Below, one piece after another: positions 1 through 40,428 of a stretch of DNA of 40,428 bases (position 1 is its first letter; the number at the start of each line of letters is the position of its first letter). Origin of the DNA: Coriobacteriia bacterium (GTDB taxonomy: Bacteria; Actinomycetota; Coriobacteriia; WRKU01; JAENWW01). Position numbers and translations under genes: made by a program. Below the pieces are notes generated by a model. The model made no database searches. It was given only the letters and a program-made list of their open reading frames with translations, and was not told where the DNA came from. The stretch covers positions 1-40,428 of the forward strand of contig JAENWW010000012.1 in NCBI GenBank assembly GCA_016649875.1. The letters are read 5' to 3'.

Positions 1-438
1 TCAACCGGTTTCCCTCTTGGAGATATGACAGCAACCTTTAGAGGAACATTTACAGAAGCCGGGACTAAAACAGTAACGGTAGAGTTTGTAGAAGTAGCAA
101 CAGGTACGGTCTTAGGAAGCAAAGATATAGCAGCAACAGTAGCAGCAGCTAACAGCAAACCAGTAGCAGCTAACCAAGGTCCAACAAGCGTAACAGTAGG
201 TACAACTTATTCATTAGATCTAAGCACAATCTTCACAGATGCTGATTCAGATGCAATGACTTATTCACTAGTAAGTTATACTACTGCTGAATTATCACCA
301 AGTTTAGTTGATGGTAAGACAGTAACGTACACACCATCAACAAACGATGCCGGCAAAACCGTAATAATAACAGTTAAAGCGAATGATGGAAAAGAAGACA
401 GCGCAAATGTAACCATCACACTGACCGTCAACTCTTAA
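1..438 (+). CDS. Surface protein with Ig/cadherin-like repeat, C-terminal part
   Basis: The reading frame is open from base 1 to a TAA at 436-438, so this is the last 145 residues of a longer protein whose start lies outside the window. The sequence is rich in Thr, Val, Ala and Ser with almost no Cys, as in extracellular beta-sandwich modules. The stretch VGTTYSLDLSTIFTDADSD followed by a YSLVS strand resembles the cadherin-like or bacterial Ig-like repeats of S-layer and adhesion proteins, where the Asp cluster usually binds calcium. It ends without an LPXTG motif or membrane anchor, so attachment, if any, lies upstream. The codons are more AT-rich than those of the following genes, common for surface proteins and compatible with transfer. 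A terminator follows. The family assignment rests on motif likeness only. Confidence 0.6.
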   Translation, partial: STGFPLGDMTATFRGTFTEAGTKTVTVEFVEVATGTVLGSKDIAATVAAANSKPVAANQGPTSVTVGTTYSLDLSTIFTDADSDAMTYSLVSYTTAELSPSLVDGKTVTYTPSTNDAGKTVIITVKANDGKEDSANVTITLTVNS

Positions 439-494
439 GTTAACCAATTAGCAAAATGAGTCCCTGTGCGTAAAATGCAGGGAGCAAGTCAAGG

Positions 495-540
495 TCCCGC
501 GGGCAGTGTCGAACCAGACTCACCTGCGGGGCTTTTTCTT
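495..540 (+). terminator. Rho-independent terminator after the surface protein gene
   Basis: A GC-rich stem (CCCGC with its partner GCGGG, extended by GG/CC and GTG/CAC pairs) ends in GGGGCTTTTTCTT. It lies 57 bases after the stop codon and closes the upstream transcript. Confidence 0.65.
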
Positions 541-596
541 ATGTATATGTTTCCGCGCCCTCGCCGGAATACTCGGACAGTTTCGAGGGATTTAAC

Positions 597-623
597 TTGG
601 CGCTCAAGTCGCAGTGCTATAAT
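597..623 (+). promoter_or_regulatory. Predicted sigma-70 promoter of degV
   Basis: An extended -10 element TGCTATAAT has its TATAAT at 618-623, with a weak TTGGCG -35 about 15 bases upstream. It lies inside the region that a longer degV reading frame would cover, which argues that translation starts further down at 681. Confidence 0.55.
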
Positions 624-680
624 TTTATTGATGCCCATGATCACTCCGATATCGATTCGGCCCTCGAGAAAGAGATAGTC

Positions 681-1538
681 ATGTCTGAAGAAAAGATTGC
701 AATCCTCACCGACTCCGGAACCGATGTTCCACAGGAGTATCGTGATAAATACAACATGTACGTGTCTCCTCTCATGCTTATTTACAAGGACGGGCAGTAC
801 CGAGACGGGGTGGATATTCAGCCCGAAGACGTGTATGCGCGTTTTCCCGATGATATTCCGTCGACTTCGCTCCCGAGCCCTGTCGATGTTCAAGAAATCT
901 TTAAAAAGATTAAAGCCGATGGGTATGAAAAGGTTATAGTAATCAACATTTCGAGCGGTCTGAGCGGTACATTCAACATGATGAACAACTTCGGACCATC
1001 GCCCGAAGGGCTGGAAGTTCGCTATATAGATACGAAGAACATAGCCATCGGAAGCGGATTTTCCGCCATACGTGCCGGCGAACTGATCGAGCAAGGGCTT
1101 TCGTTTGAAAAAGTATGCGAAGGGGTCGAAAAGGCGTCGCAAAACACGAAACTCTACTTCTGTGTTTCGACTCTCGAGTATTTGAGGAAGGGCGGACGTA
1201 TCGGTTTGGTTGCTGCCGTCATGGGCACCATCCTTGATTTGAAGCCGGTCATATCTTGTAATGAAGATGGGATATATGACACCGTTGCAAAGTCTCGCGG
1301 ACGCAAGAAGTCGCTAAAGGCCGCTCTTGAGTTGGCCGTCGATTTCGCCGAAAATTCGAGCGAATACAACATTACTGTGGTGCACGGTAATGCGAAGGAA
1401 GAGGCGGATGCGCTCTTGGAAGTCATGAAAGCGCTGCTGCCGAAATTCCGCATTGCAATCGAGGGGCAAATTACATCCTCGCTCGTCGTGCATACGGGGC
1501 CGGGGGTCATAGGTATCGGCGTTCAACGCTTGGCGTAA
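681..1538 (+). CDS. DegV family fatty-acid-binding protein
   Basis: This 285-residue protein belongs to the DegV family (EDD fold). These proteins bind a fatty acid and, in Gram-positive bacteria, include the FakB subunits that present fatty acids to the kinase FakA. The N-terminus has the family signature ILTDSGTDVP, then SLPSPVDV near residue 60 (the loop carrying the lipid-carboxylate serine), NISSGLSGT near residue 85, and a C-terminal HTGPGVIGIG. Length is normal for the family. ATG 681 is preferred over an in-frame start at 597 because the extra 28 codons run through a good -10 box and do not resemble the family. No fakA is seen nearby. A 45-bp piece of the 3' part (1424-1468) is duplicated 500 bp downstream. 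Confidence 0.9.
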   Translation: MSEEKIAILTDSGTDVPQEYRDKYNMYVSPLMLIYKDGQYRDGVDIQPEDVYARFPDDIPSTSLPSPVDVQEIFKKIKADGYEKVIVINISSGLSGTFNMMNNFGPSPEGLEVRYIDTKNIAIGSGFSAIRAGELIEQGLSFEKVCEGVEKASQNTKLYFCVSTLEYLRKGGRIGLVAAVMGTILDLKPVISCNEDGIYDTVAKSRGRKKSLKAALELAVDFAENSSEYNITVVHGNAKEEADALLEVMKALLPKFRIAIEGQITSSLVVHTGPGVIGIGVQRLA

Positions 1539-1626
1539 AACGTCCGCACCCCGGAATATGGATTTGTTTGATTTCTTCCTGCAAATGTGGATATTATATA
1601 GGAAAGACAATAGATTGAGACTTAGC

Positions 1627-1716
1627 TCGTAGAACGCGAGCATATAAAGAAAGTTCACTGAGAAGATTTGATCGTAGAGCGCGAACAGGGTAAACAAAAA
1701 AAGCTCACCGAGAAGA
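1627..1716 (+). repeat. Imperfect direct repeat, two units of 40-45 bp
   Basis: Unit one (1627-1666) and unit two (1672-1716) both begin TCGTAGA(A/G)CGCGA and end CACTGAGAAGA or CACCGAGAAGA. They lie between degV and the small ORF at 1770. They may be a duplicated regulatory or leader segment; function unknown. Confidence 0.6.
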
Positions 1717-1724
1717 CAGAGAAG

Positions 1725-1749
1725 CCCCCATTTCCGGATGGGAGTTTTT
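1725..1749 (+). terminator. Terminator-like hairpin just before the small ORF
   Basis: CCCCAT pairs with ATGGG across a six-base loop and is followed by TTTTT. It could end the degV transcript. Because it lies only 20 bases before the start of the next ORF, it could also attenuate that ORF. Confidence 0.5.
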
Positions 1750-1769
1750 CTAAGAGAGGAGGAGCTATT

Positions 1770-1943
1770 ATGGCTACTTCATCGTTTAGTAAGGATTTTA
1801 CGTTAACCAGTAAAAAAGCGGTTGATTCGTTTACGAAAATCATATCTGTTCCTGCGGTAAGCGTAAAAATTGATAGGAGTTTGTTGACGCCTGAAAGAGA
1901 AAGGCAAGGCGAACTGAAAGTAAAACAAATGTTGTCTCGCTAA
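1770..1943 (+). CDS. Small conserved-looking protein of unknown function (57 aa)
   Basis: ATG 1770 follows a strong ribosome binding site (AGAGAGGAGGAG, about 6 bases upstream). The 57-residue product has no signal peptide or membrane segment. Its N-terminus (FSKDFTLTSKKAVDSFTKII) resembles, from memory, short proteins of Firmicutes and Actinobacteria found next to toxin-antitoxin or acetyltransferase genes. The C-terminus is charged and contains PERERQGE. The gene sits between degV and a duplicated 45-bp degV fragment, so it appears to have arrived with a duplication or insertion. A longer frame opening at 1668 is rejected because it crosses the terminator-like hairpin and lacks a binding site. 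Function unknown. Confidence 0.6.
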   Translation: MATSSFSKDFTLTSKKAVDSFTKIISVPAVSVKIDRSLLTPERERQGELKVKQMLSR

Positions 1944-1965
1944 ATTTTAAAAGAAAAAGCTATAC

Positions 1966-2010
1966 CATGAAAGCGCTGCTGCCGAAATTCCGCATTGCAA
2001 TCGAGGGGCA
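1966..2010 (+). repeat. 45-bp exact duplicate of the degV 3' region
   Basis: These 45 bases are identical to 1424-1468 inside degV (the codons around MKALLPKFRIAIEGQ). In the copy the frame continues only four codons (D-I-L-G) to a TAG. Together the copies bracket about 500 bp that contain the degV end, two leader repeats and the small ORF. This suggests the interval was inserted or rearranged through this target. Confidence 0.9.
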
Positions 2011-2062
2011 GGATATCCTCGGTTAGTATTTTTCTCCAAAAACGATACAGACCCGTGCTTTT

Positions 2063-2071
2063 GTGCTAAAC
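2063..2071 (+). promoter_or_regulatory. Candidate extended -10 promoter upstream of tRNA-His
   Basis: TGCTAAACT resembles an extended -10 element. No convincing -35 is visible and the tRNA begins about 85 bases downstream, so this is tentative. The rest of 2011-2156 shows nothing else recognisable. Confidence 0.3.
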
Positions 2072-2156
2072 TTTCAGTTCTGCGCATGCGAGAAGTTACG
2101 GAAGAGTCGGTTCGCATCGATTCATGTCCCTGTCGAAATGCATACGCGATTTTTTT

Positions 2157-2234
2157 GGTGGGTATAGCTCAGTTGGTTAGAGCGCCGCACTGTGGCTGCG
2201 GAGGCCGAGGGTTCGAATCCCTTTACCCACCCCA
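2157..2234 (+). tRNA. tRNA-His (anticodon GTG)
   Basis: A complete cloverleaf: acceptor GTGGGTA with TACCCAC, D-arm GCTC/GAGC, anticodon stem CCGCA/TGCGG with loop CTGTGGC (anticodon GTG), and T-arm GAGGG/CCCTT with loop TTCGAAT. The discriminator base is C and CCA is encoded. A G at 2157 precedes the acceptor and can pair with the discriminator C, the G-1 identity element specific to tRNA-His. A terminator follows, then hisC. Confidence 0.95.
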
Positions 2235-2246
2235 ACAAAACTACCG

Positions 2247-2271
2247 AACCTGTCCTTGCGGCAGGTTTTTT
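2247..2271 (+). terminator. Rho-independent terminator after tRNA-His
   Basis: AACCTG pairs with CAGGTT across a nine-base loop and runs into a T tract, 12 bases after the tRNA. Confidence 0.8.
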
Positions 2272-2335
2272 CACGTGATAGGGCCTTTTTGTCTACAATG
2301 GAATTTATCGGAAACGCACGAAAAGGAGAGCGCTC

Positions 2336-3433
2336 GTGAACTGGAAATCATTCATCAGGGAAAATATACATCCTATGTCGCCCTACGCGCCGGGACTTCG
2401 TGGCTCCGAAGTCAAAGATCGCTGCTCTCGAGAAGAGATTCTCAAAATATCGAGCAACGAGAACCCCTACGGGCCGTTTCCGCGCGCAATCGAAGCGGGA
2501 AAGAAAATCATCGAGCATCTCAATCGCTATCCGGACGGATCTTCGCGTGACGTTCGCAAGCGTCTGAGCGGCTATTACGGCATCGACTATGAAAACATTG
2601 TGGCCGGCAACGGCAGCAACGAACTCCTCGTGCATATCGGCGAGGCATGCCTGGCACCCGGCGATGAAGTAATCTACTGTTGGCCGAGTTTCATCGTTTA
2701 CCGTATGGTTTGTCAATTCACCGGAGCGACCGGTGTCGAAGTCGGCTTAAATGACGACGGTGCGTTCGATCTCAAAGCCGTCGCCGCGGCGGTAACCGAC
2801 AAAACGAAAGTCATCTTTTTATGCAATCCGAATAATCCGACCGGGGGGATTTATCGGAAAGAGGAGTTCGAGGACTTCTTGGCATCGGTCTCCGATGATG
2901 TGTTGATTTGCATCGATGAGGCGTACGCCGAATATTGCGTCGATGCGTGTTACCCCAACGGGCTCGACTATTTCGACGGCGAACGTCCCCTCGTTGTTTT
3001 GCGAACTTTTTCGAAGATATACGCACTCGCCGGAGCTCGAATCGGATGGGCTGCTGCACCGTCTCCCCTTATAGAGGCGATTAACAAGATTCGCGAGCCT
3101 TTCAACGTCAACACCGTCGCCCAGGCGATGGCCTACTATTCGCTCGATGATGAGGCGGAACTCGATCGTAGAATGCTGGAGAACGCGAATCAGCGAGGTC
3201 GTTTATCCGCGATGTTTTCCGAACTCGGGCTGAAATTCGTCGAATCGCACACCAATTTCATGTACGTGTATTTCGACGATCCCGATAAAGTGTTCGATGA
3301 GCTTTTGAAGCACGGCGTCATCGTGCGCAACTTCGGTGCCGGCGGAGCGCTTCGCATCGGCGTGAGCACGCCTACTGACACTTCCTTATTAATCGAGGTG
3401 TTTCGTACGTTGAATGAAGAGGGGATTATTTAA
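2336..3433 (+). CDS. hisC: Histidinol-phosphate aminotransferase
   Basis: A PLP-dependent class I/II aminotransferase of 365 residues, normal for HisC. It converts imidazole-acetol phosphate to histidinol phosphate in histidine synthesis. Visible motifs are SSNENPYGP near residue 40, NPNNPTG at 164-170, the PLP-contacting Asp in CIDEAY (D194) and the Schiff-base lysine in FSKIYALAG (K227). The C-terminus has GALRIGVSTP. The start is GTG 2336 behind AAGGAGAG. Related enzymes can also act on aromatic or aspartyl substrates, so histidine specificity is inferred. It stands alone, with no other his genes adjacent apart from a PHP phosphatase at 16.9 kb, but tRNA-His lies directly upstream. A weak -10-like TACAAT is at 2294-2299. 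Confidence 0.9.
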   Translation: MNWKSFIRENIHPMSPYAPGLRGSEVKDRCSREEILKISSNENPYGPFPRAIEAGKKIIEHLNRYPDGSSRDVRKRLSGYYGIDYENIVAGNGSNELLVHIGEACLAPGDEVIYCWPSFIVYRMVCQFTGATGVEVGLNDDGAFDLKAVAAAVTDKTKVIFLCNPNNPTGGIYRKEEFEDFLASVSDDVLICIDEAYAEYCVDACYPNGLDYFDGERPLVVLRTFSKIYALAGARIGWAAAPSPLIEAINKIREPFNVNTVAQAMAYYSLDDEAELDRRMLENANQRGRLSAMFSELGLKFVESHTNFMYVYFDDPDKVFDELLKHGVIVRNFGAGGALRIGVSTPTDTSLLIEVFRTLNEEGII

Positions 3434-3474
3434 GGAGAGCCTGCGGTGCTCCGACGTCAAGTAACCGAATCGGC

Positions 3475-3480
3475 TATAAT
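3475..3480 (+). promoter_or_regulatory. Predicted -10 box of the cmk operon
   Basis: A perfect TATAAT lies 98 bases before the cmk start, without a clear -35. It is placed to drive the long cmk-to-rib gene run. Confidence 0.5.
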
Positions 3481-3503
3481 AACAGGTGTAATTTGTCCAT
3501 TCG

Positions 3504-3557
3504 CGCTCGCTTACGGTGATGGTGCATAAGCGCCTTAACACTTATGCGAGCGTTTTT
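3504..3557 (+). terminator. Leader hairpin with T-run before cmk (terminator or attenuator)
   Basis: CGCTCGC (3504-3510) pairs with GCGAGCG (3546-3552), followed by TTTTT. A competing inner stem GCATAAG (3524-3530) with CTTATGC (3541-3547) shares two bases with the outer one, so the two folds are partly exclusive. It lies between the -10 box and cmk, so it may act as an attenuator rather than as a plain hisC terminator. Confidence 0.55.
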
Positions 3558-3577
3558 ATCGTCAGGGGAGTACGCTC

Positions 3578-4255
3578 TTGATTATCGCCATCGACGGCCC
3601 GGCAGGTTCAGGGAAATCCACGGTAGCCAAACAAGTCGCTTCGCGTCTTTTGTTCCACTATCTCGATACCGGTGCGATGTATCGTGCTTGCGCCTACCGC
3701 GCGCTCGAGCTCGGTATCGATTCGACGGATGAGGCGGCACTGGCCGCTCTAGCGAAACACGATTCGATAGAGTTCGGCTACGAAAAGGGCGAGGTTTTGC
3801 CTTCGCGTGTTTTTATCGCAGGGCAAGATGTCACTGATGCGATTCGCACTCCGCGGGTAGATGCGGCGGTAAGCCCTGTCTCGGCGTACCAGACCGTGCG
3901 TACGGCGCTTGTCGAACAACAGCGAGCGATTGCTGCGCAGGATGACTATGTGGTGGAAGGACGCGACATCGGTACGGCCGTTTTTCCCAACGCCGAGCTC
4001 AAAGTCTTCGTCACAGCCGAGCCGCAGGAGCGGGCCCGTCGCCGTGCCGAACAAAATCTCGAGCGCGGCATGGTCGGGGATTATGACAAAATCTACGAAG
4101 CGATTCTCGCACGGGACAAAGCCGACACCGAGCGAGAGGCATCTCCTCTCGAGGTCGCATGGGATGCCGTCACAATCGACACCACCAACCTCGACATCGA
4201 AGAAGTCATCGAGGCGATTGTCGTACTTGCGCGAAGAGAACAGGGCATATCCTAG
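3578..4255 (+). CDS. cmk: Cytidylate kinase
   Basis: Phosphorylates CMP and dCMP with ATP in pyrimidine nucleotide recycling. The 225-residue protein begins with the P-loop IDGPAGSGKSTVAK, followed by LDTGAMYRA near residue 30. It also has the NMP-binding segment with RTPRVDAAVSPVSA, the family signature VVEGRDIGTAVFPNAELKVF, and a lid region ERARRRAEQN. The start is TTG 3578, placed by the P-loop at the N-terminus and a GGGGAG binding site about 8 bases upstream. Its stop codon abuts the plsC start (TAG|ATG), so the two are probably translationally coupled. Pairing of cmk with plsC and ispH is common in Gram-positive genomes. Confidence 0.95.
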   Translation: MIIAIDGPAGSGKSTVAKQVASRLLFHYLDTGAMYRACAYRALELGIDSTDEAALAALAKHDSIEFGYEKGEVLPSRVFIAGQDVTDAIRTPRVDAAVSPVSAYQTVRTALVEQQRAIAAQDDYVVEGRDIGTAVFPNAELKVFVTAEPQERARRRAEQNLERGMVGDYDKIYEAILARDKADTEREASPLEVAWDAVTIDTTNLDIEEVIEAIVVLARREQGIS

Positions 4256-4948
4256 ATGAAACATGAAGAGCGTCGAGGAAAACTGTTCAAGGATGAAAGC
4301 ATATCGAACTGGTGGGGAATGTATTGGGCGAATATCCTCATCGCTAAGCCGGCACATAGGCTGTATCGCATAAAGCTCGTCGATGTTGAAAACGTGCCGC
4401 AAGGGGCGTGTATCATGGCCGGCAATCACGTAAGCTACATCGATCCGATCGCGTTATGGGCGGGTATGCCGCAAGGGACCATTCATTTCGTGGCGAAATC
4501 CGAGCTGTATCACAATAAAGTTCTGGCATGGCTTCTCGACAGTGTCGGATCGGTGCCGGTGGCGCGCGGAGCGGCCGATCGTGCGATGATCAAGTGGGCG
4601 AGTGATTGCCTCAAGGGCGGTGAGTCCGTCGCGATTTTCCCCGAGGGGACACGTGGCCGAGGGCGCGATGACTTGGGCGGGCTCAATAAAGGGCAAGACG
4701 GGGCGGCGTTTCTTTCGTTACGCACCGGAGCGCCTATCGTTCCCATAGGAATCGCCGGCACTGATAAGATAATGCCGAAAGGCTCGAAGATGGTTCATTT
4801 TCCCCAAGTGATTCTGAAATTCGGAAAGCCCCTCCATCCGTCCGACTTCGAGGGGTCTCGAAAAGATAAAATGGCTGCGATGACGACGGCAGTGATGAAA
4901 GATATAGCGTGGTTACGCGATGGTGCCCGTGCCTTGGAAAAGAAGTAG
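4256..4948 (+). CDS. plsC: 1-acyl-sn-glycerol-3-phosphate acyltransferase
   Basis: Adds the second acyl chain to lysophosphatidic acid, giving phosphatidic acid at the inner membrane face. The 230-residue protein has the PlsC catalytic HX4D box as NHVSYIDP (about residues 60-67), a VARG motif near 100, the glycerol-phosphate-binding block FPEGTRGRG near residue 125 and the VPIGIAG block near 162. The start directly follows the cmk stop. With plsY and gpsA downstream, the window supplies three of the steps from dihydroxyacetone phosphate to phosphatidic acid. plsX is not seen. Confidence 0.92.
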   Translation: MKHEERRGKLFKDESISNWWGMYWANILIAKPAHRLYRIKLVDVENVPQGACIMAGNHVSYIDPIALWAGMPQGTIHFVAKSELYHNKVLAWLLDSVGSVPVARGAADRAMIKWASDCLKGGESVAIFPEGTRGRGRDDLGGLNKGQDGAAFLSLRTGAPIVPIGIAGTDKIMPKGSKMVHFPQVILKFGKPLHPSDFEGSRKDKMAAMTTAVMKDIAWLRDGARALEKK

Positions 4949-4960
4949 AGAAGCGAACCC

Positions 4961-5797
4961 ATGAAAGTCTTGATTGCACAATATGCGGGAGTTTGTTACG
5001 GGGTGGAGCGCGCTTTGCGTTTTGCCGAGCAAGCTACGAAAGACTCAAATTCGGTGCACAGCCTCGGTCCTCTGATCCATAATCCGCAGGCGGTCGAGAG
5101 GCTACGTTCCATCGGCGTCGAAGTCGCGGAATCCGTCGATGAGATCGAAGAGGGAACCCTTGTCATCAGGAGCCACGGTGTGGCGCCCGAGGTCATCGCG
5201 GAAGCGAAAAAGCGCAATCTGAACGTCATCGACGCCACCTGTCCTCACGTGAGTAAAGCTCAAGAGGCGGCGGCATTGCTGGCCGAGCAAGGGTATAGAG
5301 TCGTCATCGTCGGTGAGGCCGACCACCCCGAGGTCGCCGGAATAAAGGCATATGCCGGGGATGAGGCGCTCGTCGTTTCGAGTCCGAAGGAAATTCCGGC
5401 TCGTATCGGCGGGCGGAAGGTCGGTGTCGTGGTTCAAACGACACAGCTTGAGGAAACGCTTGAAGAAGTCGTCGCCGAGTTGCTAGAAAAAGCCAGTGAG
5501 CTTCGCGTCTTCAACACGATTTGCAGTGCAACCTCGAAACGCCAGCAGGCGGCTCATGAAATCGCGCAACAGGTGGATGTCGTGGTGGTCGTCGGCGGGC
5601 ATAACTCCGGAAATACGACGCGCCTTGCAGAAATCTGCCGGAGCGTCAACCCGCGCACCTATCACGTGGAAACCGCTGACGAGCTCGAACCGGAATGGTT
5701 CACCGGTGCAAAAATCGCCGGTGTCACGGCGGGTACCTCAACGCCGGATGAGCAAATGCGCGGTGTGATCCATGTTCTTGAAGGGATGAATACTTAG
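4961..5797 (+). CDS. ispH: 4-hydroxy-3-methylbut-2-enyl diphosphate reductase
   Basis: The last enzyme of the MEP isoprenoid pathway, an Fe-S reductase forming IPP and DMAPP. The 278 residues are full length for a stand-alone IspH. The three cluster cysteines are visible in GVCYGVERAL (C12), IDATCPHV and NTICSATSKRQ. HPEVAGIK matches the conserved HPE block. The family motif usually read NSSNTxRL appears here as NSGNTTRL, a mild variant. Twelve bases separate it from plsC, and the next gene begins at the base after its stop. Assignment is confident. Confidence 0.95.
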   Translation: MKVLIAQYAGVCYGVERALRFAEQATKDSNSVHSLGPLIHNPQAVERLRSIGVEVAESVDEIEEGTLVIRSHGVAPEVIAEAKKRNLNVIDATCPHVSKAQEAAALLAEQGYRVVIVGEADHPEVAGIKAYAGDEALVVSSPKEIPARIGGRKVGVVVQTTQLEETLEEVVAELLEKASELRVFNTICSATSKRQQAAHEIAQQVDVVVVVGGHNSGNTTRLAEICRSVNPRTYHVETADELEPEWFTGAKIAGVTAGTSTPDEQMRGVIHVLEGMNT

Positions 5798-7204
5798 ATG
5801 GGCATCGAAACGGATAACTCATTGCTACCTACTGATAATTCGGACCGTTACGAGCGCTCGGAAGGGCGGCCCGGAGCCGTGCTGAAGACGGTTGCTCCCG
5901 GTTCTCCGGCAGATGAGGCCGGACTTGTTCCGGGGGAGCGAATCGTGCGTATCGAGGGCGAAGAATTGAGAGATATCATCGACTGGATGTGGTATGCCGA
6001 TGATACGGAAGCCGAAATCGATGTTGAAGATAGCGGCAAAACGGTGCGCGAGGTGACACTTTCTCGCGACCTGGGGCAAGATTGGGGTATCGAGTTCGAG
6101 GATATTTTATTCGACGGCATCCGCCGGTGCCACAACGCTTGTACCTTTTGCTTTATGAACCAACTTCCGCAAGGGATGAGAGACTCACTTTACCTCAAAG
6201 ACGACGACTTTCGGCTTTCGTTTTTACAGGGTAATTTCGTCACCTTGACAAACCTGTCGGATGCCGATGTCGACCGTATCGTCGAGCAGCATATTTCTCC
6301 TCTATACGTTTCGCTTCACGCATCGAATCCGCAGGTGCGAGAGACGCTCATCGGTAAAAACGCCCAGCGTGGGCTCGATAATTTCGTGGTGCTTGCAAAA
6401 GCCGGCATCGATATGAACGTGCAAATCGTACTCGTTCCCGAGGTAAACGACGGTGCGATTCTCGATGAGACGCTTCGATGGCTCAAAACATTTAAAGATC
6501 ATGTGCCGAGCGTGGGAATCGTGCCGGTCGCTTATACGAACCAAACAAAGGAAATCGCAGGTCGTGAACCGAAGAGTTATAACTCTCAGCTTGCCGCGGC
6601 GCGCGTCATCGAACAAGTGCAGCATTACCAGTTCGAGGAACGGGCCGAGCGTGAGACCACGTGGGTCTATTTGGCCGATGAATTCTACATCTATGCTCAG
6701 GCTCCGTTCCCGAAGTCGGAATGGTACGATGAATTTCCGCAATATGAAAACGGAATCGGTATCGTGTGGTCGTTCGTCGATGAAATCAAAGAAAACCTCG
6801 CTCGCTATCAAGTCGCGGTGGGAAAGATCGGATTGGGCTCGGATGCGGCGACGGTGGTTGTCGGTGAACTTGCTTCTGAGACTCTGATCGGTGCGCTCAG
6901 CGCTCTCGATGCAGGCGGTCGCGTGCGTCTCCTCCCGGTGAGAAACTACTTTTTCGGGGGCAATGTATCGGTGACGGGGCTGTTGACCGGCATCGATTTG
7001 GTCACCACGATCCGTTATGACAGCGATCGCCTGGAACGTCCGACCACCTATCTTATTCCCGACATCATTCTCAACGCCTGCGGGCTGACGCTCGATGGGT
7101 ATACGCCGGAACAAATTCGAGAAGATTGCGGCGCGAATATCGTCTTTCATGAAACGACAGTCGAGGCGCTCATCGAGTGCTTTGCAAATCTTAAGGAGCA
7201 ATAA
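5798..7204 (+). CDS. DUF512 radical-SAM protein with N-terminal PDZ-like domain
   Basis: A 468-residue protein of the DUF512 family. The N-terminal 70 residues form a PDZ-like module (VAPGSPADEAGLVPGE). The radical-SAM-type cluster motif CHNACTFC (CX3CX2C) lies near residue 110, followed by FMNQLPQGMR and a partial TIM-barrel core (VSLHASNPQVRE), then the DUF512 C-terminal domain. The family's reaction is unknown. In many Gram-positive genomes it lies next to der, as here, where the stop overlaps the der start by one base (TAATG). This suggests a role linked to ribosome or RNA biology, but that is inference. Confidence 0.85.
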   Translation: MGIETDNSLLPTDNSDRYERSEGRPGAVLKTVAPGSPADEAGLVPGERIVRIEGEELRDIIDWMWYADDTEAEIDVEDSGKTVREVTLSRDLGQDWGIEFEDILFDGIRRCHNACTFCFMNQLPQGMRDSLYLKDDDFRLSFLQGNFVTLTNLSDADVDRIVEQHISPLYVSLHASNPQVRETLIGKNAQRGLDNFVVLAKAGIDMNVQIVLVPEVNDGAILDETLRWLKTFKDHVPSVGIVPVAYTNQTKEIAGREPKSYNSQLAAARVIEQVQHYQFEERAERETTWVYLADEFYIYAQAPFPKSEWYDEFPQYENGIGIVWSFVDEIKENLARYQVAVGKIGLGSDAATVVVGELASETLIGALSALDAGGRVRLLPVRNYFFGGNVSVTGLLTGIDLVTTIRYDSDRLERPTTYLIPDIILNACGLTLDGYTPEQIREDCGANIVFHETTVEALIECFANLKEQ

Positions 7205-8514
7205 TGCCAACATTGCCAATCGTTGCCGTAGTGGGACGACCAAACGTCGGCAAGTCGACTTTCGTCAACAGGATCGCTCAAACGGAAGATGCGATCGTGC
7301 ACCGTTCGCGGGGAGTGACACGCGATCGCAGCTATCACACCGCCGAATGGTGCGGAAAGCACTTCATGCTCATCGACACGGGCGGTATCGAGATGGCCGA
7401 AGACGACGCTTTTCAGATATCGATTCGCGCCCAAGCCACGGTGGCGACGCGTGAGGCGGATATCATCATCTTTCTCGTCGACGGAAGGGTCGGTGTGACA
7501 GCTGATGATGAATCCGTCGCCCGTATGCTGAAGCGTTCGAACAAACCGATTTTTTTAGTGGTCAACAAAGTCGACACTCCGGGCTCTGAAAAGGAGACCT
7601 TTGAATTTTGGAACCTCGGCCTCGGCACACCCTATCCGATTTCATCGACGCACGGTAACGGGACGGGAGATCTGCTCGATGAGATCGTCAAAGATCTTCC
7701 CGATGCAGAAATGCTTGAAGATGACGGTGCGATTTCGGTTGCAGTCATCGGCCGCCCGAATGCGGGGAAGTCTTCACTGGCCAATAAACTCACCGGCGTG
7801 GATCGCTCGATCGTCTCCGACGTGGCGGGAACGACGCGCGATGCCGTTGACACGACCGTCGTTCATAACGACATCCTCTATCGTTTCGTCGACACGGCAG
7901 GCCTTCGCAGAAAGGGCGCCATAGACGAGGACATCGAATATTATGGATTCGTCCGTGCCATGCGTGCCATCGACCGCTGCGATGTCGCGTTGCTCGTTCT
8001 CGATTCGACGATAGGCTTGACCGACCAAGACCAACGGGTGGCGAGTTTTGCGGCCGACAGAGGCTGCGCCATCATCATCGTGATGAACAAGTGGGACTTG
8101 ATGAAAGATGAAGAGGAGCGCGAGAGTTTTATCGCCCATGTCGAGGACAGACTCGGTTTCATCGGGTGGGCTCCGGTCGTTCGCGTAAGTGCTTTGACCG
8201 GCAAGAACGCCGTGAAAATATTCGACCACATCGACGTGGTATATGAAAACTTCTCACAAAGTATCTCGACGAGCAGTCTCAACAAGCTTCTGACCGAGAT
8301 TCGCGATTTCGGGCACACGGTCAACAAGTACGGTAAGTCGCTTCGTATGAATTACGTCACACAGACGCATAAGTCTCCTCCGGGATTCACCTTTTTTGCC
8401 AATTTTCCCAATCTCGTCGATGAAAACTACAAGCGCTATATCGAAAATCGCATGAGAAAGCAATTCGGTTTTTCCGGCACGCCGATATACCTCAAGTTTA
8501 AGAAGAAAGATTAG
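7204..8514 (+). CDS. der: Ribosome biogenesis GTPase Der (EngA)
   Basis: A tandem-GTPase assembly factor of the large ribosomal subunit. The 436 residues hold two complete G domains. The first has GRPNVGKST, DTGGIE and NKVD; the second, from about residue 178, has GRPNAGKSS, DTAGLRRKG and NKWD. A C-terminal KH-like domain begins around residue 350 (NYVTQTHKSPPGFTFFANFP). The one-base overlap with the preceding gene and AAGGAG at 7193-7198 support the start. Assignment is unambiguous. Confidence 0.97.
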   Translation: MPTLPIVAVVGRPNVGKSTFVNRIAQTEDAIVHRSRGVTRDRSYHTAEWCGKHFMLIDTGGIEMAEDDAFQISIRAQATVATREADIIIFLVDGRVGVTADDESVARMLKRSNKPIFLVVNKVDTPGSEKETFEFWNLGLGTPYPISSTHGNGTGDLLDEIVKDLPDAEMLEDDGAISVAVIGRPNAGKSSLANKLTGVDRSIVSDVAGTTRDAVDTTVVHNDILYRFVDTAGLRRKGAIDEDIEYYGFVRAMRAIDRCDVALLVLDSTIGLTDQDQRVASFAADRGCAIIIVMNKWDLMKDEEERESFIAHVEDRLGFIGWAPVVRVSALTGKNAVKIFDHIDVVYENFSQSISTSSLNKLLTEIRDFGHTVNKYGKSLRMNYVTQTHKSPPGFTFFANFPNLVDENYKRYIENRMRKQFGFSGTPIYLKFKKKD

Positions 8515-8527
8515 AGGAGGGGACGCT

Positions 8528-9178
8528 GTGATCTTTTATCGATTCGTCGCCGCCTGTGTGGCCGGCTATTTGCTGGGTGCGATTCCCTTTTCGTTGGTTA
8601 TCGGTAAAACGTTTTTCAAAATCGATCTTCGACGGTTCGGCTCGGGCAGTCTCGGAACAACCAACACGTTGCGTGTTTTGGGCGGTCGAGCCGCTCTCGC
8701 GGTGCTGCTGTTGGATGCGCTCAAAGGGACATGCGCCGTGTGGGTCGCTTGGCTGCTGGTTCCCACGTCCGTTTTCGGTGCATCGACTCACAGTTGGGCG
8801 TTGGTCGTCGGTACGTTCGCCGCGATTTTCGGACACGCATTCTCACCCTATATCGACTTTAAAGGTGGCAAGGGGGTGGCAACGACCGCCGGAGCGGTAC
8901 TTGCGATGCAACCCATCGTCGCTTGCATCCTCATCGTCCTTTTTATCATTATCGTGTATTCCACGCGTTATGTTTCCGTCGCATCTATGGTCGTCGCGAC
9001 GTTATATCCTATAATGGTACTTGTGTTTTACCGTGAGTTGCCGTTCATCTTGTTCGCGTTTATCGCCGCGATATTGATAATTTGGCTCCATCGCGCTAAC
9101 ATCGTTCGCCTCATAGCAGGCGAAGAATCGAAGATTTCTATTAAACACCGGGGCTCGCAGTCTCGCGGCGACCACTGA
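8528..9178 (+). CDS. plsY: Glycerol-3-phosphate acyltransferase PlsY
   Basis: An integral membrane enzyme that transfers an acyl group from acyl-phosphate to the sn-1 position of glycerol-3-phosphate. The three PlsY motifs are visible: GSGSLGTTNTLRVLG near residue 38, GHAFSPYIDFKGGKGVATT near 100-120, and a C-terminal block with IIWLHRANIVRLIAGEE. Hydrophobic segments fit the usual five-helix topology. The GTG start at 8528 follows AGGAGGGG. It stands between der and gpsA, whose product feeds it glycerol-3-phosphate. The basic C-terminal tail after residue 200 is slightly longer than usual. Confidence 0.95.
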   Translation: MIFYRFVAACVAGYLLGAIPFSLVIGKTFFKIDLRRFGSGSLGTTNTLRVLGGRAALAVLLLDALKGTCAVWVAWLLVPTSVFGASTHSWALVVGTFAAIFGHAFSPYIDFKGGKGVATTAGAVLAMQPIVACILIVLFIIIVYSTRYVSVASMVVATLYPIMVLVFYRELPFILFAFIAAILIIWLHRANIVRLIAGEESKISIKHRGSQSRGDH

Positions 9179-9194
9179 TTCGGGAGGCATTTCA

Positions 9195-10187
9195 ATGCAG
9201 GTTGCAGTTATAGGTGCCGGTTCATGGGGCACAGCAGTCGCGTGGTTACTCGACGGCAAGGGTATCGATGTTCGAGTTTGGGCGCGTGAGCCCGAAATCG
9301 CCGAACGCATAAATACCGATCACCATAACCCCGTGTATCTTCCCAAAGTCGAGTTTTCCGATCGGGTCATCTCCTCATCGGACATGCGGTATGTTTTGGA
9401 CGGCGTCCAAGCAGCGGTCTTGGTCACTCCTTCGGTAGGGGTTCGTTCGACCGCAGAACTCATGGCCCCGTATCTGGGAGCGGATGTGCCCGTCGTCGTT
9501 TTGAGCAAGGGCATCGAAATGGGCTCGTCGAAATTGATGACCGAGGTTTTGGAGGAAGTGCTCGGCAATCCGAAACGCCTTGCCGGTCTTTCGGGGCCCA
9601 ACCATGCAGAAGAGGTCAGCCATGCGGTTCCTTCCGCAACGGTCGTCGCTTCGAAAAATCCTCAGACCGCCGAGTTTTTTCAAAAGCTGTTCTCGACACC
9701 TTTTTTCCGGGTGTATACAAGTGACGATATCGTCGGTGTGGAGATGTGCGGAGCGGGCAAAAACATCATCGCCATCGCCTGCGGTTTGTGCGACGGACTA
9801 AGCCTCGGTGACAACACGAAAGCGACGTTGATGACGCGCGGTTTAGCCGAATTGTCCCGCTTGGGAATCACGGTGGGGGCCAACCCTTTGACCTACATGG
9901 GACTCGCGGGAATGGGCGACTTGATAGTGACGTGCACTTCCAAGCATTCGCGCAACAGGGCTCTCGGTGAGCTTGTCGCACGCGGCGGGTCGCTCGATGA
10001 ATATCAAGAGCGAACGAAAATGGTCGTCGAGGGTGCCGTGGCATGCAAGGCGATTCGTGAACTCGCTCACGAAAAAGGTATCGAAATGCCCGTGACGAAC
10101 ATGGTTTACCAGATTTTGTACGAAGGACATTCACCCATCGAAGCCGGCGAGTGCTTGATGGAGCGCCCGCTACGCGAGGAGCGATGA
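9195..10187 (+). CDS. gpsA: NAD(P)-dependent glycerol-3-phosphate dehydrogenase
   Basis: Reduces dihydroxyacetone phosphate to sn-glycerol-3-phosphate for phospholipid synthesis. The Rossmann signature is VIGAGSWGTAVAW at the N-terminus. Other markers are LSKGIEM near residue 103, LSGPNHAEEV near 133, the catalytic lysine region CGAGKNIIAIACG near 188 and GMGDLIVTCTSKHSRNR near 243-260. Length (330) is standard. The start follows a GGGAGG site, 16 bases after plsY. The end overlaps the beginning of the rpe region (ATGA), suggesting coupling. Confidence 0.96.
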   Translation: MQVAVIGAGSWGTAVAWLLDGKGIDVRVWAREPEIAERINTDHHNPVYLPKVEFSDRVISSSDMRYVLDGVQAAVLVTPSVGVRSTAELMAPYLGADVPVVVLSKGIEMGSSKLMTEVLEEVLGNPKRLAGLSGPNHAEEVSHAVPSATVVASKNPQTAEFFQKLFSTPFFRVYTSDDIVGVEMCGAGKNIIAIACGLCDGLSLGDNTKATLMTRGLAELSRLGITVGANPLTYMGLAGMGDLIVTCTSKHSRNRALGELVARGGSLDEYQERTKMVVEGAVACKAIRELAHEKGIEMPVTNMVYQILYEGHSPIEAGECLMERPLREER

Positions 10188-10189
10188 AC

Positions 10190-10897
10190 ATGAGTTCGAA
10201 TTCGGTGTTTTCGACGAAAGAACCCGGGCATCTGTTTATTTCGCCGTCACTTTTATCTGCCGACTTCACGGCACTGGGGGCGGCGGCGCAGTTGGTGGAA
10301 CGCGCCGGTGCCGATATGATCCACATCGATGTGATGGATGGACACTTCGTGCCGAATCTCACCTTCGGCCCTCCCGTGATCAAAGCGCTGAAAAAAGTGA
10401 CTTCGTTGCCGCTCGATGTGCATCTCATGATTGAAAACACCGACGAAACCTTAGGGTGGTACCTCGATGCCGGTGCCGATCTCATCACCGTACATGTGGA
10501 GAGTTGCGTTCACTTGCATCGGGTGATTTCACGCATCAAGGAATCGGGCGCCGCAGCCGGTGTATCTCTCAATCCGGGGACACCTCTGTGCACCGTGAAG
10601 CCGGTTCTGGCCGATGTCGACATGGTATTGCTGATGAGCGTCGACCCCGGTTTCGGCGGTCAGTCTTTCCTCGAGGGTACCGTCGGACGCATCGAAGGCC
10701 TTCGCGGTCTGTGCCTCGAAGAGCACGTTTCACCCGTCATACAGATCGACGGTGGAATCAATACCTCGACGGTGGTGAAAGTCGCCCGTGCCGGTGCCAC
10801 CTGTTTTGTCGCCGGCAATGCGATCTTCGGTGCTTCCGACGCGCAAGCCGCTGTCGGCGAAATTCGCGACGCGGCATATCGCGCGTTTTTAATGTAG
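10190..10897 (+). CDS. rpe: Ribulose-phosphate 3-epimerase
   Basis: Interconverts ribulose-5-phosphate and xylulose-5-phosphate in the pentose phosphate pathway; ribulose-5-phosphate is also the substrate of RibB downstream. The (beta/alpha)8 motifs are SPSLLSADF, HIDVMDGHFVPNLTFGP, VHLMI, MSVDPGFGGQSF and QIDGGIN. An ATG at 10190 has the better spacing (8 bases) to AGGAG at 10177-10181. A second in-frame ATG at 10184 overlaps the gpsA stop as ATGA and would add two residues. The N-terminal 15 residues before FISPSLL are longer than in many homologues. Confidence 0.93.
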   Translation: MSSNSVFSTKEPGHLFISPSLLSADFTALGAAAQLVERAGADMIHIDVMDGHFVPNLTFGPPVIKALKKVTSLPLDVHLMIENTDETLGWYLDAGADLITVHVESCVHLHRVISRIKESGAAAGVSLNPGTPLCTVKPVLADVDMVLLMSVDPGFGGQSFLEGTVGRIEGLRGLCLEEHVSPVIQIDGGINTSTVVKVARAGATCFVAGNAIFGASDAQAAVGEIRDAAYRAFLM

Positions 10898-10949
10898 GGT
10901 GTATCATCGGTAGTCAGTGTCAGTGCTAGTTGAGAGAAGGACGGTGGAT

Positions 10950-12086
10950 ATGCGTCTTATTTCCGATTCTTTCAGAATAATCGGTCGGCCGTTTCTCGCA
11001 CGCGCATATGAACTTGCGCTTGAGGGAGGGGCACGTACCGCCAGTCCCAACCCCATGGTCGGGTGCGTCGTCGTGTCCAAAGGCGTCGTGGTGGGAGAGG
11101 GCTATCACGAACGCGCCGGCGAGCCTCATGCAGAAATCGTCGCTTTGGAACATGCCGGTGAAAAAGCGAACGGCGCGACGGTTTATGTGACGCTCGAGCC
11201 GTGCAACCATACCGGCAGGACGGGGCCCTGCGCGCAGGCTTTGATCGAGGCGCAGGTCAAGCGCGTCGTGATAGGCGCTCCGGACCCCAACCCGAAGGCC
11301 ATGGGGGGAGCAAAGGCTCTCAGCGACGCAGGAATCGACGTGGAGTTCGTCGACGATCCGCGTCCGTTCGAAGAGTTGACACGCGGTTGGGCAAAACGTC
11401 TGCGGACGGGCAAGCCTTATGTGCGGGTGAAGCTCGGTACTTCTTTGGATGCGGCGATCTCAATAAGTCGCGATTCCCAGACGACCATCACAGGAGCCTC
11501 GGGGGCAGAAGTCACCCGTCGTCTGCGCAAGTATGCCGACGGCGTGCTCATATCGGCATCGACGGCGATCGCCGATAACCCCTCGCTCACATTGCGCGGT
11601 ATCAACGGTGAGCTTCTTGAAAACCAACCGAAGCGATACATACTGGTGCGTGTCCATGTTCCTCCGCGCGATCTGAAGGTATTTACCGACGGCGCCGCCG
11701 AGACCGTTATTTTATGCCCCGACTCGTTTGATGAAGATACCTTTGAGGGGTATAACGCAAAGGTTGTGTTTTATCCGATATCCGGTGGGCTCAACGCCGC
11801 GCTCGAGGCGATCGGCACTCTCGGTGTCAATTCGATTTTGATCGAGTCGGGACAGCGTTTGTTCACCGAAATCATCAACGGCCGCATACTCGATGAGCTC
11901 GTCACGGTGACCGCGGGCGGGTTCCTCGGAGCCGATTCCCTCAAAAGCTATGATGGCATCGCGACTATCGAGGGCTCGGAAAGTCCGCTTCGTGTCATGG
12001 AGCATCGATTGGTACCGTTCGATACCGCCATTTACGGCGATGTGGTGGCGACCATGTGGCGACCGCGCAGTGAGCGCGAGAAGTAG
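10950..12086 (+). CDS. ribD: Bifunctional riboflavin deaminase/reductase RibD
   Basis: Carries out two successive steps of riboflavin synthesis: deamination of the GTP cyclohydrolase II product, then NADPH-dependent reduction of the ribosyl side chain. The N-terminal deaminase domain has its zinc site in GEPHAEIVAL and PCNHTGRTGPC, with SPNPMVGCV near the start. The reductase domain starts around residue 150 (RVKLGTSLDAAIS) and contains a GVLISASTAIADNPSL block. ATG 10950 follows AAGGA with 8-base spacing; upstream in-frame GTGs give a non-family extension. Length is 378. It is the first of four contiguous rib genes. No FMN riboswitch fits in the 52-base gap before it. Confidence 0.94.
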   Translation: MRLISDSFRIIGRPFLARAYELALEGGARTASPNPMVGCVVVSKGVVVGEGYHERAGEPHAEIVALEHAGEKANGATVYVTLEPCNHTGRTGPCAQALIEAQVKRVVIGAPDPNPKAMGGAKALSDAGIDVEFVDDPRPFEELTRGWAKRLRTGKPYVRVKLGTSLDAAISISRDSQTTITGASGAEVTRRLRKYADGVLISASTAIADNPSLTLRGINGELLENQPKRYILVRVHVPPRDLKVFTDGAAETVILCPDSFDEDTFEGYNAKVVFYPISGGLNAALEAIGTLGVNSILIESGQRLFTEIINGRILDELVTVTAGGFLGADSLKSYDGIATIEGSESPLRVMEHRLVPFDTAIYGDVVATMWRPRSEREK

Positions 12087-12095
12087 GAGATTTTC

Positions 12096-12773
12096 ATGTT
12101 TACCGGAATAATCGAGACGGTTGGAATCATCAGCCGCATTTCGCAGGTTGACGGTGGCGCGCAACTTGAGATATACGCGCCCGATTTCGGTCGCGACATG
12201 GCAATCGGCGACTCGGTTGCGGTTAACGGTGCGTGTTTGACGATTGCGGCATTTTCACGCGGCTCATTCGTTGCGGATGTCAGTCTCGAGACGCTCGACA
12301 GAACGACGATGGGTTTGCTCCATGCACAAGAGAAAGTGAACCTCGAGCGTGCGATGCGCATGTCGGACAGACTCGGCGGGCACATGGTCAGCGGGCATGT
12401 GGATGCGGTGGGCACCTTTCTCCAGCGTCACATTTCGGGGAATTCGACCATTTATCAGTTCGAACTGCCCGATTACCTCGTTGATTACCTCATCGAAAAA
12501 GGTTCCCTGGCGATAAGCGGAATTTCACTTACGATTACGCGAGTCAAGAAAAATATGATTGCGTGTGCGGTCATTCCCCATACAGAAACGTCGACGATAC
12601 TCGGCATGCTGCACGTCGGTGATCGAGTGAATGTCGAGATAGACATGATCGCCAAATACGTCCGCCGATTCAGTACGAATTTCGTGGAGGCAACCGGTGG
12701 TTTCGACGATTACGATAGTGCTGAAAACGGCGACCGCCTCGGAAATAAACTTCGGAATTTTCTCGAAGGCTGA
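12096..12773 (+). CDS. ribE: Riboflavin synthase, alpha chain
   Basis: Dismutates two 6,7-dimethyl-8-ribityllumazine molecules to riboflavin and a pyrimidinedione. Two tandem lumazine-binding barrels are visible. The first begins MFTGIIETVG and contains NGACLTI. The second starts near residue 97 with MVSGHVDAVG and contains EKGSLAISGISLT. The 225 residues match the family apart from a 25-residue polar tail. It lies 9 bases after ribD and 41 before ribBA. Confidence 0.95.
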   Translation: MFTGIIETVGIISRISQVDGGAQLEIYAPDFGRDMAIGDSVAVNGACLTIAAFSRGSFVADVSLETLDRTTMGLLHAQEKVNLERAMRMSDRLGGHMVSGHVDAVGTFLQRHISGNSTIYQFELPDYLVDYLIEKGSLAISGISLTITRVKKNMIACAVIPHTETSTILGMLHVGDRVNVEIDMIAKYVRRFSTNFVEATGGFDDYDSAENGDRLGNKLRNFLEG

Positions 12774-12814
12774 TGCGGCTCTTTTACCAACCCACATACG
12801 GAGATTAAAAAAAT

Positions 12815-14044
12815 ATGAGTATTCAAGAACAGAACGGAAAAGGTAAGTTCTCATCCATCGATGAGGCTTTGGAAGATGTGAAAAGAGGAAAGCCCATCAT
12901 CGTCGTCGATGATGAGGATAGAGAAAATGAAGGAGATGTGGTAATCGCCGCGGCCAAGGCCACGCCCGATACCATCAACTTTTTCATCAAATATGCGCGC
13001 GGGCTCGTCTGCTTGCCGATGATGCGTTCTCGTCTCGATGAGCTGGGCATTCCTCCGATGGTCGAGGTCAATACCTCGGAACAAGGAACGGCGTTCCATG
13101 TATCGATCGGTGCGAAAGGCCGCATCACGACCGGCATCAGTGCCGCCGACAGGTGGGCGACTGTTGACGCGGCAATCGATGCGAACGCGACATCTGATGA
13201 CATTTCGATGCCGGGACACGTGTTTCCTCTCGCCGCACGCGCTGGCGGAGTGCTCGAACGCGCGGGTCACACGGAGGCCGCGGTCGATCTTGCACGGTTG
13301 GCGGGGTTGTATCCTGCCGGTGTCATCTGCGAGATAATCAAAGAGGACGGCACTATGGCACGCCGCGACGATCTGTTCGAATTCGCAGCCGAACATGATA
13401 TGAAAATAATCACCGTCGAAAAACTCATTCGCTATCGACGCCATTCCGAGAAGCTCATCGAGCACATCGCGACCGCCGATATGCCGACACGTGCCGGTTA
13501 TTTCACCGCAGAGGCCTACGAATCCAAAGTCGACGGGCGCACCCATATCGCGCTTGTGGCCGGAGAGATCGGCGACGGTGAGAACGTGCTTGTGCGCGTT
13601 CACTCCGAGTGCTTGACGGGAGACGTCTTTCACAGTCTTCGTTGTGATTGCGGTGCGCAGTTCGACAAAGCGGCCGAGGAGATCCAAAAAGAGGGACGCG
13701 GTATCTTGCTTTACATGGTAGGGCAAGAAGGGCGCGGCATCGGTTTAGGCAACAAGATGCGTGCCTATGAACTCCAGGACAAAGGTGCCGATACCGTCGA
13801 GGCGAACATCGCTCTCGGGTTTGCGCCCGATTTGCGAGAGTACGGCATCGGTGCACAGATCCTCAGCGATTTGGGCGTCAAGTCGTTGCGTCTTTTGACC
13901 AATAATCCCAAAAAAGTCGTCGGCTTGGAAGGGTACGGTATGGAGATACTTTCGCAGGAACCCATAACCGCAGGTGTGAACTCCTGCAATATCGGATACT
14001 TGAGAACGAAGAACGAAAAGATGAACCACAGCTTGGAACTTTAG
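12815..14044 (+). CDS. ribBA: Bifunctional DHBP synthase / GTP cyclohydrolase II
   Basis: A fusion supplying both precursors of lumazine. The RibB half makes 3,4-dihydroxy-2-butanone-4-phosphate from ribulose-5-phosphate; the RibA half opens GTP. RibB motifs are DDEDRENEGDV near residue 30 and RAGHTEAAVDLARLAGL near 148. The RibA half starts around residue 205 and has the zinc ligands in HSECLTGDVFHSLRCDCG and the catalytic GQEGRGIGL. The C-terminal LTNNPKK is typical. Length is 409. An ATG with a GGAG site 10 bases upstream is used. Confidence 0.96.
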   Translation: MSIQEQNGKGKFSSIDEALEDVKRGKPIIVVDDEDRENEGDVVIAAAKATPDTINFFIKYARGLVCLPMMRSRLDELGIPPMVEVNTSEQGTAFHVSIGAKGRITTGISAADRWATVDAAIDANATSDDISMPGHVFPLAARAGGVLERAGHTEAAVDLARLAGLYPAGVICEIIKEDGTMARRDDLFEFAAEHDMKIITVEKLIRYRRHSEKLIEHIATADMPTRAGYFTAEAYESKVDGRTHIALVAGEIGDGENVLVRVHSECLTGDVFHSLRCDCGAQFDKAAEEIQKEGRGILLYMVGQEGRGIGLGNKMRAYELQDKGADTVEANIALGFAPDLREYGIGAQILSDLGVKSLRLLTNNPKKVVGLEGYGMEILSQEPITAGVNSCNIGYLRTKNEKMNHSLEL

Positions 14045-14122
14045 GAAGTTCACGCCGATTCGTTTATGTATGAATGACGGCGACGACAAAACCCGACATT
14101 ACCGAAAGGATAGGGAAACACT

Positions 14123-14590
14123 ATGACTGTATACGAAGGAAATCTCATCGGAAAAGGCTTGAAGGTCGGTATCGTGCTGGGTCGTTTCAACGATCTGCTG
14201 GGATCTCGATTGTTGAGCGGCGCGCAAGATGCACTTATCCGCCACGGCGTCGCAAGCCAAGACATCGATGTCGCATGGGTTCCCGGCGCATTCGAAATCC
14301 CGCTTGCCGCACAAAAGCTCGCCCAAAGCGCGAAGTACGATGTCATCTTGGCACTCGGCGTCATCATTCGCGGAGGGACTCCTCACTTCGAGTATATCGC
14401 GGCCGAGGTGAGCAAAGGCATCGCCAAGGTGATGCTTGATGAGAATGTTCCGGTCATGTTCGGAGTCATCACCGCCGATTCCATCGAACAGGCGATCGAG
14501 CGTGCAGGTACCAAGGCGGGGAACAAGGGCTTTGACGCCGCAGTCGCCGGCATTGAGATGGCTTCTTTGCTGAAATCGATCGGAAAGTAA
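14123..14590 (+). CDS. ribH: 6,7-dimethyl-8-ribityllumazine synthase
   Basis: Condenses the RibBA butanone phosphate with the RibD pyrimidine product to give lumazine. The 155-residue protein has the usual [11 protein letters not shown] block near residue 57, [21 protein letters not shown] near 82-100, and [13 protein letters not shown] near residue 127, which holds the phosphate-binding and catalytic residues. It is the last gene of the rib set and of the whole unit, with a strong terminator 38 bases later. Confidence 0.95.
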
Positions 14591-14627
14591 CCGACGGGAA
14601 TCGCTTGTCGGGTACAGGGGTATTTTT

Positions 14628-14671
14628 GAGCCGTCAGAGGTGCTATATGTGCCTTCGACGGCTCTTTTTTT
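14628..14671 (+). terminator. Strong Rho-independent terminator after ribH
   Basis: GAGCCGTC (14628-14635) pairs perfectly with GACGGCTC (14656-14663). An inner GAGG/CCTT stem and eight T residues follow. It ends the cmk-ribH unit. Confidence 0.92.
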
Positions 14672-14701
14672 GTGCAATTCGGATGAAGCTTCTTGCAGTT
14701 G

Positions 14702-14729
14702 TTGACATACCTGACAAAAAAGGTAGTCT
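14702..14729 (+). promoter_or_regulatory. Promoter and likely Rrf2 operator of the isc unit
   Basis: A consensus -35 TTGACA (14702-14707) and a TAGTCT -10 (14724-14729) are spaced by 16 bases. The spacer holds an inverted repeat TACC-N10-GGTA, where a dimeric Rrf2/IscR protein would block RNA polymerase. Autoregulation of the downstream regulator is inferred from position. Confidence 0.6.
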
Positions 14730-14769
14730 TTAGAAGTAGGAATTCTGACTCATCTTGTAGGGATTAAGA

Positions 14770-15222
14770 ATGCGACTCACGACGAAATCAGAGTATGCAC
14801 TTCTCGCGACCATCGATTTGGCGGTAGCCATCGGCGACGGTCCGGTGAACGCCCGTACGATTTCTCTCAGGCGAGAAGTTCCGTTGAAGTTTCTCGAACA
14901 GATTCTGCACGGGCTCCGTCAAGCCGATGTCATCACATCTGTGCGCGGAGCTCACGGGGGATTCGTCTTGGCGAAAGATCCCGAGAAGTTGACGGTACTC
15001 GACGTCGTCGAAGCGGTCGAAGGTCCCCTGCAGGCTACGGTCTGTGACTCGGCCAATCAAGCAACCGGGGTGGGATGCACAAAGCAAGCAAATTGTGCCG
15101 CCGCCCATGTTTGGGCCAAAGCCACCAAAGTCCTCAGAGATGAGTTTCAATCGACCACAATCGCCAGTTTGGCCGGTGCGCAAAAGCGCTTCGACAAGGA
15201 AATGAAAAAGGAGATGCAGTAA
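14770..15222 (+). CDS. Rrf2/IscR-like transcriptional regulator
   Basis: A 150-residue winged-helix protein of the Rrf2 family. It starts with the family signature MRLTTKSEYALLATIDLA and has the recognition region REVPLKFLEQILHGLRQADV and the wing SVRGAHGGFVLAKD. Three cysteines (C92, C103, C109; spacing CX10CX5C) lie where IscR holds its Fe-S cluster, although IscR spacing is CX5CX5C. A cluster-sensing role is therefore likely but unproven. It stands directly before iscS and iscU, the standard arrangement for a regulator of Fe-S assembly. A start other than ATG 14770 is not needed. Confidence 0.9.
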   Translation: MRLTTKSEYALLATIDLAVAIGDGPVNARTISLRREVPLKFLEQILHGLRQADVITSVRGAHGGFVLAKDPEKLTVLDVVEAVEGPLQATVCDSANQATGVGCTKQANCAAAHVWAKATKVLRDEFQSTTIASLAGAQKRFDKEMKKEMQ

Positions 15223-15227
15223 CTATC

Positions 15228-16409
15228 ATGACCAGATATCTCGATTACTCGGCAACCACCCCCGTCGACCCTCGCGTGCTCGAGGCGATGCTTCCGTATT
15301 TTACCGAACACTTCGGTAACGCGAACTCGCTTTACGCAATCGGGCGTGACGCTTTCACCACGTTGGAAGAGGCGCGAACGAGCATCGCCGGCAATATCGG
15401 CGCGAAAGCTCCTTCGGAATTCGTGTTCACCAGCGGAGGGACCGAGTCTGACAACATGGCGCTCATCGGAAGCATGAATCGTCTGGCTCCCGACGGTGGA
15501 GGGCATATCGTCACTTCAGCCTATGAGCACCATGCGATACTCGAGCCCGCTCATTGGCTCGAAAAGCAGGGACATGAGGTTACATTGGTCAAGCCCGGCG
15601 CAGACGGTCATATCCATGCCGAGGATGTCGCTGCGGCGATCAAGCCCAACACGAAACTCGTTTCAATCATCCATGCCAACAACGAGGTCGGAGCGATAAA
15701 CGACATCAAAGCGATTTCGGAGGTGGCGCATGCGGCTGGTGCCGTCATGCACACCGATGCGGTTCAGTCACTCGGCAAAATACCGTTTGACGTCGAGGAT
15801 CTCGGCATCGATCTCGCAAGTTTTTCAGCGCACAAAATTTACGGCCCCAAGGGCATCGGCGGACTTTATATCCGTCGCGGCACGAAGCTCGATCCCTTCA
15901 TCAAAGGCGGCGGCCAAGAACAGCGCCGCCGTTCGGGAACGCAAAACGTCGCCGGAGCAGTCGGTTTCGCGAAAGCCCTCGAGCTTATGATTGCAGAGCA
16001 GGAAACGGAGATGCCTCGCTTGGTGGCACTGCGTGATTCGGTCATAGAGCAGGTGCTCGCCCGACTTGAAAACACCATCACATCCCTTGATTCCGGTGAT
16101 CGTCTTCCCAACATCGCGCCCTTGATCGTCAAAGGCGTGGAGGGCGAGTCGATGCTTTTGCAGCTCGATAATCTCGGATTTTCGATATCCACGGGTTCGG
16201 CATGCAGCTCGGGTTCTCTTGAGCCGAGCCACGTTCTCCTCGCGATCGGAATCCCTCAAGTGATTGCGCACGGAAGTCTCAGAGTTTCGTTGGGACGCTA
16301 TACCACTCAGCAAGATATCGATGATTTCGTCGAGGCTCTCGTGCCCATTGTGGAGCGTTTGCGCGCGATGTCACCTGTTTATACCAGAATGTTTTGTTCC
16401 GGCAAATAG
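15228..16409 (+). CDS. iscS: Cysteine desulfurase (IscS/NifS type)
   Basis: A PLP enzyme that removes sulfur from cysteine and passes it as persulfide to the scaffold protein and other acceptors. The 393 residues begin with YLDYSATTPVDPRVLEAM. SGGTESDNMA lies near residue 67 and HTDAVQSLGK near 177. The PLP lysine is in SFSAHKIYGPKG (about K206), and the active-site cysteine loop is STGSACSSGSLEPSH (about residue 327). Four bases separate it from the regulator; the best ribosome site (AAAAGGAG) is distant, about 13-15 bases. The last residues are duplicated in the DNA just after the stop. Confidence 0.95.
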   Translation: MTRYLDYSATTPVDPRVLEAMLPYFTEHFGNANSLYAIGRDAFTTLEEARTSIAGNIGAKAPSEFVFTSGGTESDNMALIGSMNRLAPDGGGHIVTSAYEHHAILEPAHWLEKQGHEVTLVKPGADGHIHAEDVAAAIKPNTKLVSIIHANNEVGAINDIKAISEVAHAAGAVMHTDAVQSLGKIPFDVEDLGIDLASFSAHKIYGPKGIGGLYIRRGTKLDPFIKGGGQEQRRRSGTQNVAGAVGFAKALELMIAEQETEMPRLVALRDSVIEQVLARLENTITSLDSGDRLPNIAPLIVKGVEGESMLLQLDNLGFSISTGSACSSGSLEPSHVLLAIGIPQVIAHGSLRVSLGRYTTQQDIDDFVEALVPIVERLRAMSPVYTRMFCSGK

Positions 16410-16474
16410 TAGTGAATGTTTTGTTCCGGCAAATAGTCAAAGAGTAGTATTACGGCGAAAGATTACGGCGAAAG
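16387..16474 (+). repeat. Two short tandem duplications between iscS and iscU
   Basis: A 24-bp unit including the iscS stop (16387-16410) is repeated exactly at 16414-16437. A 13-bp unit ATTACGGCGAAAG occurs twice head to tail at 16449-16461 and 16462-16474, placing copies of GCGAAAG near the iscU ribosome site. This looks like recent replication slippage and lengthens the iscS-iscU gap to 79 bases. Confidence 0.9.
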
Positions 16475-16488
16475 GGTAGGTACCGTTA

Positions 16489-16929
16489 ATGATTTACACA
16501 GAAAAGGTTATGGATCACTTTAACAATCCGCGCAATGTCGGCGTCATAGAAGATGCCGACGGGGTAGGCGAAGTCGGGAACCCGACGTGCGGCGACATCA
16601 TGAAAATCACCATCAAAGTCGATGATGATGATACGCTTACCGATCTCAAGTTCCAAACCCTTGGGTGCGGAGCGGCGATAGCGACATCTTCCATGATCAC
16701 CGAACTCGCCAAAGGCATGAAAATTCAAGATGCGGTGAGGATTTCGAAACAAGAAGTCGCCGATGAGCTCGATGGTTTGCCGGCGCCGAAAATGCACTGT
16801 TCGGTGCTTGCCACCGACGGTCTGAAGGTGGCAATCGATGATTATCTCAAGAAACACGGGCGTGAGCCTCTCGCCGGTGAGATCAAGTCGGCCGACCCCA
16901 ACTTCGATCCGCATGCGGAAGAGGACTAA
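16489..16929 (+). CDS. iscU: Fe-S cluster assembly scaffold IscU/NifU N-terminal type
   Basis: The 146-residue scaffold receives sulfur from IscS and iron to assemble Fe-S clusters. Three conserved cysteines are visible, in NPTCGDIMK (C37), TLGCGAAIATSS (C62) and PKMHCSVLA (C104). The Asp following the first cysteine, which helps cluster release, is also present. Length fits IscU rather than full NifU. The acidic C-terminal tail is slightly longer than in E. coli IscU. The start is ATG 16489 with a weak site (GGGTAGG) created next to the tandem repeat. No hscA or hscB is seen. Confidence 0.93.
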   Translation: MIYTEKVMDHFNNPRNVGVIEDADGVGEVGNPTCGDIMKITIKVDDDDTLTDLKFQTLGCGAAIATSSMITELAKGMKIQDAVRISKQEVADELDGLPAPKMHCSVLATDGLKVAIDDYLKKHGREPLAGEIKSADPNFDPHAEED

Positions 16930-16934
16930 TTCCC

Positions 16935-17747
16935 GTGCGAAGATTAGCTGACTGTCACATGCATACCGAGCTTTGCGGGCATGCGGTGGGAACGCCCACC
17001 GACATGTTGCGTGCGGTTCAAAACGCCGGGCTGCTCGGTGCCGTCATGACCGAGCATCTTCCGTTGAAACCCGAACTCGATCCCGAAGGGATCTATGCGA
17101 TGCGCGGCGATGTGGACACTCTCTACGTCGCCGAGCTTCGTGATTTGCGATTCGACTGGGATGGTGCCGATCTCGTTATCGGCGCCGAAGCCGACTGGCT
17201 ATCGACGGATCTTGCGTGGACGGCCGAGTCGGTGAGGCAGGCTCGCGCTTGCGGGGTCGAAGTCGTGCTCGGCAGTGTGCATTTTCTCGATGGCTGGGCG
17301 TTTGACGATCCGAACTATCTTGAAGAGTGGGACAAGCGCGACGTCGATGCCGTGTGGGAAGATTATTTCACGCAGTGGTGTGCGGCAGCCTCCTCCGGTC
17401 TCTACGATGTGATGTCTCATCCCGATCTGGTGAAAAAGTTCGGGCATCGTGCAAGCAATGAAGATGATTTTTATGCGGAGGCGGCTCGCGTCGCCGGGCA
17501 ATCCGGCGTGTTGGTCGAGGTGTCGACGGCAGGGTGGAGAAAACCGGTGAAAGAGCAATATCCGTCCGTGGGATTCATTAAGCGCTTCATCGAAAACGGC
17601 GTGCATTTCACGCTCGGGTCCGATGCGCATGATCCCGCGGAAGTCGGCTATCGCCTGAATGACGCCGCCGATATTCTCGCCTCCTTAGGGGAGACGCGCA
17701 TAGCTTATCCACAACGTGAAGGGAATATCAGATGGCTGGATCTGTAG
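16935..17747 (+). CDS. PHP-domain histidinol-phosphatase-like protein
   Basis: A 270-residue metal-dependent phosphoesterase of the PHP superfamily. Metal-ligand motifs are all present: CHMHTELCGHA at the N-terminus, MTEHLPL near residue 37, GSVHFL near 113, SHPDLVKKFG near 160 and LGSDAHDP near 227. The best match in character is the HisK-type histidinol-phosphatase, the penultimate histidine step, which would complement hisC at 2.3 kb. Other PHP enzymes share these motifs, so the substrate is uncertain. The start is GTG 16935, five bases after iscU. The 3' end overlaps the next gene by 16 bases. Confidence 0.82.
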   Translation: MRRLADCHMHTELCGHAVGTPTDMLRAVQNAGLLGAVMTEHLPLKPELDPEGIYAMRGDVDTLYVAELRDLRFDWDGADLVIGAEADWLSTDLAWTAESVRQARACGVEVVLGSVHFLDGWAFDDPNYLEEWDKRDVDAVWEDYFTQWCAAASSGLYDVMSHPDLVKKFGHRASNEDDFYAEAARVAGQSGVLVEVSTAGWRKPVKEQYPSVGFIKRFIENGVHFTLGSDAHDPAEVGYRLNDAADILASLGETRIAYPQREGNIRWLDL

Positions 17748-18532
17748 TCACCGTCGCAGAAATCGCACAAGGAATAGAAAACGTCTATCCTTCGAGCGGG
17801 AGTGCTTCATGGGATAACGTCGGTTTGCTCGTCGGAGATCCTTCTCAGGCGGTCGAGGGAATAGTATTCGCACTCGATCCGACGCTTGAGGTACTCGAGT
17901 TCGCGACAGCAAAGGCGGCAAATGTCGTCGTCACCCATCATCCGGTGTTTCTCTCACCGTTGCAAAATGTGAATACCTCACAAAGCTATAACGCTCGCGT
18001 GGTTCACGAAGCCATCAAACGCGGCATCGCTCTCATAAACGCCCACACGAACCTCGACGTTGCCCGCGATGCGAAATATATCTTGGGGTCGAAACTGGGG
18101 TTATTGGACAGAGGAGATCTTGAAACATCGGAGCCTCCTTCGTATGCCGAGCTTTGGGAGGTTCCCACTCCGCGTTCGCTTGCCGAAGTGGCGCGCTCAT
18201 GCAGAGAAGTCTTCGGAGTCTTTCCGCGCGTGTGGGGAGAGGCGACGAAACAGGTGATCCGCATAGTCACTGCAACGGGTTCTGCTTCGTCGCGCGTCGA
18301 TGAAGCGCTCAGTGCTCACGCAGACCTTTTGATTGCGGGAGAAATCCACTATCATGAGTGTCTTGCCGCAAGGGAACAAGGCTTGGCCTGTATCGAACTC
18401 GGCCATGATGTCTCCGAGTGGCCTTTGGTTCCGCTTTTGAAAGAAGCGGTACTTTCCAACACGTTCATTTCGCCTACCAAGGTCTACGATATGCCCGCCG
18501 GTGCGCACTGGTGGGTTTCGATTGGAGAGTAA
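17732..18532 (+). CDS. NIF3-like dinuclear-metal protein
   Basis: A 266-residue member of the NIF3/YbgI family, annotated as GTP cyclohydrolase 1 type 2 homologues. The family forms hexameric toroids with a two-metal site. Ligand motifs visible are SWDNVGLLVG near residue 26, VVTHHPVF near 69, NAHTNLDVA near 103, and GEIHYHE plus LGHDVSEW in the C-terminal part (about 205-230). Its cellular role is not settled. It overlaps the PHP gene and is followed by the zinc-ribbon gene two bases after its stop, a neighbourhood also seen in other actinobacteria. Confidence 0.9.
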   Translation: MAGSVVTVAEIAQGIENVYPSSGSASWDNVGLLVGDPSQAVEGIVFALDPTLEVLEFATAKAANVVVTHHPVFLSPLQNVNTSQSYNARVVHEAIKRGIALINAHTNLDVARDAKYILGSKLGLLDRGDLETSEPPSYAELWEVPTPRSLAEVARSCREVFGVFPRVWGEATKQVIRIVTATGSASSRVDEALSAHADLLIAGEIHYHECLAAREQGLACIELGHDVSEWPLVPLLKEAVLSNTFISPTKVYDMPAGAHWWVSIGE

Positions 18533-18533
18533 T

Positions 18534-19256
18534 ATGCACACTGCACAACAGTCGGCGCTGCTCGATATACAAAAAATCGATGTCGAGGGCAGAACGATCA
18601 TGCGCTCGTTCAATCAACATCCGGCTCATGCCAAAATTCATGCAATCGAAAAAGCCATCGGTCAATTGGAAGTATCGCGCGTGAAGGCTGAGGAAAATGC
18701 GCACGATTTCGAACTGAAAATCACAGCGGGACAAGACGAAGTGCTTGCCGCGCAAGCTAAAATCGATGACGAGCGCAAACAGCTGGCGACTATCTTCGAG
18801 ACACGCAGCATACAAGCGCTTTCGAAAGACATCGAAGCTCAAATCCGCCGTATCGACAAGATAGAGTATGGCGAAATCGCTTATCTGGAACAGCAGGATG
18901 CGACGATGAAGCAAGAAAGCGAAATCGCCGAAAAGATAGAAAAACTTTTCACGGCGAGGGCGAAGCTCGAAGAAGGACTCGCCTCGCTGAAGTCACAAGT
19001 CGACGTAAAGGTCGAAGAGCTCAAGGCGGCCCGCGCGAAGGCAGAAAAGCATGTGCCCGCAGAAACGCTCGATCGCTACAAGGCGATTTCTCTCGAGAAA
19101 AGCGGCGTGGCGGTCGGTGAGTTGATCGATAATGCGTGTTCCATGTGCCGTGTGAAATTCTCTTACACACAAATCGACGATATGGCGGAACATGAGGGTG
19201 CGATTGTCGTGTGTCCGTCATGTAAACGACTTTTGGTGGTACCGAAGAATGACTGA
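18534..19256 (+). CDS. Coiled-coil protein with C-terminal C4 zinc ribbon
   Basis: A 240-residue protein. Residues 10-190 are almost entirely heptad-like, charged helical sequence forming a long coiled coil. The C-terminus has two CXXC pairs (CSMC near 203 and CPSC near 228) that form a C4 zinc ribbon. The family is widespread next to NIF3 genes and is structurally related to RNA- or nucleic-acid-binding hairpin proteins; its exact role is unknown. ATG 18534 is chosen because it follows the NIF3 stop directly. The end overlaps the RNase H gene start by 8 bases. Confidence 0.85.
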   Translation: MHTAQQSALLDIQKIDVEGRTIMRSFNQHPAHAKIHAIEKAIGQLEVSRVKAEENAHDFELKITAGQDEVLAAQAKIDDERKQLATIFETRSIQALSKDIEAQIRRIDKIEYGEIAYLEQQDATMKQESEIAEKIEKLFTARAKLEEGLASLKSQVDVKVEELKAARAKAEKHVPAETLDRYKAISLEKSGVAVGELIDNACSMCRVKFSYTQIDDMAEHEGAIVVCPSCKRLLVVPKND

Positions 19257-20163
19257 TGCAATAAAAGCAACTTTGCATACCGATGGAGGTTCGCGGGGCA
19301 ACCCCGGCCCGGCCGGTATCGGTATCCATCTCGAGTTATCGACGGGAGAGGTATACTCCGCCGGTGCATTCATAGGAGTCGCTACCAATAACGTCGCCGA
19401 GTATCGAGCGATTATCTGGGGACTCGAAAATGCGCTCGCGGCACATGTCGCTTCGCTTCAGGTTATCGCCGACAGCGAGTTGGTCATCAAGCAATTGCGC
19501 GGAGAGTATAAAGTAAAAAAGAAGGAGCTCCAGACACTTTGCGCCGACGCCTCGAAATTGTTGGTGCGTTTCGAGGATGTCTCTCTCGAAAACGTGCCAC
19601 GTGCGCAAAATAAAGATGCAGATGAGCGTGCCAACGAGGCCATGGATGCCAAGGGCTCCGTCGGCAACTTCATTCTCGATTACGGTTTCACCTCCGGCGC
19701 CGAGCAATTGAGTCTCGCTCTCGAGCCTACGGTCGCACACGAAAAAGATTCTGATTCCGCAGTAGAACAGGAACGAACGACGATGTCTGGAATATATACT
19801 CTGACTGTTAAAGACCACTTCGATGCCGCCCATAATCTTTACGGGTATCCCGGTGAATGCAGAAATCTTCATGGGCACACGTGGGATGTCGAGGTAAGCG
19901 TCGCGTCTCCTCATCTCGACGGTATCGGTATCGTCTATGATTTCAAGAATTTGAAAGATGATTTGAAAAGCATACTGTCTACTTACGACCATACGTACAT
20001 CAATGAGAATGAGCCTTTCGATACCATGAGCCCGACGGCGGAAAATCTCGCGCGGGTGATTTGTCTGCGCTTGCAAGAGATGATTACTGCGGATGTCGTG
20101 GTCAAAGAAGTCGCGGTCTGGGAGTCTCCGATAGCACGTGTCGGATACAGCCCCACCGATTAA
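19249..20163 (+). CDS. RNase HI - QueD fusion protein
   Basis: One uninterrupted frame of 304 residues encodes two enzymes. Residues 1-145 are RNase HI, with the catalytic acids in HTDGGSRGNPGP (D12), NNVAEYRAI (E51), IADSELVIKQL (D75) and NKDADERANEA (D125). Residues 179-304 are a 6-carboxytetrahydropterin/6-pyruvoyltetrahydropterin synthase, the second step of queuosine synthesis. They show zinc histidines in DAAHNL and NLHGHTW, the catalytic cysteine in ECRNLHGH, DHTYIN and PTAENLA. An acidic linker separates the domains. An internal ATG at 19783 with AGGA ten bases upstream could also give free QueD. Actinobacterial homologues of this locus fuse RNase HI to a CobC-type phosphatase (Mycobacterium Rv2228c), so the partner here is unusual. 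No other que genes are present. Confidence 0.88.
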   Translation: MTDAIKATLHTDGGSRGNPGPAGIGIHLELSTGEVYSAGAFIGVATNNVAEYRAIIWGLENALAAHVASLQVIADSELVIKQLRGEYKVKKKELQTLCADASKLLVRFEDVSLENVPRAQNKDADERANEAMDAKGSVGNFILDYGFTSGAEQLSLALEPTVAHEKDSDSAVEQERTTMSGIYTLTVKDHFDAAHNLYGYPGECRNLHGHTWDVEVSVASPHLDGIGIVYDFKNLKDDLKSILSTYDHTYINENEPFDTMSPTAENLARVICLRLQEMITADVVVKEVAVWESPIARVGYSPTD

Positions 20164-20176
20164 GAAGGGGAGCGCC

Positions 20177-20617
20177 ATGTATACGCCGAATGTCGAGGAG
20201 TACCTGGAGGCGATTTTGCGTCTTTCTTGCGTGGACACCTGTGTCGATACGGCGCAGTGTCAGGGTATCGGCACGATGGTTCCCTCGATGCAACGTGGCG
20301 AATGCATTGTCGCACATCCTTCCGACATCGCTGAGATGGTGGGAGTCACACGCCCATCGGTGAGCACGGCATTGGCTCGAATGGGGGCCGACTGGCTTGT
20401 CACCCGACAGGGAAAAGGCGTGATACTCACGCCGAAAGGATTCGATTACGCACGCGAAATCTTGCGTCGCCATCGTGTCGCCGAGCGTTTTCTCGTCGAA
20501 GTCCTCGGATTCGAGAGAGGCACGGTTCATGAGGAAGCATGCGTTCTCGAGCATGCGCTCTCGAATCGTATCGTCGCCGGCCTTCAACGTTTAGTCGATG
20601 ACGCTGAAAAACTCTAG
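20177..20617 (+). CDS. DtxR/IdeR-family regulator with a Cys-rich insertion
   Basis: A 146-residue metal-dependent repressor. It begins like the family (NVEEYLEAILRL). The helix-turn-helix spans about residues 48-75 (DIAEMVGVTRPSVSTALARM) and the dimerization/metal domain is HEEACVLEHALS, where C122, E125 and H126 match the DtxR/IdeR iron-site triad rather than the MntR set. The SH3 domain of full DtxR is absent. Between the first helix and the helix-turn-helix lies an insertion of about 25 residues with four cysteines (C18, C22, C28, C43), which could bind zinc or an Fe-S cluster. ATG 20177 follows AAGGGGAG. It ends the isc-unit run. Target genes are not apparent. Confidence 0.85.
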   Translation: MYTPNVEEYLEAILRLSCVDTCVDTAQCQGIGTMVPSMQRGECIVAHPSDIAEMVGVTRPSVSTALARMGADWLVTRQGKGVILTPKGFDYAREILRRHRVAERFLVEVLGFERGTVHEEACVLEHALSNRIVAGLQRLVDDAEKL

Positions 20618-20626
20618 TTAAGACAC

Positions 20627-21919
20627 TTATTCCAACACATCTTTTTCTGTTGTAATCGCCGGATCCGCTTTTTCGGGGTCCTGTTTCGCCATGAGTAATC
20701 CGGTACCCGAGCCTATGGAGGCGTATCCGAACTTCTCGCGGATTTCATCCATTCCTTTGACGAGTTGCTCGCGTCCGGCGCCTTTGCGAAGAACCTCATC
20801 GTTTACCGACGCGAAGTCGTCGAGAGAGAGTTGCACCTCATCTCGTGTGAAATTCGAAACTCCCACGCCGAGGAGGCGTACGCTTCGCTTGAGACTATCC
20901 GAGCCGATGAGCAGATTTTTTGCGATGTCGGAAAGGGCGGCCTCATCGTTGAGCGGGTTCGAAAACGTTTTTGAAATCGTTTTCGTGGTGAAATCTGAAA
21001 ACTTCACCTTCACGGTGATTGTTCGTCCCGACAGATGCTCCTTGCGCAGTCGCCAACCCACTTTTTCGCTCAAGGTCGTCAGTTCGGAGCAAAGAACCTC
21101 TTTGTCATCGGTGTCGACATCGAACGTGTGCTCGTTGGAGATCGATTTCGTTTCGCTTTCGAGGACTATTTCACTCGGGTCGATCCCTGAGGCACGATCT
21201 ATCATTCTCCGAGCCGAATTCCCGAGTATGTGGCGCACGTCTTGTTCCTGGGTCTTCGACAAGTCGCCCAACGTGGCAATGCCGATGCTCTTGAGCTTTT
21301 TAGCCGTCGACTTTCCGATTCCACCCATTTTCTCTATCGGCATCGATGACAAAAACTCTCGTTCTTTTCCCGGCTCTATCACGGTCAGTCCACGCGGCTT
21401 CAGGTAATCGGATCCGATTTTCGCAATGGTTTTGGAGGTGCCCAGCCCGATTGAAGCGGTGAGACCGAGTGCGCAGATTCGTTTTTGAATCTCGAGGCAA
21501 ACGATTGCCGGATGGGTCGTGTGTCCGATGTCAGGGGTGATGTCGGCGTACGCCTCGTCGATGGAAGTTCGTTCCATGAGCGGCGTGTAATCGCGAAGAA
21601 TATGAAACACACGGGCGGAGAGTTCGTGGTAGCGGTCGAAGTCGCTCTTGACCCAAACGGCTTGCGGACAGAGCTGTTGCGCTCTAGCCGAACTCATCGC
21701 CGAATGGACTCCGAATGCGCGTGCCTCATAACTTGCGGTCGACACGACGCCGCGATGTTTCGCGTCTCCTCCCACGATGACGGGAAGACCGCGCAACTCG
21801 GGGTGATCGAGCTGGGCTGCGGCGGCAAAAAACGCATCCAAGTCGAGATGGATGATTGCGCGCCCCGACCACGGTCGCAGCGCGTATTCTTCTGCCGATT
21901 CGTTGTTGTTCATGCTCAT
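20627..21919 (-). CDS. dinB: DNA polymerase IV (Y family)
   Basis: A translesion DNA polymerase of 430 residues. The palm motif HLDLDAFFAA near residue 24 and SIDEAYAD near 118 give the catalytic acids. YEARAFGVHSAM is the fingers motif. A helix-hairpin-helix thumb (KMGGIGKSTAKKLKSIGI) and a little-finger domain follow. Residues beyond about 380 form a tail that may hold the clamp-binding peptide. It is convergent with the DtxR gene (9 bases apart) and divergent from nfo, forming a small repair pair. No clear SOS box is visible upstream. Confidence 0.94.
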   Translation of the reverse strand: MSMNNNESAEEYALRPWSGRAIIHLDLDAFFAAAAQLDHPELRGLPVIVGGDAKHRGVVSTASYEARAFGVHSAMSSARAQQLCPQAVWVKSDFDRYHELSARVFHILRDYTPLMERTSIDEAYADITPDIGHTTHPAIVCLEIQKRICALGLTASIGLGTSKTIAKIGSDYLKPRGLTVIEPGKEREFLSSMPIEKMGGIGKSTAKKLKSIGIATLGDLSKTQEQDVRHILGNSARRMIDRASGIDPSEIVLESETKSISNEHTFDVDTDDKEVLCSELTTLSEKVGWRLRKEHLSGRTITVKVKFSDFTTKTISKTFSNPLNDEAALSDIAKNLLIGSDSLKRSVRLLGVGVSNFTRDEVQLSLDDFASVNDEVLRKGAGREQLVKGMDEIREKFGYASIGSGTGLLMAKQDPEKADPAITTEKDVLE

Positions 21920-22005
21920 ACTTTCGCCGTCTTTTGAAAATAGTGTATATGATAAGTAGGACTTAAGAAATACGTATGTGTAAACCTCACGTTTAAGGAG
22001 TGACC

Positions 22006-22860
22006 ATGCTTATCGGAGCGCATGTCCCTACCTCCGGCGGATACCGGAAAATGGCTCAATATTCAGAACTCATAGGGGCGGAGTGTTTGCAGATTTTTGC
22101 GAAGTCTCCGCGTCAGTGGAATGCGAAACCGATCGATGACCTGGCAGTCGAGACCATGCGCGAGCTGCGGGATGAAAAGAAAATCGGCCCCGTTTTCACT
22201 CACACCTCGTATCTGATAAACCTTACGACCGATAACGACGAATTGCGTGAGAAGTCGGTTCGTGGTCTGGCCGATGAGCTCGTGAGAGGCTCGCTGCTCG
22301 GTGCCGCCGGCATAAACACCCACTTGGGCTCGGTGCCCGACGGCGATACGTCTGCGGCGATTGTGCGTGCGGCGCGGGCAATCGAGGAGGCGTTCGAACT
22401 GGCCGGTGGGCTCGACGCCGTCAAGACGGTACTCGTTTTGGAAAACACGGCGGGCGCCGGAACGATTTTCGGAGGCCCGGTCGGTGATGTCGCAGCTGTC
22501 ATCACGGAGTGCGATGTACCGACTGAGAAGCTCGGCTTCTGTATCGACACCTGCCACGCGTGGGCGTACGGCTACGATGTCACCACCGATGCGGCATGGG
22601 AGGAGATCATGTCGGAGATTTCCTCGGTCGGGCTCGATCGGTGGAGGCTGGTACATGCCAACGACTGCAAGTTCGGGCTCGGCGCGCGTAAAGATCGCCA
22701 CGAGTGGATAGGGCAGGGTGAAATCGGGAACGAAGCTTTTTATAAGCTGCTGCATTTGAAAGGTGTCGATCATCTGTGTTTGACCACCGAAATGCCCGGC
22801 GATCCACCACAGAAAGACATCGTCAACATCGAAGCGCTGAAAGTTTTGCGTGCACAATGA
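22006..22860 (+). CDS. nfo: Endonuclease IV
   Basis: A zinc-dependent AP endonuclease that cuts 5' of abasic sites in base-excision repair. The 284-residue TIM barrel shows the trinuclear zinc ligands in THTSYLINL, NTHLGS, VLENTAG, CIDTCHAWAYGYD, VHANDCK, DRHEWIGQGEIG and TTEMPG. ATG 22006 is chosen because AAGGAG at 21995-22000 is then spaced correctly; the upstream in-frame GTG overlaps that site. It is transcribed away from dinB, through an 86-base gap with AT-rich, promoter-like sequence. Confidence 0.95.
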   Translation: MLIGAHVPTSGGYRKMAQYSELIGAECLQIFAKSPRQWNAKPIDDLAVETMRELRDEKKIGPVFTHTSYLINLTTDNDELREKSVRGLADELVRGSLLGAAGINTHLGSVPDGDTSAAIVRAARAIEEAFELAGGLDAVKTVLVLENTAGAGTIFGGPVGDVAAVITECDVPTEKLGFCIDTCHAWAYGYDVTTDAAWEEIMSEISSVGLDRWRLVHANDCKFGLGARKDRHEWIGQGEIGNEAFYKLLHLKGVDHLCLTTEMPGDPPQKDIVNIEALKVLRAQ

Positions 22861-22862
22861 GA

Positions 22863-22893
22863 AAACGCCCTCCGCATAATGCGGAAGGCGTTT
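22863..22893. terminator. Bidirectional terminator between nfo and rnpB
   Basis: AACGCC and TCCGCA pair with TGCGGA and GGCGTT around a TAA loop. T runs follow on the plus strand (TTTCTTCTT) and on the minus strand (TTTTC), so it serves both nfo and the convergent RNase P RNA. Confidence 0.85.
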
Positions 22894-22904
22894 CTTCTTA
22901 AAGG

Positions 22905-23251
22905 TTGAGTAAGCCGATAAGCGGGGTTCTGTCGTGAACGACTATTTATCTGGGACGCGCGTCGCCACGCGCCTCAAGCGAACATACCCGTGTGCCGACC
23001 GGGTCGGTCTTAATCACACCTATTTGCTCTTGCTCCGAGTGGGGTTTACCAAGCCGCCTCATTGCTGAGACGCTGGTGCGCTCTTACCGCACCGTTTCAG
23101 CTTTTCTCCGCGTTTGAAGGCGGGGAGTTTTCTTTTCTGTGGCACTGATCCATCGCGTCGCCGCGCCCTGCATCTAACAGGCACTCTACCCTGTGGAGCC
23201 CCGACTTTCCTCACTTGCACGAGTGCAAGCGCAGCCGTTTAGCTTACTCAA
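22905..23251 (-). ncRNA. rnpB: RNase P RNA, bacterial class A
   Basis: This is the catalytic RNA that matures tRNA 5' ends, about 347 nt. Read on the minus strand it starts and ends with complementary P1 strands (TTGAGTAAGC at 23251 and GCTTACTCAA at 22905). Conserved blocks appear in order: GAGGAAAGTC, AGTGCCACAGAAA, GGTGCGGTAAGAGCGCACC and, near the 3' end, AGATAAATAGTCGTTCACGA followed by CAGAACCC and GCTTAT. The ends are placed by P1 and may be off by a few bases. Confidence 0.95.
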
Positions 23252-23258
23252 GGGTACT

Positions 23259-23288
23259 ATTGTACCGTCATTGCCTCTTTTGAACCAA
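23259..23288 (-). promoter_or_regulatory. Predicted promoter of rnpB
   Basis: On the minus strand, TTGGTT (-35) and TACAAT (-10) are spaced by 18 bases and end about 8 bases before the mature RNA start. Confidence 0.55.
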
Positions 23289-23298
23289 AAGAATTCCG

Positions 23299-24381
23299 TT
23301 AGTTGTCCTGATTGCCATGACTGTTCGAATCGCCGTTGTCCCTATCTTGGGTGTCGGTCGCACTTTTCATGGAATCATGATTATCCTGATCATCGCTCTG
23401 ATCGGTTGCTTCGTCCTGATCATCGTTCTGATCGCTCTGATCGGTTGCTTCGTCTTGATCATCCGACGCGCCGGAAGCGGTGGTACTTTTCTTATGTACC
23501 GTTCTCTCCTTCATGCTGTTCGAACCGGTGGAATTTTCGTTATCGGAGTCGTCGTTCTCATCCTGATTGTCCGCACCGTCACTTTTTGCGTCTTGCATGT
23601 CGGCGGAGTCTGATCCGGAATCGGATTTTTTGCCGGAGGCAGCGGGTATTCCCTTGGCAAGTTGTGTGTGTCGGATGATCTCGGTGACGCTTGCCGACTT
23701 GTAAGCGTCGACGGTCGCTGTCGGGTCGGCTGATTGGAGCTTATGAATCAGATTCAGCTTTCCCGGAGTGATACCGGCCGCGATGGCCTCTTCACGCAGT
23801 GAGAGGGAGATCCTGTCTTTGTGGACTTCAGCTGTGTATCCCGCCTGTTCCAGGGCATTATTCGCACCGGATTCGGCATCCGACTCGAGTTTGTCGGCCA
23901 TCGCGTCATCGTCTGTTTCGGAGGTGAGGGATATGATGGTCGACCCGTCGCCGGCAATATACCCGTTTGCACCGGTAGACGTGATCAGGGCATCGGTCGC
24001 CTCATCCACGTTCGAACCCACCACATCGGTTCCGTTCAAGACTTTTTCGCCATCGGCGTTATAAGCCTCGGCCATGACGACCTTGCCGAACGAGTTGACG
24101 CCCAGTTCGATGCTCGGGTTGATGTCCAAGCTGAGATAGGACTGCGGCGTTTGATAAAAAGCGTAACCGCCGACGCTTCCTCCGACTGCCAGGACTGCAA
24201 CACTCAGTGCGACTGCAAAGCTCTTCTTCATATATAACACTCTCCAATTTATCGGCACGCCACTTCTGCGCCCGTTCCTGTGTTCAAGCGCATCCTTCAG
24301 ATACGCTTCCGTCTTATCCAGTAAGGCTTCGTCTGCCTTGATTCGGCCCAATGCCGTCTTAAAACGAGTAATCAATTTCAT
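23299..24381 (-). CDS. RsgI-like membrane anti-sigma factor with acidic tail
   Basis: A 360-residue protein. The N-terminal 55 residues are cytoplasmic and basic/helical, then there is one membrane segment (AVALSVAVLAVGGSVGGYAF). An extracytoplasmic region carries the RsgI middle-domain signature SLDINPSIELGVN and GKVVMAEAYNADGEKVL. The last 110 residues are a low-complexity Asp/Ser/Gln/Asn-rich tail, probably disordered. Characterised RsgI proteins sense ligands through C-terminal carbohydrate-binding domains, so an acidic tail instead is unusual. Its start overlaps the end of the ECF sigma gene by 23 bases, so the two are coupled partners. The start is ATG 24381 (a GTG lies one codon upstream). 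Confidence 0.85.
   Translation of the reverse strand: MKLITRFKTALGRIKADEALLDKTEAYLKDALEHRNGRRSGVPINWRVLYMKKSFAVALSVAVLAVGGSVGGYAFYQTPQSYLSLDINPSIELGVNSFGKVVMAEAYNADGEKVLNGTDVVGSNVDEATDALITSTGANGYIAGDGSTIISLTSETDDDAMADKLESDAESGANNALEQAGYTAEVHKDRISLSLREEAIAAGITPGKLNLIHKLQSADPTATVDAYKSASVTEIIRHTQLAKGIPAASGKKSDSGSDSADMQDAKSDGADNQDENDDSDNENSTGSNSMKERTVHKKSTTASGASDDQDEATDQSDQNDDQDEATDQSDDQDNHDSMKSATDTQDRDNGDSNSHGNQDN
23396..23463 (-). repeat. 39-bp-period tandem repeat in the anti-sigma tail
   Basis: Two 29-bp units (23396-23424 and 23435-23463) differ at one base and repeat with a 39-base period, encoding DDQDEATDQSD twice. The period is a multiple of three, so copy-number changes would keep frame. 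Confidence 0.9.
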
Positions 24382-24859
24382 CACTTCCCAGTTCCTGTTT
24401 GATCAAAACCCTGGCCCTGTGCAAGAGGGAGTAAATCGTATTTTCTTTCTTTTGGAGCATCTTCGTCATCTCAGGTACGGTGTATCCCTCGTAATAGAAC
24501 AAATAGATGACGCCTTTGTACTTATCCGGCAAGGAGAGTACCGTCTGCAACAGATCGCTTTCGGCCTTGTCCTCGAAGGGAAAATCCCTCTCACCAATCG
24601 AGTCGATGTTCTTACGCCAAAAACTCTTCAAGGTGTCCTTGCACTTGTTGACCGTCACCCGTATCACCCATGCTTTTTCGTGTTCCTCGGTCTCGAAAGG
24701 GTCTTCCCTCAGCAGTAACTTCAGGAACACTTCTTGAAACACGTCATCGACATCCGCATTGTTGCGGAGATACACATAACAGATTCTGCGTACCATGTCC
24801 GAATGTTTTCCAAGTGCTCCCGAGATCCTACCGTCGATATCGAGCGATTTTCGTGTCAT
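24359..24859 (-). CDS. ECF-type RNA polymerase sigma factor
   Basis: A 166-residue two-domain sigma factor. The sigma2 region (about 15-85) has RRICYVYLRNNADVDDVFQE and WVIRVTVNKCKD. The sigma4 region (about 105-160) has LSLPDKYKGVIYLFYYEGYT and an HTH with MLQKKENTIYSLLHRARVLI. No C-terminal extension is present. The start is ATG 24859 with AAGGAAGTGAG upstream. The coupled anti-sigma gene follows with overlap, so activity is likely controlled by membrane sequestration. Targets, possibly including its own promoter in the 24.86-25.15 kb gap, are unknown. Confidence 0.92.
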   Translation of the reverse strand: MTRKSLDIDGRISGALGKHSDMVRRICYVYLRNNADVDDVFQEVFLKLLLREDPFETEEHEKAWVIRVTVNKCKDTLKSFWRKNIDSIGERDFPFEDKAESDLLQTVLSLPDKYKGVIYLFYYEGYTVPEMTKMLQKKENTIYSLLHRARVLIKQELGSDEIDYSF

Positions 24860-24980
24860 GTCTCACTTCCTTATATATCCAATACGATTGAGCCGTGGGA
24901 ATCCTTGCACAATATTTGATTTTTCTTAAAATATTTTCATGTTGCGACACTCATTTTAATCGAATAAGAACGTATTGCGA

Positions 24981-25017
24981 GAATATGCAATCGTCTTGTA
25001 CCATACATATTCTGGTA
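24981..25017. promoter_or_regulatory. Overlapping inverted repeats between sigma and copper loci
   Basis: GAATATG (24981-24987) pairs with CATATTC (25006-25012), and TACCA (24999-25003) with TGGTA (25013-25017). This divergent gap (24860-25148) has no gene, and the repeats are candidate operators for either side. No protein can be named. Nothing else in the gap is recognisable. Confidence 0.4.
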
Positions 25018-25148
25018 TTTCAGGAACGCGGAGAGAATTATGGATGTTCGGTGAAGCGCTCATCGACAGGCGTGCATACTATAGAATTACTCCGTCGGCA
25101 CTATGAGCCGTGTCGTATCGCAATACAGGGAAATAGACGTTTGATGAA

Positions 25149-25508
25149 GTGGGAGCTGTGAACAACAGGTTCGACATACGGAGTGCGACAAAACTGAGCC
25201 TTTCTTTGGTTCTGTTCGTTTTTGCCGTGATGCCGGCTTGTTTGATGATGATTATGACTCCCACGTGCGCTATGGCGTCGTCGAACAACATGCCATCCTG
25301 CCCCATGGCGAGCGCGAGAAGTTGCTCTACTTGCACGAACCCTTCCAAGCAGACTTCGGTGGCGGCAAAGCAGTTTTCGCCTGATTTCACCGTCGTTTCA
25401 ACGGTTGCGACCGCCATCAAGCCTTCCTCTCTCACGGGGGTACGTCGTATCGTATCTTTGTCCGACGAAGAACGACCCGTGTCGCATCTCACCCCTTTAA
25501 GAATCTAA
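25149..25508 (+). CDS. Small Met/Cys-rich membrane or secreted protein
   Basis: A predicted 119-residue protein starting at GTG 25149 or 25158. A hydrophobic segment (SLSLVLFVFAVMPACLMMIM) is followed by a short stretch packed with Met and Cys (CAMASSNNMPSCPMA, then CSTC). Such Met/Cys clusters bind Cu(I) in periplasmic and membrane copper proteins. With the copper genes that follow, this suggests a metal-binding or sensor component, but no family is recognised. The remainder is Ser/Thr/Val-rich and basic at the end. The start lacks an ideal ribosome site, so the exact N-terminus is uncertain. Confidence 0.5.
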   Translation: MGAVNNRFDIRSATKLSLSLVLFVFAVMPACLMMIMTPTCAMASSNNMPSCPMASARSCSTCTNPSKQTSVAAKQFSPDFTVVSTVATAIKPSSLTGVRRIVSLSDEERPVSHLTPLRI

Positions 25509-25631
25509 ATCTACCTCGCTTTGTGTCTTGATCTAAGACACGTGTGTCCGCAGCTTGCAAAAGCTACCATCCGACCGTATCGGCGTTAATGGCTGTGTGC
25601 CATGGCGCCCTGCGACAGCGAGGATATAATC

Positions 25632-26969
25632 TTGAACTTATTTTTCCCCATGCTCGTAACGGGGCTCTTCACCGGTTTTCACTGTGTGATGATGTGTGGA
25701 AACATGGTCCTTTCGTATGCCGTCAAAGGCAGCGAGGAGGGCACATTCTTCCAGCGCATGAAGCCTCACTTCGCTTACCATTTCGCGAAGATAGTGAGCT
25801 ATACATTGGTCGGACTGTTTCTCGGCAGTATCGGCAACTTCATAAGCACCGGTGCGCGAAGCTGGGTGAGCATCGTGGCGGGATTCTACATGATCCTGCT
25901 TGGTCTGCAGATGACCGGCAAGTTCCCCGTGCTCAATTACCTTCAGCCGAAGCCACCGAAATTCATCATGAACATGCTGTCCAAGCTTCGCCGCAAAGCG
26001 ATGAAGGATGCATCCGAAGATGAATCTTCGCTGGTTACGCCGGTGAGTTTCGGCCTCATGACCGGCCTCATGCCGTGCGGTCCGTTGATTGCGGCGCAGG
26101 TAGCGGCGGCGGGCTCCGGCAGCACGATCAGCGGCGGTTTGGCAATGCTCGGCTTCGGCTTGGGTACCGTGCCGGTGATGCTCGCGTACGGCGCGTTCGC
26201 GAGCGTGTTGGGCGTCAAATTCAAGAAGTACATGGCAGTCGGTGGAGCAATCGTGATTATCCTTCTCGGAGGTGTCATGATGAATCGCGGCGCCACCGCG
26301 TTGGGCTTACCGGTCAACTTCAACGTCGTGAAAACTGCCGTCGTCGGTAAAAGTGCCGTCTCGATTGACGAGTCGAAATTCAAGAAGGGCGCCGACGGTG
26401 TCATCGAAGTGCCCATGGTCGTCGAAGGTCAACAATACAAACCGTCCACGCTCGTAATTCCGGCCGATAAACCGGTTCGCCTCATCGTGAACCGCAAAGA
26501 CGCGAATGCTTGTTCTAAAGAACTGCTGTTCCCGAAACTCGGAATACGCGTTTCACTGAAGGACAACGGGGTGACCGTCATCAATTTGCCCGCGACAGCC
26601 GCCGGCGATTATCAGATGTCGTGTCAGATGGGTATGATTACCGGCACGCTTCAAGTCGGGGCGGCGGGAGCCACGAAACGACCGGTGCTCGTTTATGTCA
26701 TCGGAGTAGTATTCCTCCTGCTCGTCATTGTAATCGTCTTGAATCTCCGTGCGAAGACTTCAGGCGATGTCCCTTCTTCGGGCAAGAAGTCTTCTTCGGG
26801 CAAAAGGTCTCCGTCGGGTAAGAAGTCTTCTTCGGGCAAGAAGTCTCCGTCCGCCAAGGAGAAAGACATCGTAATCTTCGGGTTTGATAGACTTGAATTG
26901 GTTTTTGTTCTCGCAGCACTTGTATTATCGGTCGCACTTGGTCTGGCCGTCGGCGGATTCTTCGGCTAG
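25632..26969 (+). CDS. TauE/SafE-type membrane protein fused to a cupredoxin domain
   Basis: About 445 residues in four parts. First comes a six-helix TauE/SafE (UreH-type cytochrome biogenesis/urease accessory) membrane domain with FHCVMMCGN at the start and GLMPCGPL midway, both Cys/Met sites typical of metal or sulfur transporters. A cupredoxin-like domain follows (about 265-345) with ligand candidates in NACSKELLF and YQMSCQMGM. Then there is one membrane helix, a lysine-serine repeat linker of about 30 residues, and a last helix. TTG 25632 is preferred because GAGGAT lies correctly upstream; an ATG at 25602 would add ten residues. It lies in a copper locus, so it probably moves or loads copper across the membrane (inference). 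Confidence 0.8.
   Translation: MNLFFPMLVTGLFTGFHCVMMCGNMVLSYAVKGSEEGTFFQRMKPHFAYHFAKIVSYTLVGLFLGSIGNFISTGARSWVSIVAGFYMILLGLQMTGKFPVLNYLQPKPPKFIMNMLSKLRRKAMKDASEDESSLVTPVSFGLMTGLMPCGPLIAAQVAAAGSGSTISGGLAMLGFGLGTVPVMLAYGAFASVLGVKFKKYMAVGGAIVIILLGGVMMNRGATALGLPVNFNVVKTAVVGKSAVSIDESKFKKGADGVIEVPMVVEGQQYKPSTLVIPADKPVRLIVNRKDANACSKELLFPKLGIRVSLKDNGVTVINLPATAAGDYQMSCQMGMITGTLQVGAAGATKRPVLVYVIGVVFLLLVIVIVLNLRAKTSGDVPSSGKKSSSGKRSPSGKKSSSGKKSPSAKEKDIVIFGFDRLELVFVLAALVLSVALGLAVGGFFG
26773..26858 (+). repeat. Repeat encoding a Ser-Gly-Lys linker
   Basis: Degenerate 15-18 bp units built around TCTTCGGGCAAGAAG encode five SSGKK/SPSGK-like blocks between two membrane helices of the TauE-cupredoxin protein. 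The linker would be strongly basic. Confidence 0.85.
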
Positions 26970-26994
26970 AACTCTCAGAGATAAGGAAGCAATT

Positions 26995-27210
26995 ATGAAC
27001 AACGTAACGCTTAACGTGGGCGGAATGCACTGCAGTTCCTGCTCGATGCTCGTGACGATGAACCTCGAAGATCTCGACGGCGTACAATCGGTCGATTGCA
27101 ATCACGCGACCGGAGTGACACAGGTCGCCTTCGACAACGACAAAACGAACGTGGACGCAATCATCAAAACCATAACCGAGTCCGGCTATACGGCCGAACT
27201 CGCTCAATAA
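26995..27210 (+). CDS. CopZ-like copper chaperone (HMA domain)
   Basis: A 71-residue single heavy-metal-associated domain with the metal-binding motif GMHCSSC near residue 10 and the ferredoxin-like fold pattern ending ESGYTAELAQ. It would carry Cu(I) in the cytosol to the ATPase CopA downstream. ATG 26995 follows AAGGA, 25 bases after the preceding gene. A longer in-frame start at 26884 is rejected because it runs through that gene's end. Confidence 0.93.
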   Translation: MNNVTLNVGGMHCSSCSMLVTMNLEDLDGVQSVDCNHATGVTQVAFDNDKTNVDAIIKTITESGYTAELAQ

Positions 27211-27224
27211 AGGAGAAACTTCTC

Positions 27225-27797
27225 ATGCTTGAACAAGAAACCAAACATTCAACGGGACTGAACGTCGAGAGGGCGCTTCTCGTGGTTGCCCTCATGGCGG
27301 CGCTTTTCATGGGTGCGTATCACTTTGCCTTTGTAAGGAACCAAAACTCATTCGGTTCCACTTCGACGGCCGTGGCATCCACGCAGTCAGCCTCATCGAC
27401 CGGTGGTCCGATCGATGGCTCGACCGATGGCTCGATTGGTGGTCAGACCGGTGGTTCGATCGATGGCTCGACCGATGGCTGCTGCGGTAGCGGTGACGGT
27501 GGCGCGTCGGTAAAGGGTTCGACCAAGGTCGCGAACGGTGTGCAGACGATAAATGTCGACACTTCGCAGGGGGTTTTCAATCCGAACGTCATCAAAGTGA
27601 AGGCCGGCGTTCCCGTGGTAATCAATTTCTCAAAGTCGGACGGCGGGTGCCTCTCGGGTGTCTACATGCCTGATTTCAACGTCAACGAAGATCTCACCTC
27701 CGGAGGAAAAACCGTGAAGTTGCCTGCAATGAAAAAAGGCACCTACACGTTCTACTGCCAGATGAGAATGGTCTCTGCACAAATCGTAGCCGAGTAA
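27225..27797 (+). CDS. Membrane-anchored cupredoxin-like protein
   Basis: 190 residues: one N-terminal membrane anchor (VERALLVVALMAALFMGAYH), a Gly/Ser/Asp/Thr linker with repeated DGSTDG and a CC pair, and a cupredoxin-like domain from about residue 100. The ligand candidates in DGGCLSGVYMPDF and YTFYCQMRM match the positions seen in the TauE fusion protein, so the two cupredoxins are probably paralogous. It is predicted to face outward and handle copper together with its neighbours. The start follows AAAGGAG. The linker DNA holds a near-perfect 34-bp repeat (27399-27432 and 27447-27480). Confidence 0.82.
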   Translation: MLEQETKHSTGLNVERALLVVALMAALFMGAYHFAFVRNQNSFGSTSTAVASTQSASSTGGPIDGSTDGSIGGQTGGSIDGSTDGCCGSGDGGASVKGSTKVANGVQTINVDTSQGVFNPNVIKVKAGVPVVINFSKSDGGCLSGVYMPDFNVNEDLTSGGKTVKLPAMKKGTYTFYCQMRMVSAQIVAE

Positions 27798-27810
27798 CAG
27801 GCAAGCGGTG

Positions 27811-27840
27811 CGGGTGTTGTCGCAGCGTCGGCAACACCCG
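27811..27840 (+). other. Perfect 9-bp hairpin before copA
   Basis: CGGGTGTTG (27811-27819) pairs perfectly with CAACACCCG (27832-27840). No T run follows and a strong ribosome site (AGGAGG) lies 13 bases later. It is more likely an mRNA-stability or processing element, or part of an operator, than a terminator. Confidence 0.6.
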
Positions 27841-27863
27841 ACTGAAATCCTAGGAGGATTTGA

Positions 27864-30467
27864 ATGACTGACAAAAAACTACACGCGAGCTTCGGCGTGA
27901 CCGGGATGACGTGTGCTTCGTGCGCGGCCGTCATCGAGAAGGTCGTCGGCAAGCTCGATGGAATACAGAACGCAAATGTAAATCTAGCGACGGAGAAGAT
28001 GTCGGTTGATTTCGACCGATCGGCAATCGATGAGACCGCCATTGCAGCTGCGGTGAAAAAAGCCGGCTACGGGGCTCTCTTGCTTTCCGATGCCAGCTCA
28101 ACGCTCGGCGCTTCAGAAGCGGGAGCGGCTTCCGCTGCAAATAATGAGGAGGCGGGAGCGACTGCCGTCACGCTCGGTTTGATGGGGATGACCTGCGCTT
28201 CGTGCTCGGCGGTCATCGAGAAAGTCCTCGGTCGGGTGTCGGGTGTCGTTTCGGCGCCGGTCAACCTCGCCTCCGAAACGGTGACGGTGACTTTCGACCC
28301 TCGTGTCGTAAGTATCGACGCGCTCATCAAGACGGTGAAAAAAGCCGGCTACGACGCAGTGGTCAAAGTCGAGACCGGAAGCAGATCGGCCGATGCGCCC
28401 GAGGATGCTCAGCGAATCGCTCAGCGTAAATATGCCGAGCATCAACAAAATCTGCTTGTTTTCGCGCTCTTCTTCGCCGTACCGGCATTTCTGGTTTCGA
28501 TGGTGCCGCCCTTCATGACGGCCATCCCGACTGGTGCAGCCGAACTTCTCGCCCGTATATTCGGCGGGAGTTGGAGTCCGGCCATGGTTCAGAAATATAT
28601 CGCTCTCGCGTTATCCACGCCGGTCCAGTTCTACGTCGGCGCACAGTTTTACAAAGGCTTTTGGCATGCGCTCAAGCGGCGTACGGGCAACATGGATACT
28701 CTTGTCGCCATCGGAACTTCGGCCGCTTATTTCTACAGCGTGGCTGCGACCTTCGTGCCGTCTTTGAAAACGGAGCCGGTGTTTTATGAAACGGCGGCGC
28801 TTCTGTTGACGTTCGTCATCTTGGGCAAACTTCTCGAGGCGCGCGCCAAGGGCAAGACCGGCGACGCCATCAAAAAGCTCATGGGTCTGGCGGCTAAAAC
28901 GGCGCGCGTCGTGCGTGGGGGAGAAGAAATAGACATTCCGGTCGAGCAGGTCGTCGCCGGCGATGTCGTCGTTGTTCGCCCTGGAGAAAAAGTACCGGTC
29001 GACGGAGTCATCACACAGGGCTTGAGCTCGGTTGACGAGTCCATGCTCACCGGAGAATCGATTCCGGTCGAAAAAAGCGTCGGCGATGCCGTCATCGGCT
29101 CGACGCTCAACAAACTCGGCAGTTTTCAGTTTCGTGCAACCAAAGTCGGTGCCGATACCGCTTTGGCGCAGATTATCAAACTGGTCGAAGACGCCCAAGG
29201 TTCCAAGGCTCCCGTACAGCGGTTCGCCGACAGGATCTCTGCCATCTTCGTTCCCGTGGTCGTCGGCATCTCACTGCTGACCTTCCTGGTTTGGCTCTTC
29301 GTGGTCCCGAACTTCGTCGATGCTTCGTACTATGCGAGCGTGACGCCGTTTGTGAAAGCCCTGTTGGCTGCGGTGTCGGTGATCGTCGTCGCCTGTCCTT
29401 GTGCCCTCGGTCTCGCCACACCGACCGCTATTATGGTCGGCACCGGCAAAGGAGCCGAGAACGGTATCCTCATCAAGAGTGGAGAGGCCCTCGAAACCGC
29501 CTACAAAATCAAGGCGATCGTGTTCGACAAAACAGGCACGCTCACTTACGGCAAACCCGTGGTGACCGAGGCTGAGTCCTTCGGCGATTTCGATCGAAGC
29601 CTTTTCTTCCGTCTGGCGGCTGCGCTCGAAAAATCGAGCGAGCACCCACTGGCTGAGGCAATCGTGAATCACGCCAAAGAGCTGGAACTCGAGCTGCCGA
29701 GCGTCGAGAACTTCGCAGCGGTTCCCGGGCATGGGGTTCATGGCGTGGTCGACGGACACCGTGTCGCTCTCGGAAATCGAAAGCTCATGGCAGAGGAGGG
29801 GATTGATGTCGGTGGCTTTGCCACACGCATCGAACTTCTCGAAGGTGAGGGCAAGACCGTCATGCTCACGGCAATCGACGGTGTGGCTGCAGGTTTGATA
29901 GCCGTCGCCGATACGTTGAAAGACAATTCAAAAGAAGCTGTAGCTCAGCTGACTAAAATGGGCGTGCAGGTCTATATGATCACCGGCGACAACCGTCGTA
30001 CGGCCGAGGCGATCGCGGCGCAAGCCGGTATTGCCTCCGATCACGTGTTGGCCGAGGTGCTTCCCGAGTATAAGGCGCGAGAAGTCTCGAAACTGCAGGA
30101 AAAAGGACTTGTGACTGCCATGGTCGGCGACGGCATCAACGACACGCCGGCGCTCGCTCAGGCGGATGTGGGAATCGCCATGGGCGCCGGAACGGATGTG
30201 GCGATGGAGACCGGTGGTATCGTGCTCATCAAAAACGATTTGCGCGATGTGGTGACCGCCATCGAACTTTCGAAACGCACCATGCGAAAGATCCACCAGA
30301 ACTTTTTCTGGGCTCTCGGTTATAACACGCTCGGTATTCCGATTGCGGCGTTGGGTCTTTTGCGCCCCGAGCTTGCCGGTGCCGCGATGGCGCTTTCAAG
30401 CGTGAGCGTCGTCACGAGCTCGCTGTTGCTCCGACGGTTCAAGCCGACACTGAGAAAAGTCGCTTAA
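27864..30467 (+). CDS. copA: Copper-transporting P1B-type ATPase CopA
   Basis: An 867-residue Cu(I) export pump. Two N-terminal HMA domains each carry GMTCASC (cysteines near 17/20 and 110/113). The membrane part holds the transport motif [12 protein letters not shown] (CPC near residue 511). The actuator has DESMLTGES. The P domain has the phosphorylated Asp in [12 protein letters not shown] (about 554) and [18 protein letters not shown]. The N domain has the [11 protein letters not shown] motif. All catalytic signatures are intact. It follows its chaperone and two cupredoxins. Regulation is probably by copper, but no csoR or copY gene is seen in the window. Confidence 0.97.
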
Positions 30468-30494
30468 GCGATTTTTTAGAAAGGAAAGATATAT

Positions 30495-30956
30495 ATGAAA
30501 AAGCGAACGATTGCGCTTTCTGTGTTGGCGGCCGTGCTTCTGCTGACCGCGACGACCTACTCCTTCGCCAATGCTCCCGCAAAAGGGACCATGGGCGTGT
30601 GGGGCTATGTGGTCGATGGTAAGAATGCGAGTCTCAGTGTTTCTGATCAGCCGGGAGTAGATACTCTCGTGGTGAGCCGCGTCACCGCTCCGCAAGCCGC
30701 ATGGCTTGTCGTGCACGCCGATGATAACGGTATGCCCGGCAGGCGTGTCGGCCTGGCGCATATCGACAAAGGTGAGAGTACCGATGTCGCCGTCAAGCTG
30801 ACGGGCGTGAAAACGCAAAAGGTCATCGTGGCCGTCCATGCCGACAAGGGGACACCCGGTAAATTCGAATTCGATATGAACAATAAGGAGAAGAGCGCCG
30901 ACAGGACGTTCTTCGTGAACCGCAAAGAACTTGCGAAAATCGTGACGGTCCGCTAG
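30495..30956 (+). CDS. Secreted DUF7282-like protein
   Basis: A 153-residue protein with a clear Sec signal peptide (MKKRTIALSVLAAVLLLTAT, cleavage likely after SFA). The mature part has the beta-rich pattern VSDQPGVDTLVVSRVTAPQ, WLVVHADDNGMPGRRVGLA and VKVIVAVHAD-like strands typical of the DUF7282 family. Those proteins occur in archaea and bacteria, often with copper or cell-surface proteins, and have no known activity. It lies 27 bases after copA behind AAAGGAAAG, so it is probably the last gene of the copper operon. A hairpin overlapping its stop (GGTCCG/CGGACC) lacks a T run. Confidence 0.75.
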   Translation: MKKRTIALSVLAAVLLLTATTYSFANAPAKGTMGVWGYVVDGKNASLSVSDQPGVDTLVVSRVTAPQAAWLVVHADDNGMPGRRVGLAHIDKGESTDVAVKLTGVKTQKVIVAVHADKGTPGKFEFDMNNKEKSADRTFFVNRKELAKIVTVR

Positions 30957-31057
30957 TCCGGACCTGAATGGATAGGGAAGGATCGATACCCTGTCGAAGA
31001 AGAAAAGGAATCTGGCCAAGCAAGTTCAGCGGTCGAGGTGAAATATATCGGTCGGAG

Positions 31058-31270
31058 CTATCGGAATTCCATCCGTTTTCTGTTGAAGAAAACGAGGTAG
31101 ATGATCTCGAGAATCCCGACCGTGTTCACCATGAGCAACACGATGAACCATGCCGGCTGCTTGTTTCGGGCGGAACGCCAGAGGGCCAGGCCCTTCCAGA
31201 CGACCGTCCAAATCAGTAGGATATATAGTAGCGGGTTGTTCGGGTTAAAGAACTGCGTGATACTGTTCAT
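31058..31270 (-). CDS. Small membrane protein, DUF5652-like
   Basis: 70 residues with two membrane helices (YILLIWTVVWKGLALW and FIVLLMVNTVGILEIIYLVF) and a basic end, matching the DUF5652 pattern. Function unknown. ATG 31270 follows AGGAAGCG; a longer frame to 31501 is rejected because it overlaps the neighbouring zinc-ribbon gene. It is convergent with the copper operon. The bases between 30957 and 31057 show no other gene. Confidence 0.7.
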   Translation of the reverse strand: MNSITQFFNPNNPLLYILLIWTVVWKGLALWRSARNKQPAWFIVLLMVNTVGILEIIYLVFFNRKRMEFR

Positions 31271-31341
31271 AATCGACGCTTCCTGTGAGCGGGTATCTTT
31301 CCGCCTAAATGGTAGGTCTTCGGGATGCTGTTGGCAAGCGA

Positions 31342-31590
31342 TTAGTTTGTCGCTCTTGGCATAATTGCGAGGAGAACGATTATCGCGATGACCGCGACCG
31401 CGACATATCGTGCGAGTTTCTTGTTTTCCGCTGAACCGGGGTCGATTTTTGCTCCACAACTCCAGCAGGTTCGGGCGTTCTGGGATATCTGAGAACCGCA
31501 TTTCTTACAGCGGTGTCGAATTTTCTTTATCTTGATATATATCTCGGAGTTTATCGAAGCGTGATTCAGGTTTTCAGGTGTTCCATTCAT
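31342..31590 (-). CDS. Zinc-ribbon membrane protein (82 aa)
   Basis: The centre has two CXXC knuckles (CKKCGS and CWSCGA, about residues 28-45) forming a zinc ribbon, and the C-terminus is one membrane helix (YVAVAVIAIIVLLAIM). Tail-anchored zinc ribbons of this kind are common and mostly uncharacterised. ATG 31590 has GGGGGA seven bases upstream; an upstream ATG at 31614 is less likely. It probably shares a transcript with the DUF5652-like gene. Confidence 0.7.
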   Translation of the reverse strand: MNGTPENLNHASINSEIYIKIKKIRHRCKKCGSQISQNARTCWSCGAKIDPGSAENKKLARYVAVAVIAIIVLLAIMPRATN

Positions 31591-31709
31591 CGTGCGATCC
31601 CCCTTAGGATACAAGGAAGATATTAGCAGATATCACGGGTAATCGATGAGGTTAGACAATCAATCGAGATCATTCAATTTACAGCGTGATCGTCAACTTA
31701 ACCGCAAAG

Positions 31710-31786
31710 AAAAAGGTCGGAGCTGATTAAAGCTCAGACCTGCATGTTTGTTGGTACCCCGCACGGGATTCGAACCCGTGATCTCC
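31710..31786 (-). other. tRNA 3' end plus terminator, copy A (att-like remnant)
   Basis: Minus strand: 31751-31786 is the 3' part of a tRNA with T-arm ACGGG/CCCGT, loop TTCGAAT, acceptor 3' strand and ACCA end. It is followed by a hairpin with T run (AGGTC-GAGCT pairing AGCTC-GACCT). No 5' half follows at 31787 and beyond. The same block recurs at 33602-33677. This pattern is left when elements integrate into tRNA 3' ends. Confidence 0.8.
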
Positions 31787-32077
31787 ACAATTTTTTATGT
31801 TCAGAACTTTTTAAGATTACTATATTTCTATTTTGATACGTCTGGAATGCAACAAGATGATATTTACTTTTTACTAGCTATGACTCGCTTTTGGCCACAT
31901 TTCGTAGAAAATATTCACAAAATCCCGTGTGAACTGAATACTCATAATATTGCTTCTTGAATACGCCTAAAGTTAGATGCATGGCATTTTATGCCGCTTC
32001 ATGCTCAATAATCCGTGTCATAGGACAGGGACGTTAGATATTCCCTCATGGGTAAACTCGCTCAATTAAACAAATAT

Positions 32078-32106
32078 TTGCATTAATTGTGTGTAATGAT
32101 TATCTT
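32078..32106 (+). promoter_or_regulatory. Predicted promoter of the RelA/SpoT-domain gene
   Basis: TTGCAT (32078-32083) and TATCTT (32101-32106) are spaced by 17 bases, 44 bases before the start codon. The preceding 31787-32077 is AT-rich and shows only a short palindrome (GGCATTTTATGCC), no gene. Confidence 0.5.
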
Positions 32107-32149
32107 AATAGCACAATCTACAAAGAACTTTATTGATAGGTAAGGCTTT

Positions 32150-33175
32150 ATGACTTTTTCCAAACCGAAATATAAAAGAAACGAAGTCAGGAGATGCGGG
32201 AAAATTCTTGCAAGTGAAAATGGGCTCGATAATAAATATGCATTAGATGTCGCAGACAACTGGCGCTCTTCGCATCTTCAACCCGTAAAAACTTTTCTTC
32301 AAATGCTCCAACGTGAATCTTTGAAAATTACCGACGACTCAACATCGGTGTTCAGGCTCAAGAGATTGCCCTCAATTGTTGATAAGCTTGGTCGACTAAA
32401 GAGTCATGACCTGGCTTCTATGCAAGATATTGGTGGATGTCGGACGGTACTAGATAAGGTCTCTGACTTATATCGTTTGCGCAATGCCATTCGGAAATCT
32501 GAAATGAAGCACAAGTTTATTCGTGAATACGATTACATTATTACTCCAAAACCATCTGGATATCGAGGTATCCACTTGATCTATAAGTACTACAGCGATA
32601 AAAACGATTACTACAATGGATTGAATGTGGAGATTCAGATTCGTACTAAACGCCAGCATGCATGGGCCACATGTGTTGAGGTAGCTGGCGATTATTTGAG
32701 TCATTCTTTTAAGTCAAGCCAGGGGCCGGAGGAGTGGCTAAACTTTTTTAAATTGGCAAGTTCCGCCATAGCTATTCTTGAGAAATCGCCAACGGTGGTC
32801 GGTACGCCAAATTCCAAACAAGCCCTAAAACAAGAATTGCGAACTAGTTATGAAGAACTAAAGGTTAAGGAAACTCTTCGGCGGATAAAACGTTCGCACT
32901 CGGAAATTAACAAGATGAATGTTAAAGCGAAAAACAAATACTTTTTGGTTGATTTTAATGAACAAACTAAAAACGTCTCAATTACGTCTTATAGGGAGAA
33001 GGATATAGAATCACTAACCAAGGACTATTTAAGAAAAGAAGAGGAGTACAAATATACCTTGCACAATGTCGTGGTGGTATCGGGAAACTCAATTGAGTCT
33101 CTGCGGTATGCATATGGTAACTATTTTGCGGATGTTGATACATTTCTGAGAATGATGGACAGATTCATAAAATAG
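32150..33175 (+). CDS. RelA/SpoT-domain protein (stand-alone nucleotide pyrophosphokinase-like)
   Basis: 341 residues. The synthetase-type nucleotidyltransferase domain spans about 40-190, with MQDIGGCRTVL (D93, R98), YDYIITPKPSGYRGIHLIY and the catalytic VEIQIRTKRQHAWATCVE. No HD hydrolase, TGS or ACT domain is present, so it is neither housekeeping Rel nor RelQ/RelP. The C-terminal 130 residues (YFLVDF..., then a tail ending SLRYAYGNYFADVDTF) belong to a subgroup often met in defense islands. Relatives in the toxic small alarmone synthetase groups make (p)ppApp or pyrophosphorylate tRNA during phage defense. Which activity applies here cannot be told. AT-rich codons and flanking tRNA-end repeats mark it as acquired. 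Confidence 0.85.
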   Translation: MTFSKPKYKRNEVRRCGKILASENGLDNKYALDVADNWRSSHLQPVKTFLQMLQRESLKITDDSTSVFRLKRLPSIVDKLGRLKSHDLASMQDIGGCRTVLDKVSDLYRLRNAIRKSEMKHKFIREYDYIITPKPSGYRGIHLIYKYYSDKNDYYNGLNVEIQIRTKRQHAWATCVEVAGDYLSHSFKSSQGPEEWLNFFKLASSAIAILEKSPTVVGTPNSKQALKQELRTSYEELKVKETLRRIKRSHSEINKMNVKAKNKYFLVDFNEQTKNVSITSYREKDIESLTKDYLRKEEEYKYTLHNVVVVSGNSIESLRYAYGNYFADVDTFLRMMDRFIK

Positions 33176-33246
33176 AGTCCTGTGGTCTACGCGTCGGATT
33201 GTAAGGTCTGTGTTAGTTGTTAGTCTAGGTGTCCATAGTCTAATTT

Positions 33247-33372
33247 TTACCAACTTGCATGTACAACATCCGGACCGAGTCACCCATCATTTTCTTGCGA
33301 TTCAAGCACATGAGCACACCTAATCTGCCATGCGAGTTCGCGCACTTCATTTTTAAGCTATAGACATTGCCC
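33247..33372 (-). pseudogene. Tail fragment A of a putative replication gene
   Basis: Reading the minus strand with small frame repairs gives a C-terminal peptide containing YSLKNEVRELAWQI and ending LGPDVVHASW before a stop. It aligns throughout with the better-preserved tail at 35761-36008. Internal frame breaks show it is dead. Identity as a rolling-circle-type Rep is a guess from the better copy. Confidence 0.65.
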
Positions 33373-33572
33373 CATCTGGTTTCAATTTGGTATTCAGCAA
33401 CTATGAGGACAACATAATCGGCACGCCTAACTTACGACAAGAAATCATCAAACCTGCATTAAAAAAGGCTGGTTTACCTCGGACAAGAATTCATGATTTT
33501 GAACACCCATGCTCGATACCCATAAGGGTGTTGGAATATGGTCGGACGTCGCAATATTTAGATAAACTTTAA
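33363..33572 (+). pseudogene. Tyrosine recombinase (integrase) remnant
   Basis: The plus frame reads NLVFSNYEDNIIGTPNLR, then PALKKAGLPRTRIHDFEH, the core of the phage-integrase catalytic domain. In active enzymes the second part reads HDLRH; here the catalytic Arg is replaced by Glu and the rest of the domain (second His and the Tyr) is missing or altered. It lies about 55 bases before tRNA-end copy B, where an integrase normally sits relative to its attachment site. It is inactive. About 60 residues survive. Confidence 0.75.
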
Positions 33573-33578
33573 TATTCT

Positions 33579-33827
33579 GCTTACAAATGGAGAAGTCAGC
33601 AATAAAGGTAGAGCGCAATAACGCCCTGACCTGCATGTTTGTTGGTGCCCTGTACGGGATTCGTACCCGTGATCTCCGTCTTGAGAGTATCCTCGAAGCA
33701 ATTATTGCTAGTTCCATTTTAGTCCATTTTATTGCCTGTGAGCTGTGGTTTTATAGTTTCTTCATTCCAGCTCGTTTTTGCTCAATATAGGTACTTTTGG
33801 CTAGTTTCGCTTACAAAATGCTTACAA
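33579..33827 (+). repeat. GCTTACAA direct repeats flanking tRNA-end copy B
   Basis: GCTTACAAA occurs at 33579-33587 and 33809-33817, and GCTTACAA at 33820-33827, the last two one helical turn apart. They straddle the attachment-like block and may be integrase arm-type binding sites. Apart from copy B the stretch 33573-33913 holds no gene. Confidence 0.45.
33602..33677 (-). other. tRNA 3' end plus terminator, copy B (att-like remnant)
   Basis: 46 of 50 bases (33628-33677) match copy A at 31737-31786, and the adjoining terminator stem is recognisable though degenerate. The T loop is mutated (TACGAAT) and the acceptor strand differs, so it is older or derived from a different tRNA allele. Copies A and B are direct repeats about 1.9 kb apart. 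Confidence 0.8.
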
Positions 33828-33902
33828 CTTGGTATTTGAACTAAAGGAACAGCAATATTTTACAACCATGATAGAATGAAAGAATATTAAGGTTCGATAT
33901 AT

Positions 33903-33910
33903 GGGGGGGG
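33903..33910 (+). repeat. G8 homopolymer in the AIPR ribosome site
   Basis: Eight consecutive G residues lie 3 bases before ATG 33914 and form its Shine-Dalgarno region. An ATG at 33901 precedes the tract and would come into frame with the gene if the tract had nine Gs. Confidence 0.7.
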
Positions 33911-33913
33911 ATT

Positions 33914-35707
33914 ATGGACACGAAAATTAGAGACCAAATTCTTGAGGACATTAGAGCAATTCAAGGCGATTATTTGAGTTCAATACCTAACTTGAAATCA
34001 GATGATTATGCGTTTAACTTTTGGGTTCTTACAAAGTTGTACTGTATAGATGAGGAAATCGCGATCTCCTATATCACAGACAACTCAGATCGAGGAATTG
34101 ATTGTTGGGTGTATTTTGAAGAAGCAAAAGAACTTTATTTAATCCAAAATAAATTTTATACTACCGCAGCTCTCTCAAGGGGAGCGGTTATTGATGAATT
34201 TTTATCAAGACCACTTGAGCATTTAAGACTTGGCTCCTATACAAGATCAAAGGATCTACAAGATATCTTCACAAAATTTATGGTCGATACAGAATTTAAA
34301 ATTCATTTAGTGGTGTATACAACTCAAGACAAGGAAGATACCGCGCTCAAAAATGAAATAGATACTTGGTCGTATGATCAAGAGGGCATAAAAGCATACA
34401 TTGACGCTAAGATGTACCAATTGGATGACATCAAAGAAACGTATTACGGAGAGCAGTATTCTGATGTCATAAATTTTGAATGCGAAATAGCAACCACCAA
34501 TCAAGGTACTTTGCTTAATATTGATCCGGAGCATTACTCGCTTCCGAACCTTATTAAGGCAAGATACATCTTGACTTCAGTTACAAATTTATTTGAGATT
34601 GTTAAAAAAGCTGAAAAGAAAAATTATCAATTGTTTGAAGAAAATATTCGAGAATATCTTGGCAACAAAGGTGTAAACAATAAAATCATTGCAACACTAA
34701 GGGATCCCAAAGAGAGAGGTAATTTCTTTTTCTACAATAATGGAATTACTATAATTTGCGAAAGTTTTGTAAATGGTAAAAACAAGGCTGCCACAAAAAT
34801 ATTTAATCCTCAAATTGTTAATGGGTGTCAGACGGTAAATTCGATTTTCGATGTGATTAGCAAGGTTCCTGCTGGGGAAATGTCGGACTTTGATAATACT
34901 TATGTGATGGTAAAAGTGCTGCAAGTTGATAAAGAAAATAATAAATCGCTATATTTGGATATTGTTCTATATAACAACAGCCAGAACGCCATCAAAGAAA
35001 AGGACTTTGCTGCAAATCATAAGGTATTCAACAGTTTAAAGAACCATATGGAAGATCGCGGTTTTGCGTTGTATGTAAAACAGAGTGATGAGTATAAATA
35101 CAAAAATAATAAGGCGCTTCAGGCGCAAATGAGAAAACCAGCTGCAAATTATTTTGAATACATTGGGCTAGAAGATTTTAATACTGCCCAAATGGGCATA
35201 AGATTGGAAAAATTATTGCAGGTTCTCATGGCGTTTCAGTTTGGTGGATATGAAGCATTTACAAAAAAGAATACACTTTTGAAAAGAGATTCAAAATATT
35301 ATAACGAGCTTTTGGAAATGATTAGCAACGTAGATTATAGCGTTGATCAAATAATTAAACTCTATTTGTTGTTCCTGTATGCAGAATTACAAAAAAAGGG
35401 AAGTGAAGACAACAGAACCCCTATTCCTTATTATGTCTTGGATTTTATCGGCAAAGATTATCGAGATTCTGCGAATCAATATCTTTTGTTTGAAAAGGAT
35501 TCAGCTATGGTGATTTATAATTTTTATAAGTCAGTTGCCAACCAGTACAGAAGACAGATTGAAAATTCAGGGACAGACTACAACAAAATGATTAAGCAGC
35601 CGATAAGGGAAGACGTTTTGAACGGTGCGATATTGGGAAAACTAGATGATCTGGAATCTGAACAGCGTGGCATAATAAAAAGATTCAGGACAACAGTTTT
35701 CGAATAG
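33914..35707 (+). CDS. AIPR-family abortive phage infection protein
   Basis: 597 residues. The N-terminal domain carries a restriction-endonuclease-like motif set, SDRGIDCWVYF (D63) followed 15 residues later by LIQNKF (Q78, K80), as in PD-(D/E)XK nucleases. The AIPR core lies around residues 270-400 with FFFYNNGITII, NPQIVNGCQTVNSIF and YNNSQNAIKEKDF. AIPR proteins occur alone or with restriction-modification genes and block phage growth; the mechanism is mostly unknown. It is AT-rich with its own terminator 30 bases downstream, so it is a solitary transcription unit. It lies just outside the tRNA-end repeat pair. Confidence 0.9.
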   Translation: MDTKIRDQILEDIRAIQGDYLSSIPNLKSDDYAFNFWVLTKLYCIDEEIAISYITDNSDRGIDCWVYFEEAKELYLIQNKFYTTAALSRGAVIDEFLSRPLEHLRLGSYTRSKDLQDIFTKFMVDTEFKIHLVVYTTQDKEDTALKNEIDTWSYDQEGIKAYIDAKMYQLDDIKETYYGEQYSDVINFECEIATTNQGTLLNIDPEHYSLPNLIKARYILTSVTNLFEIVKKAEKKNYQLFEENIREYLGNKGVNNKIIATLRDPKERGNFFFYNNGITIICESFVNGKNKAATKIFNPQIVNGCQTVNSIFDVISKVPAGEMSDFDNTYVMVKVLQVDKENNKSLYLDIVLYNNSQNAIKEKDFAANHKVFNSLKNHMEDRGFALYVKQSDEYKYKNNKALQAQMRKPAANYFEYIGLEDFNTAQMGIRLEKLLQVLMAFQFGGYEAFTKKNTLLKRDSKYYNELLEMISNVDYSVDQIIKLYLLFLYAELQKKGSEDNRTPIPYYVLDFIGKDYRDSANQYLLFEKDSAMVIYNFYKSVANQYRRQIENSGTDYNKMIKQPIREDVLNGAILGKLDDLESEQRGIIKRFRTTVFE

Positions 35708-35735
35708 CGATCGACCATAAATATTATTATTAATT

Positions 35736-35764
35736 GTAGGGGCAAATTATTGCCCCTACTTTAC
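35736..35764 (+). terminator. Terminator after the AIPR gene
   Basis: GTAGGGGCAA pairs perfectly with TTGCCCCTAC around ATTA, followed by TTT. It ends exactly where replication-tail fragment B begins on the other strand. Confidence 0.8.
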
Positions 35765-36008
35765 CAACTGACCCATAAGACTTCCGGGCCCAACCAATCG
35801 TCGTTTTCATTTGAATCAAACGTATAGGCATCGCCAATTTGCCATATGAGGTTTCTCACTTCATCAAGGCTGAACGCATTGCCATGTTTCACTTCTACAT
35901 GAATCTTGCGCGAGCACAGATAGCGTTTACGGTTCTTGAAGCGTTCATCGCTATCAAAGGTCTTGCCGATATACTTGCTGGCGTAGGCAGCTCCTGAGCG
36001 TGTTTTTG
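35761..36008 (-). pseudogene. Tail fragment B of a putative rolling-circle replication gene
   Basis: The minus strand reads through about 82 codons without interruption, with ASKYIGKTFDSDERF, RKRYLCSRKI and SLDEVRNLIWQIGDAYTF, ending GPEVLWVSW-stop. The pattern KYIGK...RYLCSRKI recalls the C-terminal part of plasmid or phage rolling-circle replication initiators. There is no start: upstream (36009 on) the sequence switches to an IS end. It is the best preserved of three homologous tails (33247, 35761 and 37163). Confidence 0.6.
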
Positions 36009-36009
36009 G

Positions 36010-36091
36010 TAGATTAGAAGTACCGCAGTTCGGAAGCTAAGAATTCCAGCGGTGGAAGACAAAAAATGATCCATTGCCGAGCACCTCAAGT
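36010..36091. repeat. 82-bp repeat, inverted copy of 38951-39032
   Basis: About 76 of 82 bases match the reverse complement of 38951-39032, including the run around CAGCGGTGGAAGAC. The right copy lies directly upstream of an IS21-like istA start, so both are probably left ends of the same IS type. This copy is a solo end inserted into the replication gene fragment. Confidence 0.85.
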
Positions 36092-36174
36092 TGATGAAAG
36101 GCTTTGCGAAGTGGCTCTTCAAGGCGACGTTTCGCTGGAATAAAGCAGCCCTTGCAAACCTTGCTAATGGCCTA

Positions 36175-36240
36175 TATACTGTCACTAATGATTTGTTTCT
36201 TAACATTTTTGATAACTATCATTAAGGATACGACAGTATA
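36175..36240 (+). promoter_or_regulatory. Promoter and palindromic operator of the AbiEi-like gene
   Basis: TATACTGTC (36175-36183) and GACAGTATA (36232-36240) are perfect inverted arms. Inside them ACTAATGAT (36184-36192) faces ATCATTAAG (36218-36226). Between the arms, TTGTTT (36194-36199) and TATCAT (36217-36222) are spaced by 17 bases as a promoter. The last arm ends one base before the start codon. AbiEi antitoxins are known to repress their operon through inverted repeats, so autoregulation is likely. Confidence 0.75.
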
Positions 36241-36241
36241 C

Positions 36242-37009
36242 ATGAAGTTTCGAGAATACATAGAGACGCATCACGTCTTCACTTCTACGGTCCTGACCGA
36301 CGTGTGCGGGAATGCGGCCAGCGTGAAGACCGCGCTCTCCCGCGCCGTAGCCGACGGCAAGGTGTTCAAGGTGCGAAACGGTCTCTACGTATCGGATACA
36401 GGGCGTTTCGTCGGAGTAGCCGCAAACCCGTATGCGGTCGCCGCCGCGTTCGCCCCCGACGCCCTGTTCTCCTACCATTCCGCGCTCGAACTACACGGCC
36501 TCGCCCATTCGGTATCCAGAAGAGTGCAGTTCTGCTCGGGTTCCAGCCGCCTTTCCTTCTCATTTCACGGAACCGACTTCGAGCGATACCCAACGCGTGA
36601 CAAGGCAACCACCGACACGGTACGTGCAGACTCTTTCGGTTCGGTCTCGGTCACATCGCGCGAGCAGACCTTCATCGACTGCATGGCTCATATGCGGCTG
36701 TGCAGTGGGGCCGAAGAGGTCCTGCACAGCTTGGCTGGGTTGCCGTATCTCGACCTGAAGATTCTTTCCGGACTATTGGAAGAACAGCCGACATCGGTGG
36801 TGGCACGTGCAGGCTGGTACCTTGAGGCCAACGCCGAGCGCTGGAGCGTGACGGTCGACTACCTCGAAGCGCTTCACGGATCCCTACCGGCCAAAGCCAG
36901 CTACTATCTGGATTCCACCTCGCGCAAACAGGCGCAGACCTTTGCGGCACGCTGGAAGCTCAACCTGCCCGTCTCCTTATCGGAGCTCGAATCATGGATG
37001 GAGTTATAA
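36242..37009 (+). CDS. AbiEi-like antitoxin / winged-helix regulator
   Basis: 255 residues. The N-terminal 55 residues form the AbiEi antitoxin winged helix (TSTVLTDVCGNAASVKTALSRA, then KVFKVRNGLYV). The remainder matches the AbiEi C-terminal domain (FSYHSALELHGLAHS near 83, SREQTFIDCMAHM near 140, and the conserved RAGWYLE). ATG 36242 is fixed by the operator that ends beside it. In type IV AbiE systems the nucleotidyltransferase toxin AbiEii follows directly. Here only a 32-codon ORF follows, so the antitoxin looks orphaned. It is more GC-rich than its neighbours, suggesting a separate origin. Confidence 0.82.
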   Translation: MKFREYIETHHVFTSTVLTDVCGNAASVKTALSRAVADGKVFKVRNGLYVSDTGRFVGVAANPYAVAAAFAPDALFSYHSALELHGLAHSVSRRVQFCSGSSRLSFSFHGTDFERYPTRDKATTDTVRADSFGSVSVTSREQTFIDCMAHMRLCSGAEEVLHSLAGLPYLDLKILSGLLEEQPTSVVARAGWYLEANAERWSVTVDYLEALHGSLPAKASYYLDSTSRKQAQTFAARWKLNLPVSLSELESWMEL

Positions 37010-37011
37010 CC

Positions 37012-37110
37012 ATGAGCATATCAAAATTCAAGATGCTGAACCTTTTGAAGTACAAATTAATGGTTATAAACAATTCGGTTGCTGACATGCTGGTGAGTAA
37101 TCATTCATAA
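37012..37110 (+). pseudogene. Possible toxin-start remnant after AbiEi
   Basis: An ORF of 32 codons begins two bases after the antitoxin stop (MSISKFKMLNLLKYKLM...) and ends early. Position and spacing are where AbiEii normally starts, but the sequence is too short to identify. It may be a truncated toxin or chance. Confidence 0.3.
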
Positions 37111-37123
37111 AGCGATGATTAAG

Positions 37124-37156
37124 AAGGGGAGGCATTTCGCCCCCCCCCTTTTTTTT
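37124..37156 (+). terminator. Terminator after the AbiEi region
   Basis: AAGGGGAGGC pairs with GCCCCCCCCTT-type sequence and runs into eight or more T residues. It precedes replication-tail fragment C. Confidence 0.8.
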
Positions 37157-37162
37157 CTGTTA

Positions 37163-37201
37163 TTACCAACTAGCCCATAAGACATCCGGCCCCAACCATT
37201 C
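37163..37201 (-). pseudogene. Tail fragment C of the putative replication gene
   Basis: Thirteen codons on the minus strand read EWLGPDVLWASW-stop, matching the ends of fragments A and B. As with fragment B, a plus-strand terminator lies directly to its left. Confidence 0.6.
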
Positions 37202-37232
37202 GGTTGAAACAAGATTTATCGCGAGAAGCCGC

Positions 37233-37433
37233 TTATTTCTTTTTTAGCGTATTGATTTTGAAAGGCGTATACAAGGGACAGACACCAACTGCAGACGTAA
37301 GCAGAAGAATGATGCCAAGAATTCCTAAGTATTTCCAATTGTTGTTCACAACAAAAAGAAGGCTGAGCAAACCTGCACCGACAATGAAGCGGATAATCCG
37401 GTCGATATTTCCCATGTTCTTCAAGTTCTTCAT
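37233..37433 (-). CDS. YgaP-like membrane protein (DUF2892)
   Basis: 66 residues with two membrane helices (IIRFIVGAGLLSLLFVV and YLGILGIILLLTSAVGV) and the family motif GVCPLYTPF with its conserved cysteine. In YgaP this module is fused to a rhodanese; stand-alone copies are common in anaerobes, and a role in sulfur or redox chemistry is assumed. ATG 37433 has GAGATG as weak ribosome site; an ATG at 37442 would add three residues. It probably shares a transcript with the ferredoxin upstream. Confidence 0.85.
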   Translation of the reverse strand: MKNLKNMGNIDRIIRFIVGAGLLSLLFVVNNNWKYLGILGIILLLTSAVGVCPLYTPFKINTLKKK

Positions 37434-37489
37434 ATAAAGCATCTCTTTCTTTTAATAAAATCGATTTAAATAAGTATATACTTTCGTAT

Positions 37490-37675
37490 CTATTTCGTTT
37501 GAACAATTGCCTGCATTGGACAAAACTTTACGCATTTTGCGCACTGAATGCACTTTTCCTGATCAATAACAGGAAGACCATACCCTTCCTGACTTATGGC
37601 ACCTACCGAGCATTGATTAATGGCCGGGCAACGATGGTTCTGTGGACAACGTTTTTCATTTATTGCAATATTCAT
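37490..37675 (-). CDS. Small ferredoxin-like 4Fe-4S protein
   Basis: 61 residues. The C-terminal half has a full [4Fe-4S] motif CIQCAKCVKFCP (CX2CX2CX3CP). The N-terminal half has CPQNHRCPAINQC, an altered cysteine set that could bind a second cluster with different spacing (CX6CX5C plus others). ATG 37675 follows AGGGAGAT. It is the first gene of a two-gene unit with the DUF2892 protein. Electron-carrier function is inferred from the motif. The gap 37676-37850 on the upstream side shows no gene. Confidence 0.85.
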   Translation of the reverse strand: MNIAINEKRCPQNHRCPAINQCSVGAISQEGYGLPVIDQEKCIQCAKCVKFCPMQAIVQTK

Positions 37676-37854
37676 TTGTATCTCCCTAAACTATTTCTGT
37701 GTTTACAATAACGTAAAAGAGAAAGTGCCACAGTGACAAAGTCATCATAATAGGAAATTCTTTCTGAATCAGCGAATGCGCACCAAAATTGCCATACAGA
37801 AGTTATTTGTTTGTGGAACTACTAAAATTGTACATCTAATTACTTAGAGACAAC

Positions 37855-38083
37855 CGGGTGCAAAAAGTAATGGTCTCGGATATTAATCTTGAGGGGGCCA
37901 AAGACGTTGTTAAAGAAATCGAATCTGTTAAAGGAACTGCAGTGGCTATTCAAACCAATGTGACGAAAGAAGAAGACATTCAGGCTTTAGTTGATACTTG
38001 TGTTAATATTCCTCGCATTCGATGATTCAAGCTTTATAAATGGTACGGTTATTATTGCGGATCCAGGATGGACAGCATACTAA
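37855..38083 (+). pseudogene. SDR dehydrogenase with a large internal deletion
   Basis: The first part (37858-38012) encodes an early segment of a short-chain dehydrogenase, with VMVSDINLEGAKDVVKEI, then AIQTNVTKEEDIQALVDTC, the second and third strands around the cofactor. After a frame break the last 18 codons of the same family follow (FINGTVIIADPGWTAY-stop at 38083). The N-terminal glycine motif, the YxxxK active site and about 150 residues in between are gone. Confidence 0.8.
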
Positions 38084-38125
38084 ATATTTGAATTCAATAC
38101 ACATATTAGGTAGAGGAGATACAAA

Positions 38126-38512
38126 ATGGATATACTTTACAAAGTTCAGACAAATAAAAGTTTTGAAAATGCAGTAGAGGACCTGAAAAAGAACCTGAGC
38201 GCCCATAATTTTGGTGTATTGTGGGAGTTGAATTTCAAAGATAAGCTACAGGAAAAAGGCCTGGATTTTGATATAAATTTCAAAGTGTTAGAAGTTTGCA
38301 ACCCCAGGCAGGCTAAGAGAGTGTTGGAAATGCATATAGAGGTCGGGTATTTTTTACCCTGTAAAATAGTTGTATATGAAGAAAAAGGTTCAGTAATGAT
38401 CGGAATGCCCCGTCCGACCGGATTAATCGGTATGATTGATAATAATCAATTATCCGACATTGCCCTTGAAGTCGAAAACGAGCTGCAATCTGCCATAGAT
38501 AGTACCAAATAG
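38126..38512 (+). CDS. DUF302 family protein
   Basis: A 128-residue cytosolic protein matching the DUF302 domain along its length: FENAVEDLKKNLSAHNFGVL near the start, then INFKVLEVCNPRQAKRVLE, and the LPCKIVVYEEKGSVMIGMPRP strand pair. The family is common in anaerobes and sulfur-metabolising microbes and its role is unknown. ATG 38126 follows AGAGGAGAT. It appears intact between two wrecked genes, so it may be under selection. Confidence 0.88.
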   Translation: MDILYKVQTNKSFENAVEDLKKNLSAHNFGVLWELNFKDKLQEKGLDFDINFKVLEVCNPRQAKRVLEMHIEVGYFLPCKIVVYEEKGSVMIGMPRPTGLIGMIDNNQLSDIALEVENELQSAIDSTK

Positions 38513-38565
38513 GTTATGATGAGTAAATTTTTTCCGGATAATTAAGGAAAAGAGCGGGGTGCGGA

Positions 38566-38629
38566 TTCCGGCGTATCCGGTCGGCTGTTCCGGAATTATC
38601 CGGACAGCAAACCGGAAACATCCGGACAC
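38566..38629. repeat. Cluster of CCGG motifs
   Basis: Six CCGG-centred motifs occur within 64 bases, some palindromic (TTCCGGAA, ATCCGGA), and a seventh lies at 38534. The stretch lies between the DUF302 gene and the IS21-like remnant and encodes nothing recognisable. It may be part of the decayed IS. Confidence 0.5.
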
Positions 38630-38779
38630 TTTGTCAAGCAATTTGTTTGTATGATAATGCCGAGAATATTTCAATGCATTAGTCGTTTGATACGCGAGTT
38701 TTTTCTCGACAACCACTCCTTTTCTACGGTTGGGCTGTCCGGCGTTTTGACAGCCTTTTGCCTAAGAATGCCGCCGAAA

Positions 38780-38907
38780 TATGCACCTGTCTAAGTACTT
38801 TTTGACCGTTTGAAATCGTCTCCTCTTTCCTTCGCGATTTGCCGCATACCTTTCGCTTCAAATCTGTGCAGAATTTTGATACGATGCTTTTGATTCATGG
38901 TTAGCAT
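38780..38907 (-). pseudogene. IS21-like transposase (istA) start, truncated
   Basis: On the minus strand ATG 38907 follows AAGGAG. The product begins MLTMNQKHRIKILHRFEA, then MRQIAKERGDDFK, the N-terminal helix-turn-helix of IS21-family IstA. A one-base shift near 38805 then stops the frame; in the shifted frame TVKKYLDR continues the family pattern. The rest of istA and istB are absent. Confidence 0.7.
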
Positions 38908-38950
38908 CTCCTTGCTCCTTTTCAGTTTCCTCACTAAAAAGGATAATGTG

Positions 38951-39032
38951 AGTTGGGGTGCTCGGCAATGGATCATTTTTTGTCTTCCACCGCTGGAATT
39001 TTCAACTTCCGAACTGCGGTACTTCTAATCTA
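38951..39032. repeat. 82-bp repeat, inverted copy of 36010-36091
   Basis: This is the region between the istA start and the junction with the thiC fragment, so it is most likely the terminal leader of the IS. See the matching entry at 36010. Confidence 0.85.
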
Positions 39033-39039
39033 TCGAAAA

Positions 39040-39210
39040 CAACTTGACTGGGAAGCACAGTGGGAGTGCGCGATAGACCCAGAAACGGCGAAATCAATTC
39101 GCGCTGACAGGAAGCCTGAGCATGAAGACACCTGCTTCATGTGTGGAAAGTTCTGCGCAATAAGAAGTATGAATAAAGCACTTGCAGGTGAGCATATTGA
39201 TATTTTGTAG
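39040..39210 (+). pseudogene. thiC: 3' fragment of thiC
   Basis: 56 codons encode the C-terminus of phosphomethylpyrimidine synthase: LDWEAQWECAIDPETAKSIR, then CFMCGKFCAIRSMNKAL with the CX2CX4C cluster motif typical of ThiC, to a TAG. The rest of the gene was lost at the IS boundary at about 39033, so this copy cannot make the enzyme. Confidence 0.88.
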
Positions 39211-39237
39211 GTGAGAATTTGAGTTCTTTTAATCTAA

Positions 39238-39544
39238 GGGGGGGGTAATTTCCCGCCCCTTGGGGCAAAAAGAGGATGTGGTATACTGAAAAAATGGCCG
39301 AGCATATAGATAAAAGCCATAACAAAACACTTCTGTTGTACCATATGGTATTTCTTGTAAAGTACAGGCGATAAGTATTTATACCGGAAGTAGAAGAGAC
39401 TCTGAAAGAGATTTGTGTTGGAATAGAACAACGATAGGATATCCGATTTGTAGGGCTTGAGGAAAATCAAGTGCTCATGCTCGTACAAGGGAACCCAATC
39501 GAATTGGATTTATGGATTTGATACCCCGTTGCTTGCGGCGGGGT
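39238..39544 (+). mobile_element. Decayed IS200/IS605-type element
   Basis: A left-end-like hairpin (GCCCC/GGGGC, about 39255-39266) follows a G8 tract. A TnpA-like frame starts at ATG 39294 (MAEHIDKSHNKTLLLYHMVF, LVKYRR) and is broken by in-frame stops at 39372 and later, with VFIPEVEETLKEI and [13 protein letters not shown] still readable. A right-end hairpin ACCCCGTTGC/GCGGCGGGGT lies at 39523-39544. About half of tnpA is missing and the catalytic Tyr is not found, so it is dead. Confidence 0.8.
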
Positions 39545-39673
39545 TCTTCATATGATGTTCTGAATTCTGTAAAGAGAATTTGGTGCAAATCAAGCACCTG
39601 CTTGTCCAATAACACTAGCCTATCAACTCGTTGTTTTATATTTGGATTACAAGCAGTGCAAGGAGTTTTTTTT

Positions 39674-40428
39674 ATGGCATTTTCCGCAGCACAACAGCAG
39701 ATAGCAGACAGGTTCGATTCCGATGTAGACCAGAAGCGCTGGCATGACTGGAAGTGGCAGGTACGCCACTGCATCAAAGATGTCGAGACCTTTGAGAAGT
39801 TGCTGGATGTACACTTTGATGATGCCAAGCGTAAGGACATCGAGACAACCATCAGCAAGTTCCCCATGTCCATTACCCCATACTTCCTCTCCCTTATGCA
39901 GACCGAATCTTTGGAGAATGACCCGATCTTCAAGCAGAGTTTTCCTTCTGTCCGAGAATTGGACGTCCTTGAGTGCGATATGGCAGACCCTCTGCATGAA
40001 GATGTGGACAGTCCTGTCCCAGGTCTGACCCATCGCTATCCTGACCGTGTCCTCCTTCTCGTAAGCAATACCTGTGCCATGTACTGCAGGCACTGCACTA
40101 GAAAGCGAAAAGTAGGGGATGTGGACAGCATTCCTGATAGGGAGCAGATCAAGGTAGGAATCCAGTACATAGCAGACCATCCGGTTGTCCGTGATGTCCT
40201 GCTGTCAGGGGGAGATCCCTTCATGCTCAGCGACGAGTACCTTGACTGGATCCTTACCGAACTGAGGAAGATCGACCATGTGGAGATTATCCGAATCGGA
40301 ACCAGGATCCCTGCAGTGCTCCCTTACCGAGTCACTGACGAGTTGGTTGCCATGCTCAAGAAGCATCATCCCCTCTGGTTGAACACACAGTTCAACCATC
40401 CTCGGGAATTGACCAGTTCCTCCAAGAA
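39674..40428 (+). CDS. kamA: Lysine 2,3-aminomutase, N-terminal part
   Basis: The frame runs open from ATG 39674 to the window end (251 complete codons). The protein is a radical-SAM, PLP-dependent mutase that converts L-lysine to beta-lysine, in lysine fermentation or osmolyte synthesis. The cluster motif CAMYCRHC (C134, C138, C141) is followed by RKRKVGD, the SAM-binding [10 protein letters not shown], and [13 protein letters not shown]. The N-terminus ([12 protein letters not shown]) and ITPYFLSLM are typical of KamA, and [15 protein letters not shown] precedes the cluster. The PLP lysine lies beyond the window. ATG follows AAGGAG with 8 bases between. The 130 bases upstream contain only a small hairpin (GGTGC/GCACC). 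Confidence 0.92.

Follow-up and report, generated by a model that had tools for sequence, protein, structure and literature searches.

Why should a nuclease for RNA:DNA hybrids and an enzyme of pterin metabolism share one polypeptide chain, and which tasks could such a chain carry out? The question is raised by a single open frame at positions 19249-20163 (+, 304 amino acids; open reading frame list and translation) of a 40,428-nucleotide stretch of DNA from a Coriobacteriia bacterium, termed the window. The gene order in the window is NIF3 - zinc ribbon - RNase HI/pterin synthase fusion, and the following features are considered:

17732-18532, +: DUF34/NIF3 protein (PF01784, 6.4e-54), the conserved upstream neighbour
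18501-19256, +: coiled-coil zinc-ribbon protein, CT398/CdsZ-like (PF24481, 1.3e-10), overlapping the start of the fusion by 8 nt
19249-19650, +: RNase HI domain of the RVT_3 type, residues 1-134 (PF13456, 8e-22), with D12/E51/D75/D125
19669-19782, +: acidic linker, residues 141-178, the former C-terminal tail of RNase HI plus an extension
19705-19722, +: QLSLAL, residues 153-158, a putative clamp-binding-like motif at the site corresponding to the (Q)xxLF tail
19769-19772, +: AGGA, a weak ribosome site, followed at a spacing of 10 nt by the internal ATG (19783)
19783-20163, +: COG0720 pterin synthase domain, annotated QueD, residues 179-304, with CRNLHGH (PF01242, 6.2e-36)

The N-terminal domain combines an RNase H fold with all four catalytic acids of RVT_3-type RNase HI (D12, E51, D75, D125). 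The C-terminal domain displays the T-fold, three zinc histidines and catalytic triad of the COG0720/PTPS fold, with zinc His 195/208/210, Cys204, D247/H248 and E292 in place. Pfam profiles match residues 11-131 (RVT_3, 8e-22) and 185-300 (PTPS, 6e-36), and the pterin synthase domain exceeds the cut-off of TIGR03367 (96.6 versus 89.25 bits). In the predicted structure both domains are confident (mean pLDDT 89); the best Foldseek match for the RNase HI part is the RNase HI domain of Rv2228c (3hst), and the C-terminal half matches PTPS/QueD structures. Residues and profile matches thus bear out the original prediction of an in-frame fusion with two complete active sites, from which we infer catalytic activity of both domains. 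In profile searches of the own genome (98.2% complete), the fused domains are the only matches to PF00075 and PF01242. The reading which we hold to be somewhat better than even is a bifunctional chain with two separate housekeeping jobs, comprising the sole RNase HI and the sole COG0720 enzyme, the latter filling the FolB step.

The history of the locus can be followed in relatives, as the RNase HI and pterin synthase genes adjoin or are fused throughout the class Coriobacteriia. The comparison covered 56 distinct Coriobacteriia loci that have the two genes, with a fusion at 29 and separate, adjacent genes at 27. On the tree the two states change eight times (7-8 across bootstrap replicates, with at least 7 required by well supported branches), versus 19 changes expected from shuffled labels; gain and loss of the fusion are not distinguishable in these counts. 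Fusion and fission are recurrent, yet non-random, in Coriobacteriia. In two genera fused and separate forms are found side by side, the genes of the separate pairs sharing a frame that one or two stops interrupt, and several separate pairs are just one in-frame stop from being fused. The fusion in the window occupies a long, lone branch and could not be placed as an independent event. Relatives with two genes at the same site, named beforehand as a case against the fusion, do occur; instead of refuting it, they show how it arose. The other such case, a sequencing error hiding a stop, is excluded because many independent assemblies share the fusion. In the proposed scenario, an in-frame stop between RNase HI and pterin synthase would have been lost from an ancestral tight gene row (NIF3 - zinc ribbon - RNase HI - pterin synthase), and this step would have been repeated or reversed within Coriobacteriia. 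The locus represents a case of gene fusion via stop loss, many times at one site. Literature searches found no paper on an RNase H-COG0720 (QueD) fusion.

A start codon with a ribosome site is found in nearly all synthase genes that stand alone. This site has been lost in 20 of the 29 fused loci, and since it is rare near the junction, a single chain is likely the product in most fused species. The window is among the nine fused loci that kept a start codon and a ribosome site near the junction, and additional free synthase is possibly made from the ATG at 19783. The internal start put forward in the original prediction therefore exists in the window, where its AGGA is weak, but it is not a general feature of the fused loci. 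The same nine loci bear on a possible, though less probable, account, according to which co-transcribed genes fused without any function of the fusion, and free synthase is still made from an internal start. The ATG and AGGA retained in the window, the recurrence of fusion and fission and a parallel RNase HI-CobC fusion, whose parts were judged separable and whose fixation was ascribed to drift (PMC7466739), are in line with this account; the fused chain as the only product wherever the ribosome site is gone speaks against it. It agrees with the bifunctional chain on the roles of both enzymes, and internal initiation is the sole difference.

The linker between the domains is mildly acidic, as had been noted beforehand (8 D/E and 2 K/R in 39 residues), and residues 149-177 are predicted to be disordered (pLDDT < 50). 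The linker could be aligned with the C-termini of separately encoded RNase HI proteins, and judged by this alignment it is the old RNase HI tail. Separate RNase HI proteins carry a short tail ending in LF, often as QxxLF (DQGTLF, EQPSLF). LF occurred in 25/26 tails of separate copies (shuffle mean 2.2) and in 22/29 of fused ones (shuffle mean 3.2), with a shuffle maximum of 9, and QxxLF in 13/26 and 6/29, respectively (shuffle mean 0.1); these shuffle tests ignore the relatedness of the sequences. In fused proteins the spacing from the RNase core is unchanged, which places the motif inside the linker (QLNLF, QPSLF, QRSLF). Several fused copies have a degenerate form of it, and in the window it reads QLSLAL, not QxxLF. 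These motifs resemble the bacterial sliding-clamp binding motifs of the QL(S/D)LF type, and the translation of the window's own DinB carries QLSLDDF. Binding to the DNA sliding clamp is the presumed role of the conserved (Q)xxLF motif, and a clamp-type tail is proposed as the route by which RNase HI would reach the fork. A clamp-tethered RNase HI was not found in the literature examined.

Which pathway does the pterin synthase domain serve? Profile searches of the own genome detected FolE, HPPK (folK) and Tgt. FolB had no match in this genome, and QueC had none either here or in relatives carrying the gene; a convincing QueE is absent from the own genome, where weak radical-SAM matches reach at most 38 bits versus 253 for the genuine QueE of G021, though a divergent QueE may be among them. 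On contig C7 of the own genome, folE is followed by DHPS-HPPK in one frame and then by panB and panC, and folB is missing (gene names besides folE and HPPK were read by eye from translations). Of the 39 nearest genomes, 34 have PTPS without FolB, and four have FolB without any PTPS match; all four FolB-positive genomes belong to one family (f7), and the anticorrelation therefore amounts to few events. One genome (G001) has neither protein; its contig ends exactly after the zinc-ribbon gene, where the locus would follow, and it was therefore rejected as a counterexample. Relatives gave QueC-like matches 3-4 kb upstream, which were likewise discarded as weak PP-loop matches limited to the first 60-120 positions; in G001 the gene at this place encodes an MnmA-like protein.

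According to published signatures, ExxHGH denotes the folate-type PTPS-III, CxxxHGH denotes QueD and CExxHGH denotes hybrids (PMC5041015). The PTPS of this locus reads CxxxHGH and lacks the Glu, its position being held by R, A, S, K, Q or C. In the window the QueD (PTPS-I) signature is present as CRNLHGH, but the QueE and QueC partners are missing from the genome; conversely, the ExxHGH of PTPS-III is missing, but FolB is absent and the rest of the folate pathway is present. As a replacement for the PTPS-III Glu, another Glu of the motif was considered, either preceding the Cys or at Cys+2, and was dismissed because it is not conserved. Other Coriobacteriia PTPS carry CENLHGH, and QueC/QueE, where present, adjoin such a hybrid PTPS.

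The domain could nonetheless be a true QueD that produces 6-carboxytetrahydropterin for queuosine with unrecognised replacements of QueE and QueC, Tgt inserting the product in tRNA. CxxxHGH without the PTPS-III Glu, the TIGR03367 score and the presence of Tgt in nearly all genomes searched fit this possibility. We consider it unlikely, given the missing QueC and the merely weak QueE matches, the relatives that keep QueC/QueE beside a different, CENLHGH PTPS and a FolB step that would be left empty. Moreover, preQ1 salvage can supply Tgt, and the enzyme could run on salvaged preQ1. The reading "QueD for queuosine" is probably wrong; the domain, earlier taken for QueD, is a QueD solely by its CxxxHGH motif, and the proposed look for queC and queE elsewhere in the genome returned no QueC and no convincing QueE. 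Because the genome has folE, folP and folK but neither QueC, a convincing QueE nor FolB, folate synthesis is a likelier role than tRNA modification, and the domain most likely fills the FolB step in it. On this assignment, the annotation as queuosine QueD is likely mistaken in this class of actinobacteria from gut and sediment, and the protein is probably a folate enzyme instead. The assignment predicts a FolB replacement without the published folate-type signature, and if the folate role is true, the published PTPS signature rule is incomplete.

Natural experiments in relatives bear on the question of whether the two domains depend on each other. In six genomes with an intact fusion (G000, G003, G005, G066, G093, G105), PF00075 matches nothing besides the fused domain; G073 likewise has a fusion, but no PF00075 match reached the threshold there. 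Gordonibacter-type loci (L064, L065, L067, L063) read NIF3 - zinc ribbon - synthase and have lost RNase H, and their synthase bears a linker remnant, YEGPGKLSG, common to fused relatives. Both active sites of the fusion are destroyed in three further genomes (L096/L100 in G039, L101 in G059, L102 in G083), where the first or second acid and the fourth acid of RNase HI are replaced, and HGH and the first zinc His are lost from PTPS. Genomes with a dead or lost RNase H encode a canonical RNase HI elsewhere (120-167 bits), including G094, G089 and G086, in which RNase H is lost from the locus. In the three genomes with dead fusions, a CENLHGH PTPS lies directly beside this canonical RNase HI, 3-6 nt apart in the two cases measured. 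These second PTPS-RNase HI pairs (L134, L135, L136) are unrelated to the fusion. Since a canonical RNase HI or a second PTPS is present where the fused domain is dead or lost, the domains appear to do separate jobs; this suggests that each has a job of its own, from which it is released when replaced elsewhere.

The doubly inactive yet conserved fusion is an unexpected puzzle. It is 49% identical between two genera and keeps the QxxLF tail (QVSLF / QDTLF). In the one pair for which purifying selection was estimated (G039/G059), dN/dS is 0.087 at dS 0.52 (0.06-0.08 for the domains, 0.04-0.12 for canonical genes), and a decaying pseudogene is rejected for this pair. A function of the pairing itself would offer an explanation: the hexameric synthase fold might scaffold RNase HI, or clamp-bound RNase HI might localise the pterin enzyme. 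Adjacency or fusion maintained across the class, purifying selection on the dead fusion with an intact tail and replacing enzymes that are once more encoded by PTPS and RNase HI genes only a few bases from each other agree with such a function, but the Gordonibacter-type genomes lost RNase H and kept the synthase, which indicates that the pairing is dispensable. Overall, we regard a pairing function of this kind as improbable. Slightly less probable still, and outlined here as a speculation, is a clamp-tethered RNase HI - pterin synthase whose pairing matters beyond catalysis, such that the doubly inactive pseudoenzyme of G039, G059 and G083 is kept although both reactions have passed to other genes; if this were true, the pairing could link folate or pterin status to RNA removal at the replication fork.

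For the bifunctional chain that we favour, the division of labour would be simple. The N-terminal domain would remove RNA from RNA:DNA hybrids as the sole RNase HI detected, the C-terminal domain would convert dihydroneopterin triphosphate to 6-hydroxymethyl-dihydropterin in place of the missing FolB, and the old RNase HI tail in the linker would bind via (Q)xxLF to the sliding clamp.

Further observations concern the surroundings of the fusion and the own genome. A DtxR/MntR-type regulator (20177-20617, +), compared by eye with its L008 homolog, has no C-terminal SH3-like part, and its N-terminal HTH region includes an extra, Cys-containing segment of about 25 residues. At 16489-16935 NifU is directly followed by a PHP gene, and in G001 an MnmA-like gene lies just before the PHP-domain gene; with the QueC model, no PP-loop match in the own genome reached the threshold. 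An AIPR (abortive-infection type) protein is encoded at 33914-35707 (+), near a RelA/SpoT-domain gene at 32150-33175. Elsewhere in the genome, L084:3667-5385 is a single open frame of DHPS and HPPK directly after folE, with panB and panC following. A literature search for a DUF34-QueD linkage found nothing relevant. The actinobacterial Rv2228c locus presumably has a comparable NIF3/zinc-ribbon neighbourhood.

Among known systems, QueD/PTPS-I (E. coli QueD, PDB 4ntk) shares the fold, CxxxHGH and the zinc histidines with the C-terminal domain, which differs by the missing QueC, the lack of a convincing QueE and the lack of linkage to queuosine genes. PTPS-III and PTPS-I/III hybrids (PMC5041015) by inference fill the same gap, with folE/folP/folK present and FolB missing, whereas the window domain is without the Glu of ExxHGH / CExxHGH. 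In E. coli, RNase HI is brought to the fork by the SSB C-terminus (PMC11253446); the two share the notion of RNase HI being kept at the replication fork, but the candidate tether here would be a C-terminal (Q)xxLF clamp-type motif. The closest RNase HI by sequence and fold is that of Rv2228c / MSMEG_4305 (PRK07238, PMC7466739), in keeping with the parallel drawn in the original prediction, as Rv2228c is also the closest solved structure. Both types consist of an N-terminal RNase HI, a variable linker and a C-terminal metabolic enzyme; the partner there is a CobC-type phosphatase, and here it is a COG0720 pterin synthase. Accordingly, the PRK07238 match (7e-39) covers positions 5-140 of 378, the RNase part only, and the window protein has no C-terminal histidine phosphatase domain. 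CobC fusion homologs have been reported only in Actinomycetales (PMC7466739). Compared with the known Rv2228c-type fusions, the RNase HI-pterin synthase protein is a related RNase HI with a different partner.

Follow-up and report, generated by a model that had tools for sequence, protein, structure and literature searches.

Actinobacterial integrative and conjugative elements (AICEs) integrate into tRNA genes and carry an integrase together with a Rep replication module. Among the tRNA-targeted islands of Islander, tandem arrays are known, and the islands show a tyrosine integrase, a crossover in the anticodon loop and a displaced 3′ tRNA fragment (PMC4383910). CapRelSJ46 of Salmonella phage SJ46 (PDB 7ZTB, 9ERV) is a tRNA pyrophosphokinase encoded as a single ORF on a mobile element with no separate antitoxin, and its key residues are R79, R116, Y155, Y352 and Y355 (PMC9712102). 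The window analysed is the complete contig C12 (40,428 bp) of a 1.41-Mb genome in 24 contigs, and we read part of it as a decayed, approximately 5-kb integrative element of tRNA-Glu, joined to others by serial insertion and carrying a CapRel-type fused toxin-antitoxin as cargo (probability about 0.8). It shares with the Islander islands the displaced tRNA fragments, the tyrosine integrase, the anticodon-loop crossover and the tandem arrangement. In contrast to those islands, the integrases have decayed and the array is split by an assembly gap, and the distance of 1.9 kb between its two repeat copies, A and B, is below the 2-kb length filter of Islander (PMC4383910). The features are listed below, with positions in the window unless another contig is named.

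22902–23250, minus strand: rnpB, the syntenic anchor (Rfam RF00010, 283 bits; synteny).
31706–31786, minus strand: copy A, the 3′ end of tRNA-Glu, displaced and starting at tRNA position 43, with its terminator, read as attR of the capRel element (97.5% identical over 81 nt to the tRNA-Glu(CTC)/terminator on contig C11; 31710–31786 in the original prediction).
31889–31922, minus strand: degraded right-arm site, integrase-binding-like, inward of copy A (28/33 identities to the right-arm site of the sister element).
32150–33175, plus strand: capRel-like gene (P0001) encoding 341 aa, with a toxSYNTH domain and, C-terminally, a pseudo-zinc-finger/YXXY domain (phmmer, PADLOC, AlphaFold/Foldseek, key residues).
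33250–33351, minus strand: C-terminal remnant of an HUH Rep with one internal TGA (amino acids 53–56% identical to those at the end of the Rep family).
33366–33572, plus strand: tyrosine integrase remnant, HxxR changed to HxxE (44% identity to the intact sister integrase; translation).
33579–33588, minus strand: left-arm core ATTTGTAAGC, flanked by the integrase stub and copy B (exact match, placed as beside the sister attL).
33602–33687, minus strand: copy B (repeat 33602/33604–33677), the part of tRNA-Glu that runs from its anticodon loop to its 3′ end, with the terminator, read as the junction of the capRel-element attL and the AIPR-element attR (86% identical over 85 nt to the C11 tRNA-Glu/terminator).
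33702–33827, minus strand: right end of a neighbouring sister element, with an exact double arm site at 33808–33827 (103 of 126 positions shared with the C9 element at its right end).
33914–35707, plus strand: AIPR-family abortive-infection-type gene, 597 aa (Pfam AIPR 2.7e-39; PADLOC AbiU 5e-31; phrog_1841 1.8e-40).
35760–36000, minus strand: what remains of the Rep C-terminus in the AIPR element (DNA 93% identical to that of the intact C9 Rep).
37020–37202: third sister remnant, a DUF2283-protein end at 37020–37079 (plus strand) and a Rep tail at 37163–37202 (minus strand) (tblastx/blastn to C9 9610–9669 and 9551–9589).
Contig C9, L050 (G000:C9:26000-45000), 5336–10874: intact sister element, 5.4 kb, in tRNA-Met, between two perfect 101-bp att repeats.

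Copies A and B both have the tRNA sense on the minus strand and are direct repeats, as the original prediction had stated, with 4 mismatches in the 50-nt core (31737–31786 compared to 33628–33677; 46/50 identical). By BLAST the two are 84% identical over 75 nt with an E value of 4e-15, so their likeness is not due to chance. The tRNA 5′ half was absent from both, also in agreement with that prediction, and ARAGORN found only a tRNA-His in the window. When the genome was searched for the parental tRNA that had been postulated, a third, complete copy was found, a tRNA-Glu(CTC) with the same terminator (C11:46865–46941), approximately 2.5 kb from the end of contig C11. A and B are displaced att sites within a tandem island array, the intact tRNA of which is on a different contig, and hence neither has a 5′ half; the earlier picture of a lone island ended by two fragments has to be given up. 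Because copy A is 97.5% and copy B only 86% identical to the present tRNA, attP may have differed from attB initially. Both the stretch from rnpB to the contig end and the terminal part of C11 were searched for more degraded att copies, and none was clearly above shuffled sequences.

Partial tRNA-Glu matches in G003, G010 and contig C76 of G011 were considered as further att scars and rejected, as ARAGORN identified them as intact tRNA-Glu(TTC) genes; of those genomes only G011 holds a true tRNA-Glu fragment, on its contig C4, 8.4 kb from its tRNA-Glu. There, in a genome of the same order, a satellite-like island of 8.4 kb (L037, G011:C4:10500-22500, 1904–10392) uses the same tRNA-Glu(CTC), which is therefore a recurrent target, and has an integrase adjoining and facing the tRNA and a displaced fragment at the far end. 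In contrast to the elements described here, it carries a primase-helicase and an excisionase-like gene and no HUH Rep, and its cargo is unrelated.

The position of the array was obtained from the one genome of the same family that was found (G001). In G001, metK, gltX, tRNA-Gln, tRNA-Glu, a terminator, two short genes and rnpB follow one another on a single contig. Here, metK, gltX and both tRNAs are on C11, and rnpB and its next neighbour are on C12 (22902–23250 and 22384–22851, respectively). Because G001 has both flanks on a single contig, gene order indicates that C11 and C12 most likely border a single assembly gap with their right ends; since the junction of C11 and C12 is an assembly gap, the array itself is deduced from synteny. 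The distance from tRNA-Glu to rnpB is approximately 1 kb in G001 compared to at least 19 kb here. No island is present between them in G001, and this absence, together with the parental tRNA, supports the predicted tRNA-targeted integrative island with a dead integrase. Copy B is closer than copy A to the tRNA, in line with the expectation for serial insertion. The outer flank of copy A is also missing from that place in G001, so that G001 does not display the precise empty joint, and is therefore only possibly original chromosome; this stretch (23.3–31.7 kb, from rnpB to copy A) contains a sigma/anti-sigma pair, a DsbD-cupredoxin protein, a metal ATPase and a DUF5652 gene, the last of which was not found in 30 relatives. 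The GC content across 31–36 kb falls to 34–45%, from mostly 47–58%. On C11, no arm site was recognised past the tRNA-Glu terminator. Directly 3′ of the intact tRNA-Glu are a DUF5674 gene and a 110-aa gene (L004, G000:C11:37000-49428, 10127–10797), and past these two, where the contig ends, lie a Rep remnant and a TnpB gene.

The sister element was found by searching the same genome with the Rep fragment. Its 101-bp repeats span the target tRNA-Met (L050:5336–5412) from the anticodon loop through the terminator. Next to the tRNA comes a PIN_8 gene, then an intact tyrosine integrase that points towards the tRNA, then an HTH regulator and the HUH Rep (PF23343); adjoining the far repeat are three small genes, in order a DUF2283-like one, an unknown one and a DUF3467 one. 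TTGTAAGCNNTTTGTAAGCG is present at both inner ends, compared to a chance expectation of 0.01 times in 19 kb, and probably represents the integrase arm sites. PADLOC made no defence call on the element. In contrast to AICEs, there is no Tra DNA-translocation gene in the intact 5.4 kb, and the HUH Rep takes the place of the primase-helicase module of P4-like satellites.

Compared to this sister piece by piece, the interval between A and B contains a left-arm motif, an integrase stub, a Rep tail, the cargo and a degraded right-arm site. What had been called a replication tail was confirmed as the last 34 or so residues of an HUH Rep and matches the end of the sister Rep. The integrase stub (33366–33515) aligns with residues 255–304 of the sister integrase (E 2.5e-6, 44% identity) and reads HDFEH compared to HDLRH in the sister, so the catalytic motif has decayed as claimed; no Pfam match was obtained for it. 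It adjoins copy B; in the sister, the tyrosine integrase is intact. None of 200 shuffles scored as high as the degraded right-arm site near copy A, whose distance from att is similar to that in the sister, and the match to ATTTGTAAGC at the left arm is weak alone (6/200 shuffles as good). Since the stub, the Rep tail and the arm sites match the sister, the comparison indicates that A to B is one decayed element and that 33687 onward is another.

The right end of that second element contains the exact double arm site at 33808–33827, of which 0.02 would be expected by chance. Its AIPR gene is intact and occupies the same slot as capRel, between the Rep tail and attR. The original prediction had described a single cargo kept intact amid decay; the capRel frame is indeed intact, and the neighbouring AIPR gene is intact as well, so capRel is not the sole survivor. 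The third remnant and a fourth Rep piece on C11 show that the site was used repeatedly. At 36000, the AIPR element has its Rep gene cut by a 2.9-kb block between 89-bp inverted repeats (36001–36089 and 38953–39041, 93% complementary). The block contains an AbiEi-like gene (36104–37009), for which no AbiEii partner was seen, a ferredoxin-like gene and a DUF302 gene. From 39041 to 40428, a thiC C-terminal fragment (approximately 39041–39210) and a broken IS200-type transposase start (approximately 39290) were seen by eye, and then a kamA (lysine 2,3-aminomutase) gene truncated by the contig end, the remainder of which was not found on other contigs of the genome.

The RelA/SpoT-domain gene predicted between the copies was recognised by Pfam (PF04607, E 4e-19). 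By phmmer its product matched 7ZTB/9ERV (CapRelSJ46) with an E value of 8e-45 over residues 7–340; ordinary small alarmone synthetases aligned with residues 36–186 only. The PADLOC model PDC-S33 scored 366 bits for the 341-aa protein and 290 bits for CapRelSJ46 itself. R79, R116, Y155, Y352 and Y355 of CapRelSJ46 correspond to R69, R98, Y138, Y322 and Y325, respectively. R69, R98, Y138 and Y325 were invariant in 53 aligned sequences and Y322 was kept in 49; Y138 is the G-loop tyrosine, and the YXXY motif reads Y322-G-N-Y325. No cysteine occurs after residue 175, and the C-terminal domain, in the same ORF, is without zinc cysteines. An AlphaFold model built from the aligned sequences (pLDDT 87.8) had strands and helices in the expected C-terminal region, and its three best PDB matches by Foldseek were CapRel chains (7ZTB/9ERV; E down to 1e-22, TM 0.70). 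The rmsd between model and CapRel was 12 Å over both domains, which a different hinge angle would fit. A separate antitoxin gene was not found: there was no plausible ORF in 31790–32150, and the integrase and Rep stubs lie downstream. Taken together, sequence, profile, structure model and key residues identify the protein as a full-length CapRel-type fused toxin-antitoxin. The predicted toxSAS-type cargo thus stands as a full-length CapRel relative, and the accompanying claim that it lacks a regulatory domain does not, as the alignment over residues 7–340 includes the pseudo-zinc-finger antitoxin/sensor domain and the YXXY motif.

The likeness to CapRelSJ46 extends to domain order, the single ORF and the location on a mobile element. 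The two proteins differ in that they are approximately 32–34% identical, the one here being 32 residues shorter, mainly in the linker and pseudo-zinc-finger regions, and in that the carrier is a decayed small integrative element here and a phage for CapRelSJ46. L280 and L307, two positions at which CapRelSJ46 contacts the capsid, are in gaps of the alignment; the phage trigger may therefore well differ.

Relatives of the protein form a common family, with at least 577, archaea included, in an alignment-based scan of GTDB species genomes; a single-sequence scan of genome contigs with query-specific peptide patterns returned none. No full-length relative was found in 13 other genomes of the same order, so it is no core gene of this locus, a possibility that had been raised against the island. 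In the tree, the protein falls among fused CapRels of many phyla, apart from its class relatives L007 and L008, and because of this position the gene was probably acquired horizontally. The three full-length class relatives found (L007–L009) share the catalytic and YXXY motifs and, for L007 and L008, which were tested, PDC-S33. They are 29–32% identical to the protein, belong to a separate clade and lie in other genomic places, and in contrast to the capRel gene, which has no Panacea neighbour, each has a separate SocA/Panacea-like gene alongside (called by Pfam for L007 and by resemblance for L008 and L009).

By homology with CapRelSJ46, the protein is most likely a phage-triggered tRNA pyrophosphokinase. 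The C-terminal pseudo-zinc-finger domain would hold the N-terminal enzyme off, with the YXXY segment plugging the ATP site; binding of a phage protein to the C-terminal domain would free the enzyme, which would then pyrophosphorylate tRNA 3′ ends, so that translation stops and infection is aborted. As for its carrier, the element now at 31706–33687, originally approximately 5 kb, would have entered tRNA-Glu(CTC) at its anticodon loop by tyrosine recombination, so that the tRNA was restored and its old 3′ end and terminator were displaced as copy A. Later, an AIPR-carrying element of the same family would have entered the same tRNA and pushed the tRNA-side end of the first element outwards, so that copy B would be where the two elements meet. 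The integrase, regulator and Rep of the capRel element are now stubs or lost, and the cargo between Rep and attR is intact.

Three other readings were weighed. One, which is unlikely, accepts the island but takes the protein for a relic, dead or drifting, that descends from CapRel and no longer functions in this host. The carrier has decayed, as a relic would suggest, and the nearest relatives of the protein are only approximately 41–42% identical, too distant for dN/dS; yet 341 codons are open, and R69, R98, Y138, Y322 and Y325, which cover catalysis and autoinhibition, are all kept. The intact frame alone is weak evidence against a relic, and selection acting on the capRel gene is plausible. 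That the protein is a toxSAS making a nucleotide alarmone, (p)ppGpp or (pp)pApp, instead of modifying tRNA is quite unlikely. All of these enzymes have the catalytic domain in common, but the match over the full length is to CapRel structures only, small alarmone synthetases matching the catalytic part alone, and the PADLOC model that detects the protein also covers CapRelSJ46, for which the tRNA activity was shown (PMC9712102).

The remaining alternative concerns the island itself, with A and B as duplications by other rearrangements and the Rel gene arriving separately, for instance via nearby transposons. To the right of 36000, the inverted repeats and the thiC and transposase scraps make rearrangement clear; however, the arm sites, integrase stub and Rep tail are in the order, orientation and spacing of the intact sister, and no transposon end was seen between A and B. 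This alternative is largely refuted and must be considered very improbable.

The Rep/integrase element was rare in the collections searched, with any match in 4 of 400 class genomes, one of them marginal. The one clear relative outside this genome, G131, has the same int-HTH-Rep order and a Rep 47–48% identical, and one distant relative, G087, lies next to tRNA-Ile and has a serine recombinase. At the search sensitivity applied, neither Rep nor its tail was found in phage, plasmid or IMG/VR collections, and the literature covered, which included few subscription papers, held no clear match to an element of this kind. The carrier family is possibly undescribed and, given no match in those collections, may represent a type of defence carrier that has been overlooked. 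The G131 module, from another family of the class, is at approximately 4020–9458 of L056 (G131:C48); beside it are a REase_II-like restriction-enzyme gene (PADLOC 6.6e-11) and two genes that by eye resemble a HicB/SecB-type pair.

A broader proposal, which we hold tentatively and at somewhat less than even odds, is that these are members of an undescribed family of approximately 5-kb elements of tRNA anticodon loops that ferry mostly defence genes in fixed slots at the att ends, and that their accretion builds a defence island. Such elements would consist of a tyrosine integrase, an HTH regulator, an HUH Rep and paired arm sites, with tRNA-Glu and tRNA-Met as targets. Their swappable cargo would include capRel, AIPR, PIN-domain and small DUF2283/DUF3467 genes and, in G131, the restriction enzyme and the HicB/SecB-like genes. 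Insertion into one tRNA gene would be repeated, and the oldest elements would decay down to their cargo. An intact element and decayed, cargo-keeping sisters in one genome would provide a concrete route to defence islands, in which small elements are serially inserted in one tRNA gene and their mobility genes are then lost. The CapRel copy, as a divergent homologue with a different sensing surface, would be useful in the search for new phage triggers.

Two further observations were made in this genome. Near the start of contig C2 (L151, G000:C2:1-6000, 183–2549), an Abi-like gene and RhuM-like genes, recognised by eye, and a tyrosine-integrase fragment beside them are possibly another decayed island. 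In the window, a perfect 45-bp direct repeat (1424–1468 and 1966–2010, 542 bp apart) occurs shortly before the tRNA-His (2158–2234).
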